Shown here piece after piece: positions 1 to 64,000 of a stretch of 64,000 nt of DNA. The stretch comes from Cellulophaga baltica. GTDB lineage: Bacteria; Bacteroidota; Bacteroidia; Flavobacteriales; Flavobacteriaceae. The stretch covers positions 23,823 through 87,822 of the forward strand of contig NZ_JAHKQN010000028.1 in assembly GCF_018861125.1 (NCBI RefSeq), read 5' to 3'. Each line of letters starts with the position of its first letter. Position 1 is the stretch's first letter. The notes under the pieces were generated by a model, which searched no databases, was not told the origin of the DNA, and worked only from the letters and a program-made list of their open reading frames with translations. A program made the position numbers and the translations under genes.

Positions 1-1107
1 CCATGTTACTGTTTGGTTTGTAGCATCAGTTGGGGTAATAGTAGCATTTAATTGTTGCGTTTCTCCTTCTTCTAAACTCACAGGATTAGTTGTAACTTCT
101 ACATTTGTAACTACAATAATAGCTTCTTCTACCGTACATGTAACCGTGTATTCCTGAGTAGAACTATCCTCTGCTATAACTGTATAAATAACAGGATCGG
201 TAAAGTCTTGTGCTGTACCTGAAGCAGGACTTATTGTTTCTCCAGAATGTACTATTGTTGGTGTTAATGCGGTAAGGTCTGTGCCTTCTGGAAGTTCTAT
301 AGCAATTCTAGTATCTGTTAATATCCCGTAAACATCATTGATACTAAAACTAGTTATTTCTTTTTCGGAAGATAATTCTTCTACAACCTCAAAACTTATA
401 GTTTCTATTACTTCTTGTCCATTTGAGTCTTCTAATAAGAATTCAATAGTAACTGAACCTAGTTCTGTTGCTGTAAATTTTAACTCATAAGTTCCTGGTG
501 TTATTTCAACTAACTCATCTAAAGTTTCATCAGCTCCTTCAGAAGTTGTTAACGTACCAGTGCCCTTTGTAAAAGAGTAATTTCTTTGATAAGTAACCTC
601 TTCACCTTCTGTTTCTGAACCTAATACAATTGTTATTTCTTCTGAATCTCCTAAAAGCATTTGGTTTGTACTAGCTGACGCAGTCCAAATAATAGGAATA
701 TCAGAAATCGAATAAGTTACTATTATCTGTTCTGTAAACCCGAAAGAGTCTTCTGCTGTAAAAACTATAGTATGATCTCCTACTTCCGTAGGTATATACG
801 TTATTGAAGCAGTTAATGGATCTAATGCTATTTTTTCTCCTTCAGAAATAATAGTGCCTGATTCATCTTCAAAGTAACCAGATCCACTATTAATTTTATA
901 CGAATAACTATAGCTATAGTCTTCTACCAATTCTTCAGGAGTAACTGTAATTACTGTAGTCAATACTGTATTCACATAACCTTCTGACTCATGAGTTTCT
1001 GCTAACTCAAATTCTACCTCAGTATATAAACCAACTTGTTTTGTACAAGCTAGTATTACTAGTAAGATAGAGATAAAGCTTAGTATGTATTTGGTTGGTT
1101 TTTTCAT
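1..1107 (-). CDS. Modular lipoprotein with TraQ-like N-terminal module and DUF5018/Big_2-type C-terminus (3' end outside window)
   Basis: The frame is open from the ATG at 1107 to the window edge (369 codons), so the C-terminus is missing. It begins with an SPII signal ending in LACTKQ or similar, so the mature protein is a lipoprotein. Residues up to about 247 form the module shared with the two upstream genes: two beta-rich Ig-like units resembling the TraQ/DUF3872 conjugation protein. After this comes a DUF5018-like unit (EYTVTC end, EDSSTQEY motif) and then a Big_2-like Ig unit (TTNPVSLEEGETQQLNATI). It lies 24 bp downstream of the next gene and is probably the third lipoprotein of the same operon. 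No enzymatic residues are visible; a structural or binding role on the envelope is inferred. The TraQ resemblance is by pattern only. Confidence 0.75.
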   Translation of the reverse strand, partial: MKKPTKYILSFISILLVILACTKQVGLYTEVEFELAETHESEGYVNTVLTTVITVTPEELVEDYSYSYSYKINSGSGYFEDESGTIISEGEKIALDPLTASITYIPTEVGDHTIVFTAEDSFGFTEQIIVTYSISDIPIIWTASASTNQMLLGDSEEITIVLGSETEGEEVTYQRNYSFTKGTGTLTTSEGADETLDELVEITPGTYELKFTATELGSVTIEFLLEDSNGQEVIETISFEVVEELSSEKEITSFSINDVYGILTDTRIAIELPEGTDLTALTPTIVHSGETISPASGTAQDFTDPVIYTVIAEDSSTQEYTVTCTVEEAIIVVTNVEVTTNPVSLEEGETQQLNATITPTDATNQTVTW

Positions 1108-1131
1108 TGTGGTTGGTTAGTTTGTTATAAT

Positions 1132-3798
1132 TTATTGTGGTATTCCATTGTTAATATCCATTAACAAACTTTGAGTGGATGAAGACTCACTATTTGAAAT
1201 ATTTACTGAGGAATACGAAACTGTTCCATCAGAATCATATAAATTGTCATGACTTCCTGTAATTACAACACTTCCACTTTCAGGCATTGTAAAACTTTCC
1301 TCATCGGTTAAACTAAAACTATCTATAGTATTGTAAAAATTGGAGACTATCATTACTCCATCTACATTTACAATTGCATCTCCTTTACCCATATCACCTA
1401 TAGAACGCAAAATTATTGTTACTGTTGAACCCGCGGGAGCAGTATACTCTCCTGTAGAAGAATCAAACGTTATTGGAGTTGCTACAGATATAGTTAAAGT
1501 TGTTGAGTTTGTTCCTCCATTTCCATCATTGATCGTTAATATTACGGTATAATCATCGGCTGTTGAATATGAATGGGAAGGGTTAGCTTCTGTAGAGGTT
1601 CCTCCATCACCAAAATCCCATAAATATGACAATGTATCATCATCAGGATCTGTAGATGAATCTCCATAGAATTGAGCTGTGCCTCCAGTAAATATTGAAG
1701 AAGGTCCAGTAGCTACTGCTGTTGGAGCTTGGTTTAGAGCGTTGACAGTTATACTTATTGTTGCATTTACAGAATCAGTTCCATCATCAACTGTATAGGT
1801 AATTTGGTCGTTTCCAGAATATCCATTTGTCGGAGTATAACTAATTACTGTACCAGATATTGTAGCGGTACCATTTAATGCTGATCCAATAGTAACCGTG
1901 AGATCATCTCCATCAACATCTGATATTTCATTTGTAAGATCAATAGTATTGCTACTTGAATTTTCTTCAACACTTATGCTAACGTCATTAGCTACAGGTT
2001 CATTATTTGCTAAAGCTGTTACTGTTATAGTTATTGTAGCATTTACAGAATCAGTTCCATCATCAACTGTATAAGTAATTTGGTCGTTACCAGAATATCC
2101 GCTTGTTGGAGTATAACTAATTACTGTACCTGATATTGTAGCGGTACCATTAGCTGGGTTTATAAAAGTTACAGTAAGCGTATCTCCATCAATATCTGAC
2201 ATTTCATTTGTAAGATCAATAGTATTGCTACTTGAATTTTCTTCAACACTTATGCTAACGTCATTTGCTACAGGTTCATTATTTGTTAATGGACTAACTG
2301 TTATACTTATTGTCGCATTTACAGAATCACTTCCATCATCAACTGTATAGGTAATTTGATCGTTACCCGAATACCCGCTTGTTGGTGTATAACTAATTAC
2401 TGTACCAGATATACTAGCAGTTCCATTTAATGCAGAACTAATAGTAACCGTTAGAGTATCTCCGTCTTCATCACCTATTTTATCTGTAACGTCTATTAAA
2501 TTACTTGTTGAATTTTCATCAACAGTTACATCAAAATTTTCAGCTGTAGGTTCATTTCCTGACTCTAATTCAACTGTTACTATATATTCTTGTGTAGAAC
2601 TATCTTCTGCTGTAACAATATAAGTAACTGAGCTAGAAAAATCTTGAGGAGTATTATTAGGATTTATACTTGCTCCATTATGCTCAATTGTAGGAGTTAA
2701 TGCAGAAACATCAGTTCCTGCAGGTAATGTAATGGTAAAATCATTTTCAGGGTTATCAATAGTTATTCCTTCTAATTCAAAAGAAGTAATATCATTTGAT
2801 GAACTTTCTCCAACTTCTAATTCAACTGTAACAATATATTCTTGTGTATCATCATTTTCTGCTGTAACAGTATAAGTAACTGAACTAGAAAAATCTTGAG
2901 GAGTATTATTAGGATATATACTTGCTCCATTATGCTCAATTGTAGGAATTAATGCCGAAACATCAGTTCCATAAGGTAATGTAATGGTAATTTCATTTTC
3001 AGGATTATCAATAGTTATTCCTTCCAATTCAAAAGAAGTAATTGAATTTGTATCGCTTTGCTCTAATTCTTCTACAACCTCAAAATTTATAGTTTCTATT
3101 ACTTCTTGTCCGTTTGAGTCTTCTAATAAAAATTCAATAATAACTGAACCTAGTTCTGTTGCTATAAATTCTAACTCATAAGTTCCTGGTGTTATTTCAA
3201 CTAGTTCATTTAAAGTTTCATCTGCTCCTTCAGAAGTTGTTAACGTACCAGTGCCCTCAGTAAAAGAGTAATTTCTTTGATAAGTAACCTCTTCATCTTC
3301 TGTTTCTGAACCTAATACAACTGTTATTGCTTCTGAAGCTCCTAAAAGTATTTGATCTGTACTAGCTGACGCAGTCCAAGTAACAGGAATATCAGTAACA
3401 GAATAGGTTGCTATTACTTGTTCTGTAAAGCCGAAAGAGTCTTCTGCTGTAAAAACTATAGTATGGTCCCCTATTTCGGTAGCAATATAATTAAGTGATG
3501 CCGTTAATGGGTCTAATGCTATTTTTTCTCCTTCAGAAATAATAGTACCAGATTCGTCTTCAAAATAACCTGATCCACTATTAATTTTATACGAATAGCT
3601 ATAACTATACCCATCAACTAATTCTTCAGGAGTAACTGTAATTACTGTAGTCAATGCTGTATTTACATAACCTTCTGACTCATGTGTTTCTGTTAATTCA
3701 AATTCTACCTCAGTATATAAACCAACTTGTTTTGTACAAGCTAATATTACTAGTAAGATAGAGATAAAGCTTAGTATGTATTTGGTTGGTTTTTTCAT
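1132..3798 (-). CDS. Modular lipoprotein: TraQ-like N-module, 2x DUF5018-like, 3x cadherin-like, PKD
   Basis: 888 residues. An SPII signal (lipobox LVILAC, Cys at 21) is followed by the shared TraQ-like module to about residue 247. Then come two 84-residue DUF5018-like units (motif ITSFELEGITIDNPEN; TQEYIVTVELE), three 92-residue cadherin/VCBS-like units (SYTPTSGYSGNDQITYTVDD), a PKD domain (SYLWDFGDGGTSTEANPSHSYS), and about 100 further residues of unknown type, also rich in Ser, Thr and Gly. Repeats are nearly identical to one another at the DNA level, which implies recent internal duplication. The gene lies 32 bp after its paralogue 3831-5825 and 24 bp before the next. The modules suggest an extended, surface or periplasmic stalk; ligand unknown. 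Certain as a gene, uncertain as to function. Confidence 0.85.
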   Translation of the reverse strand: MKKPTKYILSFISILLVILACTKQVGLYTEVEFELTETHESEGYVNTALTTVITVTPEELVDGYSYSYSYKINSGSGYFEDESGTIISEGEKIALDPLTASLNYIATEIGDHTIVFTAEDSFGFTEQVIATYSVTDIPVTWTASASTDQILLGASEAITVVLGSETEDEEVTYQRNYSFTEGTGTLTTSEGADETLNELVEITPGTYELEFIATELGSVIIEFLLEDSNGQEVIETINFEVVEELEQSDTNSITSFELEGITIDNPENEITITLPYGTDVSALIPTIEHNGASIYPNNTPQDFSSSVTYTVTAENDDTQEYIVTVELEVGESSSNDITSFELEGITIDNPENDFTITLPAGTDVSALTPTIEHNGASINPNNTPQDFSSSVTYIVTAEDSSTQEYIVTVELESGNEPTAENFDVTVDENSTSNLIDVTDKIGDEDGDTLTVTISSALNGTASISGTVISYTPTSGYSGNDQITYTVDDGSDSVNATISITVSPLTNNEPVANDVSISVEENSSSNTIDLTNEMSDIDGDTLTVTFINPANGTATISGTVISYTPTSGYSGNDQITYTVDDGTDSVNATITITVTALANNEPVANDVSISVEENSSSNTIDLTNEISDVDGDDLTVTIGSALNGTATISGTVISYTPTNGYSGNDQITYTVDDGTDSVNATISITVNALNQAPTAVATGPSSIFTGGTAQFYGDSSTDPDDDTLSYLWDFGDGGTSTEANPSHSYSTADDYTVILTINDGNGGTNSTTLTISVATPITFDSSTGEYTAPAGSTVTIILRSIGDMGKGDAIVNVDGVMIVSNFYNTIDSFSLTDEESFTMPESGSVVITGSHDNLYDSDGTVSYSSVNISNSESSSTQSLLMDINNGIPQ
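1740..2560 (-). repeat. Three 276-bp (92-residue) cadherin-like coding repeats
   Basis: The string ccatcatcaactgtata recurs at 1781, 2057 and 2333, giving an exact period of 276 bp. Each unit encodes a 92-residue cadherin/VCBS-like domain in the 888-residue lipoprotein. Confidence 0.85.
2564..3050 (-). repeat. Two 252-bp (84-residue) DUF5018-like coding repeats
   Basis: The string tctaattcaactgt recurs at 2564 and 2816, an exact 252-bp period. Both copies encode the ITSFELEGITIDNPEN unit with only a few changes. Confidence 0.8.
3061..3798 (-). repeat. Shared N-terminal module repeat (other copies at about 361-1107 and 5096-5825)
   Basis: About 740 bp coding for signal peptide plus TraQ-like module is nearly identical in three tandem genes. 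Similarity stops abruptly near residue 247 in each (at EVVEEL), where the unrelated C-terminal repeat modules begin. This is the pattern expected from gene duplication followed by C-terminal module exchange and gene conversion of the 5' part. Confidence 0.85.
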
Positions 3799-3830
3799 TG
3801 TGGTTATATTTTTATTAAACTTTCACCTAA

Positions 3831-5825
3831 TTAATAATCATAATAATTAGGTAAAACAGTTACAATTCTCGTTATCTCTATTGCGTTATTACCCGCTTGA
3901 TCCGTAACATTATAAGTGATTAAATATTCTCCACTAGTGTTTGTATCAACAGTATTTACGGTAATAATAGTACTAGTAATATCTCCATCTACATCATCAA
4001 TAGCGGTTGCTCCTTGGTCAGTATAACTATCTCCAGCTGTTATAGTTTTATAATTGCTACCTATTAATGTGATAACGGGTGCTGTGGTATCTGCTTCTTC
4101 TTCAACTGTTACTATTCTAATTACTTCTGTAGCATTATTTTCTGCTTCATCTGTAACATTATATGTAATTGTATATTCACCTGCTACACTTGTATCAACT
4201 GGATTTACTGTAACAATTTCACTTGTAAGATTACCATCTATATCGTCCGTAGCTGTTGCTCCTTCATCTGTATATGTATCTCCTACTGTTAATGTGATTT
4301 CTGATTCTCCTGTTAATGTTATAACTGGTGCTGTAGTGTCTAATTCTTCCTCAACTGTTACTATTCTAATTACTTCTGTAGCATTATTTTGTGCTTCATC
4401 TGTAACATTATATGTAATTGTATATTCACCTGCTACACTTGTATCAACTGGATTTACTGTAACAATTTCACTTGTAAGATTACCATCTACATCGTCGGTA
4501 GCTGTCGCACCTTCATCAATATAAACATCTCCAACTGTTACTGTTATTTCTGATTCTCCTACTAATGTTATAACGGGTGCTGTGGTGTCTGTTTCTTCTG
4601 CGACTGTTACTATTCTAATTACTTCTGTAGCATTATTTTGTGCTTGATCTTCTACATTATATGTAATTGTATATTCACCTGCTACACTAGTATCAACTGG
4701 GTTTAGTGTAACTATATCACTAGTAATATCACCATCTACATCGTCGGTAGCTGTTGCTCCTTCATCAACATAAATATCTCCAACTGTTACTATGATTTCT
4801 GATTCTCCTACTAATGTGATAACGGGTGGTGTGGTGTCTAATTCTTCTACGACAGTAACTGTTCTAATTACTTCTGTAGCATTATTTTCTGCTTGATCTT
4901 CTACATTATATGTAATTGTATATTCACCTGCTATACTCGTATCAACTGGATTTATTGTAACTATTTCACTCGTAAGATCTCCATCAATATCGTCGGTAGC
5001 TGTTGCTCCTTCATCTATGTATGTATCTCCAACTGTTACTGTGATTTCTGATTCTCCCAATAATGTGATAACGGGTGCAGTTGTATCTAATTCTTCTACA
5101 ACCTCAAAACTTATCGTTGCTATTACTTCTTGTCCGTTTGAATCTTCTAATAAGAATTCAATAGTAACTGAACCTAATTCTGTTGCTGTAAATTCTAATT
5201 CATAGGTTCCTGGTGTTATTTCAACTAATTCATTTAAAGTTTCATCAGCTCCTTCAGAAGTTGTTAACGTACTAGTGCCCTCTGTAAAAGAATAATCCCT
5301 TTGATAAGTTACCTCTTCATCTTCTGTTTCTGAACCTAGTACAACTGTTATTGCTTCTGAATCTCCAAGGAGTATTTGATCTGTACTAGCTGACGCAGTC
5401 CAAGTAACAGGAATATCAGTAACAGAATAGGTTGCTATTACTTGTTCTGTAAAGCCGAAAGAGTCTTCTGCTGTAAAGACTATCGAATGGTCTCCTACTT
5501 CCGTAGGTATATACGTTATTAATGCTGTCAATGGGTCTAATGCTATTTTTTCTCCTTCAGAAATAATAATAGTACCAGATTCGTCTTCAAAATAACCAGA
5601 TCCATTATTAATTTTATACGAATAGCTATAACTATACCCATCAACTAATTCTTCAGGAGTAACTGTAATTACTGTAGTCAATGCTGTATTTACATAACCT
5701 TCAGACTCATGAGTTTCTGCTAACTCAAATTCTACCTCAGTATATAAACCAACTTGTTTTGTACACGCAATTATTACTAGTAAGATAGAGATAAAGCTTA
5801 ATATGTATTTGGTAGGTTTTTTCAT
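3831..5825 (-). CDS. Modular lipoprotein: TraQ-like N-module followed by five DUF5011 repeats
   Basis: 664 residues. SPII signal with lipobox LVIIAC (Cys21). Residues to about 247 are the TraQ-like module shared with the two downstream genes. From about 250 to the end there are five units of 83 residues of DUF5011/HYR type, each starting DTTAPVITL and containing DEGATATDD, AGEYTITYNV and NNATEVIR. The last repeat is the most diverged and ends NYYDY. The start is placed at the ATG directly before KKPTKYILSF, identical in all three paralogues. It follows the TraO-like gene by 26 bp, so TraN-like, TraO-like and the lipoproteins look like one transcript. Ig-like repeats of this type usually serve as spacers in surface proteins; binding target unknown. 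Confidence 0.85.
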   Translation of the reverse strand: MKKPTKYILSFISILLVIIACTKQVGLYTEVEFELAETHESEGYVNTALTTVITVTPEELVDGYSYSYSYKINNGSGYFEDESGTIIISEGEKIALDPLTALITYIPTEVGDHSIVFTAEDSFGFTEQVIATYSVTDIPVTWTASASTDQILLGDSEAITVVLGSETEDEEVTYQRDYSFTEGTSTLTTSEGADETLNELVEITPGTYELEFTATELGSVTIEFLLEDSNGQEVIATISFEVVEELDTTAPVITLLGESEITVTVGDTYIDEGATATDDIDGDLTSEIVTINPVDTSIAGEYTITYNVEDQAENNATEVIRTVTVVEELDTTPPVITLVGESEIIVTVGDIYVDEGATATDDVDGDITSDIVTLNPVDTSVAGEYTITYNVEDQAQNNATEVIRIVTVAEETDTTAPVITLVGESEITVTVGDVYIDEGATATDDVDGNLTSEIVTVNPVDTSVAGEYTITYNVTDEAQNNATEVIRIVTVEEELDTTAPVITLTGESEITLTVGDTYTDEGATATDDIDGNLTSEIVTVNPVDTSVAGEYTITYNVTDEAENNATEVIRIVTVEEEADTTAPVITLIGSNYKTITAGDSYTDQGATAIDDVDGDITSTIITVNTVDTNTSGEYLITYNVTDQAGNNAIEITRIVTVLPNYYDY
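3843..5090 (-). repeat. Five 249-bp (83-residue) DUF5011 coding repeats
   Basis: The string ataacgggtg (with small variants) occurs at 4072, 4321, 4570, 4819 and 5068, an exact period of 249 bp. Each period encodes one DUF5011 domain. Confidence 0.9.
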
Positions 5826-5851
5826 TTGGGATGGTTATTAAATAATTTATT

Positions 5852-6385
5852 TTAGAAAAAATAATACCGTATTCCTAAACCAGAATAATTGGTAAATTGA
5901 CCAAAATCACTATTCATATGATAAAATTCTGTAGTTTTTGCTACAACAGATAATGTATTACTAATAATTATGTCTATTTCAAGTCCTGCCTGAGCACCAT
6001 AAATAAATTTACTATCACCATCTAAAAAAACAATATTAGAAAATTCATTTTGTCCGCCATTTACTAATTCATAACCACCTAATAAACCTATACCCATACT
6101 TATTGCTTTATATCTTCTTGCTGTTGCATAAAGTGTAGTGTAATATGAATATGATAAAGTATAACTAGAATACGGAATAGAAACTTCTCCTGATTCATAA
6201 TTGGATAATGATACATCTAATGCAATCTGAGTAAATGAAAATTCATCTATATTATTATTAAACGTTATTTCACCTCCGTAGCCATCTCCGAAAATGCCTC
6301 CTGTTGCCATAACAGATTTAGGAAATGCTTGAGCGCTTAAAAAATTAGTAACTAAAAAGCCAAATAGTATTAAAAAATATTTCAT
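5852..6385 (-). CDS. TraO-like outer-membrane protein
   Basis: 177 residues with a cleavable signal peptide (cut probably after FLSAQA) and no lipobox. The mature part alternates polar and aromatic residues as in a small outer-membrane beta-barrel and ends in aromatic residues (GLGIRYYFF). The pattern of glycines and the motifs LLGGYELVNGG, FIYGAQAGLEID and GQFTNYSGLG match my memory of the Bacteroidota conjugative transposon protein TraO. It starts 4 bp after the TraN-like gene ends, so the two are surely cotranscribed. In conjugative elements TraN and TraO are envelope components; here there is no conjugation machinery, so it is probably repurposed. An unrelated PorT-type barrel is the alternative. 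Confidence 0.65.
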   Translation of the reverse strand: MKYFLILFGFLVTNFLSAQAFPKSVMATGGIFGDGYGGEITFNNNIDEFSFTQIALDVSLSNYESGEVSIPYSSYTLSYSYYTTLYATARRYKAISMGIGLLGGYELVNGGQNEFSNIVFLDGDSKFIYGAQAGLEIDIIISNTLSVVAKTTEFYHMNSDFGQFTNYSGLGIRYYFF

Positions 6386-6389
6386 TAGG

Positions 6390-7391
6390 TTAGTTTAAAT
6401 ATTTATAGTCTAAAGGTAATATTACCATTCTGTTTCCGTCTTTTTCATCTAAAACTATTTCTAAAGTTTCATCATTTGAAACCGGAAATTTTTTAAAAAC
6501 ATATACTATTTCATTATTACTTTCAGGATCAATCAATGTCTGTAAGTTAAATGTATAAACAGGTTCTAAAATTTTAGGATTATTTGTCTTATCCTTAATG
6601 AAAAAACTCAACCCATTAACCGCATATTCTTTTTTAGATGTGTTTTCTAGGTTTAACATAAAATATACTTCTTCACGGTCTACCAATATATTGTTTAAGC
6701 GAATAATAATTTTTTTATTTTGACGAAAACTTCTTTTGTATATTGTTTTTTGTAGATAATTATTTTCACAAAATATTCGATAATACTGCTCAGGGTCAGA
6801 TTCATACAAATCTCCTTCTTGATTACCATAGCCAGATTCTTCAACAGTGTATAATTCTGAATCCACAATTCCGTCTTGATCAAAATTGTTTTGACTTTTA
6901 ATTACATCTGAATTTAGTGAAGGAGCAGAATTAATTGGTTTTTCAGGAAATTCAATAGTTGGTTTTGTAGTTTTAGGTAGGTCTTGAGCAAGCGTTACTT
7001 CTTGTTCTACCATTTTAGAGTCAGAATTTTGAGATGCATTATTTACGTTCACTTGACCAACAGCTTGATCTGGAGTAAATAAATAAGTAAATGTATCGAG
7101 TTTTTCAGAATAGTTTAAGAAAATTGAAAAAACCTCTCCTTGCACAGTTATTACTGTAAGGTTACTAGGAGAACCTTTTCTTGCTTGTAAAGTAGCTAGA
7201 GTATTTCCTATTTCATAATCAAACTTATAATTAATCCCAGGTGGAATTACAGTTTCTATTGCTGAGGGAAAAAATAAAGTAATAGTAGTATTCTGATTTG
7301 CTTTAATTGTTAAAGGTTCAGCATTATTTTGTGCAAATAAAGGAGCTGAAAGAATAAAATATAGTATTGTAATAAGATAACTTTTATTCAT
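6390..7391 (-). CDS. TraN-like protein (DUF4138 family), first gene of the TraN/TraO/lipoprotein operon
   Basis: 333 residues. Signal peptide to about residue 20 (LSAPLFAQ). The N-terminal part has the features of conjugative transposon TraN/DUF4138: ITLFFPSAIETV, an alternating beta region, and SNLTVITVQGEVFSIFL. A low-complexity polar linker (about 120-200) leads to a second beta domain containing YYRIFCENN, LNNILVDREEVYFMLNLENTS, LSFFIKDK and NRMVILPLDY. A clear paralogue lies at 40133-41152. In conjugation TraN is a periplasmic/outer-membrane component. There are no other conjugation genes in the window, and the gene heads an operon of lipoproteins next to the T6SS, so a role in an envelope complex is inferred. 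Confidence 0.7.
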   Translation of the reverse strand: MNKSYLITILYFILSAPLFAQNNAEPLTIKANQNTTITLFFPSAIETVIPPGINYKFDYEIGNTLATLQARKGSPSNLTVITVQGEVFSIFLNYSEKLDTFTYLFTPDQAVGQVNVNNASQNSDSKMVEQEVTLAQDLPKTTKPTIEFPEKPINSAPSLNSDVIKSQNNFDQDGIVDSELYTVEESGYGNQEGDLYESDPEQYYRIFCENNYLQKTIYKRSFRQNKKIIIRLNNILVDREEVYFMLNLENTSKKEYAVNGLSFFIKDKTNNPKILEPVYTFNLQTLIDPESNNEIVYVFKKFPVSNDETLEIVLDEKDGNRMVILPLDYKYLN

Positions 7392-7605
7392 AAAAAGGTA
7401 TTCCTTGAAACGTTCATTACATTTTAATAACGAACAATTTTAAGAATTAATATATTAAAAATAATTAAGGGATTAAAAATAACAGTTATTTTATCAATAA
7501 CATAAAAGTTGTAAGTAAATTCGATAAAAAAGTAAATAAAGTGGTACTATATAGACTGAAAAATATTCTATTAGAATTTAAATAGTATTAGTTATATAAT
7601 TATTC

Positions 7606-7830
7606 TTAAATAACTTTGATTTTATGCTTAAAGTCTTGGCTATTTATTTTGACTTTCGAAAATGGTATTATAGTTGAATATCTTGTTTTTAAAATAAACT
7701 GATTGTCACTATAAAAACTTAAAATAGTTTCTCCGTTAATTTTAAATTTTCTTTTTACCGAAAAGTAAATATTACCATTAGAGTCAAATGCCTTTATATC
7801 TCCATATAATTCTATTTTTAGTGAGATCAT
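7606..7830 (-). CDS. Small protein of unknown function, weakly LURP-one/tubby-like
   Basis: 74 residues, no signal peptide. An in-frame TAA lies just upstream of the ATG, so the start is fixed. The beta-strand pattern (DIKAFDSNGNIYFSVKRKF then ILSFYSD) resembles one half of a LURP-one/scramblase-type fold, which would make it a fragment. It sits among lipoprotein and immunity-like genes at the edge of the Hcp effector cassette. Could be a remnant or a chance frame. Confidence 0.35.
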   Translation of the reverse strand: MISLKIELYGDIKAFDSNGNIYFSVKRKFKINGETILSFYSDNQFILKTRYSTIIPFSKVKINSQDFKHKIKVI

Positions 7831-7900
7831 ATTTTATTTAAAACCAATTTCAAGATTTTAATACTTATTAAGTAACTTTTTAAATGGAGATAATAAAATA

Positions 7901-8386
7901 TTACTTAATAAATACGCGGTACATTATTTGTTGCTTGTTTGTTCTAAACCTAATACTATCTTCACTGTGTTCTTGAAATAAATAATCTACAATATAACCT
8001 TCAAATAATTGGCTACCTTTTTTATCAAATGTTATATTAAAAATAGGAATAATACTGTCACGAATACGAGCAAAAGTATCTATTTTTTTTTGTGAAAATT
8101 CTTCAAACTTGTTCGAAATCGAATTTGTTTTGGCAAAATAAAAATCTACAAAATGATCATCTTCTTCTCTCAAATTTAATGTATCAAAACTTGACTTAAA
8201 AATTAAATATCCATTTAAGGTGTCTTTTAATTGTAGAGTGTCTGGTAGTTTATATTCAAGTCTTTTACTCTCTCCAATAACTTCAAATGTTTTTTGTCTA
8301 GGATTCCTGTAATTAAGTTTTTTTTTCACCTTGTTATCAGAACAACCTAGTATAATTAAAATTAGTGAAAATGTTATATATTTCAT
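7901..8386 (-). CDS. Short lipoprotein of unknown function
   Basis: 161 residues, SPII signal MKYITFSLILIILGC (Cys15), followed by a charged, soluble domain with no motif I recognise (EEDDHFVDFYFAK, RIRDSIIPIFNI). Small periplasmic lipoproteins beside T6SS effectors are commonly immunity proteins against peptidoglycan- or membrane-acting toxins. Here there is no intact adjacent effector, so if it is an immunity gene it is an orphan. Inference from context only. Confidence 0.6.
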   Translation of the reverse strand: MKYITFSLILIILGCSDNKVKKKLNYRNPRQKTFEVIGESKRLEYKLPDTLQLKDTLNGYLIFKSSFDTLNLREEDDHFVDFYFAKTNSISNKFEEFSQKKIDTFARIRDSIIPIFNITFDKKGSQLFEGYIVDYLFQEHSEDSIRFRTNKQQIMYRVFIK

Positions 8387-8801
8387 TTAAATATTTTTAA
8401 TTCATATAAAAAACTCAACTTAACCTCCATCAATCACAGCACTCTATAGCTAATAAAATTAGACTATAAAAAATTATTTCCTCGTTTGTTTCTTTTTTTA
8501 AATTTATATTTAAAACAACGTCTGAGGAAAATCTTTTTCTTAAATAAACTTTAGCTATTTTAGTGTTATTTAGAATGATTGATCATAGTATTTATTAATA
8601 AAAACCGAATAGAAAATTTTGTTTTATATTGAAAGAACCAATATTCTCAATTGTATATTGTTCTTTAACGCTTTGAATAGTATGTTTGAGTGTCTAATTC
8701 GTTATTTTACTTTTAAGAAATGTATTAAAATTTCTAGTATTGAAATTATGATGTATTAATGCGGTTATTATAAGTATAGTTAAAATTTTCAAAATTTAGT
8801 T
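8387..8801. other. Gene-free stretch
   Basis: Very AT-rich (415 bp). Translating the minus strand gives frames closed by frequent stops and no recognisable remnant; no strong hairpin was seen. Nothing can be supported here. Confidence 0.5.
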
Positions 8802-9548
8802 TTATATCGTGTCTTTGACATAAACAATTTTTTCAAAAAATTTCTTATCAATATTCATAAATTCATTCATAGAATCTTTTTCTTTTGTGAAAGCAACTTC
8901 ATAAACTTCGCCTTTTACTTTTTTGAGACCTACTTTAGAAGAAAAAATTCCAAATTTAGGTTTTAAGCTACCATCACTAAAGGAATCTTTTACAATTATA
9001 TTATCTTTATATTCATTATCAATGATTACCCATATGTAAAGTTTTTCACTTTTAATTAAACTTTTATATAATTCAAGCTTACCTAAGCTTTTTCCAAGAG
9101 GAATTGTATCGGGAATATTAATTTTAAAATAATAACTTAAACTGTCATTTATAGAGCCATTATTGTTATAAATAATAGATTGATTTTTTAAAAATTTGCT
9201 CTCATGTAATAAAAATTCAGATTTACCAGCTAGAACTCCCTTTTGATTATAATGTAACCACCAGCCAAATTTATATCCATTTTTTATAATACCTTTACCT
9301 TTAATTTTTCCATTTTTATAAAATTCTATCAGAGAATCTTGAACGTTTCCTTTAACATAATTGCCTATATGTTTTAATTCTCCTGATTTATAATAAGATT
9401 TATATATTCCATGTTTTAAGCTATCATCTATTATTGTAAATTCATACTCTAAATTACCATTATCATAAAATTGTTTTTGTAATTTTTTATTTTTTTCTTT
9501 ACAAGAAAATAAAATTAAAATGAATATAAAAAATAATTTATTTTGCAT
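8802..9548 (-). CDS. MORN-repeat lipoprotein, probable immunity protein of the adjacent effector
   Basis: 248 residues. SPII signal with FILILFSC (Cys16). Residues about 25-120 hold four to five MORN_2-type repeats (FYDNGNLEYEF, YYKSGELKHIGNY, FYKNGKIKGKG, HYNQKGVLAGKSEF), as in the YwqK-type proteins often annotated as antitoxins. The C-terminal half is a soluble domain without recognised motifs. It starts 6 bp after the effector candidate 9555-10403, which itself follows a second hcp gene. That order (hcp, effector, immunity) is the usual layout of an Hcp-borne effector cassette. Immunity function is inferred. Confidence 0.65.
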   Translation of the reverse strand: MQNKLFFIFILILFSCKEKNKKLQKQFYDNGNLEYEFTIIDDSLKHGIYKSYYKSGELKHIGNYVKGNVQDSLIEFYKNGKIKGKGIIKNGYKFGWWLHYNQKGVLAGKSEFLLHESKFLKNQSIIYNNNGSINDSLSYYFKINIPDTIPLGKSLGKLELYKSLIKSEKLYIWVIIDNEYKDNIIVKDSFSDGSLKPKFGIFSSKVGLKKVKGEVYEVAFTKEKDSMNEFMNIDKKFFEKIVYVKDTI

Positions 9549-9554
9549 ATTTTC

Positions 9555-10403
9555 TTATTGATTTAACCAGTATTTAGCACTATTTCTTTGATTATCATTA
9601 TGTATTTCAACAGAATCCTTTAGTTTTTCGTTATCAATAACAGACCTATTCAAAGGTATTTTAAACTTTAATGAGTCCAAAGACTTTGTTAGATTTGCTT
9701 TAATATCTAAATGAGTAATCAACTTCATCTTAACTACTGAAATAGAGTCATTTTTTTGTAATTTTTTATAATCAATTAATACTTTATTTAATTTATTTCC
9801 ATGATCATAAGCTTCACTAACTGTTTTTATTCCTAATATCCCGTACTTAGTATAGTTATTGAGGTTTTTATAGAAATTTAGTTTACCGCCTCCGCCTCCA
9901 GGTATAATCCATTCGTCCATATATTGACTACCATAAACTTTACTGTTTTTTCCTATTCTATTCCCAAATTCTAAGCTACCTCCCCCAGTACCGTAAACCT
10001 TTTCTCCATTTGCGTTATTTTCAAACCAATCCCATCTAGCTTCTGGCCAAGGATTTTTAAAACTAAGATCAATAGACTTCTTCCACCATCTATCTTCTTC
10101 AACCAAACTTGTGTTTAATTTACTTAATAAAGATTTATCTATGCCATTAACAACAACTTCATCTAATTGATTATAACGTCCTGAATACCAAGGTGGATTT
10201 GAATCAGAATTTTTTAATTGTCCTTGTTTAAACCGTTGCTTTTTTTTACTTTTTTTTAATCCTTGTTTTAGCTTATTTGTTCTTTTTTTAGCTAATTCAT
10301 TTTTAGTTAATGTATTATCTATTTCTGCAGATGTGCTATTATTAGCAACTTTTAAAGAACGTTTTAAGTCACGACGCTGTTTTACTAGTTCAAAATTTGT
10401 CAT
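9555..10403 (-). CDS. Candidate T6SS effector of unknown activity (Hcp-linked)
   Basis: 282 residues, no signal peptide and no membrane segment. The first 75 residues are strongly basic (KKSKKKQRFKQGQLK). The middle has PPWYSGRYNQLDEVVVNG, then a tryptophan-rich stretch (RWWKKS, NPWPEARWDWFENN), two glycine clusters (GTGGGSLEFG, IPGGGGGKLNF) and a polar C-terminus. I recognise no catalytic family. Placement 46 bp after an hcp gene and 6 bp before a lipoprotein gene suggests a toxin loaded in or on the Hcp tube and acting in the periplasm, since its putative immunity partner is a lipoprotein. Confidence 0.55.
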   Translation of the reverse strand: MTNFELVKQRRDLKRSLKVANNSTSAEIDNTLTKNELAKKRTNKLKQGLKKSKKKQRFKQGQLKNSDSNPPWYSGRYNQLDEVVVNGIDKSLLSKLNTSLVEEDRWWKKSIDLSFKNPWPEARWDWFENNANGEKVYGTGGGSLEFGNRIGKNSKVYGSQYMDEWIIPGGGGGKLNFYKNLNNYTKYGILGIKTVSEAYDHGNKLNKVLIDYKKLQKNDSISVVKMKLITHLDIKANLTKSLDSLKFKIPLNRSVIDNEKLKDSVEIHNDNQRNSAKYWLNQ

Positions 10404-10449
10404 ATAATAGAAAAGTTTAAGGTGGTTATTGTAGTAAAGAAGTTAAAAT

Positions 10450-10839
10450 TTACTCTCCCCAACTATTTTCAAAAACCATATCACCAATTGTAATTGTACT
10501 TGCAGATATTACAATTGTTTTTTGCATAGGAACATCATCAATAGCATCAAATTCTTCTTCAAGACTTACACAGAAAGCTTCGGTAAAAGATACTTCTTGT
10601 AAGCGTGATAAAGCATCACGTTTATAAAATAAAATGGCTCCGTCTTTGGTCTGTTCTGGTTCCATCATCCAATGGAAAAGATCTGATTTTCCTTGAGATT
10701 CTATTGTTATCATTATTTGACCACCTCTTGGTTTACCTGAAGGCTTCCCTGTATGATCCATTGGTTGTTCAAAGTTGTAGTTACAGTGCAATACGTTATA
10801 CTCTTGACCGTCAACAATTAATTTTGCTAAAAAAGACAT
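10450..10839 (-). CDS. tssD: Second Hcp (TssD), effector-associated
   Basis: 129 residues from the ATG at 10839 (MSFLAKLIVDG); an upstream ATG at 10881 would add 14 non-homologous residues, so the internal start is preferred. Hcp forms the hexameric tube expelled by the T6SS. Motifs YNVLHCNYNFEQPMD..GKPSGKPRGGQI match the other hcp (12956-13342), which has FNILHCSYDLNQEVD..GRPSSVTRGGRI. The acidic C-terminal insertion (EEEFDAIDDV) differs. It is separated from tssC by a terminator and heads the effector cassette 8802-10403, so it is probably a dedicated carrier rather than the main tube subunit. Confidence 0.85.
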   Translation of the reverse strand: MSFLAKLIVDGQEYNVLHCNYNFEQPMDHTGKPSGKPRGGQIMITIESQGKSDLFHWMMEPEQTKDGAILFYKRDALSRLQEVSFTEAFCVSLEEEFDAIDDVPMQKTIVISASTITIGDMVFENSWGE

Positions 10840-10942
10840 AGGTTGTGTTATTATTGTAAGTTTCGAAGTGTTAAAATACACCCAATTGTTTAATCAACAA
10901 AAAAAAGTCGATAAAACACCTTAAATTATTTATTGTCAAAAA

Positions 10943-10975
10943 AAAACCTCTAAAGCATTAAACAATAGAGGTTTT
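10943..10975 (-). terminator. Intrinsic terminator after tssC
   Basis: Perfect 10-bp stem aaaacctcta/tagaggtttt with a 13-base loop. The long A-run at the left side gives a U-tract for minus-strand transcription. It ends the tssB-tssC transcript and separates it from the second hcp. Confidence 0.8.
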
Positions 10976-10992
10976 ACTAATAAAAAAAATAT

Positions 10993-12351
10993 TTATTGTT
11001 GTTCATAATCAGCTGCCCACTCAGGACCTTCATCTCCTTTTTGACCATCCATTTTAATAAGGAAGTTTTTAGCAGGGAAATAAGGTTTTAAACGTACATC
11101 TAATAATATACGGTCTAGTTGATTAGGATCTTGCTCAAATTTTTTGATTTCGAAATTCTCTATCAATTTATCAGGACCTGTAATACCATCAAGAAATTTA
11201 ACTATCTGCTTATGAATTTCATTTCTAGTTTTAGCATTGAAATTTTCAAAAGCTCTACGGTTTAAAAAGTCCATTAATACCTTAGTGACGTAATCAAAAA
11301 CACGTACTACAGAATAAGTCTGCAATCCTAAATTATCACCATTAAATAATGTTTTAGCAGAGAATGCCATTACCTTACCATACTCATTAACCATTGGTAC
11401 AAGACCTAAGTTTTCGAGGTTAGCTATTTCACCTTTCTTTAGATCAAAAGCAACACCATCTACTTCACTTAATCCACCATGTTTTTTACCTGCAGCAACT
11501 TGCGACATTAATGTTTTGTATATCTTACCAGCAAATGCACCTGAAGGAGCTACGTATAAGTCATCTTCTTCACCTACTTCTTCTACCTTGCCTCTACCAA
11601 CTAACCAATTACATGTCATAACTGTATTAGATAAAAACATATCACCACTGGCTAAATTTGCACTTTCAAACATTTCCATAACATCATCTGGCTCATCTAA
11701 ATGAGCAAAGTCAGTTACTAAAGTTACTTTGTTGTCATGGGCTAGTTTTGCCCATTTGTCAACTACAGATTTTGAACCAAGGTAACCTGGTAATACCATT
11801 AATGAGTAGTTATCTCTTAAATCTAATCTATCATATTTAGAAACTAATTCTTCTCTAATATGATCAAAAAAACGTGTGTTATCTAAATCAGATAACTGCT
11901 CTAATTCTGCATTTACAATTGATATGTTTTTTAAAGAAGCTGATTCTGTATTTTTGTAAAATAAAGCAACGGATCTATATGAAGATTCTAATTCTTCCGA
12001 TTCTTCTAAAGCCTGCTTAATGTTTTTGTTTAAAAGCGCTTGCGATTGTTTTGATTTGTCATCTGCCGATTGAACTTGCTCAAGAATATCATCACCTGAC
12101 TTTAAAGTCTCAGACCATAATTCTAGTATTTTTTGTAAAGATTGGCGTTCTGATTTTTTAAGATTTTCAGTCAAAAACATTTTTCTTCTCGCTTTACGAT
12201 CAGGGTTTAAGTTTTGAACATCGTCAATTGCCGATTCTAGTAAATCAAAGCCACCATATTTTGCTAGCGTATCTGACTTTTCTTTAATTTGTTGTATAAA
12301 TGGTTTGTCACTTAATTGTGACTCTTGTTTGTTCTGCGAAGTGTTTGCCAT
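10993..12351 (-). CDS. tssC: T6SS contractile sheath large subunit TssC (VipB)
   Basis: 452 residues, close to the usual TssC length. TssC pairs with TssB to build the contractile sheath around the Hcp tube in the cytoplasm. The N-terminal part carries PDRKARRKMFLTE and a helical region; the core has MVLPGYLGSK, YVAPSGAFAGKIYK and a C-terminal ILLDVRLKPYFPAKNFLIKM, typical of the Bacteroidota TssC/DUF5458 family. It lies 18 bp after tssB, as expected for the conserved tssBC pair, and is followed by an intrinsic terminator. Confidence 0.9.
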   Translation of the reverse strand: MANTSQNKQESQLSDKPFIQQIKEKSDTLAKYGGFDLLESAIDDVQNLNPDRKARRKMFLTENLKKSERQSLQKILELWSETLKSGDDILEQVQSADDKSKQSQALLNKNIKQALEESEELESSYRSVALFYKNTESASLKNISIVNAELEQLSDLDNTRFFDHIREELVSKYDRLDLRDNYSLMVLPGYLGSKSVVDKWAKLAHDNKVTLVTDFAHLDEPDDVMEMFESANLASGDMFLSNTVMTCNWLVGRGKVEEVGEEDDLYVAPSGAFAGKIYKTLMSQVAAGKKHGGLSEVDGVAFDLKKGEIANLENLGLVPMVNEYGKVMAFSAKTLFNGDNLGLQTYSVVRVFDYVTKVLMDFLNRRAFENFNAKTRNEIHKQIVKFLDGITGPDKLIENFEIKKFEQDPNQLDRILLDVRLKPYFPAKNFLIKMDGQKGDEGPEWAADYEQQ

Positions 12352-12369
12352 AATTATTGTGAAGTGAGA

Positions 12370-12819
12370 TTACTTAGTTGTTTTTATTTCATTTATAAGT
12401 GCGTCAATTGTATCTATCAGAGCTCCTTTAGCTTCAGGATCTTGAAGAGCAGATTTTAATATTTTGTTTGTCTTTAACTGCTTTATGATTTTTTTGTATT
12501 GATCACTTTCAATCTCTAATTCTTTTAAAAATACACTATTGTTTGTGATTCCTTTTTTACCAAAATCACCTAAGTTGTTAAACTTTACGGTTTCGTTGAT
12601 AGTTCCACCGTTTTTATCTTCAAAAGGAATTTTTAATTCTGGTCTATAGTGTTCAAAAATATCTTCAACAGTTTTTAAACCCTCTACAACCTCTGGCTTT
12701 ATTGGTGTATTTGGAGTTAATTTTCCTGCAATTAAAGTTCTGTTTTGTGGAATTTCATTTAAAGCTTCACTTGCATCACCTTTGACATCATTAGCGCCAA
12801 TTCCAAAATTACTAGCCAT
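12370..12819 (-). CDS. tssB: T6SS contractile sheath small subunit TssB (VipA)
   Basis: 149 residues. The N-terminal half resembles TssB with NRTLIAGKLTPNTPIKPEVV, followed by VEDIFEHYRPELKIPFED and a C-terminal helical region. Directly upstream of tssC (18 bp), the universal sheath pair. Slightly shorter than the proteobacterial ~165 residues, normal for Bacteroidota. Confidence 0.88.
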   Translation of the reverse strand: MASNFGIGANDVKGDASEALNEIPQNRTLIAGKLTPNTPIKPEVVEGLKTVEDIFEHYRPELKIPFEDKNGGTINETVKFNNLGDFGKKGITNNSVFLKELEIESDQYKKIIKQLKTNKILKSALQDPEAKGALIDTIDALINEIKTTK

Positions 12820-12895
12820 ATTTTATGTTTTTTAAAGTTTGTTAAATTTAATCAAATTTTATTATTAACAAATAGTTATTGTAAGAATAAACGCA

Positions 12896-12925
12896 AAAAG
12901 GAGGCATTTAAGTATGCCTCCTTTT
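12896..12925 (-). terminator. Intrinsic terminator after the first hcp
   Basis: Perfect 12-bp stem aaaaggaggcat/atgcctcctttt with loop ttaagt, 31 bp past the hcp stop codon. It should let hcp be made as an abundant short transcript apart from tssBC. Confidence 0.85.
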
Positions 12926-12955
12926 AAATTTATTCCAAAAAATGTGTGAATTTAA

Positions 12956-13342
12956 TTACACCCACTCATTAATATGTTCACCACCACCGCTAGATAATTC
13001 TTTTGCTGAAATTGTAAAAGATTCAGTTAGTGGGTTTTGACCAGAAGATTCAAAATTTTCTCTGTACTTAATTAAGTAACCTTCTTTAAAATTAACTTCT
13101 TTTAAAGTAGCGTCATTATCTCTTTTTACAAAAGTGATAGTTCCGTCTTTTCTTTCAAAATTGTTTGTCATCCACTCAAAAAAACCAGTTTCTCCGTTAG
13201 ACTCAACTGTTAGGCTAATACGACCACCTCTTGTTACAGAAGAAGGTCTTCCTGTTGGATCAACTTCTTGATTTAAATCGTAAGAACAATGTAAAATGTT
13301 GAACTCTTTTCCTGCTACTTTTAATTTTGCTTTGAAAGCCAT
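12956..13342 (-). CDS. tssD: T6SS inner-tube protein Hcp (TssD)
   Basis: 128 residues, the usual size for Bacteroidota TssD. Begins MAFKAKLKVAGKEFNILHCSYD, a hallmark start, and contains RGGRISLTVESNGETGFFEWM. Hexameric rings of this protein stack into the tube propelled by the sheath. It stands alone between a 163-bp upstream gap and its own terminator, consistent with high-level monocistronic expression. Its position between the PKD membrane gene and tssB suggests it is the main structural Hcp, while 10450-10839 serves an effector. Confidence 0.92.
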   Translation of the reverse strand: MAFKAKLKVAGKEFNILHCSYDLNQEVDPTGRPSSVTRGGRISLTVESNGETGFFEWMTNNFERKDGTITFVKRDNDATLKEVNFKEGYLIKYRENFESSGQNPLTESFTISAKELSSGGGEHINEWV

Positions 13343-13498
13343 AATAATTTGTTTTTGTTGGCAAATACTGCCGATTTATATTTATATAACGTCACTAAAG
13401 GACACTGTAAACATAAATATTATTATTACTTGTAAGAAATTTTTTCGACGAAACGCACTACAAAATTCTAATTTAGAGCTTGTTACCTTAATATATAT

Positions 13499-13537
13499 AA
13501 AGGGCTTAAAATGTTTTAGAAAACAAGCCTTTTTTTA
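13499..13537 (-). terminator. Terminator overlapping the 3' end of the tssP-like gene
   Basis: Arms aaagggctt and aagcctttt(t) pair with one mismatch; the loop holds the last codons of the gene. For minus-strand transcription the hairpin ends in a poor U-tract, so its strength is uncertain. Confidence 0.4.
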
Positions 13538-14528
13538 TCTTCATATCAATAGTCATACTAACTATACAACCTGTTTTGTTATTCTTAACAAGCTTAATAT
13601 TATTAACCTCAATTTTTTTGTCTCTAATAGCATTAAAAAGTTGGTTTATAGTGTGTCTTTCTCCGCTATTATTGAATACAGGTATACTACTGTAGCAAAA
13701 ATACTCTCTAATAGCTCTATCATCTATACTTCTATTTGAATAGCCAACTAATTTTTGTTTAATATCATCAGAAGAAACTACTATTTTTTTAATTTCTGGT
13801 TTTTTATCTTCTTCAGGTACTGGATCTGGATCCGGTAAAGCATCAGGAATACTATTGTCTAAAACTTGTTCTATTGGATCGTAAATCGGAGTTGCTCTTA
13901 CAGGTCTTCTTGTGCTTTCTCGTTTTTCAAGCACTGTAATTCTTTGTTTAGCTTCGTGCCTTCTATCACCATTAACAACTAATAAGATTGTTTTTTCTCC
14001 AGGAGATGTGAACGTGTATTTTTCTTCTTGTTTAATTCCATCTATACTTAATGTTTCACCAAAACTCCATTGCCAAGTTTTTGCAAAATCAGAGTCGTTT
14101 GAAAATACAACTTCATCTCCTACCCTAACGTTTCTTGGTAAAATTATATTCGGGATTAATTCAGGAGAGATTAATATTTTTTTCTCGCTAATAACCACTT
14201 CTTTTTCAACTTCACATTGTCCATTTACCTGTAAAGAAATTTTATAAGTTCCGGGTTTTTGAAATTGATGCACCACATTTGATTGATATTTTGTTTCAGA
14301 TTTATCTCCAAAATTCCATTTCCACTCTACACCTGAACCGTCTATGCTATTAAATTCAATAAGATCTTCAGTTGTAAATGAATTTGATATTATTTTGAAA
14401 TCTGCATTTGTACAATCTACTTTAGAATTAATTTTAAAAGAAATTAATATTAAACCAACGCAAAGTAATACTAAAAAAGTAAGAAATACGTTTCGGTCAA
14501 AGTGGGTTTTTAGATTTTTACTTTTCAT
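13506..14528 (-). CDS. tssP: PKD-domain inner-membrane protein, probable T6SSiii component TssP
   Basis: 340 residues. Short cytoplasmic N-terminus, one membrane helix at about 14-31 (FLTFLVLLCVGLILISF), then a periplasmic part. PKD-like unit 1 (about 38-115; VEWKWNFGDKSE, PGTYKISLQVNG), PKD-like unit 2 (about 130-200; WQWSFGE, PGEKTILLVVNGD), a proline/acidic linker and a C-terminal domain (about 255-340). T6SSiii lacks the classical TssJLM and instead uses TssN, TssO, TssP, TssQ and TssR; TssP is, as I recall, the PKD-containing one. It faces the plus-strand tss operon head to head (61-bp gap). Assignment to TssP rests on architecture and context. Confidence 0.7.
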   Translation of the reverse strand: MKSKNLKTHFDRNVFLTFLVLLCVGLILISFKINSKVDCTNADFKIISNSFTTEDLIEFNSIDGSGVEWKWNFGDKSETKYQSNVVHQFQKPGTYKISLQVNGQCEVEKEVVISEKKILISPELIPNIILPRNVRVGDEVVFSNDSDFAKTWQWSFGETLSIDGIKQEEKYTFTSPGEKTILLVVNGDRRHEAKQRITVLEKRESTRRPVRATPIYDPIEQVLDNSIPDALPDPDPVPEEDKKPEIKKIVVSSDDIKQKLVGYSNRSIDDRAIREYFCYSSIPVFNNSGERHTINQLFNAIRDKKIEVNNIKLVKNNKTGCIVSMTIDMKIKKGLFSKTF

Positions 14529-14589
14529 TAAAAAAGGTTTCTAGAATTGATTAAACTCTTATATTTATGCTAAAATTACAATTTTAACT
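14529..14589. promoter_or_regulatory. Divergent control region between the two T6SS arms
   Basis: Only 61 bp separate the start of the tssP-like gene (minus) from the NlpC/P60 gene (plus), so both arms of the T6SS locus must be driven from here. A ttg at about 14548 followed 21 bp later by taaaatta is a weak match to TTG-N20-TAnnTTTG. No operator is evident. Confidence 0.4.
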
Positions 14590-15213
14590 ATGAAACTAAA
14601 ACTGCTCTTTTTAATACTTATTGTGCAACTTACTAGTTGTGGTAAAAATACCTATAATAGTGTAGACCAAAGTTACTACAAAAAACAAATTGCAGAAGCT
14701 CATAAACCAAAAACAAAAGAAAAAGTTGTTGATGAACAACCAAAAAAAGTAGCCACAACTAAATATTTAACTTATGAAGAAAAAGAAAGCTTTGCTAAAG
14801 CCTTGAATATCCCTGTTGAAGATTTAGAAAACGAGAAATTGTATGGCACAATAAAAGATTGGTTTGGAACGCCTTATTTATGGGGAGGCACTACAAAAAG
14901 AGGTGTTGATTGCTCTGCTTTTGTGCAACATGTATACAATGTAGTTTACAATAAAGAACTACCAAGAACGTCGCAACAACAATTTGATGCCAATCTTGAC
15001 GTTTCATTTAAAAACCAAAATGGTTTAAAAAACGGAGATCTTATTTTTTTTAGATTACGTCATAAAGAGAAAGTAATTTCTCACGTTGGTATATATTTAC
15101 AAAACGGAATGTTTTTAGGGTCTAACTCTCCTAGAGGTGTTGAAATAGCAAATTTAAATGATGCTTATTGGCAAGATAAATATGTTTCATCTGCTAGAGC
15201 TTTGTTAAAATAA
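14590..15213 (+). CDS. NlpC/P60 (C40) cell-wall peptidase lipoprotein at the head of the T6SS operon
   Basis: 207 residues. SPII signal with lipobox VQLTSC (Cys17). Residues about 90-207 form an NlpC/P60 domain: GTPYLWGGTTKRGVDCSAF gives catalytic Cys108, and ISHVGIYL gives His165. These enzymes cut gamma-D-Glu-diamino-acid bonds in peptidoglycan stems. It is 4 bp upstream of tssG and no immunity gene follows, so it is more likely a housekeeping enzyme that opens the wall for apparatus assembly than an effector; the lipid anchor also argues for a resident envelope protein. The gene family is secure, the T6SS role is inferred. Confidence 0.85.
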   Translation: MKLKLLFLILIVQLTSCGKNTYNSVDQSYYKKQIAEAHKPKTKEKVVDEQPKKVATTKYLTYEEKESFAKALNIPVEDLENEKLYGTIKDWFGTPYLWGGTTKRGVDCSAFVQHVYNVVYNKELPRTSQQQFDANLDVSFKNQNGLKNGDLIFFRLRHKEKVISHVGIYLQNGMFLGSNSPRGVEIANLNDAYWQDKYVSSARALLK

Positions 15214-15217
15214 ATTT

Positions 15218-16129
15218 ATGGAAAATTCTGAAACTACAATTCAAGAAATCAAAGATCATTTAAAAGATCTGAAATTTGATATTAAAGCAGAAACATTTGC
15301 ATCTGGTGTTAATAAATTCGCTAATGTTACTTATAGTTATACTGATTATTTTAAAAGAAGATACAGTTCAGACGTTTCTGGTGTAACAGAAGATGATTAT
15401 AAAGAAAAAATAATAGTAGAACTTAGTAGAAGAGGTTTTTATAATATTTTTCCTGAGCGTTTCTTTCATAAAACAACTGGTAGTACCTCATTTGTTAATG
15501 AAATGGTAAGTGCTTATAAAAACAGAAAATCAGAACAAGATTACGTGCAATCTTTTTTCAAACCATTAGAAGAAGAATTTTTTCTTCATAGAGTTGAAGT
15601 AGAAACGGAAGAAGATTGTATTTTTGAGTCATTAGGAAACGAAGAATTACTATATTTTTTGTCAGATTTATGGAATATTGATAAAGAAATTCCGTTAGTC
15701 ATGTCAGGAAAAATATTAAAATCTATGCCTTTTATGCATAAGATTGCAGGAAATTTACCGTTAATAAAAGAAGTGATAGAAACCATAATTGAAGAAAAAT
15801 TAATAATTACTAAATCATACACTAGTATACCAACAATAGATATGCATAGTCAACCATTGCAATTAGGTGTTAATTTTGCCACAGCAACAAGTGGTGAAAC
15901 CTATTTACCTAAATATACTTTTACTATTGATAACATTAAAAAGCCTGAAAATATTCATGATTATTTACCACAAGGAAAAATTGTTGCGGCAGTTCAATAT
16001 TTTTTAGATCACACGATGCCTTTTGAAAGTGATTTTGAAATTGCTTTTACTTTGCCAAAGAAAAAACAAAATTTTACACTAGGTGATGCTGTTTTTACAG
16101 GCAGACTTGGTATATCTTCTACAATATAA
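15218..16129 (+). CDS. tssG: T6SS baseplate protein TssG
   Basis: 303 residues, near the usual TssG size. TssG joins TssE, TssF and TssK to form the cytoplasmic baseplate. Sequence conservation in this family is low; visible hints are the N-terminal FASGVNKFANVTYSYTDYFKRR, the central FFHKTTGSTSFVNEM and a C-terminal FTLGDAVFTGRLGISS. Called mainly from position: tssG-tssN-tssK-tssO-tssH-tssE-tssF is a typical Bacteroidota T6SSiii order, with 4-9 bp gaps. Confidence 0.75.
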   Translation: MENSETTIQEIKDHLKDLKFDIKAETFASGVNKFANVTYSYTDYFKRRYSSDVSGVTEDDYKEKIIVELSRRGFYNIFPERFFHKTTGSTSFVNEMVSAYKNRKSEQDYVQSFFKPLEEEFFLHRVEVETEEDCIFESLGNEELLYFLSDLWNIDKEIPLVMSGKILKSMPFMHKIAGNLPLIKEVIETIIEEKLIITKSYTSIPTIDMHSQPLQLGVNFATATSGETYLPKYTFTIDNIKKPENIHDYLPQGKIVAAVQYFLDHTMPFESDFEIAFTLPKKKQNFTLGDAVFTGRLGISSTI

Positions 16130-16134
16130 TTTTC

Positions 16135-17001
16135 ATGATACAACGTTATTTAAAAACATTAATCAGTTTTGAAGCATTAATGCCATTTATGTTCATTGTG
16201 GTATTCACAGTAATGGTGCTTACTTTTTTCTCAGCAAAAACACCTGGTTTTAAAAAGCATAGAAAAAAGTTTTACATTTATTTATTGGCTGGTATTTTAG
16301 TAATGGGAATTTTTACTTGTATTGTTTACAATTTAAAACAAACATCTACCCTATTGCGTTATTTTTCTATGCTTACTTTTTCGTTTATTTTAGGAATGTT
16401 ACATGTATATTTCGTACGCTATTTCTTTGATAAATTTGAGTTAGAAAATAAATTTAAAGAACTTTTGGTGGCAATAATCACATCATTAGCTTTGGTTGTA
16501 CCAATAATTATGATAGCTGCTTTTTTTGAAGATTTAGAGTTTTTAGGCTATTATTTTTTAATTACTGCAACTTTCAGTATTCCAACAGCATTTTACGCAT
16601 TATTTAATTACTCAATTAGTATTCCGGTAAAATTATATTCTAAATGGTATTATCCTTTGGGGAACAAATATGAAGCTCCTAAACATTATGAGTTAAATAA
16701 TATGATTGTTTTAAACTTTATGTTTTACAAAAACACAAAAGAAACTCATTTAACGAGTTTTAAAGCAAAAGCACCAAAAGATATGGATTTTGGCAGGTTG
16801 TTTTTCTTTTTTATCAATGACTATAACAGTAAAAAAACAACTACAAAAATAGAACTTATGGAAGATTCTGGAGATCCGCATGGTTGGTATTTCCAAACGA
16901 AACCACAATGGTTTTCAGCATCTAAACATATCAACTCAACATTAACAGTAGAACAAAACAACCTAAACGACGGTGACACAGTAGTTTGCCAACGTATATA
17001 A
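16135..17001 (+). CDS. tssN: T6SSiii membrane protein TssN
   Basis: 288 residues. Five hydrophobic helices in the first 165 residues (e.g. FMFIVVFTVMVLTFF, YLLAGILVMGIFTCIVY, LVAIITSLALVVPIIMIAAF), followed by a soluble domain of about 110 residues that is probably cytoplasmic (DMDFGRLFFFFINDY, PHGWYFQTKPQW). TssN is one of the T6SSiii-specific proteins that replace the TssL/TssM membrane core. Its place between tssG and tssK with gaps of 5 and 9 bp supports the name. Confidence 0.82.
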   Translation: MIQRYLKTLISFEALMPFMFIVVFTVMVLTFFSAKTPGFKKHRKKFYIYLLAGILVMGIFTCIVYNLKQTSTLLRYFSMLTFSFILGMLHVYFVRYFFDKFELENKFKELLVAIITSLALVVPIIMIAAFFEDLEFLGYYFLITATFSIPTAFYALFNYSISIPVKLYSKWYYPLGNKYEAPKHYELNNMIVLNFMFYKNTKETHLTSFKAKAPKDMDFGRLFFFFINDYNSKKTTTKIELMEDSGDPHGWYFQTKPQWFSASKHINSTLTVEQNNLNDGDTVVCQRI

Positions 17002-17010
17002 TAAAGTATT

Positions 17011-18153
17011 ATGATAGAGGACATCAAAAAATTTAAAACCAATTGGATCGATGGAATGAAAATCTCGAAAGAGCATTTTCAAAACCTGCAAGACTTTGCA
17101 GAGCATAGTGTAAGAGATTTAACTAGTATTCAAATCGGTAAAAATGGTTACGGTTTATTAGCGTCACACTTAAGTGATCACAACGAATATACAGTAACTA
17201 TTGATGCGCATAAAAGCTTAAAAATTTCTATTAAAAAACTACGCGGTATTACACCAAATGGTACACGAGTAGAGATAACGAACCAAACACCAGCTGTTAA
17301 AGAAGATGTTGTGGTTGAAGAGTTTGCTGATAATAATTTGGAAGAAGGTTTTGTTTTATTAAATGTAGATCATGTTGAAAATGTTGCCTTTGGTGAGCAA
17401 GACCCTAAAGAAATGCCTCCTAGGTATCCTTTTACAACAAATAAATACTTTTTCTCTTTTGTAAATGTTAATGAATTTGAAAAATCAGGTATAGCTGGTA
17501 ACCAACTTCCTATTGCAAAAATTGTAAGAGAGAATAATGGATTAGTAGCAGCTTCAGATTATATTGCACCGTCGACTACTTTAGGAACTAGTGAAGCGTT
17601 AATTGATTTTTACAATGTCGCAGAGTCTTTTCTTAAAATGGCTGAACGTAGCTCTATTTTAATTGTTCAAAAAATAAACACAAAGCAAAGCGATAATCCT
17701 ATTGCCGATGCGATGTTCACTGTGGTAGATAAGTTGTATGTGTATTTGTCACAACAAATTACTTATGTGAAATGGGAAGAATATGACATGGCTCCTAAAA
17801 AACTTCTTGAAATTATAGTTAGTTTTTCAAGAATATTCAAAAGTGCTGTTGATGTGGCATCTCCTGAAAATAAAGAGCAGTTATTCAACTATTTTGGTGA
17901 GTGGACTGATCTTAAAGGTGGTGATTATGAAAAAATATTCACGAACATTATCAATATAGATTATAAGCATAATGATATTAATCAGAATTTAATCATCATT
18001 AATTCATTTATGAGCGTGATAGAGCGTTTGTTTACGATTCTTACACAAGTAGATTACATAGGTAAACGTCGCGATATGGGAATTTTTGTTAACGAGAATA
18101 TAGTTCAAGATAAATCAGGAAAATCAGGTGGAACTTCATTTCTAGCCGAATAA
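17011..18153 (+). CDS. tssK: T6SS baseplate-membrane connector TssK
   Basis: 380 residues. TssK links the baseplate to the membrane complex. The N-terminal FKTNWIDGMKISKEHFQNLQDF matches the 'W..GM.l...HFQ' start of the family; the central beta region and C-terminal helical bundle follow. Shorter than the proteobacterial ~445 residues, as known for Bacteroidota homologues. Lies between tssN and tssO in the same operon. Confidence 0.87.
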   Translation: MIEDIKKFKTNWIDGMKISKEHFQNLQDFAEHSVRDLTSIQIGKNGYGLLASHLSDHNEYTVTIDAHKSLKISIKKLRGITPNGTRVEITNQTPAVKEDVVVEEFADNNLEEGFVLLNVDHVENVAFGEQDPKEMPPRYPFTTNKYFFSFVNVNEFEKSGIAGNQLPIAKIVRENNGLVAASDYIAPSTTLGTSEALIDFYNVAESFLKMAERSSILIVQKINTKQSDNPIADAMFTVVDKLYVYLSQQITYVKWEEYDMAPKKLLEIIVSFSRIFKSAVDVASPENKEQLFNYFGEWTDLKGGDYEKIFTNIINIDYKHNDINQNLIIINSFMSVIERLFTILTQVDYIGKRRDMGIFVNENIVQDKSGKSGGTSFLAE

Positions 18154-18162
18154 AATATAATT

Positions 18163-18672
18163 ATGGAAATTTTAAATAAAAAAGAAAGAGTATCTGCTTT
18201 CCTTCTATTCTTACTAATGTTTTTAGTAACAATGACCTTAATTTTTGTAGCTGTATTTTTTAGCCACAAGTTGCCTTGGAAAGAAAATGAAGTGTTGAGA
18301 GCTGAAAATAAAAAGATAAAATTTGAATTCTTGTATCAGAAACAATTTATTAATGATTTAGCTCGAGTTGATGTATTAATTGATTCGCTTGATAAAACTA
18401 ATGAAGGTTATTTCTTTTTAGAGCAATCTATAAATTCAGATTTGATCTCTATTAAAAATGAAATCCCAAAAGATTCTTTGGGAAACAGAGCCATGTATGA
18501 AAATTTAATTCTTACTTACAAAAAGCTAATTGATGCTAAAAGAGATGTTAAGCAAGTACAGAATGCTAAGAATGAAATTCAAGAGTTAGATGAGCAGATT
18601 GATGAATATGAAGACAGAATTAAAAATTTAGAAACCGCTTTAGAATTATCTCGAAGACTGAACAGAAACTAA
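18163..18672 (+). CDS. tssO: T6SSiii membrane-anchored coiled-coil protein TssO
   Basis: 169 residues. One membrane helix at about 12-32 (FLLFLLMFLVTMTLIFVAVFF) with a short cytoplasmic N-terminus, then a periplasmic, highly charged coiled coil ending IQELDEQIDEYEDRIKNLE. TssO, a T6SSiii-specific envelope component, has this layout. Position between tssK and tssH with 9- and 5-bp gaps supports it. Confidence 0.8.
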   Translation: MEILNKKERVSAFLLFLLMFLVTMTLIFVAVFFSHKLPWKENEVLRAENKKIKFEFLYQKQFINDLARVDVLIDSLDKTNEGYFFLEQSINSDLISIKNEIPKDSLGNRAMYENLILTYKKLIDAKRDVKQVQNAKNEIQELDEQIDEYEDRIKNLETALELSRRLNRN

Positions 18673-18677
18673 TAAGT

Positions 18678-21134
18678 ATGAATAACGAAGTAGAAAAAGC
18701 AGTCTATATTGCGTCACAAATAGCCGAAGAAAATCAACATCAAAACTATACAACAGCACATTTAATAAAAGCCTCTTTAAACAGAGATTTATCTTTGTTA
18801 CGCAAACTTCATAATTTGGGTGTTGATGTTTATTTTATTGAAGAATGGGCAGAAGTAAATATAGAACAAGCGGCTAAAAAATCTTCTAGAACTGCTGAAG
18901 TTGAAGCAGATTCAGGTGTTCAGTTAGTTTTTGTTGAAGCTGAGGATATTAAAGATAAAACAGGTAATGAAGATGTAGATTTATTTACATTATTCATCGC
19001 AGCAATAACACCAGGTGTTGGTTTTAATTTTGATCAACTAAAATCATTACCAATAACACATACACAGCTTTTAGATACTGTTAAGTCAAACAAAACAACA
19101 ATAAGTACTGCAGCGCCTAAAATTAGTGCTGCTTCACAAACAAAAGAAGGTGGTATTTTATCAAAATACACTTCTGATATTGTAAAAGAGGCACAAAGTG
19201 GTGATTTTGAATATATTGTTAATAGAGATAAAGAGTTAAAGAGTATTACTGAAATACTTAGTAGAAAGTCAAAACCTAATGTAATCATACAAGGTGAATC
19301 AGGTGTTGGTAAATCTGTTTTAATAAAAAATTTAGCAGTTCTTATTGCAGAAAAGAAAATAGTTGATGTACTGCAACAAGCGACCCTTTTAGAAATTCAT
19401 ACAAGTGATTTACTTTCAGGAGCTTCTTATAAAGGTGAAGTTGAAGATAGGTTAAAAGAAATTTTCACTGAGGCAAAGTCATACAACTTCCCTATTCTGG
19501 TTTTAGATGATTTTCATGCATTATTGCAAGATAGCGGAATGAGTCAAGGAATTTTAAATGTAATTAAATCTGAATTAAATAAAGGTGAGTTGGTTATAAT
19601 CGGTGTAACATCACCAGAACATTTTAGAAAACATATCACTGCAGATGATGCTTTAAATAGAAGGTTTGAAACGGTTGTTTTAGATGAACCTGATACCGAT
19701 ACGGCATTTAGAATTCTTAAAAATGTGGGTCAAACTTTCAAAGATCATCACCAACTAGAAATAGCTGATGATACTTTTAAGGAAGCTATTCTGTTTTCAA
19801 AAAGATATTTAAAAGAAAAGAATTTACCTGATTCTGCTTTAGATTTAGTAGATAGAACAATGGCGGCGGCGAAAGTATCGCAACAATCATTACCGGCAGA
19901 TTTAGTCGATTTAAAGGCTAAAATTGAGTTTTTAAATAAAAAAGCCAGTGATCTCTCTGAAGAACAACGTAAAGAAGAGTTAGATTGGATTTATGTGGAA
20001 TTAAAAAATAAATTAGGACCAATTATTATTGGTAAATACGACACCGAAGATGCTTTATCTTTTGCTACGTATGATAAAAAATTAAGTTACATTAACGATA
20101 TACTTGTAAAAATAGAAGAACACTCTACGAAGGAATTGACTGAAATTTTTGATGAAGATTTAGCGGCAATGGTATCGAGTATAACAGGTATTCCGGCTGG
20201 TAAAGTTCAAACCCAAGAAAGAGAGCGTTTAATGGAAATGGAAGAAACGCTCAAAAAGCGTGTAATTGGCCAAGACCACGCTGTAAAAACAGTAACTGAG
20301 GCTATTATTGAATCTAGATCAGGTTTATCAAAAGCAGGGCAACCAATTGGTTCGTTCTTTTTCTCAGGGCCTACTGGTACTGGTAAAACGGAATTAGCAA
20401 AGTCATTAGCAGAGTTTTTGTTTAATGATGAAAGTGCTATCATTCGTTTTGATATGTCTGAATTTAAAGAAGAACATTCTGCGGCACTTTTATATGGTGC
20501 GCCTCCGGGCTATGTTGGTTACGAAGAGGGTGGAATGTTGGTGAATAAAATAAGACAAAAACCATATTCTATTGTTCTTTTTGATGAAATAGAAAAAGCG
20601 CATCAATCTGTTTTTGACGTATTCTTACAAATTTTAGACGAAGGTAAGCTTAGTGATCGTTTAGGTAAAGTGGGTGATTTCTCTAATGCCGTAATTCTTT
20701 TTACATCAAATATTGGGTCTGAATTTATATCTAAAAAAATAGAAGAAGGAGTTACACCTGCATCAGATGAAATACTAGAAATTATGTCGCCTTATTTTAG
20801 ACCTGAATTTTTAGGTAGAATAACAGAGATTATCCCGTTTGCTCCTATTTCAAAAGAGAATGCACCTTTAATTTTCAATTTACACTTGAAAAAAGAATTA
20901 TTGGTATTGGCTGATAAATTAGGAATAACGTTAAATATAGATAAAGAGACTAAAGATTTCTTGTCATTAGATGGCTTCTCTCCTACTTACGGAGTTCGAC
21001 CTTTAAAGGCAGTTATCAGAAATAAGTTAAAAAGACCATTGTCACGTATGATTATTTCTGGTGAAATAACAGCACCACAAACGGTAAATATTAGTCTAGA
21101 AGATAATAATGTAGTTTTTAAAGTAAGCAACTAA
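18678..21134 (+). CDS. tssH: T6SS ATPase TssH (ClpV)
   Basis: 818 residues, the size of a ClpB-type double AAA+ protein. N-terminal Clp-N-like repeat domain (1-150), first AAA+ domain with Walker A GESGVGKS at about 206-213 and acidic Walker B ILVLDDFHAL, a shortened middle region (about 415-470), second AAA+ domain with Walker A GPTGTGKTE at about 564-572, Walker B IVLFDEIEKAH and the C-terminal sensor GVRPLKAVIR. ClpV pulls contracted TssBC sheath apart for recycling. Gap of 5 bp from tssO and 9 bp to tssE. Confidence 0.95.
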   Translation: MNNEVEKAVYIASQIAEENQHQNYTTAHLIKASLNRDLSLLRKLHNLGVDVYFIEEWAEVNIEQAAKKSSRTAEVEADSGVQLVFVEAEDIKDKTGNEDVDLFTLFIAAITPGVGFNFDQLKSLPITHTQLLDTVKSNKTTISTAAPKISAASQTKEGGILSKYTSDIVKEAQSGDFEYIVNRDKELKSITEILSRKSKPNVIIQGESGVGKSVLIKNLAVLIAEKKIVDVLQQATLLEIHTSDLLSGASYKGEVEDRLKEIFTEAKSYNFPILVLDDFHALLQDSGMSQGILNVIKSELNKGELVIIGVTSPEHFRKHITADDALNRRFETVVLDEPDTDTAFRILKNVGQTFKDHHQLEIADDTFKEAILFSKRYLKEKNLPDSALDLVDRTMAAAKVSQQSLPADLVDLKAKIEFLNKKASDLSEEQRKEELDWIYVELKNKLGPIIIGKYDTEDALSFATYDKKLSYINDILVKIEEHSTKELTEIFDEDLAAMVSSITGIPAGKVQTQERERLMEMEETLKKRVIGQDHAVKTVTEAIIESRSGLSKAGQPIGSFFFSGPTGTGKTELAKSLAEFLFNDESAIIRFDMSEFKEEHSAALLYGAPPGYVGYEEGGMLVNKIRQKPYSIVLFDEIEKAHQSVFDVFLQILDEGKLSDRLGKVGDFSNAVILFTSNIGSEFISKKIEEGVTPASDEILEIMSPYFRPEFLGRITEIIPFAPISKENAPLIFNLHLKKELLVLADKLGITLNIDKETKDFLSLDGFSPTYGVRPLKAVIRNKLKRPLSRMIISGEITAPQTVNISLEDNNVVFKVSN

Positions 21135-21143
21135 AAATAACCT

Positions 21144-21575
21144 ATGGCAAAACCATACTACCAAGCTCCATTTGATTTTAAGCGCTTTTTTGAAAAAAAA
21201 GAGTTGCGTAAAATTTCACTTCAAGATTCTATCTCTCAGTTTATAAGTATAATAATTACTACTTATTTTGAAGAGTATGTTTTTGATGAAGATTTTGGTA
21301 GCGAAATTTGGGAAACAGATTTTGATTTATTGGTAAATGCCAATGTTTTAAAAGAACGAATTAAAAAGTCATTAACCAACCAAATTGAAACCTATGAGAA
21401 GCGATTAGGTAGTGTAAATTTGACCATTAATTTACAAGAAAAATTATCGGAAAATTCGAATAAAGTAAGACTCAAAAAGTATTTAAATATTACTATTTCA
21501 GGTACCTTAAGAAAAACAAATGAGCCTTATTATTTTTCTGGCGATTATTATTTAGCTCCATTATCATATAAGTAA
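21144..21575 (+). CDS. tssE: T6SS baseplate protein TssE (gp25-like)
   Basis: 143 residues. gp25/lysozyme-like baseplate protein that starts sheath polymerisation. Contains SISQFISIIITTYFEEYVFDED and the family's central IETYEKRLG (the conserved E-x-R-L element), then beta strands VNLTINLQEK and LNITISGTL. Directly between tssH and tssF. Confidence 0.88.
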   Translation: MAKPYYQAPFDFKRFFEKKELRKISLQDSISQFISIIITTYFEEYVFDEDFGSEIWETDFDLLVNANVLKERIKKSLTNQIETYEKRLGSVNLTINLQEKLSENSNKVRLKKYLNITISGTLRKTNEPYYFSGDYYLAPLSYK

Positions 21576-21590
21576 ACACACACTCAAAGC

Positions 21591-23453
21591 ATGAAATCAT
21601 TAAGTAAAGAAGAAATAAAAGAACGCCTAATTAGAAGAGCTGCGGATACTTGGGGAATGGATGAAATGGAAATTGAATATTCCCTTGACCCTATAATAAG
21701 TATACTTTTTGATGCTTGTGCACATGAGTTTGAGCGTATTTCAGATACAATAAAAACAAGTCGTACAAGAATTACAGAGCGCTTAGTTGATCTTTTAACA
21801 CCACAAGTTTCAGTAACTGCTAAACCTGCTCACGCAGTAATGCATGCTTTGCCAATTGATAGTAATTTAGATATTAATGAGCGCTCAGCTTTCTACCATA
21901 GAAAAAGAATGCCCATTTTTAGAGAAAGTGGTAAAAATGACTTTGAAGACTTTTTCTTTTCCCCTGCCGGAGATTTTAAAATAAATAACTGTGCATTAGA
22001 ATACATTGCTTACCCTGATAAAATAGTATCGTATAAAAATCATAGGAACATTTCGTTTTTAAGTAAAAGTAGTTTTGAGGGTTCTCCTGAAGAAACAAGC
22101 ATCTATTTAGGTATTAAACCTGATGCAGATATTAAATCTATTCAACAATTAATTTGTTATTTTGATTTACTTAATTTCTCCCAGAAAAATATATTAACAC
22201 ATCAATTAAGTATTGCCAATTGGACCTTAAATGACACGCCATTAAATGTAGTTAAAGGGTATAACGAACAACAAAATTTAGGTAGTGATATTACTACGTA
22301 TATTAATGAAGCTATACCGAGTAAAATTAAATTTTATGAAAATTATGTAAAAGAATTTTACCAAGATCATTTTTATACCATAACCGATGATATAGATATT
22401 AACGGAGCTAAGAAAAACTATCCTGAGGCTTTTGAAACTTTTTTATCAGAAAAAGATTTAAAACATTTTGACGATGAATTAGTATGGATCAAAATCAGTT
22501 TTTCAACTGTAGTCTCTAGTTTTATGTTAGAGAATTTACATTGTCATATCAACTGTTTTCCTGTTTTAAATAAAAAAAGACACGAAACAAACAGACGCTT
22601 AAAACCCTACTTTAATATTTTACCATTAGAGGTTGAAGAAGATTACTTTTTTGACGTTCAAGACATTACTGGTGATAGCGGAAACACCTATTTTATTCAA
22701 GATAGAAAAAGTGAAGACAGTAGCACTAGTACCCAAGCATATTTACGTTTTGGTGGTGTATCTCGTTTTGATGAGCGTGATGCCTCTGAGCTTTTAAATT
22801 ATACTTTAGATTTATTAAAGGAAGATAGTATTGCATTTAATGCAATGAACGACGATTTTATAAATACTAACCTAAAAGACCTAAAACAGATAATCTCAAG
22901 AATAGAGCAACAGATTGAATTAAGGGATTTTACTAAAAATAAAATTCCGTATTTAGTAATTAATAAAAATAGTATACAGAAAAATAAAGATCAATTTGTG
23001 TTTGCGAATTACTGGAGCACTGTTGGTGGTAAGGCCAATAAAATTAATCCGTATGTAAAACTAGTTCAATATTCTGGTACCGCATTTTTACCAAGCTCAT
23101 TAACCTTTATAACAGGTACAGTTGGCGGTAAAGATGAAGCAACAGCTAGTGATAAAATATATGCTTATAGAGAGCACGTACTTTCTAAAGGTAAAATTAT
23201 TACCAAACAAGATATTGTTCAACATTGTTTCGGCATCTATAAAGAAAATATTTCTGAAGTATCGGTAAAAAAAGGTGTTGAAGTTGCTTTAGAAGAAAGC
23301 GTTGGCTACACCCCTACAACCGATGTGTATATTACAAAAAATGAAGAATCTTTATACGATGATAATAGTTGGGAATATTTAAAGAAAGAAGTCTTAATTG
23401 CTTTAAAATCAAGGTCAGCTAATATTTTACCTTTTAGAGTATTTTACAACTAA
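21591..23453 (+). CDS. tssF: T6SS baseplate protein TssF
   Basis: 620 residues, typical of TssF (VasA family). The N-terminal region has the family pattern IERISDTIKTSRTRITERLVDLLTP-type helices (here ACAHEFERISDTI then RITERLVDLLTPQ) leading to a beta-rich body. It forms the wedge of the baseplate with TssE, TssG and TssK. It ends the structural operon; a 97-bp gap with a possible promoter precedes tssI. Confidence 0.92.
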   Translation: MKSLSKEEIKERLIRRAADTWGMDEMEIEYSLDPIISILFDACAHEFERISDTIKTSRTRITERLVDLLTPQVSVTAKPAHAVMHALPIDSNLDINERSAFYHRKRMPIFRESGKNDFEDFFFSPAGDFKINNCALEYIAYPDKIVSYKNHRNISFLSKSSFEGSPEETSIYLGIKPDADIKSIQQLICYFDLLNFSQKNILTHQLSIANWTLNDTPLNVVKGYNEQQNLGSDITTYINEAIPSKIKFYENYVKEFYQDHFYTITDDIDINGAKKNYPEAFETFLSEKDLKHFDDELVWIKISFSTVVSSFMLENLHCHINCFPVLNKKRHETNRRLKPYFNILPLEVEEDYFFDVQDITGDSGNTYFIQDRKSEDSSTSTQAYLRFGGVSRFDERDASELLNYTLDLLKEDSIAFNAMNDDFINTNLKDLKQIISRIEQQIELRDFTKNKIPYLVINKNSIQKNKDQFVFANYWSTVGGKANKINPYVKLVQYSGTAFLPSSLTFITGTVGGKDEATASDKIYAYREHVLSKGKIITKQDIVQHCFGIYKENISEVSVKKGVEVALEESVGYTPTTDVYITKNEESLYDDNSWEYLKKEVLIALKSRSANILPFRVFYN

Positions 23454-23500
23454 TAGCTATATAAAATTTTACGTAATTCATCGAATTACAGCTGTATTTT

Positions 23501-23531
23501 TTGTCAACCTAAATCATTGTGTTTACTTTAA
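23501..23531 (+). promoter_or_regulatory. Possible Bacteroidota-type promoter for tssI
   Basis: A ttg at 23501-23503 (within a T-run) and tactttaa at 23524-23531 are separated by exactly 20 bp, a partial match to TTG-N20-TAnnTTTG. An inverted repeat gtaattc-atc-gaattac lies just upstream (about 23472-23488). It could give the spike/effector genes separate control. Confidence 0.4.
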
Positions 23532-23550
23532 CACAATAAATACTACAACC

Positions 23551-25383
23551 ATGCCTAAAATAATTACGCCTACACTTATTATTGATGGAGAAACTTTTCT
23601 TCCTAAATCAGGTTTTAAGGTTTCTATAGAACAATCCATGGGAACGCATAGTTCTTTTAGTGTTGTTTTTCAAACCAATGCTACTGAGGGTTACAATGGT
23701 ATATTAATGAATAATTCTATTAATTATTCTGGTAAGAAGATATCTATAGGTGTAAATGATGGCGAATTAGAATATGTAGGAATTATCACTTCCGTAAGTT
23801 TACAAAAAGGTATTGGAGCATCAGGTGCTATTGTTATTTCGGGTCAAGGTGCAAGTATTTTATTATCTAGATCTGTACAATGTTTCAGTTATGAAGAAGG
23901 TACTTCGTTTAGTCAAGTAATTTCAGATACTTTTAACGGCCATGCTACCGATCTTTTAAAAACGGAAATTGGCACAGGTACCGATATTCAATTGCCCTAT
24001 ACCGTACAATATAACGAATCAGATTTTTCATTCTTGCAACGTATGTGTGCACGTTATGGCGTTTGGATGTATGATAATGGACGTACTTTTTGTGTAGGCC
24101 GTACAGGTGACCAACAATTAAATGGTGTATACGGACAAAATATCCAGAATTTTGGACTTGCCACAACCTTACAGTCACAAAATAGCGGTTTTAAATCTCA
24201 AGATTGGGTAAATGATAGCGAACTAGAAGCAGTTTCCTCTTCATTTAGTGCTCAAAATGGGCATATGTATGCCGGAGTTGTAAAAAGTGAATCGGAAGCA
24301 TTATTTGCTAAAAAAGAAAACTATTCTTGGAATTACAACCAAAACGAATATAGCGGTCAACAAGGTTTAGACCATATTACTAAGGTAGATACTTTATCAA
24401 AGGCAGCAAATATGATTATTGCCAGTGGTACTTCTGAAATTGTAGGGTTACGAGTAGGTGATAGTTTAACTATTGAAGGCACAAGCTTTTCAGATAAAAC
24501 AAGACGTGATGCTTTTGGATCGTATATGATTACCAAAGTAGCACACCGTTTTGACCATAGCGGTAATTATGAAAATCATTTTGAAGGAGTACCCGAAGGT
24601 ACAGAACACCCGCATTACAGTGCTGTTTTTGCGACTCCAACAGCAGAAGAACAACGCGGAAAAGTTTTAGACAATAACGACCCTGATGGTTTAGGAAGAA
24701 TAAAAGTACAATTTCCGTGGCAAAGCCATATGGGGACTACTACACCATGGATAAAAATGAATACTCCTTACGGTGGTAATGGAAAAGGATTCTATTTTAT
24801 ACCTGAAGTAGATGAAGAAGTATTGGTTGGTTTTGAGAACAACAACCCTGAAAAACCTTATGTATTGAGTGCAGGGTTTAATAGCAGTGCTAAAAGCGGT
24901 GTTGCTGATGCCGAAAATAACATAAAGAGTATACGCACCCGTAGTGGCCATACTATAGAATTAAATGATACTGATGGTGAAGAAAAGATAAACATTTATG
25001 ATCATGAAGGAAGCATAATTACCTTTGATACGCAAGCCAAATCATTATATATTACAGCTACAGAAAGTATAGAGTTCCAAGCGAAAAATATTAAAATGAT
25101 TGCTGAAGAAAATATTGACCTTCAAGCACAAGCTGATATAAATACGGCATCAGAAGGTAGTACAAATATCATATCTGAAAGTACATTAGCATTACAATCT
25201 GCATTAGATACTACAATTAATAGCGATTCTAATATAGCAATTGAAGCAACAAGTGATGCTACAATATCTAGTGCTAATACTATAGTTGAAGGGCAAGCTT
25301 CTGTTGAAGTTAATGGAGCACAAACAAAAGTAACAGGTAGCGCATTAACCGAAGTTTCAGGTGCAATCGTAAAAATAAATTAA
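23551..25383 (+). CDS. tssI: T6SS spike protein VgrG (TssI)
   Basis: 610 residues. N-terminal gp27-like (phage GPD) part to about 340, then the gp5 OB-fold hallmark GKVLDNNDPDGLGRIKVQFPW with TPWIKMNTPYGG and YFIPEVDEEVLVGFENNNP, then a C-terminal beta-helix built from short Ser/Thr/Ala repeats (residues about 500-610). The trimer forms the needle tip on the Hcp tube. No extra C-terminal effector domain. PAAR follows 11 bp later and a muramidase effector after that, so this spike presumably carries them. Confidence 0.96.
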   Translation: MPKIITPTLIIDGETFLPKSGFKVSIEQSMGTHSSFSVVFQTNATEGYNGILMNNSINYSGKKISIGVNDGELEYVGIITSVSLQKGIGASGAIVISGQGASILLSRSVQCFSYEEGTSFSQVISDTFNGHATDLLKTEIGTGTDIQLPYTVQYNESDFSFLQRMCARYGVWMYDNGRTFCVGRTGDQQLNGVYGQNIQNFGLATTLQSQNSGFKSQDWVNDSELEAVSSSFSAQNGHMYAGVVKSESEALFAKKENYSWNYNQNEYSGQQGLDHITKVDTLSKAANMIIASGTSEIVGLRVGDSLTIEGTSFSDKTRRDAFGSYMITKVAHRFDHSGNYENHFEGVPEGTEHPHYSAVFATPTAEEQRGKVLDNNDPDGLGRIKVQFPWQSHMGTTTPWIKMNTPYGGNGKGFYFIPEVDEEVLVGFENNNPEKPYVLSAGFNSSAKSGVADAENNIKSIRTRSGHTIELNDTDGEEKINIYDHEGSIITFDTQAKSLYITATESIEFQAKNIKMIAEENIDLQAQADINTASEGSTNIISESTLALQSALDTTINSDSNIAIEATSDATISSANTIVEGQASVEVNGAQTKVTGSALTEVSGAIVKIN

Positions 25384-25394
25384 AATAGAATAGT

Positions 25395-25859
25395 ATGCCA
25401 GGACCAGCAGCAACAGTAGGAAGCATGCATGTATGCCCAATGCTAAACCCAGGAACTCCACCACCACCACATGTTGGCGGACCTATCTCTGGACCAGGAA
25501 TACCTACAGTTTTAATAGGTGGTAAACCTGCATCAGTAATGGGTGATCTATGCACCTGCGCAGGACCACCTGATACTATTGTAATGGGTGAAAGTACTGT
25601 TTTAATTGGCGGAAAACCTGCTGCTACAATGGGAGATTCTACAGCACACGGTGGAACAATTACAGCAGGAGAACCTACCGTTTTAATTGGTACAGGTACA
25701 AGTGCCGCAACTGCTATTATGCCATTACAGAAAATACCATTTCCTACCATTAATTCAAGCCTTAGAGGACAATTAACCGAGGCCATTGCTAAGCAAGAGG
25801 CGCTTCGTGAAGAAGCAGATAAAAATGGGTATTTAAACGATTTTTCATTTAGTATGTAG
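25395..25859 (+). CDS. PAAR-like spike-tip protein
   Basis: 154 residues. Starts MPGPAATVGSMHVCPM, with the metal-ligand type pattern of cysteines and histidines (HVCPM, PPPHVGGP, CTCAGPP, STAHGG) and repeated VLIGGKPA, as in PAAR proteins that sharpen the VgrG tip with a bound metal. C-terminal ~40 residues form a helix that may dock the next protein. Between tssI (11 bp) and the muramidase effector (2 bp). Confidence 0.9.
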   Translation: MPGPAATVGSMHVCPMLNPGTPPPPHVGGPISGPGIPTVLIGGKPASVMGDLCTCAGPPDTIVMGESTVLIGGKPAATMGDSTAHGGTITAGEPTVLIGTGTSAATAIMPLQKIPFPTINSSLRGQLTEAIAKQEALREEADKNGYLNDFSFSM

Positions 25860-25861
25860 TT

Positions 25862-28825
25862 ATGAACATAGAATATCCTTACAATATAAAATCTTTAGCA
25901 GACAGTTTAAAACCTAGTAATAGATTTGGTATATACCCTATTGGTAAATTTAATGCATGGCATGGAGGAATACATATTGAAGGTGACTCACATGTAAAAT
26001 GCATAGCAGATGGTAGGGTTATAGCATACAGGATACCAACTAAATATTTCTATGAAGATATAGGAAAGGGAAAAGACAATCCTAAATATTCTAATGGTTT
26101 TGTATTAATGCAACACCATTATAAGAGCGAAGAGGGTTTAGAGTTTACTTTTTATAGTCTGTACAATCATTTAATGAGTAAAAAGGATTATGAAAAAAAT
26201 GACTATAGCAAGAAAAAAATACCAGACGTTCTCGCTGAATTTTCTTATAAAGTATCAGGCCAAGCCAAAGATGCTATCAATGGATTAGAAGTTTACAAAT
26301 TAAATAGTGAAAAGGAATTAGACAGAACAAATCCTGTTTTTTTAAAATATAAAACAACTGTTGAAACATTAACCAGTAATGGTAAAGAAATACTATTAGA
26401 ATCAAATAAAAAATATAAAAAGATTAAGTGCAAAGATTATGAAGGAAACACACATAGTGATGTTTACGTTTCTAAGCGTCTTATAGTAAATGGTAAGGCT
26501 AATTATAAAGGAGACAAGTCACCTAAGAAGGGAGTTATTGTTTATGAAGAAGCAAAAGACACGTCAGAACAATTAAGAGTTATAGAGAAAAATGCAAAAA
26601 TCAAAATAGATAAAAAAAAGAGTACTAATGAATGGTTAAAGTTAGAAGATGAAGAAGGATTTATTAAAAATGATGATAATCTAACTAAAACCAAAACAAT
26701 TGATGAAGAAAATCTTTTTTTTGATAAAATAGTAAAATCAGATGGACTGCTTAAAGCAGGAACAATTATAGGTCATACAGGTTTGTTTGATTCGCCTAGC
26801 ATTTCACAATACAGAGCGGCACATGTTGAGGTTTTTAGTTTTGAAGATCCAAAAGATTTTTTAAAAGGTGGAAAAGATGCAGAGAAAGAAGAGAATAAAA
26901 AATTCTTAAAAATTGATAAAGGAGCTGAATTACTTCCGAACTTAAAAAAAAGCATTGCCATAAAAAAACACACTCCAGTAAAAATTTTAGAAATTGACGA
27001 CAATTATTGTAAGATACAAATAATTAAACCTAGTGCTGTAGTATTGTACAAACACCTTTATGATGGATATGATAATGGAACAGACCACTATACAATTAAA
27101 GATGATTATACAGAAACTATAGATGGGGTTGAAAAAGAAATTAAATGCTATGAAATTATAAAAGCATTATTCGGTAAATATTTAAAAGCAAGCTCAAAAT
27201 TATATTTTTTAAAATATATAGAAGGCTCATCAGAAGAACGAGAGGCTGAGTTTAGACCTGAACATCATGATAAAACTTTTTGGGTAAAAAATAATGCTGC
27301 TATACAAAAAGAAAATGCAGAAAATGTATTAATAAAACCTATAAAAAATGATGAGTTTACTTTAGCTGAAGATATATCAGAGTATTATATAACAAAACCT
27401 AGTACTGAAAGTGATGCTATTATCACTAAAGAAATCTTTAGAGTTAATAGTACTAGCATACCTAAATACAAAGATGGTGAAAAACAATATTATAAAATAA
27501 CTTATAATTCAAAAGAAGGATGGATTAAAACTGATGACCCAAAAATAACAAAAATATCAGCATTTAATTGGGAAGAATTTGGTTTTGAAGCTATGGATGC
27601 TGGTGACGAATATTGTTATAGTGTAAAAGATGTAAAAAACAACATTGAAACCTCTCCTTTTTTAGAAAAAATCTGGAAAACTATTGATGAAAATAATGAT
27701 AACATTATTGATGAAAATGAATGGAATAGAACAGCAAAAAGTGCAAAAGTATTATCACAGTTCAGCAAATTAGTTTGCAAACATAAAAGTGAATGGAGTT
27801 ATACTGAGTCAGAAATAGAAAAAGAAATAAAAGAATATTATAAAATAGGTTTAAACCAAGCTACTGGGGATAAGAAGAAAACTTTAGAAGCTAAACAGGA
27901 TGAAAATATAGCTTTATTAAAAAAGCGCGTAAAAAACACCTGTTTTTGGGATAAGGTAGAAAAAGGAGAACAGGAAACTAAAAGTACTTTTTCAAATTTA
28001 TCAACACTAACATTACTGCCTGCTGCTTTTATATATTATTATTTTACAAAAGAAGAAAAAAAAGAAGCAGACAAAAAAAATATTAGAAATTTTAAAACTT
28101 CACAAAAAAATGTTTGGCACTTTCATCCAATAGCTTTTGTCGAACATATGAAATTGAATGCGCCATCCGATTGTTACTGTTATAAAATGGGAATTGTCAA
28201 TAGTCCTTGTGGTGGTAAAGGAAAACTTATTGAAGAAAAACATTATGATACTCTTTCACAAGAAATGGGTGTTGAAAAAAATGTATTTAAAGCAGTCGCA
28301 AAGGTGGAGAGTGGAGGACGAAATTCTTTTATTTCCAAAGATCCACAATTGTCAAAAATATTGTATGAAAGGCATAAAGCTTATAAACATACAAAAAAAC
28401 AAAAAGGTAAAGTTAAAGCAGATGAGTTACAAACTTCCAATGACAATTTATTTAATAAAGCTAGAGGTGGATATAAAGGTGGTATTAAAGAGCATGAAAG
28501 ATTAAAAGATGCTTCTGAACTTCTTGATAATAACAGATCTATTCCTATTATGAGTGCATCTTGGGGTAAATTTCAAGTCCTTGGAGAGTATTATACATAT
28601 TTGTATGATTCAGCTGAAGACTTAGAAAAAGCACAAAACATGTGTGAAATACAACAATTTAGATTCTTTAGGACTTATTTAGAGGATGTCGCCCCTTCTA
28701 TAATAAATGCAATGAAGGCCAAGGATTGGAAAAACATAGCAAGACTTTATAATGGCCCTAAATATTACGAAAATGATTATGATAACAAAATGAAAAAAGC
28801 TTATGAAAAATATAATAATAGTTAG
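25862..28825 (+). CDS. T6SS peptidoglycan effector: split M23-like domain, SH3-like region, EF-hand motif, C-terminal N-acetylmuramidase
   Basis: 987 residues, no signal peptide. A LytM/M23-like domain is split: first half at about 25-105 (WHGGIHIEG, ADGRVIAY, YNHLM), second half at about 295-330 (LLKAGTIIGHTG, AAHVEVF). The expected HxxxD appears as H34-x3-H38 and the expected HxH as A-x-H321, so it is probably inactive or altered. An SH3-like region (about 220-275, GVIVYEEAKDTSEQL) is inserted between the halves. An EF-hand-like loop DENNDNIIDENE lies at about 610-621. The motif HFHPIAF (753-759) precedes a C-terminal N-acetylmuramidase domain (PF11860/DUF3380 type): AVAKVESGG with catalytic Glu816, IMSASWGKFQVLG and IARLYNGPKYYENDYD. 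Located directly after PAAR; the 3' end overlaps the immunity candidate by 23 bp. It should cleave the glycan backbone in target periplasms. Confidence 0.88.
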   Translation: MNIEYPYNIKSLADSLKPSNRFGIYPIGKFNAWHGGIHIEGDSHVKCIADGRVIAYRIPTKYFYEDIGKGKDNPKYSNGFVLMQHHYKSEEGLEFTFYSLYNHLMSKKDYEKNDYSKKKIPDVLAEFSYKVSGQAKDAINGLEVYKLNSEKELDRTNPVFLKYKTTVETLTSNGKEILLESNKKYKKIKCKDYEGNTHSDVYVSKRLIVNGKANYKGDKSPKKGVIVYEEAKDTSEQLRVIEKNAKIKIDKKKSTNEWLKLEDEEGFIKNDDNLTKTKTIDEENLFFDKIVKSDGLLKAGTIIGHTGLFDSPSISQYRAAHVEVFSFEDPKDFLKGGKDAEKEENKKFLKIDKGAELLPNLKKSIAIKKHTPVKILEIDDNYCKIQIIKPSAVVLYKHLYDGYDNGTDHYTIKDDYTETIDGVEKEIKCYEIIKALFGKYLKASSKLYFLKYIEGSSEEREAEFRPEHHDKTFWVKNNAAIQKENAENVLIKPIKNDEFTLAEDISEYYITKPSTESDAIITKEIFRVNSTSIPKYKDGEKQYYKITYNSKEGWIKTDDPKITKISAFNWEEFGFEAMDAGDEYCYSVKDVKNNIETSPFLEKIWKTIDENNDNIIDENEWNRTAKSAKVLSQFSKLVCKHKSEWSYTESEIEKEIKEYYKIGLNQATGDKKKTLEAKQDENIALLKKRVKNTCFWDKVEKGEQETKSTFSNLSTLTLLPAAFIYYYFTKEEKKEADKKNIRNFKTSQKNVWHFHPIAFVEHMKLNAPSDCYCYKMGIVNSPCGGKGKLIEEKHYDTLSQEMGVEKNVFKAVAKVESGGRNSFISKDPQLSKILYERHKAYKHTKKQKGKVKADELQTSNDNLFNKARGGYKGGIKEHERLKDASELLDNNRSIPIMSASWGKFQVLGEYYTYLYDSAEDLEKAQNMCEIQQFRFFRTYLEDVAPSIINAMKAKDWKNIARLYNGPKYYENDYDNKMKKAYEKYNNS

Positions 28826-29306
28826 TTTTTATTTTTTTTTAATTTTATCTTCTTGTAAAATGAAAAATAATCATTCAGAAGAAATAAATGAAAATATAAA
28901 TAATCAAAAAGAATTAGATTCACTTACAAAAATAACTGAGAATACTAACCGCAAGAGCTATCAAAAAAAAAATAGCATAAGTATTTCAATAGATACTATA
29001 AACTCAAATATAATTTATATTCTTAATTTAAAGAATAAATTATGTTCGCAGAGCGAAACTATTTTAACACATACTCTAATGGAATCAAATTTTCATAATT
29101 TGGAATTGGAGGGAAATAATATATTTTATGAGTATGAAAGTGTAAGACCTGTTTATTATAAAATTATTTATTTTAATGATTCATTAGAAATTATAGACTC
29201 AATTGAAACTGGAAATTTTAATATGGAAAAATCTGATTATGACATAAAGATTGAAAAAAAACGGATAAATGTTTGTGATCAAAAAATTGATTTAATTTTA
29301 AATTAA
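28803..29306 (+). CDS. Lipoprotein, probable immunity protein of the muramidase effector
   Basis: 167 residues. SPII signal FYFFLILSSC (Cys18), then a polar, Asn/Lys-rich soluble domain ending in a possible small beta domain; no family recognised. Its start lies inside the last 23 bp of the effector gene, so the two are translationally coupled. A periplasm-facing lipoprotein is what one expects for protection against a peptidoglycan-cutting toxin. Immunity role inferred. Confidence 0.7.
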   Translation: MKNIIIVSFYFFLILSSCKMKNNHSEEINENINNQKELDSLTKITENTNRKSYQKKNSISISIDTINSNIIYILNLKNKLCSQSETILTHTLMESNFHNLELEGNNIFYEYESVRPVYYKIIYFNDSLEIIDSIETGNFNMEKSDYDIKIEKKRINVCDQKIDLILN

Positions 29307-29314
29307 TTTATAGA

Positions 29315-29344
29315 CCCCGCTAGCGCTCTTTTGCAACAAGTGCC
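29315..29344. repeat. REP-like element, diverged copy
   Basis: ccccgctagcgctc..ttgcaacaagtgcc: same left and right borders as the REP-like palindromes at 32226, 33189, 34212 and 35512, with a different stem. It marks the left edge of the first GH19 effector cassette. Confidence 0.6.
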
Positions 29345-29394
29345 TTATCAAGTAAGAAGGCAACTATTTTAATTAGCTTTTGTACTTTTAAGTA

Positions 29395-31284
29395 ATGAGT
29401 ATTAAGAATAAACCGCTTAAACTTAACGGTGCTAAATTGGTATGCAAGCATACTTTAGAATGGGCTTATACACCAAAACAAATAAGTGACGAGGTTAGTA
29501 AAATTTACGATTAATATATAAGCTTAGAAGACCCTAGTGTTGAAAGTGAATTAAAAAAATTAAAAAAAGAAAAATTACAAGGTTTAGAAGAACAGGTAGA
29601 AAAAATGATGTTTTGGGAAGAATTAAAAGGAAAGACATATATACCACCAGAACCAGAGAATAAAAAAAGAAAAAAACAAGAACCTTTAAATTTGGAAGTA
29701 TTTGGTATATTAGATAGTCCATACGCACTTACTCCAGCTGATGATCAGGGCCTGAATGAAATTACAGCTGATCCTGTTCAAAATGATATTCATGCACCAC
29801 AACCTGAAACAACACAACCTGAAACTCTAGAAGCAACTGAAACTACAGAAATAGAAGAAGTAAAAGCCCCTAAACGTTTAATGCCTACCGCAAATGATGT
29901 ATACCACTTCCACCCTATTGCTTTTATAAACCACATGAAACTGGTGTTTGGAGAGCAAACTGGAGAATGTCATTGTAATCGTGATTTAACAACTGAAGAA
30001 TTTAAAAATATATTTATTCAAGTTCGTAAGAGTGAGAAACTTGGGAAAGGAATCTTGAACCATAGTAATTGTGCTATTCCAAGTAATGATAAAACTTTTG
30101 AAAGGTTAACGGAAGAATTTAATAAAACAACAAGGAAATACGGAATAAATCAATGTATTCAGAAAATTCATTTTATTTCTCAGATATATTGGGAATCAGC
30201 ACGATTTACTACAGGTTTAGAGTTTGCAGATGGTACAGGATATAATCCTGGACAACATAGAGATGCAGCAAAAATGGGACATACAGTAGCTGGAGATGGC
30301 CCTAAATATAAAGGGCGTGGATTTATGCAATTGACTTGGCGAAAGTCGCAAATAGAATATCTAAAATATGCAGCTAAAAAAGAAGGTACGTTAAAAGGTA
30401 AGACAGATACAGAACTTGAGTTGCGAAGTAATAATTATGAGAAGTATATTTCAGATAATCTTTTCTATGCAATGGATTCTGCTGGATGGTTCTGGTCTAA
30501 TTATAAAAAAGCAGGTTCAAAATATTCAGAATTAAAAGGTAAACCATTAAATGACATAGCTTTGCACGGTGATACATATATAAATTATATATCTACGTTA
30601 GTTAATGGAGGTGGTAGTGGGAAATCTGAACGAAAAAAATATTATGGAATATTAAAAAATATTTTTAAATATGATTTTGTTTGTGTCAACAATGAAAATA
30701 AACAAGAATTAGAGTCAAGTGATTTTGCTCCTTGGGTTAAATATATATACCAAGAATTTGCAGAATATAAAGGTTTAAATGAAGTTGAATCTCCGTTAAA
30801 AGAAAGAATAATAGAATATCATAAACCTGGAAGAAAAAGTGGGGACCATAGTATATCATGGTGTGCGTCTTTTGTGTATTGATGTTTTGTTCAAGCAGGA
30901 TATTCTAATATTAATACAGGTTCTAATTGGTATGCATTTGACTGGGCACCAGAAGGTAATGTTAAGGCGTCAGATAAAAATGTAGCTGGACTTACAGGTT
31001 GGAAAGAAGGTGAGGAATGTGAAGCATTTGTAGGTGCAGTTATAGTATTAAATTATTCTCATTGTGCAGTTATCGTTGGGAAAAATACCACGCTAGAAAA
31101 ATATGTTTATATAGGTGGAAATCAAGGTGATGGAACTATTTCTGGAGCTCAGCAAATAAAGTATGGAACTGTCACAATAGGTAATGAATACGCTATAATG
31201 AAACCTATAAAATATACTCCATCTTCTTATGAGCTTCCTGAGATGAATAAGAATGAAGATGGTAGTTATGCATCAACACACTAA
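29395..31284 (+). pseudogene. GH19-type + CHAP-like T6SS effector interrupted by two nonsense codons
   Basis: One reading frame runs from the ATG at 29395 (MSIKNKPLKLNGAKLVCKH) to the stop at 31282-31284 but is broken by TAA at 29512-29514 (where the paralogue at 35507 has TAT) and TGA at 30880-30882 (expected TGG). The intact middle piece, 29605-30882, encodes 425 residues: a Glu/Thr/Pro-rich linker, HFHPIAFINHMK, then a GH19/chitinase-like lysozyme domain with YWESARF (Glu197 counted from 29605) and YKGRGFMQLTW. Past the TGA the frame continues with CFVQAGYSN, HCAVIVGK and GGNQGDGTISGA; with the preceding SWCASFV this is a TIGR02594/CHAP-type amidase. So a bifunctional glycan- and peptide-cutting effector has decayed, unless the stops are sequence errors. 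Confidence 0.75.
29448..29940 (+). repeat. Effector 5' repeat, copy 1 (copy 2 at about 35551-36035)
   Basis: From tagaatgggcttatacacc to the HFHPIAF coding region the two GH19 effector genes are almost identical at the DNA level, apart from small in-frame indels. They diverge immediately after the HFHPIAF motif. This conserved part probably encodes the loading or recognition segment. Confidence 0.85.
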
Positions 31285-31294
31285 ATATACTAAA

Positions 31295-31750
31295 ATGAAT
31301 AAATTTCTTATTACAGTTGTATTATTACCTCTATTAATTGCTACAGGATGCAAAAAGAAGAAGGAGGAGAATTTAAAAGAGGATGTGAAAAAAGAAACGA
31401 ATACTATTGTTAAAAATCCAAATTGTTTTACGCAAAATGATATTATAACGTTAAATAGTCACTATTTTGAAATAGAAAAGGTTCTAAAGCAGGGGGGGGA
31501 TTTTGATTTAAAAAAGTCAAATGTTTTTTACACAAAAAAACATAGTGATTTGATTTTAAGAAAACTGAAAGAAAGCAAGTGCTCGGCAAGACCTATTAAA
31601 TATTCTGGAAAATGTTTAGAAACTATAAGTTTTTATATAGACTACAAAGAGATTTTTGAAACAGATGATGGAGATCATTTGGCAGAAGAAACATATGAAA
31701 TAATATTGTCTAAGAAGAATAATAAGTTTTTTTCTAAAACTTCTTTATAA
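31295..31750 (+). CDS. Lipoprotein, immunity candidate of the GH19/CHAP effector; contains a G8 tract
   Basis: 151 residues from the ATG at 31295 (MNKFLITVVLLPLLIATGC, Cys19); an earlier in-frame ATG at 31253 lies inside the effector remnant and would spoil the signal peptide. The mature part begins with a Lys/Glu-rich stretch and contains four more cysteines; no family recognised. Starts 10 bp after the effector stop. A run of eight G at 31492-31499 is remarkable in this AT-rich DNA and would be a slippage site. Confidence 0.65.
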   Translation: MNKFLITVVLLPLLIATGCKKKKEENLKEDVKKETNTIVKNPNCFTQNDIITLNSHYFEIEKVLKQGGDFDLKKSNVFYTKKHSDLILRKLKESKCSARPIKYSGKCLETISFYIDYKEIFETDDGDHLAEETYEIILSKKNNKFFSKTSL

Positions 31751-31759
31751 TAGTACTAT

Positions 31760-32218
31760 ATGAAATTTAAGCTAACATTTTGTTTTTTACTAATATTTAT
31801 TTTTTTGGTTTCTTGTAAGCTGAAAACCAAAGAAGTAATAAATGTAGGTAACGATGATATAAAGGATGTTTTAGTAGAAGAAGGGGAGATCTTCATCTTT
31901 TTAAAAGATAAGGTGCTTTTAAAGTTTAATTTTTCTTCATTTTTAGATAGTGAATCTGAGTATTACTTTAGTAGAGATACTTTAAAAGTCCATGAATACG
32001 ATTCCAGTTATGGGAATTTTGTAGACTGGAATTTTATCTATAAGGATAGTACATTATTTTTAAAAAATCTTAAAGCTTTTTTTCCATTTAAGCAAGATAT
32101 TTTAGGGCGTAATAAATACTGTATAATGGATAGTTTGAATATGGATATTCGCACTATAGATAGTGAGCAGTTATTTGAAGAGTTCAATACAGAAAAGTAT
32201 TGTGAATTAAGGAAATAG
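31760..32218 (+). CDS. Lipoprotein of unknown function, second immunity candidate
   Basis: 152 residues. SPII signal FLLIFIFLVSC (Cys19). The soluble part (VEEGEIFIFLKDKVLLKFNF, FVDWNFIYKDSTLFLKNL) looks like a small beta domain. Nine bp after the previous lipoprotein gene and followed by a REP-like element, so it closes this cassette. Could protect against the second catalytic activity of the two-domain effector; inference only. Confidence 0.6.
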   Translation: MKFKLTFCFLLIFIFLVSCKLKTKEVINVGNDDIKDVLVEEGEIFIFLKDKVLLKFNFSSFLDSESEYYFSRDTLKVHEYDSSYGNFVDWNFIYKDSTLFLKNLKAFFPFKQDILGRNKYCIMDSLNMDIRTIDSEQLFEEFNTEKYCELRK

Positions 32219-32225
32219 TATAAAG

Positions 32226-32261
32226 CCCCCGCTAGCGTAAGCGTCTCGCTTGTGCCGTTAC
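32226..32261. repeat. REP-like palindrome, copy A
   Basis: cccccgctagcgtaagcg-tct-cgcttgtgccgttac: an imperfect hairpin followed by about 140 bp (to 32400) that is almost identical upstream of all three YARHG genes. Confidence 0.8.
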
Positions 32262-32400
32262 AGCTTTGAATAAAATAATTTTCATCACTTATTTCTTTTA
32301 CTCTTATGTATCTTACTTACTCGATTACGAGCGTAATGCTTTTTAATCAAGGAGTTTGGATAGGATATTTTAGACCTAAAAATTACACAAAACAATTATA

Positions 32401-33158
32401 ATGAAAAAAATTATATTATTTACATTACTATGTAGCATTTTGTCATGTAAAGGACAAATAGAAAAAGAAGAAGTAGTTTCATCATTTGAGTATTTATCAG
32501 AAGAAGTATTAAAGACTAAATCAAAAGAAGAATTAGGTTTACTCCGTAACGAAGTTTATGCTAGAAAAGGTTATGTTTTTAAAAGTAAAGATTTAAACGA
32601 TTTCTTTAAAAAAAAAGCTGGTATTCACCAAATAAATTAGTTAAAATTTCTTTATCAGATACTGAAAAAGATTATCTTGATGAGATTAAATTTCTTAAAA
32701 AAAATAATTACTCTTTAACTAATACTTGTGAAAGTTGGCCATATAGTAATTTATACCCACTAACAGGTGAGAAAATATTATCTAAAGAAACTCAACTTAT
32801 ACTAAAAGGTTCCGAATTAGATGATTTTGAATATCTAGAAAAATTTAGAAATTATACTTGTGAAGGTAAAGGACCATTTTTCTATAAGATAAATTGTAAA
32901 AAAGATTTTTTCTATATATTAATGGTAACTTATTGTACTGATTCTGAATATGTTTTTATTTCAACTAATAAATTGGACAGGGATGATGTTTTAGAAATAT
33001 ATGGGTTAAGAGGTGATTTATGGGATAATATTAACAAGGATTTTATTTTAAATAGAAACATTTTAGAACTAAATACAATAAAAACTGAAGAAAATATTGA
33101 TACTGAAAAACTAATAAATAAATACAAACTTACTGATACTGGTTTGATTGAATTATAA
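32401..33158 (+). pseudogene. YARHG-domain lipoprotein, copy 1, frameshifted at an A tract
   Basis: The first frame encodes MKKIILFTLLCSILSCKGQ (SPII, Cys16) and the YARHG core LLRNEVYARKGYVFKSKDL, but runs into a stop at 32640. The other frame from 32616 continues the homology exactly (SWYSPNKLVKISLSDTEKDY, compare SWYKPNPNISLSFTEKESSY in copy 2) to the stop at 33158. The shift lies in nine A residues at 32608-32616; one more A would restore a protein of about 252 residues. It may be a pseudogene, a phase-variable gene or a sequencing error. Confidence 0.75.
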
Positions 33159-33188
33159 TTTTTTTTTAATAAAGATTAAACCCGATAT

Positions 33189-33224
33189 CCCCTGCTAGCT
33201 CAAGCGTCTGGCTTGTGCCGTTAC
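33189..33224. repeat. REP-like palindrome, copy B
   Basis: cccctgctagctcaagcg-tct-ggcttgtgccgttac; the most mutated of the four full copies. It separates YARHG copies 1 and 2. Confidence 0.75.
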
Positions 33225-33363
33225 TGCTTTAATAATAATATTTTTCATCATCGATTTCTTTTACTCTTTTGTATCTTACTTACTCGATTACGAGCGTAAT
33301 GCTTTTTAATCAAGGAGTTTGGATAGGATATTTTAGATTCAGAAATTAGACAAAACAACTATA

Positions 33364-34122
33364 ATGAAGAAAATTATATTATTTACATTACTCTGTACTG
33401 TTTTGTCTTGTAGAGGGCAAACAGAATCAAAAGAACTAATTTCATCTTTTGAGTATTTAACGGAAGAAGTATTAAAAACAAAATCTAAAAAAGAATTAGG
33501 TTTACTCCGCAACGAAGTTTATGCTAGAAAAGGTTATGTTTTTAAAAATGATGATTTAAATACTTATTTCGAAACTAAATCATGGTATAAACCTAATCCA
33601 AATATTTCTTTATCATTTACTGAAAAAGAAAGTAGTTATATTTCTAAAATAAAGACCTTAGAAGAGGTAGAAAATGATTCCTCAATAGTTAATTGTATTA
33701 ATTATTATGATCATAATAAATCAAAGATATACCCCTTGTCGGGTTCTAAAATAGAAAATGAGGAACTTCCAAACGGACTAATTGATATTGAGTTAAGTCA
33801 TGACAGCCTTAAACCGGAAATAAAAGAAATTTTGTTTGATGGATCTATTTTTAATCTTGATTGTCTAAATCCTAACAAATATAGATTTATAATTACAGCA
33901 TATCCAAATCAAAATCTACACTCATATTTAGTTATTGGTGACTTGATCGAAATCAAAAAACTTTATGGTAGTTTTGGCCCTTATAACAATCATAAAGAAT
34001 ATGATTTTGTATTAAATCACAAGGATTTAGAAATTACTATAGAAGATTGGGAACGAGACAAAAAAGTATCAACTAAGGTTGAAAAATACAAGCTTACAGA
34101 TACAGGTTTAGTTAAGTTGTAA
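33364..34122 (+). CDS. YARHG-domain lipoprotein, copy 2
   Basis: 252 residues. SPII signal (FTLLCTVLSC, Cys16). Residues about 25-75 form the YARHG domain (LLRNEVYARKGYVF, LNTYFETKSWYKP), a small extracytoplasmic domain found in Bacteroidota and Firmicutes envelope proteins. The C-terminal 170 residues are unrecognised and differ strongly from copies 1 and 3, while the upstream region and first 60 residues are nearly identical. No effector gene accompanies it, so it looks like part of an orphan immunity array, acquired or retained to resist foreign wall-targeting effectors. Role inferred. Confidence 0.7.
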   Translation: MKKIILFTLLCTVLSCRGQTESKELISSFEYLTEEVLKTKSKKELGLLRNEVYARKGYVFKNDDLNTYFETKSWYKPNPNISLSFTEKESSYISKIKTLEEVENDSSIVNCINYYDHNKSKIYPLSGSKIENEELPNGLIDIELSHDSLKPEIKEILFDGSIFNLDCLNPNKYRFIITAYPNQNLHSYLVIGDLIEIKKLYGSFGPYNNHKEYDFVLNHKDLEITIEDWERDKKVSTKVEKYKLTDTGLVKL

Positions 34123-34211
34123 ATTTTTACTCTCTTACGCTCGTTTGTAACAAGTGCCATATCGAGTAAGAAAACATCAATTAAAATTATAAATGTTTTA
34201 GTTAACTTTCG

Positions 34212-34247
34212 CCCCCGCTAGCGCAAGCGTCTCGCTTGTGCCGTTAC
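34212..34247. repeat. REP-like palindrome, copy C
   Basis: cccccgctagcgcaagcg-tct-cgcttgtgccgttac. Separates YARHG copies 2 and 3; a further degraded piece (cgtttgtaacaagtgcc) lies at about 34143-34159. Confidence 0.8.
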
Positions 34248-34386
34248 AGCTTTGAATAAAATAATTTTCATCACTTATTTCTTTTACTCTTATGTATCTT
34301 ACTTACTCGATTACGAGCGTAATGCTTTTTAATCAAGGAGTTTGGATAGGATATTTTAGATTCAGAAATTAGACAAAACAACTATA

Positions 34387-35232
34387 ATGAAGAAAATTAT
34401 ATTATTTACATTACTCTGTACTGTTTTGTCTTGTAGAGGGCAAACAGAATCAAAAGAACTAATTTCATCTTTTGAGTATTTATCAGAAGAAGTATTAAAA
34501 ACAAAAACCGAAGAAGATTTATGCTTGCTTAGAAATGAAGTTTTTGCACGTAAAGGTTATGTTTTTAAAAATGAGGATTTAAATACTTATTTTAAAACTA
34601 AAACTTGGTATAAACCTAATAATAAATTAAACCCTGAATCTTTAAATTTTTCAGAAAAAGAGAAAAATTATATAAATCAAATCAAATACATCGAGGAAGA
34701 TTTCTTTAATAAGAAAGAAGTTAGTAGCTCAATAATGTGTATCGATCATTTAGCTAAAACTAATTCAAATATATACCCAATCACAGAAAACAAATTAAAC
34801 TCTGATAAATACTATGAACTATTAAAACCTATAGATTACAATTCAGATAATAGAAAAAAAATCGCTGAAATATTTTATGATGAAGGCTTGGTTTGCGATA
34901 TCACTTGTAATCCGATTGGCATTAAATATAAACTAATATCCTATTTTAAAGTTGGTGAACAGCACATGGTTAGGCTAGCTACTATTAAGGATAATAAAAT
35001 AGAATATATAAAACTTTACGAGACTATTATTAATGTAAATGGTTACAGTTTTAATTCAGGTTATTATGATATAGATTTCAAGCTGGATGTTGATTCGTTA
35101 GAAGTATATAAAATTTTCAAAATATGGGACAAAGAAAATAGTACAGAAGAAAATCGATATCCTATTAAAGAACTTCGAAGAGAAGTAATTAAATATAAAC
35201 TAACAGAAAACGGTTTAACCGAGTTAGAATAA
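34387..35232 (+). CDS. YARHG-domain lipoprotein, copy 3
   Basis: 281 residues. Signal peptide and first 40 residues identical to copy 2 (Cys16), then the YARHG domain (LLRNEVFARKGYVF, LNTYFKTKTWYKP) and a C-terminal region of about 200 residues unlike copy 2. End KYKLTENGLTELE aligns with KYKLTDTGLVKL of copy 2, so both ends are conserved and the middle varies. Third member of the tandem array; same inferred immunity role. Confidence 0.7.
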   Translation: MKKIILFTLLCTVLSCRGQTESKELISSFEYLSEEVLKTKTEEDLCLLRNEVFARKGYVFKNEDLNTYFKTKTWYKPNNKLNPESLNFSEKEKNYINQIKYIEEDFFNKKEVSSSIMCIDHLAKTNSNIYPITENKLNSDKYYELLKPIDYNSDNRKKIAEIFYDEGLVCDITCNPIGIKYKLISYFKVGEQHMVRLATIKDNKIEYIKLYETIINVNGYSFNSGYYDIDFKLDVDSLEVYKIFKIWDKENSTEENRYPIKELRREVIKYKLTENGLTELE

Positions 35233-35248
35233 AAACTTTCTCCCTAGC

Positions 35249-35272
35249 GCGCCAAATCCGCAACCCTGGCGC
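35249..35272. repeat. Palindrome upstream of the transposase remnant
   Basis: gcgcca (35249-35254) and tggcgc (35267-35272) form a stem just 5' of the RAYT-like remnant, the place where REP sequences often flank their transposase gene. Confidence 0.5.
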
Positions 35273-35334
35273 ACTTCTGTGAAGTGTGTCTAATTTTCTT
35301 TAGTATTTGCAATGCAATTTATTATCTTGAAACA

Positions 35335-35520
35335 ATGTCTCAGAGATATAAAGTCATAGATAGTACCGTTCCAACATTTGCGACAATAACAATAATTGAT
35401 TGGGTAGATTTATTTATTCGACCAACGTATTTTAAAATATTAGATGATTCTCTAAATTATTGTATTGTAAACAAAGGATTAGTTAATGATAGTCATAAAT
35501 TAGATTTTGTCTCCCGCTAG
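35335..35520 (+). pseudogene. N-terminal remnant of an IS200-like/RAYT transposase
   Basis: From the ATG at 35335 the frame reads MSQRYKVIDSTVPTFATITI and IDWVDLFIRPTYFKILDDSL, which matches my memory of the N-terminus of flavobacterial REP-associated tyrosine transposases (family start 'EKYKFI..FVTFTVVGWIDLFTR'). The HxH and catalytic Tyr regions are absent: the frame runs into the REP-like palindrome at 35512 and stops at 35518-35520. Only about 57 codons of the gene survive. Confidence 0.6.
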
Positions 35521-37321
35521 CGCAAGCGTCTCGCTTGTGCCGTTACTGCTAGAATGGGCTTATACACCAAAACAAATAAGTAACGAGGTTAGTAAAATTT
35601 ATGATTATTATATAAGTTTAGAAGACCCTAGTGTTGAAAGTGAATTAAAAAAAGAAAAATTACAAGGTTTAGAAGAGCAGGTAGAAAAAATGATGTTTTG
35701 GGAAGAATTAAAAGGAAAGACATATATACCACCAGAACCAGAGAATAAAAAAAGAAAAAAACAAGAACCTTTAAATTTGGAAGTATTTGGTATATTAGAT
35801 AGTCCATACGCACTTACTCCTGCTAATGATCAGAGCCTGAATGAAATTACAGTTGATCCTGTTCAAAATGATATTCATGCACCGCAACCAGAAACAACAC
35901 AAACAGAAACTCTAGAAGTAACTGATGAATCAACTGAAACTACAGAAATAGAAGAAGTAAAAGCCCCTGAACGATTAATGCCTACCGCTAATGATGTATA
36001 CCACTTCCACCCTATTGCTTTTATCAATCAAATGAAATTGATGTTCCCAGAGGGGGAAAATGAATATTATTGTGATAGAGATCTTTCGGAAGAAGAAGTT
36101 AAAAAGATAATAGTTGCATTACGTAAATCAGAATCTTCTGTTTATGTAGGGTCTAATAAAGAAAAATTATTTTTTAAAAGTAATTGTGATTTACCAGAAA
36201 CAGATAAAACTTTCGCAAAATTCACGAAGGAATTAAATAAAGCTTTTAACACTTATACTATTGACACTTGCATTAGAAGTATGCACTTTTTAGCACAAAT
36301 TTATCATGAAACTGATAGGTTAAGAACGAATAAAGAATATGCTACGCAAAAACCATATGCTCCTTACACAGGTAGAGGTCTTATGCAACTTACGTGGAAA
36401 TCTAACTACATTAAATATAAAGACTATAGTAATGTAGAATGTGTAACAGATTATGAATCGATTTCTAATAATCTATTTAATGCTTTTGATTTTGCTGCTT
36501 GGTTTTGGGAAAAAGGAAAAGCTTTGAATGTAGGAACAACATGGACAGCTCCTTCAACCGCTCCATCATACGTTAGTGTTTATAATGCTAGTTATCCTAA
36601 AAGTATAATAATTTACGACAACGAAGGTAATTCGGATGAATATGGAACTGTAGATTTAAACCTAATGGCTGATAATGATCATATAGATATCATAAGTTGG
36701 TTTGTTAATGGAGGCAGTAATGGATTACAAGAAAGGAGAGATTATTTGAAAAAATTGAAGAAAATTTTTAAATATGACGCGAAATGTGTCTCAAATATTA
36801 ATAGAGTTGAACAGGAACCAGAATCTATCGTTAATAATGGTGTAATTCTTCATTTTACTGGGGAAACATCAACAGAATCATCATTATCAGAAAAAACTAA
36901 AAATATTTTAAAAGAAGAAGGAGAAGCTTCAGGAAACTTTAATATTCATATTACAAGTACTGCTAGAACTCCGTATGACCAAGCTAGAATTATGTATGAA
37001 AATTGTAAATCTACAGGAGCTTCAGTTCAAAAGGGGATATATGCTTCTTCTGGAGATCAAGTGATTGATGTCTATACGGCTGAAGATAATTTAGGAAAAA
37101 GTAAAGAAGAAGTTATTGAGAAGATGGAAGATAAAATATTAGAGATAGGTCCATCAACAGTATCTAAACATCTTGCGGATCCTGAAGTTATGAATACTTT
37201 TGATGTATCATACGGAAATTTAACAGACAAGACAAATTTTTGGGACGAAATGGAAAAACGTTCTGAATTAGATAAAATTTTAGAAGAAAACAGTTGTTAT
37301 CACATTCAAATAAATCAATAA
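35507..37321 (+). CDS. GH19-type T6SS effector with unidentified C-terminal domain; 5' end replaced by a REP-like element
   Basis: The frame starts at a TTG (35507) inside the REP-like palindrome; homology with the paralogue begins at LEWAYTPKQIS, so the original 5' end was lost. ATGs at 35690 and 35693 are likely real starts (543 or 542 residues). Order: basic helical segment, Glu/Thr/Pro linker, HFHPIAFINQMK, GH19-like lysozyme domain (IYHETDRL with Glu207 from 35690, YTGRGLMQLTW, WFVNGGSNGLQERRDYL), and a ~165-residue C-terminal domain (ITSTARTPYDQARIMYENC, VSKHLADP, FDVSYGN, CYHIQI). The His/Asp/His order recalls M15 peptidases but the spacing differs. The stop overlaps the start of the downstream lipoprotein (TAATG). 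Should hydrolyse peptidoglycan. Confidence 0.78.
   Translation: MSPASASVSLVPLLLEWAYTPKQISNEVSKIYDYYISLEDPSVESELKKEKLQGLEEQVEKMMFWEELKGKTYIPPEPENKKRKKQEPLNLEVFGILDSPYALTPANDQSLNEITVDPVQNDIHAPQPETTQTETLEVTDESTETTEIEEVKAPERLMPTANDVYHFHPIAFINQMKLMFPEGENEYYCDRDLSEEEVKKIIVALRKSESSVYVGSNKEKLFFKSNCDLPETDKTFAKFTKELNKAFNTYTIDTCIRSMHFLAQIYHETDRLRTNKEYATQKPYAPYTGRGLMQLTWKSNYIKYKDYSNVECVTDYESISNNLFNAFDFAAWFWEKGKALNVGTTWTAPSTAPSYVSVYNASYPKSIIIYDNEGNSDEYGTVDLNLMADNDHIDIISWFVNGGSNGLQERRDYLKKLKKIFKYDAKCVSNINRVEQEPESIVNNGVILHFTGETSTESSLSEKTKNILKEEGEASGNFNIHITSTARTPYDQARIMYENCKSTGASVQKGIYASSGDQVIDVYTAEDNLGKSKEEVIEKMEDKILEIGPSTVSKHLADPEVMNTFDVSYGNLTDKTNFWDEMEKRSELDKILEENSCYHIQINQ
35512..35546. repeat. REP-like palindrome, copy D, at the 5' junction of the second GH19 effector
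   Basis: cccgctagcgcaagcg-tct-cgcttgtgccgttac is followed after four bases by tagaatgggcttatacacc, the start of homology with the first effector. It therefore lies exactly at the recombination joint between the transposase remnant and the effector. Confidence 0.85.
35551..36035 (+). repeat. Effector 5' repeat, copy 2
   Basis: Near-identical to 29448-29940; carries TAT where copy 1 has the premature TAA, and lacks nine bases of an AAA-rich run. Confidence 0.85.
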
Positions 37322-38253
37322 TGCAAAAACTTGTAATATTACTAATATTAACTTTTAGTTTTATTTCTTCTTGTAAGCGAGAAAAAATAAAAAATATAGG
37401 ATCTAAAAATGTCGATGATTCTACAATTAAAAACAGGTATATTAAGACTGTTAATGATACCATAATTAAAAGTCCTAATGTTATTTTTGTAATGCCAAAT
37501 GAAGAAGAAATAGAAATCTTAAAGAAGAAGCATGGAGAAGATAATTTTTATATAATAGCTGATGACATTAATTTTTATATGGCAGGTATTGTAAGAGATT
37601 TAAAAATTAAAAATATTATTTTCAGTTCAAAAAGTAGTTATTTTTTTGATGAACAAAATATTAAAATAACCAAAAAAGATTTTAAAGACCCATGGTTTAT
37701 TATTGATTATATTAATGGAAAACCTATAAAGTATTCATTAGTTGATTATTATTCGAAAGTTAAAAAGAGTAGTAAATCTTTATCTGTTTTTGAAAATAAT
37801 AAAGATTTTTTTATTGAAGATATAGATGTCAATAATGATGGTGTGTTAGATAAAATAGTAAGTAGTAAACCTTATAAAGGAAACTCATTGTATTTATTTT
37901 GTAAGAAAAATGATAATTATATATTGGCATTAGAAAGTGTAAATTTTTCTGAAGATGGAGGTAACATAATTCATAATATTTCACAATCTAAAGATGATGA
38001 TGAAATATTTATTTTGCATACTGTATTTCCTGATGGAGGAAATTTTCAAGCTTTTCATTATATTAAATATAACGTACCTAATATATGGAAACTAGATAAA
38101 ACTATATATGAAAAAACAGACTGGCAAGATTCTAAAACTTATATCTGTGATGTGAAACAAGATGTAAATATGGAAGAGTTTCTTTCAGGCAAAGGATTTA
38201 ATTCTATACCTGAAAATGTTAATAATAATGAAATGTGTAAAATTAAAAATTAA
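37321..38253 (+). CDS. Lipoprotein, probable immunity protein of the second GH19 effector
   Basis: 310 residues from the ATG at 37321 (MQKLVILLILTFSFISSC, Cys18). An upstream in-frame start at 37294 lies within the effector and would disrupt the signal peptide. The soluble region includes IDVNNDGVLDKIVSS, an FG-GAP/VCBS-like calcium loop, suggesting one beta-propeller-like blade or a short repeat. The TAATG overlap with the effector means coupled translation, the strongest contextual sign of a cognate pair. Confidence 0.72.
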   Translation: MQKLVILLILTFSFISSCKREKIKNIGSKNVDDSTIKNRYIKTVNDTIIKSPNVIFVMPNEEEIEILKKKHGEDNFYIIADDINFYMAGIVRDLKIKNIIFSSKSSYFFDEQNIKITKKDFKDPWFIIDYINGKPIKYSLVDYYSKVKKSSKSLSVFENNKDFFIEDIDVNNDGVLDKIVSSKPYKGNSLYLFCKKNDNYILALESVNFSEDGGNIIHNISQSKDDDEIFILHTVFPDGGNFQAFHYIKYNVPNIWKLDKTIYEKTDWQDSKTYICDVKQDVNMEEFLSGKGFNSIPENVNNNEMCKIKN

Positions 38254-38405
38254 ATGCTTTATCTTAAGTAATAAAAAAAACAACTAATTATTGTAGTTTT
38301 TTATGGTTTAAAAGTTAATCTTTCCAACCACGTATTTTTCCGCTCTGCTAAGTTTGCAACCCTACTGGCGAAAGTTTTTGTAATAAAAATTTTACTACGG
38401 AGGAC

Positions 38406-38993
38406 TTGAAAAGAATTGTACAGTACGTTCGTTACAATACTTTCTATAATAAAAAACCAATCACAGAACATCATGGGGAAAAATTATTTCATGGTAAAGG
38501 TGGTGTTCCTGCAAGCGATCATAATTATGAAAAGTTAACAGAGGTCTTAAATACTTCTTTTGCTAAGTTTGGCATTACTAATTGTTCTCATAAAATACAT
38601 TATTTAGCAAATATGTATACGGAAACCAATTATTTTACTGCTACTGAGGAATTTGGAAATAACCATGGTTATATGCCTTATAAAGGACGTGGTTTTCAAC
38701 AAGAACAGACTGGAATCATGGTAAAGTAGCTACACAAGCGGAACGAGAAAGAACAAGTAATTACAAAGCTTATTCAGATGCTGAAGGTAATCAAGATATA
38801 TATTCAGGCACTAATTATTATAAAGTTAGTTATGCTCAAGAGTCAGGAAGTAAAGCTCATTTGAGGTCTGAATTAACTGACAGCGCTTTAAATAAAATGG
38901 ATTGTTCTGAATTAGTGTGTAGATATCTAAATAAAATAGGCTGGTTCTTCCTAAAGGAAAGCCATTAACTGTCAATAATTTACAAATACTTTA
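38406..38993 (+). pseudogene. Broken third GH19-type effector remnant with NlpC-like fragment
   Basis: The first frame (to 38729) encodes KIHYLANMYTETNYFTATEEF and YMPYKGRGFQQ, the GH19 core seen in the two larger effectors, then stops. In another frame the sequence goes on with DWNHGKVATQAERERTS, YSGTNYYKVSYAQESGSK and DCSELVCRYLNKIGW, the last resembling the catalytic-Cys segment of NlpC/P60-type enzymes, before closing near 38968-38993 through a further frameshift. No start codon or 5' targeting region remains. A decayed effector end, useful as a record of a third catalytic combination. Confidence 0.65.
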
Positions 38994-39100
38994 ATAACAC
39001 ATTAATATTCATATAATTAAAACATTACTACTGCTCTGTTAAAATAATATTACAACTCAATAGAGTTTTTTTTATGTATAATAACTCAAATTAAGTTATT

Positions 39101-40130
39101 ATGAAACTTTTTTTAAATTACTGTTATCATTCATATTTATTTTTGTTGTAGGCTGTGCAGATCTATTAAAAATAGATACAGAATATATTACTATTACAGC
39201 AGAAAATCTATACGAATATGATAGCCTGCAATCATTTGAAGAAATTTATGACAGCACCGTAGTTATTAATTTTTTAAATAAAAAAACAGTAACCGAGCTA
39301 ATTAATTTTGAAAATTTTTACGCACTTGCATCTATTCGGTATAGCTTTAGGAAAACTCTAGATGACAGCCAAGATAAAATGAGATTTGGTCCAATAGATA
39401 TTGATGGTAGCCAACCAGGTTTTTCTAGAATTGCCTTTCTCGATACGTTATTATTTATGGCAATAGAGAAAACATCAAGTGTTACACATCACTTATTTAA
39501 AAGAATTAAATCGTTTAGAAGTTTTTCATAGCCTATAAAAAGAAAATCCATTTAAAAAATTACCAGAGCAAGATTTGTATTCAAATATTTTGTCCAAATT
39601 ATAATTGGTAAAAAACTTTCACAATTAAGGATAATGCACCCAAAGAGATTAACTGGAATAATTTTGAAAATTTAATCTCGCGCCAACAAAGAAAATTATT
39701 TACAACTATTAGAGATTTCATACCTGAACTTGAAACTGAATTACCTAAAATATATAAAGTTTGCTTTTGAGCTGAAAGACTATAACAATGCATTAATTAT
39801 TCGAGATAGTACCGTTCAACCTTTATTTAAAGAGCTTGATGCCATTAGTTTAAATACTAAAATTAATTTAAGGCAAAATGATTTTAATAACGAAACCTTA
39901 AAAAAACGCTAAAAAGTTTAAGTGTTTTTAATGAAATAGAAACAGTCCTTAAAACGGACCAAGGGTTTATTATTAATTAAGATGATGACGATTTGTATAT
40001 TGTGTATTATTACGAAAATAATGGAACTCCTTACATATTCTGTTTATCAGGACTTGATTATTTAAGACAAAGTCAAATTTATTTTCAATTATTAAGTAAT
40101 ATAGAGAATCTAAAAAATAATGGGTTATAA
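39101..40130 (+). pseudogene. Degraded lipoprotein gene
   Basis: The ATG at 39101 starts MKLFLN, then a frameshift by 39121 leads into LLSFIFIFVVGCADLLKID, a lipoprotein signal (VVGC), and about 130 further residues to a stop near 39530. Later frames give KENPFKKLPEQDLYSNIL, KYIKFAFELKDYNNALIIRD and, to the final stop at 40130, YYENNGTPYIFCLSGLDYLR. At least three frameshifts or stops. It follows the broken effector remnant and was probably its immunity gene; family unknown. Confidence 0.55.
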
Positions 40131-40132
40131 TC

Positions 40133-41152
40133 TTATCTATTAATCAACTCATTTGATGGTTGTAGCATTATAAATCGGTCATTGTCAAAACAATTTAACG
40201 TGATGTACAATTGCTGTTTTTTACTAAGTTTTGTGTTTTTAAGTACACTAATAATCTTGTAACTTGTGTTTTTTTCTAGCTTTTCCGGGTAATTGTGTAG
40301 GTATAAAGGTTCTACTTTAAAAGCAGTGCCTTTCCAACTCTTTACGTGAAAATTGAGATCATTAAGCGGGTAAACTTTCGCCGAATTATTAATAATTTCT
40401 AATTCAAAATACATTTCATTTTTATCAAAAACTATAGTGTTCAACTTAAAATCAATAACACTAATTTTGCTATGTACATTTTTAATGCTTGGTTTTTCAT
40501 TAGGCATATTTTCGCAAAATATTTGATAATACATTTCTGGTTCAGAACTGTATAAATCTTCAATAACGGTAAATTCTTCTTCTATGAGTTCTTCTTTTGT
40601 ATTTGCTTCTACAACTTCTATTTGTTCTTCTTTATTAATATCAGCTGTAACTTCTTCTTGTTTATTCTCAATAACAATTGAGGGAGTTTCTTTTTCAACT
40701 TCTAAAGTCTGAGATTCTATTTCAGTTTCAATAGTATTTTCTTTAGCCATATCAGTGGCACCTATTTTTGTGTTATTTTCACTTTTAATAACATTGCTAG
40801 CATTAATACTTCCTACTGCGTCAGAAGCAGTAAGTATATATACAAAATTTACAACTTTATTAGATGGTTGTAGTAAAAATGAATAGATATTTCCATCAAT
40901 TGTAGTAACCGTTAAATTACTCAATTGCTTTGTCTTTTTTGTTTTTAAAATACCCATATTACTCATGTCGTCATAACTGAATTGAAAATCAGAAGAAGGA
41001 GAAACAACATTTGCTATTTCTGTAGGAAATATAAGTGTAATAGTATTATTTTCATTTATAGTAATAGTTATAGGGCCGTTTACTCTCGCATATGTTAATT
41101 GCGTAACAAACACAATAATAAATAAGAAAATTTTAAAGTATTTACTGCTCAT
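40133..41152 (-). CDS. Second TraN-like protein (DUF4138 family)
   Basis: 339 residues, signal peptide to about residue 22 (VTQLTYA). The N-terminal domain (ITINENNTITLIFPTEIANV, LSNLTVTTIDGNIYSFLL) and the C-terminal domain (MYYQIFCENMP, VFDKNEMYFELEIINNSAK, LNFHVKSWKG, IMLQPSNEL) follow the 6390-7391 protein throughout; the linker between them is Glu/Ile/Val-rich. Transcribed alone, tail-to-tail with the degraded lipoprotein gene. The two TraN-like genes flank the T6SS and effector island on either side. The DUF4138/TraN assignment is by motif memory. Confidence 0.7.
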   Translation of the reverse strand: MSSKYFKIFLFIIVFVTQLTYARVNGPITITINENNTITLIFPTEIANVVSPSSDFQFSYDDMSNMGILKTKKTKQLSNLTVTTIDGNIYSFLLQPSNKVVNFVYILTASDAVGSINASNVIKSENNTKIGATDMAKENTIETEIESQTLEVEKETPSIVIENKQEEVTADINKEEQIEVVEANTKEELIEEEFTVIEDLYSSEPEMYYQIFCENMPNEKPSIKNVHSKISVIDFKLNTIVFDKNEMYFELEIINNSAKVYPLNDLNFHVKSWKGTAFKVEPLYLHNYPEKLEKNTSYKIISVLKNTKLSKKQQLYITLNCFDNDRFIMLQPSNELINR

Positions 41153-41412
41153 AATTAAAATAAGTATAGGGTTACCTTACTATGTAATTGAAAATTTTTT
41201 CTTACAAAATTGAGCGCTAATTTAGTCAAGACTTTAATCTATAAAAAATATAATCGTTTAAAGTAGCTTCTAAAATATGGAATTATAGATTTGTTAGTAT
41301 TCTATTGCTTATGGTATATAATATGTTCTTTTTTAGTGAAAATTATTCTTAAATAGTTGTTGAACATCGTAATTATAAAAACTATTAAAGCATTAAAACG
41401 ATATTCATTTCT

Positions 41413-41420
41413 TAAATTTG
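41413..41420 (+). promoter_or_regulatory. Likely -7 element of the leu operon
   Basis: taaatttg fits TAnnTTTG exactly, about 48 bp before the leuC start. No clear -33 TTG at 20 bp upstream. The rest of the gap 41153-41467 holds no leader peptide rich in Leu codons and no terminator, so no attenuator was found here. Confidence 0.5.
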
Positions 41421-41467
41421 TAATTGCTCGTTATTAGCGAAAAATATTAAAGTTTTATCAGAACAAA

Positions 41468-42880
41468 ATGAAAAAGACATTATTCGACAAAGTATGGGAT
41501 TCGCATGTAGTTAAACATGTAGAAGACGGACCAGACGTATTGTTTATAGACCGTCACTTAGTGCACGAGGTAACTAGTCCGGTTGCATTTTTAGGTATTA
41601 AAAATAGAGGAATTAGTGTATTGTACCCAGAGCGTACTTTTGCTACTGCCGATCATAACACACCAACAATTAATCAACATTTACCAGTTGAAGATCCACT
41701 TTCTGCTAATCAATTAAAAGCATTAGAAGAAAATGCAAAAGCATATGGTATTTCTCACTGGGGATTAGGACATCAAAAAAATGGAATTGTGCACGTTGTA
41801 GGTCCTGAATACGGAATTACACAGCCAGGAGCAACAATTGTTTGTGGTGATTCACATACCTCTACACACGGAGCATTTGGTGCTATCGCGTTTGGTATTG
41901 GTACTTCTGAAGTAGAAATGGTTTTAGCCTCGCAATGTATTATGCAACCTAAGCCTAAAAAAATGAGAATTAATGTTACAGGTGATTTAAACTTTGGGGT
42001 TACACCTAAAGATGTTGCTTTATATATTATTTCTAAGTTAACAACTTCTGGTGCTACAGGATACTTTGTAGAATATGCAGGTGATGTTTTTGAAAACATG
42101 ACTATGGAAGGCCGTATGACGGTTTGTAATTTAAGTATTGAAATGGGTGCTCGTGGTGGTATGATTGCACCTGATGAAAAAACATTTGAATATGTAAAAG
42201 GTAGAGAGTTTACTCCAACAGGTGCTGCTTGGGATAAAGCAATGGCTTATTGGGAAACTCTACACACTGATGAAGGTGCTACTTTTGATAAAGAACTTAC
42301 TTTTGATGCTTCTGATATAGAACCAATGATCACCTATGGTACAAATCCAGGAATGGGTATTGGTATTTCTAAAAACATACCTAATGCAGAACAGGTTGAA
42401 GGTGGTGTAAGTACATATAAAAAATCATTAGGCTATATGTCTTTCAACGAAGGAGATGGAATGATTGGTAAGCCAATTGATTTCGTTTTTATAGGAAGCT
42501 GTACAAATGGTCGTATTGAAGATTTTAGAGCCTTTACATCTATTATTAAAGGACGCCAGAAAGCACCGAATGTAACAGCTTGGTTGGTACCAGGTTCACA
42601 CAAAGTTGAGGCTGCTATTAAAGATGAAGGTCTTTTAGATATAATCCATGAAGCTGGTTTTGTGTTAAGAGAGCCAGGTTGTTCTGCTTGTTTAGCAATG
42701 AACGATGATAAAGTACCTGCAGGTAAATTAGCTGTTAGTACATCAAACAGAAACTTTGAAGGTCGTCAAGGCCCAGGATCAAGAACATTATTAGCTTCAC
42801 CTCTAGTTGCTGCGGCTGCGGCTGTTACTGGTAAAGTTACTGACCCTCGTGAATTAATGGAAAATGTAGTTGCTGGTTAA
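41468..42880 (+). CDS. leuC: 3-isopropylmalate dehydratase large subunit
   Basis: 470 residues, full length. With LeuD it isomerises 2-isopropylmalate to 3-isopropylmalate in leucine synthesis. Aconitase-type 4Fe-4S ligands are visible in GSCTNGR and [11 protein letters not shown] plus the earlier [15 protein letters not shown] segment; [15 protein letters not shown] is a family signature. First gene of leuC-leuD-(leuA/cimA)-leuB. Confidence 0.97.
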
Positions 42881-42906
42881 GTAGCAACAAATAAAAAAAT
42901 AGTAAA

Positions 42907-43503
42907 ATGGCTTACGATAAATTTGAAATATTAACAAGTACTGCAGTTCCTTTGCCAATAGAAAATGTAGATACTGATCAAATAATACCTGCTCGTTTCT
43001 TAAAAGCAACTGAGCGTAAAGGTTTTGGCGATAATCTTTTTAGAGATTGGCGTTATAATAATGATGAAACACCTAAAGCTGATTTTGTATTAAACGATGC
43101 AACGTATTCAGGTAAAATATTAGTTGGTGGTAGAAACTTCGGTTCTGGTTCTTCAAGAGAGCATGCTGCTTGGGCAGTATATGATTACGGATTCCGTTGT
43201 GTAATTTCTAGTTTCTTTGCAGATATATTTAAGGGTAACTGTTTGAATATTGGTGTTTTACCAGTGCAAGTTAGTGCTGAATTTGCAGAAAAAGTATTTG
43301 CAGAAATTGAGAAAGATCCTAAAACAGAAATTGAAGTTAATTTACCTGAGCAAAAAGTAACAATTTTAGCTACTGGTGAATCTGAGTCTTTCGATATCAA
43401 CGGATACAAAAAAGAGAACATGTTAAACGGTTTTGATGATATTGACTATCTAGTTAATGTGAAAGATCAAATCGTTGAATTCGCTAAAAATACTCCATTA
43501 TAG
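42907..43503 (+). CDS. leuD: 3-isopropylmalate dehydratase small subunit
   Basis: 198 residues, usual length. Motifs VDTDQIIPARFLKAT, GRNFGSGSSREHAAWAVYD and FFADIFKGNCLNIGVLPV are diagnostic. 26 bp after leuC, same operon. Confidence 0.97.
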   Translation: MAYDKFEILTSTAVPLPIENVDTDQIIPARFLKATERKGFGDNLFRDWRYNNDETPKADFVLNDATYSGKILVGGRNFGSGSSREHAAWAVYDYGFRCVISSFFADIFKGNCLNIGVLPVQVSAEFAEKVFAEIEKDPKTEIEVNLPEQKVTILATGESESFDINGYKKENMLNGFDDIDYLVNVKDQIVEFAKNTPL

Positions 43504-43556
43504 AAAAGTAGTATTTAGTAATTACTAAATATATTTTCAACTGAGTATCGCATATA

Positions 43557-45074
43557 ATGGAAAAAAGAAAAATTGAAATAATGGATACAACACTCCGAGA
43601 TGGTGAACAAACCTCCGGAGTGTCTTTTTCTGTATCAGAAAAACTTACGCTTGCCAAATTATTACTGGAAGAACTTAAGGTAGACCGTATTGAGGTCGCT
43701 TCTTGTAGGGTTTCTGATGGTGAGTTGCTTGCTGTGAAACAAATTACACAATGGGCAAATGAAAAAAAATTTATAGATAAAGTTGAAGTACTTTCATTTG
43801 TTGATAAAGGTGTTTCTATTGATTGGATGGTAGATGCAGGAGCAAAAGTTCAAAACCTATTGACAAAAGGCTCTTTAAATCATCTAACACATCAACTTAA
43901 AAAAACTCCTGAAGAACATTTTTCTGAAATTACGTCAGTAATTGAATTAGCACAATCAAAAGGTATTGAAACCAATGTGTATTTAGAAGATTGGAGTAAT
44001 GGTATGCGCAACTCGCAAGAATATGTATACCAATTTCTTGACTTTTTAACCACACAACCTGTAAAAAGAATTCTTTTGCCAGATACTTTAGGTGTTTTAA
44101 CGCATAATGAAACTTTTAGTTTTATAGATGCAATTGTAAAAAAATATCCGAGTTTACATTTTGATTTTCATGGTCATAATGATTATGATTTAAGTGTTGC
44201 TAATGTTATGGAAGCGCTTAAAGCAGGTTGTCATGGTTTGCATTTAACCGTAAATGGTATGGGAGAAAGAGCTGGTAATGCTCCCCTTGCTAGTGTTGTT
44301 GCGGTAATAAATGATTTTTTACCTGAAATTGAAACCAATGTAAACGAGTCATCACTATATAAAGTAAGTAAGTTAGTTTCTGCTTTTACTGGTTTTGGTA
44401 TTCCTGCAAATAAGCCAATTGTTGGTGCGAATGTGTTTACTCAAACTGCTGGTATTCATGCAGATGGAGATAGTAAAAATAACCTTTACTTTAATGATTT
44501 ATTACCTGAAAGATTTGGGCGTAAACGCCAATATGCTTTAGGTAAAACTTCTGGCAAAGCAAATATTCAGAAAAACTTACAAGAATTAGGACTTACGTTA
44601 AATAACGAAGAACTTAAAAAAGTTACCCAACGTATTATTGAGTTAGGTGATAAAAAAGAACGTGTTACTAAAGAAGATTTACCATACATAATTTCTGATG
44701 TTTTAGATAGTGATGGTTATCAAAACAAAGTAAGCATTAAGTCTTATTTATTATCACATGCAAAAGGTTTAGAACCTTCTGCTGCAGTTGCTGTTGAAAT
44801 TGAAGGTGAGGATTTTGAAGCTCACGCACAAGGTGACGGACAATTTGATGCATTTATGAATGCATTGAAAATTGTTTATAAATCTAAAAAAATTAGTTTA
44901 CCAACTTTAATTGATTATGCGGTTAGAATACCTCCTGGAAGTCATTCTGATGCCTTATGTGAAACTATTATCACTTGGGATTATCAAGGTAAAGAAATAT
45001 TAACTCGTGGTTTAGATTCTGATCAAACTGTATCAGCAATAAAAGCTACAGAGAAAATGCTGAACATCATTTAA
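43557..45074 (+). CDS. 2-isopropylmalate synthase family enzyme (LeuA, or citramalate synthase CimA)
   Basis: 505 residues. HMGL-like TIM barrel starting MDTTLRDGEQTSG with the catalytic Arg-Asp pair, HGHNDYDLSVAN metal-binding His motif, NGMGERAGNAPL, TQTAGIHADG, and a C-terminal LeuA allosteric dimer domain (about 390-505). Catalyses acetyl-CoA condensation with a 2-oxo acid. Placed between leuD and leuB, as leuA would be, but the sequence is of the longer, divergent type that in Bacteroidota may act as (R)-citramalate synthase (pyruvate route to isoleucine). The two cannot be separated by reading alone. Confidence 0.88.
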   Translation: MEKRKIEIMDTTLRDGEQTSGVSFSVSEKLTLAKLLLEELKVDRIEVASCRVSDGELLAVKQITQWANEKKFIDKVEVLSFVDKGVSIDWMVDAGAKVQNLLTKGSLNHLTHQLKKTPEEHFSEITSVIELAQSKGIETNVYLEDWSNGMRNSQEYVYQFLDFLTTQPVKRILLPDTLGVLTHNETFSFIDAIVKKYPSLHFDFHGHNDYDLSVANVMEALKAGCHGLHLTVNGMGERAGNAPLASVVAVINDFLPEIETNVNESSLYKVSKLVSAFTGFGIPANKPIVGANVFTQTAGIHADGDSKNNLYFNDLLPERFGRKRQYALGKTSGKANIQKNLQELGLTLNNEELKKVTQRIIELGDKKERVTKEDLPYIISDVLDSDGYQNKVSIKSYLLSHAKGLEPSAAVAVEIEGEDFEAHAQGDGQFDAFMNALKIVYKSKKISLPTLIDYAVRIPPGSHSDALCETIITWDYQGKEILTRGLDSDQTVSAIKATEKMLNII

Positions 45075-45150
45075 AAAGGTTTTAAAATAAGAACAACATA
45101 TAATTAATTATAGCTTTAAGCATAATGTTAAAGCACAAAGAAAAATACAA

Positions 45151-46233
45151 ATGAAATTAAACATTGCCCTTTTAGCCGGAGATGGTATAGGACCAGAAGT
45201 AATTGATCAAGCAGTAAAAGTATCTAATGCTATTGCTGCAAAGTTTAATCATGAAATTAGCTGGACACCTGCTTTAACAGGTGCTGCTGCAATTGATGAT
45301 TGTGGAGAACCTTATCCTGATAGTACTCATGCAGTTTGTGAAGCTGCTGATGCTGTTTTATTTGGTGCAATTGGTCACCCACGTTTTGATAATGACCCTT
45401 CTGCTAAAGTTAGACCAGAACAAGGTTTGCTTAAAATGCGTCAGAAATTAGGTTTGTTTGCTAATGTAAGACCAACATTTACATTCCCGTCTTTAATTGA
45501 TAAGTCTCCTTTAAAGAAAGAACGTATTGAAGGTACAGATTTAATTATCTTAAGAGAGCTTACTGGTGGTGTATATTTTGGTGAAAGAGGTCGTAAAGAT
45601 GATGGAAACACTGCTTTTGATACCATGACGTATAAGCGTGAAGAGATTACACGTTTAGCTAAAAAAGGCTTTGAATTAGCAATGACAAGAGGTAAAAAAC
45701 TTTGTTGTGTAGATAAAGCTAACGTATTAGAATCTTCAAGATTATGGAGAGAAACTGTACAAGCAATGGAAAAAGATTATCCTGAGGTTGAAGTTTCTTA
45801 TGAGTTTGTTGATGCAGTTGCAATGCGTTTAGTTCAATGGCCAAGTTCTTATGATGTTATGATTACAGCAAATTTATTTGGTGATATTTTAACAGATGAA
45901 GCTTCTGTAATTTCAGGTTCTATGGGCTTAATGCCATCTGCATCTGTTGGGGAGAAAACAAAATTATACGAACCAATTCACGGTTCATACCCACAAGCAG
46001 CAGGTAAAGATATTGCAAACCCATTAGCAACAGTATTATCTGCAGCAATGTTATTTGAAGATTTTGGTTTAACTGAAGAAGCTACACTTATTAGAACTGT
46101 TGTAAATAAATCATTAGCTGAAGGTGTTGTTACTGAAGATTTAGCTGAAGGTGTTGTTACTGAAGATTTAGCTGAAGGTGGTAAAGCATATAAGACTAGT
46201 GAAGTTGGTGATTGGTTAGCTAAAAACATCTAA
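45151..46233 (+). CDS. leuB: 3-isopropylmalate dehydrogenase
   Basis: 360 residues. NAD-dependent oxidative decarboxylation of 3-isopropylmalate. Motifs LAGDGIGPEV, ELTGGVYFGERG, NLFGDILTDEASVISGSMGL and EPIHGSYPQAAGKDIANPLA are diagnostic. The C-terminus contains a 9-residue duplication (LAEGVVTED twice) from a 27-bp tandem repeat, lying in the last surface helices, probably tolerated. Confidence 0.96.
   Translation: MKLNIALLAGDGIGPEVIDQAVKVSNAIAAKFNHEISWTPALTGAAAIDDCGEPYPDSTHAVCEAADAVLFGAIGHPRFDNDPSAKVRPEQGLLKMRQKLGLFANVRPTFTFPSLIDKSPLKKERIEGTDLIILRELTGGVYFGERGRKDDGNTAFDTMTYKREEITRLAKKGFELAMTRGKKLCCVDKANVLESSRLWRETVQAMEKDYPEVEVSYEFVDAVAMRLVQWPSSYDVMITANLFGDILTDEASVISGSMGLMPSASVGEKTKLYEPIHGSYPQAAGKDIANPLATVLSAAMLFEDFGLTEEATLIRTVVNKSLAEGVVTEDLAEGVVTEDLAEGGKAYKTSEVGDWLAKNI
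46114..46180 (+). repeat. 27-bp tandem duplication inside leuB
   Basis: Unit ttagctgaaggtgttgttac.. is present at 46114-46140 and 46141-46167 without a mismatch, with 13 bases of a third at 46168-46180. In frame, adds nine residues. Confidence 0.95.
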
Positions 46234-46260
46234 TTATAAGCTAAACTTTAAAAGTTCAAA

Positions 46261-46291
46261 AAAATCCTCTGAAATGTATTCAGAGGATTTT
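46261..46291. terminator. Bidirectional intrinsic terminator between leuB and the TPM gene
   Basis: Stem aaaatcctctgaa/ttcagaggatttt (13 bp, perfect) with loop atgta, A-run on one side and T-run on the other. Serves the convergent leu operon and TPM gene. Confidence 0.9.
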
Positions 46292-46297
46292 TTGGTT

Positions 46298-47722
46298 TTA
46301 CCAACTCACTCCTGCTCCACCGCCACCAGAACTACCACCTCCAAAACTTGATGATGAAGACGAAGATGATGATGATGAGGAATAACTACTACCAGAACTT
46401 GAACTGCTAGAGCTCTCTCTAACTTTCATAGGTATTGTTTCTGATATTGAAGTTTTCGCATTACAATTTTTACATTCATAAAAATTTATTCTTTCACCAT
46501 AACTATCATATGTGGCTATTTTAATAATTTCAGTTCTAACCCTACCGTTTGCTTCATAATTGCACTCATCACATTCAATATAAGACCTACAAGATTCTCC
46601 GTAATATCTTAGTATCAAAATATCACTTCTATCTTCTGTAACCCAAACATCGTAATCAACGGATTTAATATTTTCTTCTATCAATTGTCCATCATTTAAA
46701 TGGGCAATTTCTTTTTCAGAATCTAATAAAGTTAATTGCTTTCCATTTAATTTACTAAATCTAGGGTTGTACCTATATTCTTTTAATCTTTTTAAGTATA
46801 GTTCATGAATTGTAGCTAGTGGAATGGGAAAAAACATGTATTTAAAACCCATGTTTAAGTTTTGTAACCTTTTATATTTATCATAATAATCTTCTTTTGA
46901 AATATGTATAGAAGCCATACGTACATAAAAGTAAATTCCATAATAAATACAGAGAAGTATATATATAATTAAAATAATATACCACATACTCAAATTAGTT
47001 ATAAAGTCAAAAAATGAATTTACTGCATTGGTAATTCTATTAGATAATTTGTTACTTTCAATGTTATAAGTTATTTCATTAGAATAAATTTCGGCGACAG
47101 CTTCTGGGTTTTCTAAAATTGTTTTTACTTGTCTTGAAGCATTTAATAAGCCGAGGCCATAATCATATTCTTGAAATGCAGGTACAATTTCATCAGTGCC
47201 AATTCTATAACAAATATTATCAGGTAAAACAGCTTCTAATCCATAACCAGTCTCAAATTCTGTTCGTCTTTGGTTAACGACCGTTAGTATTAATAAGCCA
47301 TTATCTTTATCAGCCTTACCAATACCCCATTTATTGAATAGTTTTGTAGCAAATTTTTTAGGAGTTTAACTCCCAATGCTATTTACAATAACAATAATAA
47401 CCTCTGCGGAAGTATTCTTTTCTAAACTATATAAGACCTTATTAATTTCTTCTTCTTTTTCTTCGGAAAGAAAATCATCTGGATCAGAAATATATCCAAA
47501 AATCCCATTTTCTCTTGGCTGTGGAACAATGTCAAGGGTGTAGAAATGAGATTGTTGTTTTATATAATTAGGAGGTATAAATTTAGGGTAATCTATTACT
47601 TCGTTGGAGTCTTTGAAGCTATTTATTTCACTTATTTGATTAGTATTTGATTTGTTTTGGGAAAAAGAAAAATTTACTAGAAAAAATAATAGTAAAATGA
47701 ATAGCCTGTTTTTAAATTTCAT
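46298..47722 (-). pseudogene. TPM-domain membrane protein split by one nonsense codon
   Basis: The ATG at 47722 opens a frame of 475 codons that is uninterrupted to 46298 except for TAA at 47366-47368. Before it: signal peptide (LFFLVNFSFSQ) and the first part of a TPM_phosphatase domain (ENGIFGYISDPDDFLSEEKE, SAEVIIVIVNSIG). After it the domain continues without a frame change (TPKKFATKLFNKWGIGKADK, NGLLILTVVNQRR, FETGYGLEAVLPD), then a membrane helix (WYIILIIYILLCIYYGIYF), a cytoplasmic part with CNAK/CDECN-type paired cysteines, and a Ser/Gly tail (SSSSFGGGSSGGGGAGVSW). A typical TPM protein apart from the stop, which replaces an expected Tyr or similar. Recent inactivation or a sequence error. 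Confidence 0.8.
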
Positions 47723-47808
47723 TAGGTTGATTTAGATCAATCTAATCTAAAAAAATCGTGTAAGAACAGTAAGCTTAATCGGTATATTGCAATTTCTATT
47801 AGGTTTGG

Positions 47809-48975
47809 TTATTTCTTAAGCCTTCTTTTAATTATAATTCCAATAGCAATTAAAACACCTGTACCCGCTAAAATAGCGCCCACATAACTAGAATAGACAA
47901 CACTATAACCCATGGCTATAGGTAAACCTGCCAAATAAGCTCCAGAAGCATTTCCCATATTAAAAGCACTTTGGTTCATTGAAGAACCTAGCATTTCCGA
48001 TCCTTTTGATGCATTTATGATTGCCATTTGTAGTGGTGTTGATACGCTAAAAGAAGCCGCACCTATTAAAAATGTAGTACATAATATTAGTATAGGGTTA
48101 CTTGCAGTGAGACCATTAATTACCAATAGAATAACCATAGTAGAAAAACAAACAATAATTGCTTTCATTGGGCTCAACTTTTCAGTTAATTTAGCACCAA
48201 CAAAATTGCCAATAACCATACCTACACCTGCAATAATCATAGCATAGCTCACCATATTTTCTGGATAACCAGCAACATTTGTAAGTAATGGAGCTATGTA
48301 GCTATACCAAGCAAAAAAACCACCTGTACCTACGGTAGTAAGTACAATAACAATCCATAATTCTACTCTTTTGAATACTTGAAAATCTTTTCTTAACCCT
48401 TTATCTGATGATTTTGGTAATTCTGGAATCCAAAAGTAAATACTTAACATGGCAAGAACTCCAATGCAACCGACAATTAGAAAAGATAAGTTCCAATTAA
48501 AATTATGTCCGAAATAGGTGCCTAAAGGCACACCTATAACATTGGCAACAGTTAAGCCCGAAAACATTACAGCCATAGCTTGTGCAGCTTTGCCTTCACG
48601 AGCTAATTTACCAGCAACTACTGCTCCAATACCAAAAAAAGCACCATGGGGTAAGCCTGATAAAAACCTAAAAAACAATAAACTGGTGTAATTTTCTGCA
48701 AATGCCGAAAGTGTATTGAATATCGTAAACCAAAGCATTAAAGCCAATAGCATTTTATGTGAAGACCACTTACTACCAATACTGGTTAATAAGGGAGCAC
48801 CAATAACAACCCCTAATGCATAGGCAGAAATAAAATGACCTGCTTTTGGTATTGAAATATTTAAAGCTGTTGCTACATCTGGTAAAATACCCATAATAAC
48901 AAACTCTGTCATACCAATTCCAAAACCACCTATGGCTAATGCTATTAAAGCTTTTCTGTTTGTGATTTGCTCCAC
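47809..48975 (-). CDS. MFS efflux transporter, AraJ/sugar-efflux (DHA1) type
   Basis: 388 residues with twelve hydrophobic helices. N-terminal ALAIGGFGIGMTEFVIMGILPDVA is characteristic of the AraJ/YdhP/SotB branch (IGxFGIGxTEFVIMGLLP); the RFLSGLPHGAFFGIGAVVA loop and GVPLGTYFGHNFNW follow. Proton-driven export of small solutes in the inner membrane; substrate not predictable. Monocistronic. Confidence 0.88.
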   Translation of the reverse strand: MEQITNRKALIALAIGGFGIGMTEFVIMGILPDVATALNISIPKAGHFISAYALGVVIGAPLLTSIGSKWSSHKMLLALMLWFTIFNTLSAFAENYTSLLFFRFLSGLPHGAFFGIGAVVAGKLAREGKAAQAMAVMFSGLTVANVIGVPLGTYFGHNFNWNLSFLIVGCIGVLAMLSIYFWIPELPKSSDKGLRKDFQVFKRVELWIVIVLTTVGTGGFFAWYSYIAPLLTNVAGYPENMVSYAMIIAGVGMVIGNFVGAKLTEKLSPMKAIIVCFSTMVILLVINGLTASNPILILCTTFLIGAASFSVSTPLQMAIINASKGSEMLGSSMNQSAFNMGNASGAYLAGLPIAMGYSVVYSSYVGAILAGTGVLIAIGIIIKRRLKK

Positions 48976-49141
48976 TATAACTAAAAAATTAAAAATTAAG
49001 TCTTTTAAAAACCTATTTATTTATAGTGCAAAGTTAGAACGAATTAAAAGCTTAGTGCTATGCTTTAGTAACAATTTTAAAATGAAATGAATTTTTAGTA
49101 CTTTGAGATTTTAGAAGTTAATTTGATACTATTACAAATAA

Positions 49142-49175
49142 AAAACCTCTTATATTTTATGATATAAGAGGTTTT
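49142..49175. terminator. Intrinsic terminator after gapN
   Basis: Perfect 14-bp stem aaaacctcttatat/atataagaggtttt, loop tttatg; A and T runs on both sides make it usable in either direction. Confidence 0.88.
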
Positions 49176-49197
49176 AATGACTTTATATTAAATAGTA

Positions 49198-50790
49198 TTA
49201 TAAGATATAATCTGTACTCACAAAATTAGAAAGTTTAGCGTCTAATAATTGCTCAACTATTTCCGTGTTCAGCTCATTGTCTTTAAAAGCAACAAATGTT
49301 CTTATTGAGAATGAACGTAGCGCATCATGTACACTTAATGTTGCTTGGGCAGAATCTTTTCTACCTGTAAAAGGATAAACATCTGGGCCACGTTGGCAAG
49401 AGCTGTTTAAGTTTACTCGACAAACTAAATTTACTAGCGTATCAATTAACGGAGATAATGCATAAACATCTTTGCCAAATAAACTTACTTGTTGGCCATA
49501 ATTTGATGCAGCCATGTCATCTAAAGGTTCTTCTATATCTTTAAACGATACCACAGGAATAACAGGTCCAAATTGTTCTTCTTGATAAACACGCATATCT
49601 TTAGTAACTGGGTAAAGTACAGCAGGCCAAATGTAATTATCTGTTTGCTTTCCTCCTTTTTTATTTAAAATTTTTGCTCCTTTTACTTTAGCATCATCAA
49701 TTAAACCTTGAATATATGCTGGTTTGTCTGGTTCTGGTAGTGGTGTAAGTTTTACACCATTTTCCCAAGGATTACCAAATTTTAATTCATCTACCCTTTT
49801 AGCAAAGCGCTTAGTAAATTCCTCTTTAATATCTTCATGTACATAAACAACCTTTAAAGCTGTACAACGTTGACCATTAAATGATAAAGTACCTGCAATA
49901 CACTCATCAATAGTTAAATCTAAATCAGCATCTGGAAGAATAATAGCAGGGTTTTTAGCTTCTAAACCAAGAACTAATCGTAAACGGTTACTCTTTGGAT
50001 GTTGCTGTTGTAATGCATTCGCAGATTTACTATTCCCGATTAAAGCTAAAACATCAACTTTACCTGTTTGCATAATTGGTGCAGCTACAGCTCTACCTCT
50101 ACCAAATAAAATATTAATTACTCCCTTCGGGAAACAAGATTGAAAAGCTTCTAATAAAGGAGTAATTAATAAAACGCCATGTTTAGCAGGTTTAAATATT
50201 GCCGTATTCCCCATTATTATTGCAGGAATTAGCAACGCAAAAGTTTCATTTAAAGGGTAGTTATAAGGTCCTAAACAAAGAACAACCCCTAAAGGTCCTC
50301 TTTTTATATGCGCGTAAACACCATCATGTTTTTGAAATTTAGCAGCGTTACGGTCTAATTGTTTGTAATCTTCAATAGTATCATAAACATACTCAACTGT
50401 TCGATCAAATTCTTTTTGCGAATCAGGTAATGATTTACCAATCTCCCACATCAAAAGTTTTACAACTTCGTCGCGTTTTGTTTCCATTTTTTTAGCAAAA
50501 GCCTCCATGCATTCGATTCTATCTTTAACATGCATCGTTGGCCAAATACCTTGACCACGACCGTAAGCTTTCATAGCAGCATCTAAAGCATCGATTGCCT
50601 CAGTTTCGCCCATATCAGGTATACTACCTAGTAATGTTGGTTTGTATGTCTCTGTTGATGAGATTGTAGAATATACTTCCGTAGTATTCCCTGTCCATTT
50701 TTTTAGTTCACCATCAACTAAATATTTTTTTTGATCTATAGTTTCTTTTATCTGAAATTCCTCTGGAATTGTACTGTCAATTTTGCTCAT
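49198..50790 (-). CDS. gapN: NADP-dependent non-phosphorylating glyceraldehyde-3-phosphate dehydrogenase (GapN-type ALDH)
   Basis: 530 residues. ALDH fold: [21 protein letters not shown] (cofactor-binding N-P-N segment), [24 protein letters not shown] with catalytic Glu, and [10 protein letters not shown] with catalytic Cys. Both boxes match GapN of plants and streptococci better than general aldehyde dehydrogenases. GapN oxidises glyceraldehyde-3-phosphate directly to 3-phosphoglycerate, giving NADPH instead of ATP. Between ilvA and its own terminator; 157-bp gap to ilvA, so probably a separate transcript. Confidence 0.82.
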
Positions 50791-50947
50791 ACATTTATAT
50801 TCTGAAATATAAATTTAGTCAAAAAGCTACTATAAACCCTCTAAAATCAAGCTTAAATTATGAATAATATCATTTAATTAACATTAAAATTTAAAACAAA
50901 TAAAAATCTAAAAAATCAAACGTTTGCGAATAATAATCAGTTTTTAG

Positions 50948-52195
50948 CTAAACCAAATATTCAAATAAATCTTTCTTGTCATTGATGTAATCACCATAAA
51001 AATTCCCCTCTTTCATGCGTAGAATTAATGGTTCTAAATCATCAGGACTTTTTAATTCAATACCTACAACTGCTGGTGCATCTTCTTTACTTGATTTTTT
51101 GGAATACTCAAAATGTGTAATATCATCATTTTCACCTAAAACAGAACCTACAAATTCTTTTAAAGCACCTGGTCGTTGTGGAAAACGAACAATAAAGTAA
51201 TGTTTTAATTTTCCATAAAGTAAAGCACGTTCTTTTATTTCTGCGGTTCGTGTAATATCATTATTACTGCCACTAACAATACAAACTACGTTTTTACCTT
51301 TTATTTCGTCTTTAAATTGATCTAAAACAGCAATTGTTAATGCACCAGCAGGCTCAACAACAATAGCATCTCTATTATAAACATCTAAAATAGTTTGGCA
51401 CACTTTACCTTCAGCAACGGTTACCATTTGGTATAAATTATTTTTACAGATGTTATATGTATAATCACCAACTTTTTTTACAGCTGCACCATCAATAAAT
51501 TTATCAATTTTAGCTAATTCAGTGTTTTCTCCTTTTTCAATAGATGTTTTCATAGATGGAGCTCCCTCAGGTTCTACGCCAATAATTTTAGTATTTGGAG
51601 ATAAAGCTGACAGACAACCAACAAGTCCTGATGCTAAGCCACCACCACCTACGGGGACGAAGATGTAATCAATAGGTGTTTTTGATTGTTCCATAATTTC
51701 CAAACCAATTGTACCCTGTCCTTCAATAGTTTTAGGATCATCAAAAGGATGAATAAACGTCATGTTTTCTGTTGTGCAGTATTCTTTCGCTGCTGTTGAT
51801 GAATCATCAAAAGTATCCCCTTCTAAGATAATTGAAACCCATTCTCCACCAAATAATTCCGTTTGTTTAACTTTTTGTTTGGGAGTAACAGAAGGCATAA
51901 AAATCACCCCTTTTATTTTTAAATGATTACAAGAGAATGCTACACCCTGTGCATGGTTTCCGGCACTAGCACAAACAACGCCATGTTCCATTTCTGCTTT
52001 AGATAATGAACTAATTTTATTGTATGCTCCCCTAATTTTGTATGACCTAACTTGGTGTAAATCTTCCCTTTTCAAAAGAACATTTGCATGGTATTCTTTT
52101 GACAATCGAATACTGTTAGTTAATGGTGTAAGTTGAGCAACCTCTTTAATAGTGTCAGCTGCTTTTTTAATATCATTTAACTGAGGAAAATACAT
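50948..52195 (-). CDS. ilvA: Threonine dehydratase (biosynthetic, single ACT-like domain)
   Basis: 415 residues. PLP enzyme deaminating threonine to 2-oxobutyrate, the first step to isoleucine. LLKREDLHQVRSYKIRGAYNK holds the Schiff-base Lys, CASAGNHAQGVAFSC and PVGGGGLASGL bind the cofactor; residues about 325-415 are the short ACT-like regulatory domain (HYFIVRFPQRPGALKEFV). The shorter IlvA form common in Bacteroidota. Downstream of ilvC but behind a hairpin, so part-independent expression is likely. Confidence 0.93.
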   Translation of the reverse strand: MYFPQLNDIKKAADTIKEVAQLTPLTNSIRLSKEYHANVLLKREDLHQVRSYKIRGAYNKISSLSKAEMEHGVVCASAGNHAQGVAFSCNHLKIKGVIFMPSVTPKQKVKQTELFGGEWVSIILEGDTFDDSSTAAKEYCTTENMTFIHPFDDPKTIEGQGTIGLEIMEQSKTPIDYIFVPVGGGGLASGLVGCLSALSPNTKIIGVEPEGAPSMKTSIEKGENTELAKIDKFIDGAAVKKVGDYTYNICKNNLYQMVTVAEGKVCQTILDVYNRDAIVVEPAGALTIAVLDQFKDEIKGKNVVCIVSGSNNDITRTAEIKERALLYGKLKHYFIVRFPQRPGALKEFVGSVLGENDDITHFEYSKKSSKEDAPAVVGIELKSPDDLEPLILRMKEGNFYGDYINDKKDLFEYLV

Positions 52196-52250
52196 ATAAT
52201 GTGTTATTAAAACCTGTAATTAGTTTGGTTACAAAAGGTGTGAAAAACAA

Positions 52251-52293
52251 AATTGGGAACTAATTACCAATAAAGATAATTAAGTTCCCAATT
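52251..52293 (-). terminator. Hairpin between ilvC and ilvA
   Basis: aattgggaac (52251-52260) pairs with gttcccaatt (52284-52293), extended by taatt/aatta with a bulge; on the minus strand it is followed by TTTTGTTTTTC. It probably ends the ilvDBNC transcript or reduces read-through into ilvA. Confidence 0.65.
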
Positions 52294-52365
52294 ATTATAG
52301 TTTAAATTCTAGTTAATTAAAACACCTATTTTATATAGGATTGTAAACTAGCTATTTATCATATA

Positions 52366-53841
52366 TTAAACAATAGGCTTCATTGCTGTCATAGAAGCTC
52401 TAAGTCTTGCGCCTACAATTTCTACTGGATGTTCTCTTAATGCTTTATTTACTCTAATTAATTTAGCATTGTCAACTCCGTTACCTTCACCCTCAGCAAA
52501 ATCTTTACCAATAACATCAGTATCAATCTTAGTCATAAAGTCAGCTAATAAAGGCTTACAAGCATGATCAAATAAGTAACAACCGTACTCTGCTGTATCA
52601 GAAATTACACGGTTCATTTCAAATAATTTTTTACGTGCAATTGTATTTGCGATTAATGGCGTTTCATGTAAAGACTCGTAGTAAGCAGACTCTGCAATAA
52701 TACCAGAATCAGTCATAGCTTCAAAAGCTAATTCAACACCAGCTCTAACCATAGCAACCATTAATACACCGTGATCGTAAAATTCTTGTTCAGAAATTTT
52801 ATCACTTCCTGCAGGAGTTTTTTCAAAAGCAGTTTCACCAGTAGCTGCTCTCCAAGTTAAAAGGTTTTTATCATCGTTAGCCCAATCTTCCATCATTGTT
52901 TTAGAAAATTCACCTTGAATAATATCATCCATATGTTTTTGGAATAATGGACGCATGATATCTTTCAATTCTTCAGCCAATTCAAAAGCTTTTATTTTTG
53001 CTGGGTTAGATAAACGATCCATCATATGTGTAATACCACCGTACTTTAAACCTTCCGTAACAGTTTCCCAACCATATTGGATTAGTTTAGAAGCATAACC
53101 AGCATCTAGACCTTTTTCAATCATTTTATCGAAACATAAAATAGATCCTGTTTGTAACAAACCACATAAAATAGTTTGCTCACCCATTAAATCAGACTTT
53201 ACTTCTGCAACGAAAGAAGATTCTAAAACACCTGCTCTATCACCACCTGTAGCTACTGCGTAAGCTTTAGCTTCAGCAAATCCTTTACCTTGAGGATCAT
53301 TGTCTGGGTGAACAGCGATTAATGTTGGAACACCAAAACCTCTTTTATATTCTTCACGCACCTCAGATCCTGGACATTTTGGAGCAACCATAATAACCGT
53401 TAAATCTTCGCGAATTTGCATTCCTTCTTCTACAATATTAAAACCGTGAGAATAAGATAATGTAGCTCCTTTTTTCATTAAAGGCATAATGGCAGTAACT
53501 ACTGCAGTATGTTGCTTATCTGGAGTTAAGTTAATAACTAAATCAGCAGAAGGAATAAGCTCTTCGTAAGTACCAACATTAAAGCTGTTTTCTTTAGCGT
53601 TTTTGTACGATTGTCTTTCTTCTTTAATTGCTGCTTCACGTAATGTATACGAAATATCTAAACCAGAATCACGCATGTTTAATCCTTGGTTAAGTCCTTG
53701 GGCACCACAACCTACGATTACTATTTTTTTACCTTTTAAAGCTGATACACCATCAGTAAATTCACTTGTGTCCATGAACCTACATTTCCCTAATTGGGTC
53801 AATTGTTCTCTTAATGATAGTGTATTGAAATAATTTGCCAT
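52366..53841 (-). CDS. ilvC: Ketol-acid reductoisomerase, class II (long form)
   Basis: 491 residues, the enterobacterial/plant-type long KARI. Converts acetolactate or acetohydroxybutyrate to the dihydroxy acids using [25 protein letters not shown] is the nucleotide-binding loop, [15 protein letters not shown] and [16 protein letters not shown] follow; duplicated C-terminal knotted domain (about 205-490). 29 bp after ilvN in the attenuator-controlled operon. Confidence 0.96.
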
Positions 53842-53870
53842 TTTATAAACTCGTTTATTTAAAATTGATT

Positions 53871-54401
53871 TTATTTATTTTCTTTGAATTCTGCTAATAA
53901 TACCGATATTGGCATTTCAGCTTTAGTTACTGCTATTCTCCCTGAACGTACAAATTGCATAATCCCGAAAGGTTTTAATTTGTCATACATTTCGTCAACC
54001 TCAAACTTTCTTCCTGTTTTTGCTAAAACAAAGAAATCTCTTGATACAGTTACAATAGTTGCATTACAATCTTTTATAATATTTTGAATGTTTCGTTCGT
54101 CAAATAACAAGCTAGAATCTATTTTAAATAAAACAGACTCTTGATAAATAGTTTCATCATCTAAATGAAAATACGCTTTAATAACTTCTATTTGTTTTTC
54201 TATTTGACCAACAATCTTACGTGCAGTTTCATGATCAGTAAATATTACAACTGTGAATTTTGAAACATTTTCTATTTCAGATTTAGAAACATTTAAACTT
54301 TCAATATTAATATGTCTTTTTAAAAATATCCCTGAAATCCTATTTAGTAGACCAACATTATTCTCAGAATAAACTGATACTGTATACCTATTTTTCTCCA
54401 T
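53871..54401 (-). CDS. ilvN: Acetolactate synthase small (regulatory) subunit
   Basis: 176 residues. N-terminal ACT domain ([35 protein letters not shown]) that binds valine for feedback inhibition, then the ALS_ss_C domain ([33 protein letters not shown]). Between ilvB and ilvC. Confidence 0.94.
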
Positions 54402-54447
54402 TATTAATACTCAAACCCTAATATAATATGGGTTGTAATTTAAGTTC

Positions 54448-56187
54448 TTATTTTAATCTTATATCTGATACTGATGCTCCAGTTGGAATCATAGGAAATA
54501 CGTTATCTTCCTTTTCAACCTTCACTTCTAAGAAATACGGATTTTTTGAAGCCATCATTTCTTTAATCGTATTTTTTAATTCACTTCTTTCGCTAATTCG
54601 CTTAGATTCGATATGATATCCTTCTGCTATTTTTACAAAATCAGGATTTACCATAACTGTTGAAGCATATCTTTTTTCAAAAAATAACTCTTGCCATTGG
54701 CGTACCATACCTAAGTGATCATTATTTAAAACCACAATTTTCACCGGTATATTATGTTGAAAGATAACACCTAATTCTTGAATAGTCATTTGATAACCAC
54801 CATCACCAATAATAGCAACAACTTCCCTATCCATAGCACCTTGTTTAGCGCCAATAGCAGCAGGTAAGGCAAAGCCCATAGTACCTAAGCCACCTGAAGT
54901 TATATTACTTTTTGTTTGATTGAATTTTGCATATCTACAAGCGATCATTTGGTGTTGACCAACATCAGTAACAATAACAGCGCTGTTTTTTGAAGCGATA
55001 TTTATCTCTTCAATAACTTCTCCCATAGTTAAACCTTCTTTCGTTGGTTTAATATCATTTTTAATTACTTCATTATATTCAATGTCATATCTTTTCTTAA
55101 ACTCATTATGCCACTCATCATGATTTTTTTTATCAATTAATGGTAAAATAAGTTGTAAAGTTTCTTTTGAATTTCCTAAAACAGCAACATCAGATGTTAC
55201 GTTTTTATTAATTTCAGCAGGGTCTATTTCAAAGTGGATAACTTTTGCTTGTTTAGCATATGTTTCTAAGTTACCAGTAACACGATCATCAAAACGCATC
55301 CCGATGGCAATTAGCAAGTCACATTCATTTGTTAAAACATTTGGTGCGTAATTACCGTGCATACCTACCATACCAACATTTAAAGGATGTTCACTATCCA
55401 TTGCCGCGACTCCTAAAATTGTCCATGCAGCAGGAATACCTGCTTTTTCAACAAACTGTTTTAATTCAGCTTCAGCTTCTCCTAAAATAACTCCTTGACC
55501 AAAAACAATCATTGGTTTTTTAGCTTCATTAATTAATTTAGCAGCTTCAGCTATTGCATTTGTATTTGGCTTAGGTACGGGTTTGTAACTTCGTACACCT
55601 GTACATTTCTCATAAGAAAAATCAAACGTATCAAATTGAGCATCTTTAGTAATATCAATTAAAACTGGCCCTGGACGACCTGATTTTGCGATATAAAAAG
55701 CTTTAGCTAAAATTTCAGGAATCTCAGAAGCTTTAGTTATTTGGTAATTCCACTTTGTTACTGGTGTAGAAATGCCAACAATATCAGTTTCTTGAAAAGC
55801 ATCAGAACCTAACAAATGGCTTCCAACTTGGCCCGTAATACAAACCATAGGAGTTGAATCTATTTGAGCATCAGCTAAACCTGTAACTAAGTTTGTTGCC
55901 CCAGGTCCTGAAGTTGCCATTGCAATACCAACTTTACCCGAAACTCTTGCATAGCCTTGAGCAGCATGTGTTGCTCCTTGTTCATGACGTGTTAATATAT
56001 GAGTCAGTCTATCTTGAAATTTATATAATTCATCATAAACTGGCATTATAGCACCACCTGGGTAACCATAAATTAAGTCAACACCTTCTGCTAATAAACA
56101 ATGAATAATTGCTTCAGCTCCACTAATATTCATAGTCTCTATCTTTTTATTAGGTGTCTTATTTTCTTTTATCGTATTCGAATTCAT
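54448..56187 (-). CDS. ilvB: Acetolactate synthase large (catalytic) subunit
   Basis: 579 residues. ThDP enzyme: catalytic Glu in RHEQGATHAAQGYARVSG, FAD/ubiquinone-type central domain, and ThDP/Mg motif GDGGYQMTIQELGVI ... LNNDHLGMVRQWQ. The first 18 residues are Lys/Asn-rich and poorly conserved; the start could be the Met at MNISGAEAI (about residue 19). 56 bp after ilvD. Confidence 0.96.
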   Translation of the reverse strand: MNSNTIKENKTPNKKIETMNISGAEAIIHCLLAEGVDLIYGYPGGAIMPVYDELYKFQDRLTHILTRHEQGATHAAQGYARVSGKVGIAMATSGPGATNLVTGLADAQIDSTPMVCITGQVGSHLLGSDAFQETDIVGISTPVTKWNYQITKASEIPEILAKAFYIAKSGRPGPVLIDITKDAQFDTFDFSYEKCTGVRSYKPVPKPNTNAIAEAAKLINEAKKPMIVFGQGVILGEAEAELKQFVEKAGIPAAWTILGVAAMDSEHPLNVGMVGMHGNYAPNVLTNECDLLIAIGMRFDDRVTGNLETYAKQAKVIHFEIDPAEINKNVTSDVAVLGNSKETLQLILPLIDKKNHDEWHNEFKKRYDIEYNEVIKNDIKPTKEGLTMGEVIEEINIASKNSAVIVTDVGQHQMIACRYAKFNQTKSNITSGGLGTMGFALPAAIGAKQGAMDREVVAIIGDGGYQMTIQELGVIFQHNIPVKIVVLNNDHLGMVRQWQELFFEKRYASTVMVNPDFVKIAEGYHIESKRISERSELKNTIKEMMASKNPYFLEVKVEKEDNVFPMIPTGASVSDIRLK

Positions 56188-56243
56188 TCTCTTAATCTTG
56201 AGATTTTCTAGTAGTAATTTTATCTAGAAATAAAAATATATTA

Positions 56244-57920
56244 TTAAAATTCGTCAGTAACACAACCTTGTGATGCTGAAGAAACAGAACGAGCGTATTT
56301 GTACAATACTCCCTTTTTAAATTTTAGGGCTGGTTCTACCCAAGCTTCTTTTCGTTTTGCTAGCTCCTCTGCAGTAACATCAACATTAATTGAGTTTGTT
56401 TCTGCGTCAATTGTAATAATATCACCATCATTAATTAAGGCAATAGCACCACCATCTTGAGCTTCTGGAGAAATATGACCTACGACGAAACCATGTGTAC
56501 CTCCTGAAAATCTACCATCTGTAATTAAAGCTACATCTTTACCTAAACCAGCACCCATAATAGCCGCAGTTGGTTTTAGCATTTCTGGCATTCCAGGCCC
56601 ACCTTTTGGTCCCTCGTACCTAATGACGACTACATCACCTTTTTTAACAATACCAGTTCTAATACCATCATTTGCAGCATATTCACCATTAAAAACTTTT
56701 GCAGTTCCTTTAAATAACAAACCTTCTTTACCTGTAATTTTTGCTACTGAACCATTTTCAGCGATATTTCCGTAAAGCATACGTAAATGACCTGTTGCTT
56801 TTATAGGGTTTTCTAAAGGACGAATAACATCTTGACCTTCAAGTAAACTTGGTACCTCTGCTAAATTTTCAGCTAAAGTTTTACCAGTAACTGTTAAACA
56901 ATCACCATGTATTAAACCTTTTTCTAATAAATATTTTAATACTGCAGGAGTACCACCAATGCGGTGAACATCTTCCATCAAATATTTACCACTAGGTTTT
57001 AAATCTGCAATAAATGGTGTTGTATCACTAATATGTTGAAAATCTTCTAACGTAAATTCAATATCGGCAGCTCTTGCAATAGCTAAAAAGTGTAGTACTG
57101 CATTTGTAGAACCTCCCATAATAGTTACCAAACGAATTGCATTTTCTAGTGATTTTCTAGTTACAATATCTAAAGGCTTTATATCATTTTCTAACAGATA
57201 AAACATTTTTTTACCTGCATCAATACACTCTGCTTTTTTCTCACTACCTATTGCAGGGTTTGAAGAGTTGTATGGTAATGCCATACCTAAAGCTTCAATT
57301 GCCGATGCCATAGTGTTTGCAGTATACATACCACCACAAGCACCTGCACCCGGAATAGATTTTTTAATAATACATTGAAATTCATCTTCTTTCATTGTAC
57401 CAGCAACTTTTTCTCCCCAAGCTTCAAAAGCAGAAACAACATCTAACTTTTTATCATTATGACAACCAGAAGCTATAGTACCACCATACACTAGAATTGA
57501 TGGTCTGTTTAAACGAATCATAGCCATTAAAGCACCTGGCATGTTTTTATCACAACCAACTACAGTAACCAAACCATCATATGACATACCTTGAACAACA
57601 GTTTCCATAGAATCTGCTATAATATCACGTGATGGTAATGAAAAACGCATTCCTGGCGTTCCCATAGAAATACCGTCACTAACACCAATAGTATTAAAGA
57701 TTAAGCCGACCGATTCATTTGAGTTTACACCCTCTTTTACTTCCTTAGCTAAATCATTTAAATGCATGTTACAAGGGTTACCTTCGTAACCTGTACTTGC
57801 AATACCAACTATTGGCTTATCAAAATCTTCATCTTTAAATCCTATACCGTATAACATTGCTTTTGCTGCAGGTTGTGTAGGATCTTGAGTGACGTTCTTA
57901 CTATATTTATTTATTTCCAT
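56244..57920 (-). CDS. ilvD: Dihydroxy-acid dehydratase
   Basis: 558 residues. Fe-S enzyme making the 2-oxo acid precursors of valine and isoleucine. Cluster ligands in [26 protein letters not shown] and [32 protein letters not shown] near the C-terminus. First structural gene of the ilv operon; a 302-base leader region containing the attenuator lies between it and the leader peptide stop. Confidence 0.96.
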
Positions 57921-58165
57921 TAAACTTAATGCTTGTATATTAAATATCCCTTGTGTATTCTCTAACTATTCAAAGATAATAGTTTATAATTCCTTATAAT
58001 TTTAACAATTCTTATTGGTACAAATTCAATTTCCGCTAAATGTATCTAAACTACTGATTTTAAGTAAAATAGACTAGTATTTCGTACCATATTCATTTAT
58101 TTTAAACATTTTTAAAGGGCTTGTGTTTTTATGAATAACACAAAAATTTTAGCCATTTATCAATA

Positions 58166-58246
58166 AAAAAGCCTGTATCTTTATAATTACGATACAGGCT
58201 TTTTAATAAATAAAATACCGTATCATCTCTTACTAGAGACGATGAT
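58166..58246 (-). promoter_or_regulatory. ilv transcription attenuator (competing hairpins plus intrinsic terminator)
   Basis: Given as minus-strand RNA. Segment 1:2 is ATCATCGTCTCT-AGTA-AGAGATGAT (58246-58222, one bulged G), lying over the Ile/Val codons and leader stop. Segment 2, GATACGG (58224-58218), can instead pair with segment 3, CTGTATC (58197-58191; one G-U pair). Segment 3:4 is the terminator: 14-bp perfect stem AAAAAGCCTGTATC/GATACAGGCTTTTT (58204-58191 with 58179-58166) followed by U residues. A ribosome stalled at the Ile/Val codons frees segment 2 for the antiterminator; one reaching the stop covers segment 2 and lets the terminator form. All parts are read directly; operation is inferred. 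Confidence 0.85.
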
Positions 58247-58276
58247 AATCACTTTATTTAAAATATAATTTCTCAT
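58223..58276 (-). CDS. ilv leader peptide (17 residues, Val-Ile-Ile-Ile-Val)
   Basis: ATG at 58276-58274, sequence MRNYILNKVIIIVSSKR, TGA at 58225-58223. Residues 9-13 are V-I-I-I-V, with Ile5 and Leu6 ahead, an improbable density of branched-chain codons placed just upstream of an attenuator hairpin before ilvD. The ATG lies only a few bases past the expected transcription start. Confidence 0.85.
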   Translation of the reverse strand: MRNYILNKVIIIVSSKR

Positions 58277-58285
58277 ATAATATGA

Positions 58286-58318
58286 TAAAGGTAATTAATA
58301 AGCTCGGTAGTAACAAAA
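58286..58318 (-). promoter_or_regulatory. Promoter of the ilv operon
   Basis: On the minus strand TTTTG (58318-58314) and TACCTTTA (58293-58286) are spaced by 20 bp, fitting the Bacteroidota consensus TTG-N20-TAnnTTTG with one mismatch. Transcription would start around 58280, directly before the leader peptide. Confidence 0.7.
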
Positions 58319-58336
58319 GATAGTTTAAGTTTTATA

Positions 58337-58344
58337 TACATTTG
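58337..58344 (+). promoter_or_regulatory. Possible -7 element for the ALDH gene
   Basis: tacatttg is an exact TAnnTTTG, but only 5 bp before the ATG at 58349 and without a TTG at the right distance. If used, the mRNA would be nearly leaderless or start translation at the next ATG (58352). Confidence 0.35.
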
Positions 58345-58348
58345 ATAC

Positions 58349-59716
58349 ATGATGGAATTATTGAACAAGCAAAATGATTTTTTTTATTCGCAACAAACAA
58401 AAAGTATAGCTTTTAGAAAAAAGTTTTTAATAAAACTTAAAAATGAAATTATTGCTCAAGAAGATGCTATTTGTGATGCTATATATGCAGATTTTAAAAA
58501 ACCAAAGTTCGAATCTTTGGCCACCGAAACTCAATTTACAATTGCCGAATTAAATGGTGCGATTAAAAAGTTGAATAAATGGGCTAAACCTCAAAAAAAA
58601 AGTGGCTCTTTACTTAATTGGCCATCAAGCGATTATATATATAAAGAACCGTATGGAGCAGTTTTAATCATTGCACCTTGGAATTACCCTTTTCAGCTTG
58701 CTTTAGCACCGCTTATTGGAGCTATTGCTGCAGGTAATACTGCTGTTATAAAACCGTCAGAACTCACACCAAATACTTCAAAAATTATTAGCTTAATCAT
58801 TAAAAATGTTTTTCCAGAAGAATATGTTTCGGTAGTTGAAGGTGGTGTGGAAGTATCTAAAGAATTATTAGCTCAAAAATGGGATTATATTTTTTTTACA
58901 GGAAGCACACGTGTTGGTAAAATTGTTTATGAAAGTGCGGCTAAACACTTAACCCCTGTAACCTTAGAATTAGGAGGTAAAAACCCAACTATTGTTGATG
59001 CTACTGCATCATTAAAAACTAGTGCTGACCGAATTGTTTGGGGGAAATTTTTAAATGCTGGTCAAACATGTATTGCTACAGATTATATTTTAGTTCATAA
59101 AACAGTAAAAACAGCATTGATTGATGCGTTGAAAAATAGCATTACTAAATTTTATGGGAATGCTATTGAACAGTCTCCTGATTTTGCTAGAACAGTAAAT
59201 CAATCTCATTATGAGAACCTAAAAGAAATGCTTGAAGGTGAAAATATTGTTTTTGGCGGACAGACTAATGATGATGATAATTACCTTTCTCCTACCTTAG
59301 TTGACGAACCTAATCTGGAAAGTAAAATAATGAAAGGTGAAATATTTGGTCCTATTTTGCCTATTATTAGTTATGAAACTGAAGAAGATTTAGACATTTA
59401 CATTACTAAATATGGAAAACCATTAGCAACCTACATTTTTAGTGAGAATAAAGATTTTCAAAATAAAATATTAAACAAATATAGTTTTGGTGGTGGTGCT
59501 ATAAATGATACTATTGTACATATTACTAATAAAAAATTACCTTTTGGTGGTGTTGGAGCTAGTGGTATTGGCGCTTACCATGGGAAATTGTCTTATGATT
59601 TGTTTTCACATTCAAAAGCAATTATAAAAAAAGGAACTTGGCTTGATATTCCCTTACGCTACCCACCTTATAATTTACCTATAAAGTTTGCTAAAAAAAT
59701 AAGTAAGTTATTTTAA
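58349..59716 (+). CDS. Aldehyde dehydrogenase, class 3-like
   Basis: 455 residues, the short ALDH3 length. APWNYPFQLALAPLIGAIAAG, FTGSTRVGKIVYESA, TLELGGKNPTIVD (catalytic Glu) and NAGQTCIATDYIL (catalytic Cys) are all present; the C-terminal hydrophobic-basic tail (YPPYNLPIKFAKKISKLF) is typical of the membrane-associated members. Oxidises medium/long-chain or aromatic aldehydes with NAD(P). Divergent from ilvD and convergent with pxpC (2-bp gap, no terminator between). Confidence 0.92.
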   Translation: MMELLNKQNDFFYSQQTKSIAFRKKFLIKLKNEIIAQEDAICDAIYADFKKPKFESLATETQFTIAELNGAIKKLNKWAKPQKKSGSLLNWPSSDYIYKEPYGAVLIIAPWNYPFQLALAPLIGAIAAGNTAVIKPSELTPNTSKIISLIIKNVFPEEYVSVVEGGVEVSKELLAQKWDYIFFTGSTRVGKIVYESAAKHLTPVTLELGGKNPTIVDATASLKTSADRIVWGKFLNAGQTCIATDYILVHKTVKTALIDALKNSITKFYGNAIEQSPDFARTVNQSHYENLKEMLEGENIVFGGQTNDDDNYLSPTLVDEPNLESKIMKGEIFGPILPIISYETEEDLDIYITKYGKPLATYIFSENKDFQNKILNKYSFGGGAINDTIVHITNKKLPFGGVGASGIGAYHGKLSYDLFSHSKAIIKKGTWLDIPLRYPPYNLPIKFAKKISKLF

Positions 59717-59718
59717 AG

Positions 59719-60558
59719 TTACATTAGTTTAAAGTTTACTATATCACCAGATTTTTTTTGTGAAAGTATGGATATAGCTTTATCTGTTAGTTGAATAATT
59801 CTTGGGTAACCACCAGTTGTTTGGCCGTCTTTCATTAAAACAATCAATTTGCCTGCTGGTGTAAATTGAACTGTACCTGGCAACGTTGCTGATGTTAACA
59901 TAGAAACTTTGTGACCATCAATTGTCTGCTTTAATTGATATGCCATTCTATTATTTTCTGGAGCAATATTAAATTCTCTAAAAAATATTTGTTCTAATTG
60001 TCTGTCATTCAACAAACTGAATTCCGGACCTTTTGCTACATATAATTCAGTTTCGTCTAGCAAGCTATTGGTTTTAAGACTAGTAATTTTAGGCTCAAAT
60101 TTGGAGTTTTTAATATATGGAATTTCAAAATTATCTTTAATAACAATATATGGTGTAATAGCAGAATAATAAGATCTACTTCCTAATATTTCTTTAGATT
60201 GAAATCCGTTTTTGATAGCTATATATGCTCTAAATCCTTTTTGTAATCTGCCATAAGACAAAATATCACCAGCCATGATTTTTAATAATTTGTAATTTTC
60301 AACGGGTATATTATTTAAAGTAACTTCAAATTTAGCACCGCCAAGACTTATATATGTATCTTTTCCAAATTGTAAAGTTGGACCAGTCATTGTAATTTCT
60401 AAAACTGAATCATTTACATCATTTTCTAATAGCGTATTTATTTTATAAACAGTATTAGTGTCCATAACTCCCGATACCGGTACTCCATTATCTCTATATC
60501 CAAAACGACCACTATCTTGAATGGTGGTATATAAACCTGATTTTAATACTTTAAGCAT
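59719..60558 (-). CDS. pxpC: 5-oxoprolinase subunit C (biotin-dependent carboxyltransferase-like)
   Basis: 279 residues. TTIQDSGRFGYRDNGVPVSGVMD at the N-terminus and PGTVQFTPAGKLIVLMKDGQTTGGYPRI near the end are diagnostic of the PxpC/KipA family. With PxpA and PxpB it forms the prokaryotic ATP-dependent 5-oxoprolinase that returns pyroglutamate to glutamate. Overlaps pxpB by 8 bp. Slightly shorter than many homologues (about 310). Confidence 0.92.
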   Translation of the reverse strand: MLKVLKSGLYTTIQDSGRFGYRDNGVPVSGVMDTNTVYKINTLLENDVNDSVLEITMTGPTLQFGKDTYISLGGAKFEVTLNNIPVENYKLLKIMAGDILSYGRLQKGFRAYIAIKNGFQSKEILGSRSYYSAITPYIVIKDNFEIPYIKNSKFEPKITSLKTNSLLDETELYVAKGPEFSLLNDRQLEQIFFREFNIAPENNRMAYQLKQTIDGHKVSMLTSATLPGTVQFTPAGKLIVLMKDGQTTGGYPRIIQLTDKAISILSQKKSGDIVNFKLM

Positions 60559-61288
60559 CTATTTTAATTTTTTCAGGTTTGTAAATTCCTACTTCACTTT
60601 CAATTTTGGTTAAATCATAACTTGCTTTTGAAATTTGGTAGAATTGGACTTTATCTCCCACTTTAACCAAACATGGGTTCTCATTTTTGGTATTAAAAAT
60701 AGGAACAGAACAATTTCCAATAATATTCCAACCACCTGGTGATTGTTGTGGGTAAACACCCGTTTGTTTGCCGGCCAAACCAACGGCTCCTTTTAAAACT
60801 TTTAACCTTGGTGTTTCTCGTCGTGGAATTTCTAATGCTTTGGATAAACCTCCTAGATACATAAAGCCAGGCAGAAAACCAATTCCGTAAACCGTATACG
60901 CAGTTGAAGTATGAAGTGCAATAATTTCTTCCTTTGTTTTATTTAAAGCTGCAGCTACATCGTTTAAATCTATACCAAAATCATCATCATAACACACAGG
61001 AAAACGCCATAAATATTTTTGAATCTTTTTAGCTTCACTTTTAGTATTATACCACGCTAATAATTGCTTTTTAAAAGCTACAAAATTAATGGTTTCATTT
61101 CTAAGAATAACAGTCAGTGAGTTATATGCTGGTACTAGTTCATAAACCTTATTTGTCAAACAGTGTTCATTCAAGTAATTTGAAAAAGTCAAAATATCAT
61201 CTAAGATATTTTCTTCAACCTTATCGGGCCATTCAATTAAAACTGCATGAGTACCAAAAGGTTTAATTGTTATAAAATAATTTTTCAC
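60551..61288 (-). CDS. pxpB: 5-oxoprolinase subunit B (KipI-like)
   Basis: 245 residues. AHS1/KipI domain: YTVYGIGFLPGFMYLGGLSKAL, PRRETPRLKVLKGAVGLAG, GVYPQQSPGGWNIIG. Overlaps pxpA by 4 bp and pxpC by 8 bp, so translation of all three is coupled. Confidence 0.93.
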   Translation of the reverse strand: MKNYFITIKPFGTHAVLIEWPDKVEENILDDILTFSNYLNEHCLTNKVYELVPAYNSLTVILRNETINFVAFKKQLLAWYNTKSEAKKIQKYLWRFPVCYDDDFGIDLNDVAAALNKTKEEIIALHTSTAYTVYGIGFLPGFMYLGGLSKALEIPRRETPRLKVLKGAVGLAGKQTGVYPQQSPGGWNIIGNCSVPIFNTKNENPCLVKVGDKVQFYQISKASYDLTKIESEVGIYKPEKIKIDA

Positions 61289-62022
61289 TTTAAAACAGTT
61301 ATGTTGTGGTTGGGTAATTCTTTATCAAGATACATTAATATTTCTGAAGCATTAACAGTATCACCATGAATACAATAAGTCTGTGAAATTATACTCATAA
61401 AATTATTATTTATTGTTTTTACACGTCCATTAATTACCATCTCTTTAATATGAGCTAAAATGGTTTTACCTTCTTTTAAGAGAGAGTTAGGTTCTTTGCG
61501 TGATACAAGGGATAAATCATCATTATAATTACGATCAGCAAATGCTTCAAACGCAATTGTGAAACCTCTTTTTTGTGCTTCAAATGCAACTACGGAATTA
61601 TAGGGTACATAAAGGATAGCGTCAGTCTTATAATCTTTAATACTGTCTAAAAAAACAGTTGCTAAGTTTTTAGTTTTAGCAATATCATTATATAAAGCTC
61701 CATGGGCTTTTATATGATGCATAACACCTTTTTCTTCTTTTAAAATACTTAAAAAAAAAGCTAGTTGATTTTTGATGCTCTCTTTTAAGTTTTCATCAGA
61801 AATAAATATGGATTGTCTGCCAAAATTTTCTTTATCAGGGTATGAAGGGTGCGCACCAATTTTTACATTATTTTTTAATGCAAGTTGCAGGACAGTTCTA
61901 ATTGTATTTTCATCACCTGCATGACCGCCACAGGCAATATTACATGATGATATTAATGGAAGAATTTCTTGCTCGTTCCCCACTCCTTCACCAACATCAC
62001 AATTTATATCAATAGTATGCAT
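61285..62022 (-). CDS. pxpA: 5-oxoprolinase subunit A (LamB/YcsF family)
   Basis: 245 residues, usual length. IDINCDVGEGVGNEQEILPL, SSCNIACGGHAGDENTI, IGAHPSYPD..NFGR and HIKAHGALYND are the family boxes; CIHGDTVNA near the C-terminus. Two bp after the Nramp gene. Confidence 0.95.
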   Translation of the reverse strand: MHTIDINCDVGEGVGNEQEILPLISSCNIACGGHAGDENTIRTVLQLALKNNVKIGAHPSYPDKENFGRQSIFISDENLKESIKNQLAFFLSILKEEKGVMHHIKAHGALYNDIAKTKNLATVFLDSIKDYKTDAILYVPYNSVVAFEAQKRGFTIAFEAFADRNYNDDLSLVSRKEPNSLLKEGKTILAHIKEMVINGRVKTINNNFMSIISQTYCIHGDTVNASEILMYLDKELPNHNITVLK

Positions 62023-62024
62023 AT

Positions 62025-63221
62025 TTATAAGGAATAACCTATAACTTTTAATATACTCTTTACACCTAGTATAATTGAAATCAGAACAATTAAAACACCT
62101 AATATATTTTGAAATAAGGTGTTTTTAAATTTTCCTAAAACACTTTTTTTATTTACAATCCACAGTAAAAATATAGCAATTACTGGTAATAGAATTCCAT
62201 TAGCAATCTGTGCAAATTTGATAATTTCAATAGGTTTAATTCCTAATAATAAAAAGGAAACACCAATTATTATAATTAGCATCCATACTGCTTTAAAGCG
62301 TTTATCTTTTAAACCTGCATTCCACCCAAAACAACTATTTGCTACATAAGCTGCAGCTAATGGTGCTGTTACTGATGATGTTATTCCTGCTGCAAAAAGA
62401 CCTATTCCCATAAAATATTTAGCAGCTGTGCCAAATAAAGGTTCTAAACCTTTGGCTAAGTCCATAACACTAGTAATATTCTTATTTGTGATGCTTGTTG
62501 CTACTATTATTATACACATAGACACCAAACCACCTAATGAGATAGAAATTATGGTATCTTTTTTAGCATTTGGTAACTCATCTTTTGTTTTCCATTTTTC
62601 ACTTACTAATGATGCATGTAAAAACAAATTATAAGGAACAACCGTTGTACCAACTAAAGCTATAATGGTAAGTATACTGTTTTCAGGAGTTGATGGTACA
62701 AATAAACCTTTTACTATTGCTACCAAATCAGGTTTTGTGATAATTGCGGTGAGAATAAATGATAGACTCATTATAATGACTAATGAAACTAATACTTTTT
62801 CTAAGGCTTTGTAGTTCCCAAAATAAAGTAAAGCAAATGCAATACTTGAGATTATAAGTGCATATATCTCAGTGTAGCCACTACCAAAAATTGCTTCTAA
62901 ACCTAGTGTCGCACCACCAATATTACCACCTTCATACGCTGCATTACCAATTATAATTGCTGCAATTATAATTCCTAAAATAAGGTATTTAGACCAGCTT
63001 GTATTTAATTGTTCTTTTATAACATCAGCCAACCCTTTTTGACTAACAATACCTATACGAGCAGCCATTTCTTGCAAAACAATAGTTGCAATTACAGATA
63101 ACAGCATAGCCCACAACAAAGCGTATCCAAAACTAGCACCTGCTAATGTGCAAGCAGTTACTGTTCCTGGCCCAATAAAGGCCGCTGCAATTAAAACACC
63201 TGGTCCAATTTTTTTGAACAT
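62025..63221 (-). CDS. Nramp-type divalent metal transporter
   Basis: 398 residues, eleven hydrophobic helices. Helix 1 begins KKIGPGVLIAAAFIGPGTVTACTLAGA and helix 6 has TTVVPYNLFLHASLV; canonical Nramp helix 1 carries DPGN and helix 6 MPH, which here read GPGT and VPYN. So the metal-binding Asp-Asn and Met are changed, as in Nramp-related Mg or non-canonical transporters that sit beside pxpABC. Substrate therefore uncertain. Starts 1 bp after the DUF2891 gene ends. Confidence 0.85.
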   Translation of the reverse strand: MFKKIGPGVLIAAAFIGPGTVTACTLAGASFGYALLWAMLLSVIATIVLQEMAARIGIVSQKGLADVIKEQLNTSWSKYLILGIIIAAIIIGNAAYEGGNIGGATLGLEAIFGSGYTEIYALIISSIAFALLYFGNYKALEKVLVSLVIIMSLSFILTAIITKPDLVAIVKGLFVPSTPENSILTIIALVGTTVVPYNLFLHASLVSEKWKTKDELPNAKKDTIISISLGGLVSMCIIIVATSITNKNITSVMDLAKGLEPLFGTAAKYFMGIGLFAAGITSSVTAPLAAAYVANSCFGWNAGLKDKRFKAVWMLIIIIGVSFLLLGIKPIEIIKFAQIANGILLPVIAIFLLWIVNKKSVLGKFKNTLFQNILGVLIVLISIILGVKSILKVIGYSL

Positions 63222-63222
63222 A

Positions 63223-64000
63223 TTAATGAGCGTTGTTTAAAGAATACAAAGCAAAGCTTCCTAACCAATGTGTACCACTATAATTCCCATCAACAATACT
63301 TGGTAACGATGTGTTTATATGATCTGTTGCTATATTTTTTAAATGGGTGTATTCAGGTAAACTCTCACTTATTCTATACAAACACCAAGATCTGCTAAAA
63401 TTTAAACCATCTAAATGAACCAATTTACCATCAGTTCTATCAGACACTTTCCCTGGTTCTAATTGATATTCAGGGTCTGTTAATTCTGGAAGAAAAGCAT
63501 CAAACCAAATTTTAAATTCTTCCGGACTGTAAATTTTGCGCATTAAATTAGCTTCCTCCAAACAAGGAGAAAGAAAATCAAAACCATTAGGCTCCCAACT
63601 TAACGGACAATCACTGTCATCAGCATAAAAGCGAAGTGCCGCCTTTTTAATTGATTCAGATAATTTTGTGTCAGATAATGTAATTGCATAATCTAAAGCA
63701 AATGAAAGTCCGAATGCTGTGTTAGTATGTTCACCTACACGTAATGGATAGTTTAATTTTGGTAAAAATGTAATGTAATTTTCAGTAATTAAATTTGTCA
63801 GAGGCTGTAAATTTGCTTCTAGTTCTCTTGCTATAGGATCTTCCCAAGTATGTAATTCTTCTGCTAATTTTAAGACCCAAGCCCAACCATAAGTTCGTTC
63901 ATACGAACTATTGCCTTTCATATTAAAGTAAGCAATTTCATTAAGTATATTATCTTTAGAGATATTGACACTTAATTTTTCTTTAATAAGGTTAGCTTCA
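63223..64000 (-). CDS. DUF2891 protein (5' end outside window)
   Basis: The frame stays open from the stop at 63223 to the window edge, so the Met at 63921 is internal. The visible 259 codons include SYERTYGWAWVLKLAEEL, DSDCPLSWEPNGFDFLSPCLEEA, HLDGLNFSRSWCLYRI and GTHWLGSFALYSL, matching DUF2891, a helical-repeat family (usually about 330-360 residues) of unknown function. Cotranscribed with Nramp and pxpABC. Confidence 0.88.
   Translation of the reverse strand, partial: EANLIKEKLSVNISKDNILNEIAYFNMKGNSSYERTYGWAWVLKLAEELHTWEDPIARELEANLQPLTNLITENYITFLPKLNYPLRVGEHTNTAFGLSFALDYAITLSDTKLSESIKKAALRFYADDSDCPLSWEPNGFDFLSPCLEEANLMRKIYSPEEFKIWFDAFLPELTDPEYQLEPGKVSDRTDGKLVHLDGLNFSRSWCLYRISESLPEYTHLKNIATDHINTSLPSIVDGNYSGTHWLGSFALYSLNNAH

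Follow-up and report, generated by a model that had tools for sequence, protein, structure and literature searches.

A set of three gene kinds that are homologous to parts of the Bacteroidota conjugation machine was found next to a type VI secretion system (T6SS) in Cellulophaga, and the T6SS is its conserved partner. The set consists of a traN-like gene, a traO-like gene and several genes for long lipoproteins, and is called here the module. The parts and their association with the T6SS are well supported. The kinship of its parts with those of the conjugation machine is seen at the sequence level. In our best explanation, for which we see roughly one chance in two, the module would be a conjugation-derived outer-membrane platform, an accessory of one T6SSiii lineage that carries exchangeable contact lipoproteins.

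Layout of the locus

The window, the whole stretch of 64,000 nucleotides analysed here, corresponds to contig C4:23823-87822 of a 3.92-Mb, 99.5% complete Cellulophaga genome. Its closest named relatives at the locus were an uncultured Cellulophaga (TraN 70% identity) and Cellulophaga baltica DSM 24729. The module comprises the following features:

6390..7391, minus strand: traN-like gene, 333 aa, with signal peptide, VirB9-type N-domain, disordered linker and Ig-like C-domain (Pfam, model)
5852..6385, minus strand: traO-like gene, 177 aa, predicted 8-strand outer-membrane barrel (Pfam, model)
3831..5825, minus strand: lipoprotein gene, 664 aa, with TraQ-type base and five Bact_surface_Ig-like repeats (ORF list, Pfam)
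1132..3798, minus strand: lipoprotein gene, 888 aa, with TraQ-type base, Big_9/cadherin and PKD repeats, and a tip of family B
1..1107, minus strand: N-terminal part of a lipoprotein gene that continues left of the window (945 aa in full, holding a run of N), with TraQ-type base, DUF5018 and Big_2 repeats, and a tip of family A (Pfam, tip comparison)
C4:12953-22101, left of the window: three further lipoprotein genes, 718, 1615 and 695 aa

The initial annotation had described a TraN-like and a TraO-like gene ahead of three lipoprotein genes. Pfam kinship, coordinates and gene order bore this out, except that the lipoprotein genes number six. They form an array in one direction (664, 888, 945, 718, 1615 and 695 aa, C4:29647-12953), with two genes wholly and one partly inside the window. 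At the end of the array, C4:12825-12914 encodes a 30-residue relic of the start of a seventh lipoprotein, which is a sign of turnover. Further left lie genes that we take, from their sequences, to be recG, an M1-type peptidase gene, two patatin-like genes and a PorP/SprF-like gene.

The locus sits on a chromosome-type contig. ORF lists showed no tra genes left of the array as far as the contig end, 23.8 kb away. The annotation's view that no other transfer genes accompany the locus thus held for the flanks to the contig end, and the complete conjugative element directly to the left that would have spoken against it was absent. TraG ATPase, TraJ, TraK, TraM and relaxase genes were likewise not found beside the window locus or related loci, by ORF lists and in-house profiles of the flanks. 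A promoter and terminator scan gave 32 promoter-like sites, compared with 37.7 in shuffled sequences, and 0 terminators.

TraN and TraO

The 333-aa protein matched Pfam DUF4138/TraN (E 5e-15, 55.9 bits, cut-off 31.1), and stayed below the cut-off of the NCBIfam equivalog TIGR03780 (65.2 vs 164.1 bits). By fold comparison, the model of its N-domain matched VirB9-family ring proteins of type IV systems and had the N-domain fold of outer-membrane core complex proteins. The C-domain model matched many unrelated Ig-like appendage domains, and no function was read from these matches. TraN was aligned with 11 relatives; alignments of the module genes showed intact reading frames and many invariant positions.

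The 177-aa protein matched TraO PF10626 (E 2.5e-16, 60.4 bits, cut-off 25). Its model was weak (pLDDT 58), with OmpA/OprF/NspA/OmpX-type barrels among the best fold matches, all at E 0.0015 or worse and accompanied by photosystem II barrels. From this model, TraO looks like an 8-strand outer-membrane barrel. A sequence search of the PDB found relatives of neither TraN nor TraO.

Modular lipoproteins

TraQ_transposon PF12988 was matched in all six lipoproteins (29.5-42.6 bits, cut-off 27), with Ig/PKD/cadherin-type repeats after it. In the PDB, three conjugative-transposon lipoproteins of solved structure were matched by a profile of the lipoprotein base (2l3b, E 2.7e-5; 2l7q, 0.0032; 4lba, 0.017). 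Both results confirm the TraQ-like N-module proposed earlier. Across loci, one traN-traO pair stood beside one to six lipoprotein genes, and the 26 full-length proteins ranged from 664 to 1994 aa.

The bases of the window paralogues were 59-94% identical, their last 150 residues only 16-31%. In genome G396, two lipoprotein genes matched at 97.5% identity for 1531 bp, beginning upstream of the start, with no match thereafter; two in genome G001 were 98.8% identical over 1182 bp. In a tree of the lipoprotein base, the copies formed single clades in four of the six multi-copy genomes and two groups each in the two Cellulophaga. Tips were compared for 26 of the 29 lipoproteins, leaving out three fragments. 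They fell into families of 10, 8 and 3 members, mixed between species and within the window locus, plus five singletons (two masked by N, two Cys-rich). In the window locus, three of the six lipoproteins carried tip B, one tip A, one tip C and one a singleton. Ligand-binding appendages would be expected to combine a uniform anchor with exchanged tips.

Comparisons with the PDB gave partial viral fusion glycoprotein matches for tip B (E 0.004, 43 residues) and a best E of 0.5 for tip A; both were treated as chance. A relationship between tip A and the TraQ-type base was not convincing (E 0.014, probability 3%), and profile comparison gave no match between tip B and that base.

The Bacteroidetes lipoprotein export signal, as described in the parts of PMC5080379 used here, consists of K-(D/E)2, or of net negative charge in the residues that follow the lipid cysteine. 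This signal was absent: the net charge of positions +2 to +6 was negative in 0 of 29 lipoproteins (18 neutral, 11 at +1). As controls, 14/14 transfer-operon lipoproteins and 16/16 SusD-like proteins of the window genome were net negative. Either the lipoproteins face the periplasm or TraN and TraO give them a route of their own. Going by the sequence, they could face the periplasm. If extended, stalks with 1500-2000 residues in Ig-type domains would exceed the width of the periplasm, which favours exposure. The suggestion of an envelope complex reused to display repeat proteins was therefore upheld in part: the shared base with variable stalks stood, and surface display was weakened by the missing standard signal.

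The T6SS of the window

The T6SS cluster and the second TraN-like gene were laid out as follows:

10450-10881, minus strand: Hcp/TssD (T6SSiii first half, 10450..14528)
10993-12351, minus strand: TssC (first half)
12370-12819, minus strand: TssB, assigned by position, no Pfam match
12956-13342, minus strand: second Hcp/TssD (first half)
13506-14528, minus strand: TssP-like PKD protein (first half)
14590-15213, plus strand: NlpC/P60 lipoprotein (T6SSiii second half, 14590..25859)
15218-16129, plus strand: TssG-like protein, assigned by position, no Pfam match
within 14590..25859, plus strand: TssN, TssK, TssO, ClpV-type AAA, TssE (gp25), TssF (weak match), VgrG and PAAR
40133..41152, minus strand: TraN2, a second, divergent TraN-like gene, alone on the far side of the T6SS

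The cluster was assigned to T6SSiii by its TssN, TssO, TssC, TssD, gp25-type TssE, VgrG, PAAR and ClpV-type ATPase. Downstream of VgrG/PAAR (25862-38729), cargo genes were interleaved with small lipoproteins; a muramidase domain was found at 25862-28825 and a weak chitinase-type match at 35507-37321. These are likely cell-wall-acting T6SS cargo, and the small lipoproteins among them are probably immunity genes.

TraN2 matched DUF4138 (6.5e-11) and, weakly, TraK_N (F-plasmid VirB9-like, 0.0017). It was 30% identical to the first TraN of the window and likewise stayed below the TIGR03780 cut-off (45.2 vs 164.1 bits). Counterparts were present in 9 of the 11 genomes with the module and not found in the two of genus g81. 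In seven genomes TraN2 shared the tssN contig, 12-34 kb from tssN. In the window it lies between what we presume to be leu genes (41468-46233) and the T6SS effector region, a position which suggests that TraN2, too, is used by the T6SS.

TssR, a lipoprotein of the Bacteroides fragilis T6SSiii complex (PMC10781749, cited in part), was not found with PF17643 in any of the 11 module genomes, the window's included. This profile was positive in 4 of 44 T6SS genomes and silent in 14 control genomes. Systems of type T6SSiii without an identifiable TssR are already on record, at 31% in the same source, and the missing protein may perhaps be a divergent TssR. An NlpC/P60 lipoprotein, of peptidoglycan endopeptidase type, adjoined the tss genes in 35/39 TssR-less genomes, vs 0/4 TssR-bearing genomes (Fisher p 6e-4; the TssR-less genome G382 stands outside the 39), and may stand in for TssR in Flavobacteriaceae.

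Linkage of the module and the T6SS

The surveys for TraO and tssN each covered 397 genomes of the family with the same handles, taken as one sample. Pfam TraO was positive in 29 genomes. Eleven of these had the TraO type of the window (at least 52% identity, its own genome counted), and the other 18 were at 25-39%. TssN was above the cut-off in 44 genomes, among them all 11. T6SSiii, scored by tssN, thus accompanied the window TraO type in 11/11 genomes, compared with 33/386 of the others (Fisher 9e-12). Counted by genus, the figures were 7/7 and 30/230 (Fisher 1.4e-6). The Fisher values ignore shared ancestry, and the tssN tree below is to be read beside them. An adjacency probability of 1e-18 was set aside because it assumes random, independent placement. 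Two genomes of the same genus, G203 and G018, had neither tssN nor the window TraO type. The co-occurrence with tss genes that the initial annotation proposed to survey was found, and the T6SS proved to be a conserved partner beyond a neighbour.

T6SS genes were less than 10 kb from traN in 9 of the 11 module genomes. A second collection held 14 loci, all from Flavobacteriaceae, and 12 had T6SS genes within 10 kb upstream (in locus L189, Hcp only). Beyond traO, five of the 14 contigs run on for no more than about 1.2 kb. Six of the 14 coincided with loci of the 11 genomes, which gave 19 distinct loci, 16 with T6SS genes within 10 kb. There were three exceptions: no T6SS gene was in view in G011 (the same as L198) or in L191, and the T6SS of G396 lay about 180 kb away. 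The common order was TraN2, effectors, VgrG, TssF-E-ClpV-O-K-N-G-NlpC, divergent TssP-Hcp-TssB-TssC-Hcp, cargo, and traN-traO-lipoproteins. In Pricia, traN followed tssC with no sizeable gene between.

INDEPENDENCE. A tssN tree was built from 36 systems, 32 of the 44 genomes and four loci of the second collection. All 15 module-bearing systems formed one clade (SH-aLRT 99), and the module-less G094 stood next to it. One gain followed by retention would thus explain most of the association, and the genomes are not independent events. Because 26 of the 44 T6SS genomes lacked Pfam TraO entirely, a T6SSiii can in general do without the module. In the TraO tree, two other T6SS-linked lineages fell elsewhere. 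G218 had traO and a lipoprotein gene after tssO; the 6-kb contig of G224 held a 472-aa protein (TraO by Pfam, TraN-like by in-house profile), a lipoprotein and an extended TssD. The starred branches of the tree, read with a long-branch caveat, require the T6SS label to have changed three times or more, and the two further associations look independent.

The T6SS might have arrived on a conjugative element of which the module is the leftover, preserved by chance or put to some unrelated use. That the module began in this way is quite possible: GA2 elements of Bacteroidales hold traO and traN near a T6SS (PMC4714493, cited in part). A leftover should decay, however. In every one of the 19 loci, over the flanks retrieved, the three gene kinds of the module were present without any further tra gene; their frames are intact, many positions are invariant and the lipoproteins have multiplied. 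We regard a leftover as improbable.

Alternatively, TraN, TraO and the lipoproteins, together with TraN2, could be integral to the membrane complex of the T6SS as its outer-membrane component, with the tube firing through them. The VirB9-type ring fold of TraN, the lack of a detected TssR in the 11 module genomes and the lipoproteins without export signal are in line with this, as are traN right after tssC in Pricia, traO after tssO in G218 and TraN2 near the T6SS in seven genomes. The authors of PMC10781749, in the part cited here, considered it possible that other genes were co-opted to the T6SSiii complex. However, 22 of the 44 T6SS genomes had neither TssR nor TraO, and the mutual exclusion of the two was not significant (p 0.13), so neither looks essential. 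The NlpC/P60 lipoprotein fits TssR-less systems better, and one to six variable lipoproteins per traN-traO pair are unlike a fixed structural part. On the first three of these points, replacement of TssR by the module was rejected as the main reading. A structural role is doubtful, although somewhat less so than a leftover.

A wider reading, a type IV/type VI hybrid, is equally doubtful as a whole. The T6SSiii of Cellulophaga, Zobellia and Maribacter would dock on a type IV-derived ring of one or two TraN/VirB9 proteins and the TraO barrel, and this ring would supply the missing outer-membrane part of the membrane complex. Interchangeable recognition lipoproteins would surround the firing port, comparable to phage tail fibres. 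TraN and TraO would export or hold them in place of the general export signal, which would explain its loss.

Conjugation genes and other TraO loci

Away from the locus, on C2 and C33, the window genome carries two CTn-type transfer operons in which TraN is not followed by TraO, and the window TraO is the only TraO of the genome. Both points would fit a module that serves resident conjugative elements in trans. Against this, four of the 11 genomes with the module gave no hit for the conjugation ATPase TIGR03783, and G203 has two such ATPases with neither the window TraO type nor tssN (G018 has none of the three). The window TraN also shares no more than 26% identity with a TraN from an element in the same genome. 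We give service in trans very little credence. The nearest TIGR03783 hits in the window genome were on other contigs.

The remaining TraO loci were viewed over 20 kb: 14 belonged to transfer operons, two adjoined a coupling protein (G019 and one of three in G177), and the rest stood alone (two in G138, two in G177, and G143 and G186). In the 14 transfer operons, all from Flavobacteriaceae, the gene after traO encoded 1014 or 1118 aa in 10, 893 aa in two, 582 aa in one and 142 aa in one; Pfam TraQ was tested on two of these lipoproteins. Long TraQ-type lipoproteins are therefore not peculiar to the window locus.

The two traO-lipoprotein pairs of G138 lie on the chromosome beside ExbB/TonB-type and Mur-ligase genes (L062 12276-20000, overlapping L214); the second lipoprotein, of about 2420 aa, consists largely of TraQ-type units by in-house profile. 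In L201 7890-11472 (G019) and L204 9231-12425 (G177), TraO and a small TraQ-type lipoprotein adjoin a VirD4-type coupling protein, with no TraN or TraG in view. These two loci are perhaps mobilisable elements bringing their own surface module.

Pairs of TraO and lipoprotein apart from T6SS and transfer genes, as in G138 and twice in G177, would also be expected of a general envelope or adhesion system, for biofilms or algal surfaces, that is merely beside the T6SS. The adhesin-like repeats of the lipoproteins and the hosts of the second-collection loci, which we take to be marine Flavobacteriaceae, count in the same direction. Such a system leaves unexplained that 0 of the 397 genomes had the window TraO type without tssN, and we consider it quite unlikely.

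A possible role in contact

Contact remains the most likely function, at about even odds; a structural role in the T6SS and a leftover rank behind it. TraN, a VirB9-family ring subunit, would sit in the periplasm under the TraO barrel, and the two would hold each lipoprotein by its TraQ-type base or pass that base on. The stalks would reach target cells and the tips bind ligands, so that the T6SS could fire into cells kept in contact. During conjugation, these parts would help to secure the mating partner; here the DNA-transfer engine would be gone and the contact part would serve the T6SS. This reading is backed by the precedent of TasL of Vibrio fischeri, a large repeat lipoprotein in a T6SS region that mediates contact for T6SS killing (PMC9040878, cited in part). 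Several observations stand against it: some pairs of TraO and lipoprotein occur outside both T6SS loci and transfer operons, the module-bearing systems share ancestry, G011, L191 and G396 are exceptions to the linkage, the export signal is missing, and 26 of 44 T6SS genomes are without TraO.

Conjugation and type VI killing, both the work of contact-dependent machines, are linked by the module through shared outer-membrane and lipoprotein parts. In a marine, non-pathogenic lineage, the module makes testable what completes the outer-membrane side of a T6SSiii in which no TssR is detected, and by what means a T6SS locates its proper target and keeps hold of it. Gene copies with a near-identical base and differing tips offer a natural set for matching tip to prey.

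Comparison with known systems

Among the papers listed by searches of open-licence PMC full text, judged by titles and abstract openings, we found no account of TraN, TraO or TraQ as a T6SS component. The papers listed likewise gave no description of an engine-less TraN-TraO-TraQ set kept beside a T6SS lineage with multiplying lipoproteins.

Compared with the VirB9/TrwF/CagX ring proteins, the locus is without a gene for a VirB10-type TraM partner, and its TraN has no PDB relative by sequence. With TssNQOPR of B. fragilis, as described in the cited part of PMC10781749, the window shares TssN, TssO and the TssP-like PKD protein. It differs in having no detected TssR, in the added TraN, TraO and lipoproteins, and in the NlpC/P60 lipoprotein beside the tss genes.

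Two T6SS architectures of Bacteroidales are carried on conjugative elements, and the tra genes adjacent to GA2 include traO and traN (PMC4714493, in the part cited). Both GA2 and the window locus thus have traO and traN near a T6SSiii. GA2 has a larger tra set on a mobile element, whereas the locus has three gene kinds and several lipoproteins.

TasL resembles the module lipoproteins in being a large repeat lipoprotein of a T6SS region with a proposed part in holding target cells, a resemblance of function only. Its repeats are FN3-like, and the cited part of PMC9040878 mentions no TraN/TraO platform.

The closest likeness in gene content is to TraN-TraO-TraQ of the Bacteroidota conjugative transposons, with three homologous gene kinds in the same order, and many transfer operons of Flavobacteriaceae likewise encode a long TraQ-type lipoprotein. 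In contrast to these transposons, the locus is without TraG, J, K and M, and its TraN falls below the NCBIfam conjugative cut-off. It carries one to six lipoproteins that have differing tips and no acidic export signal, and it is linked to a T6SS.
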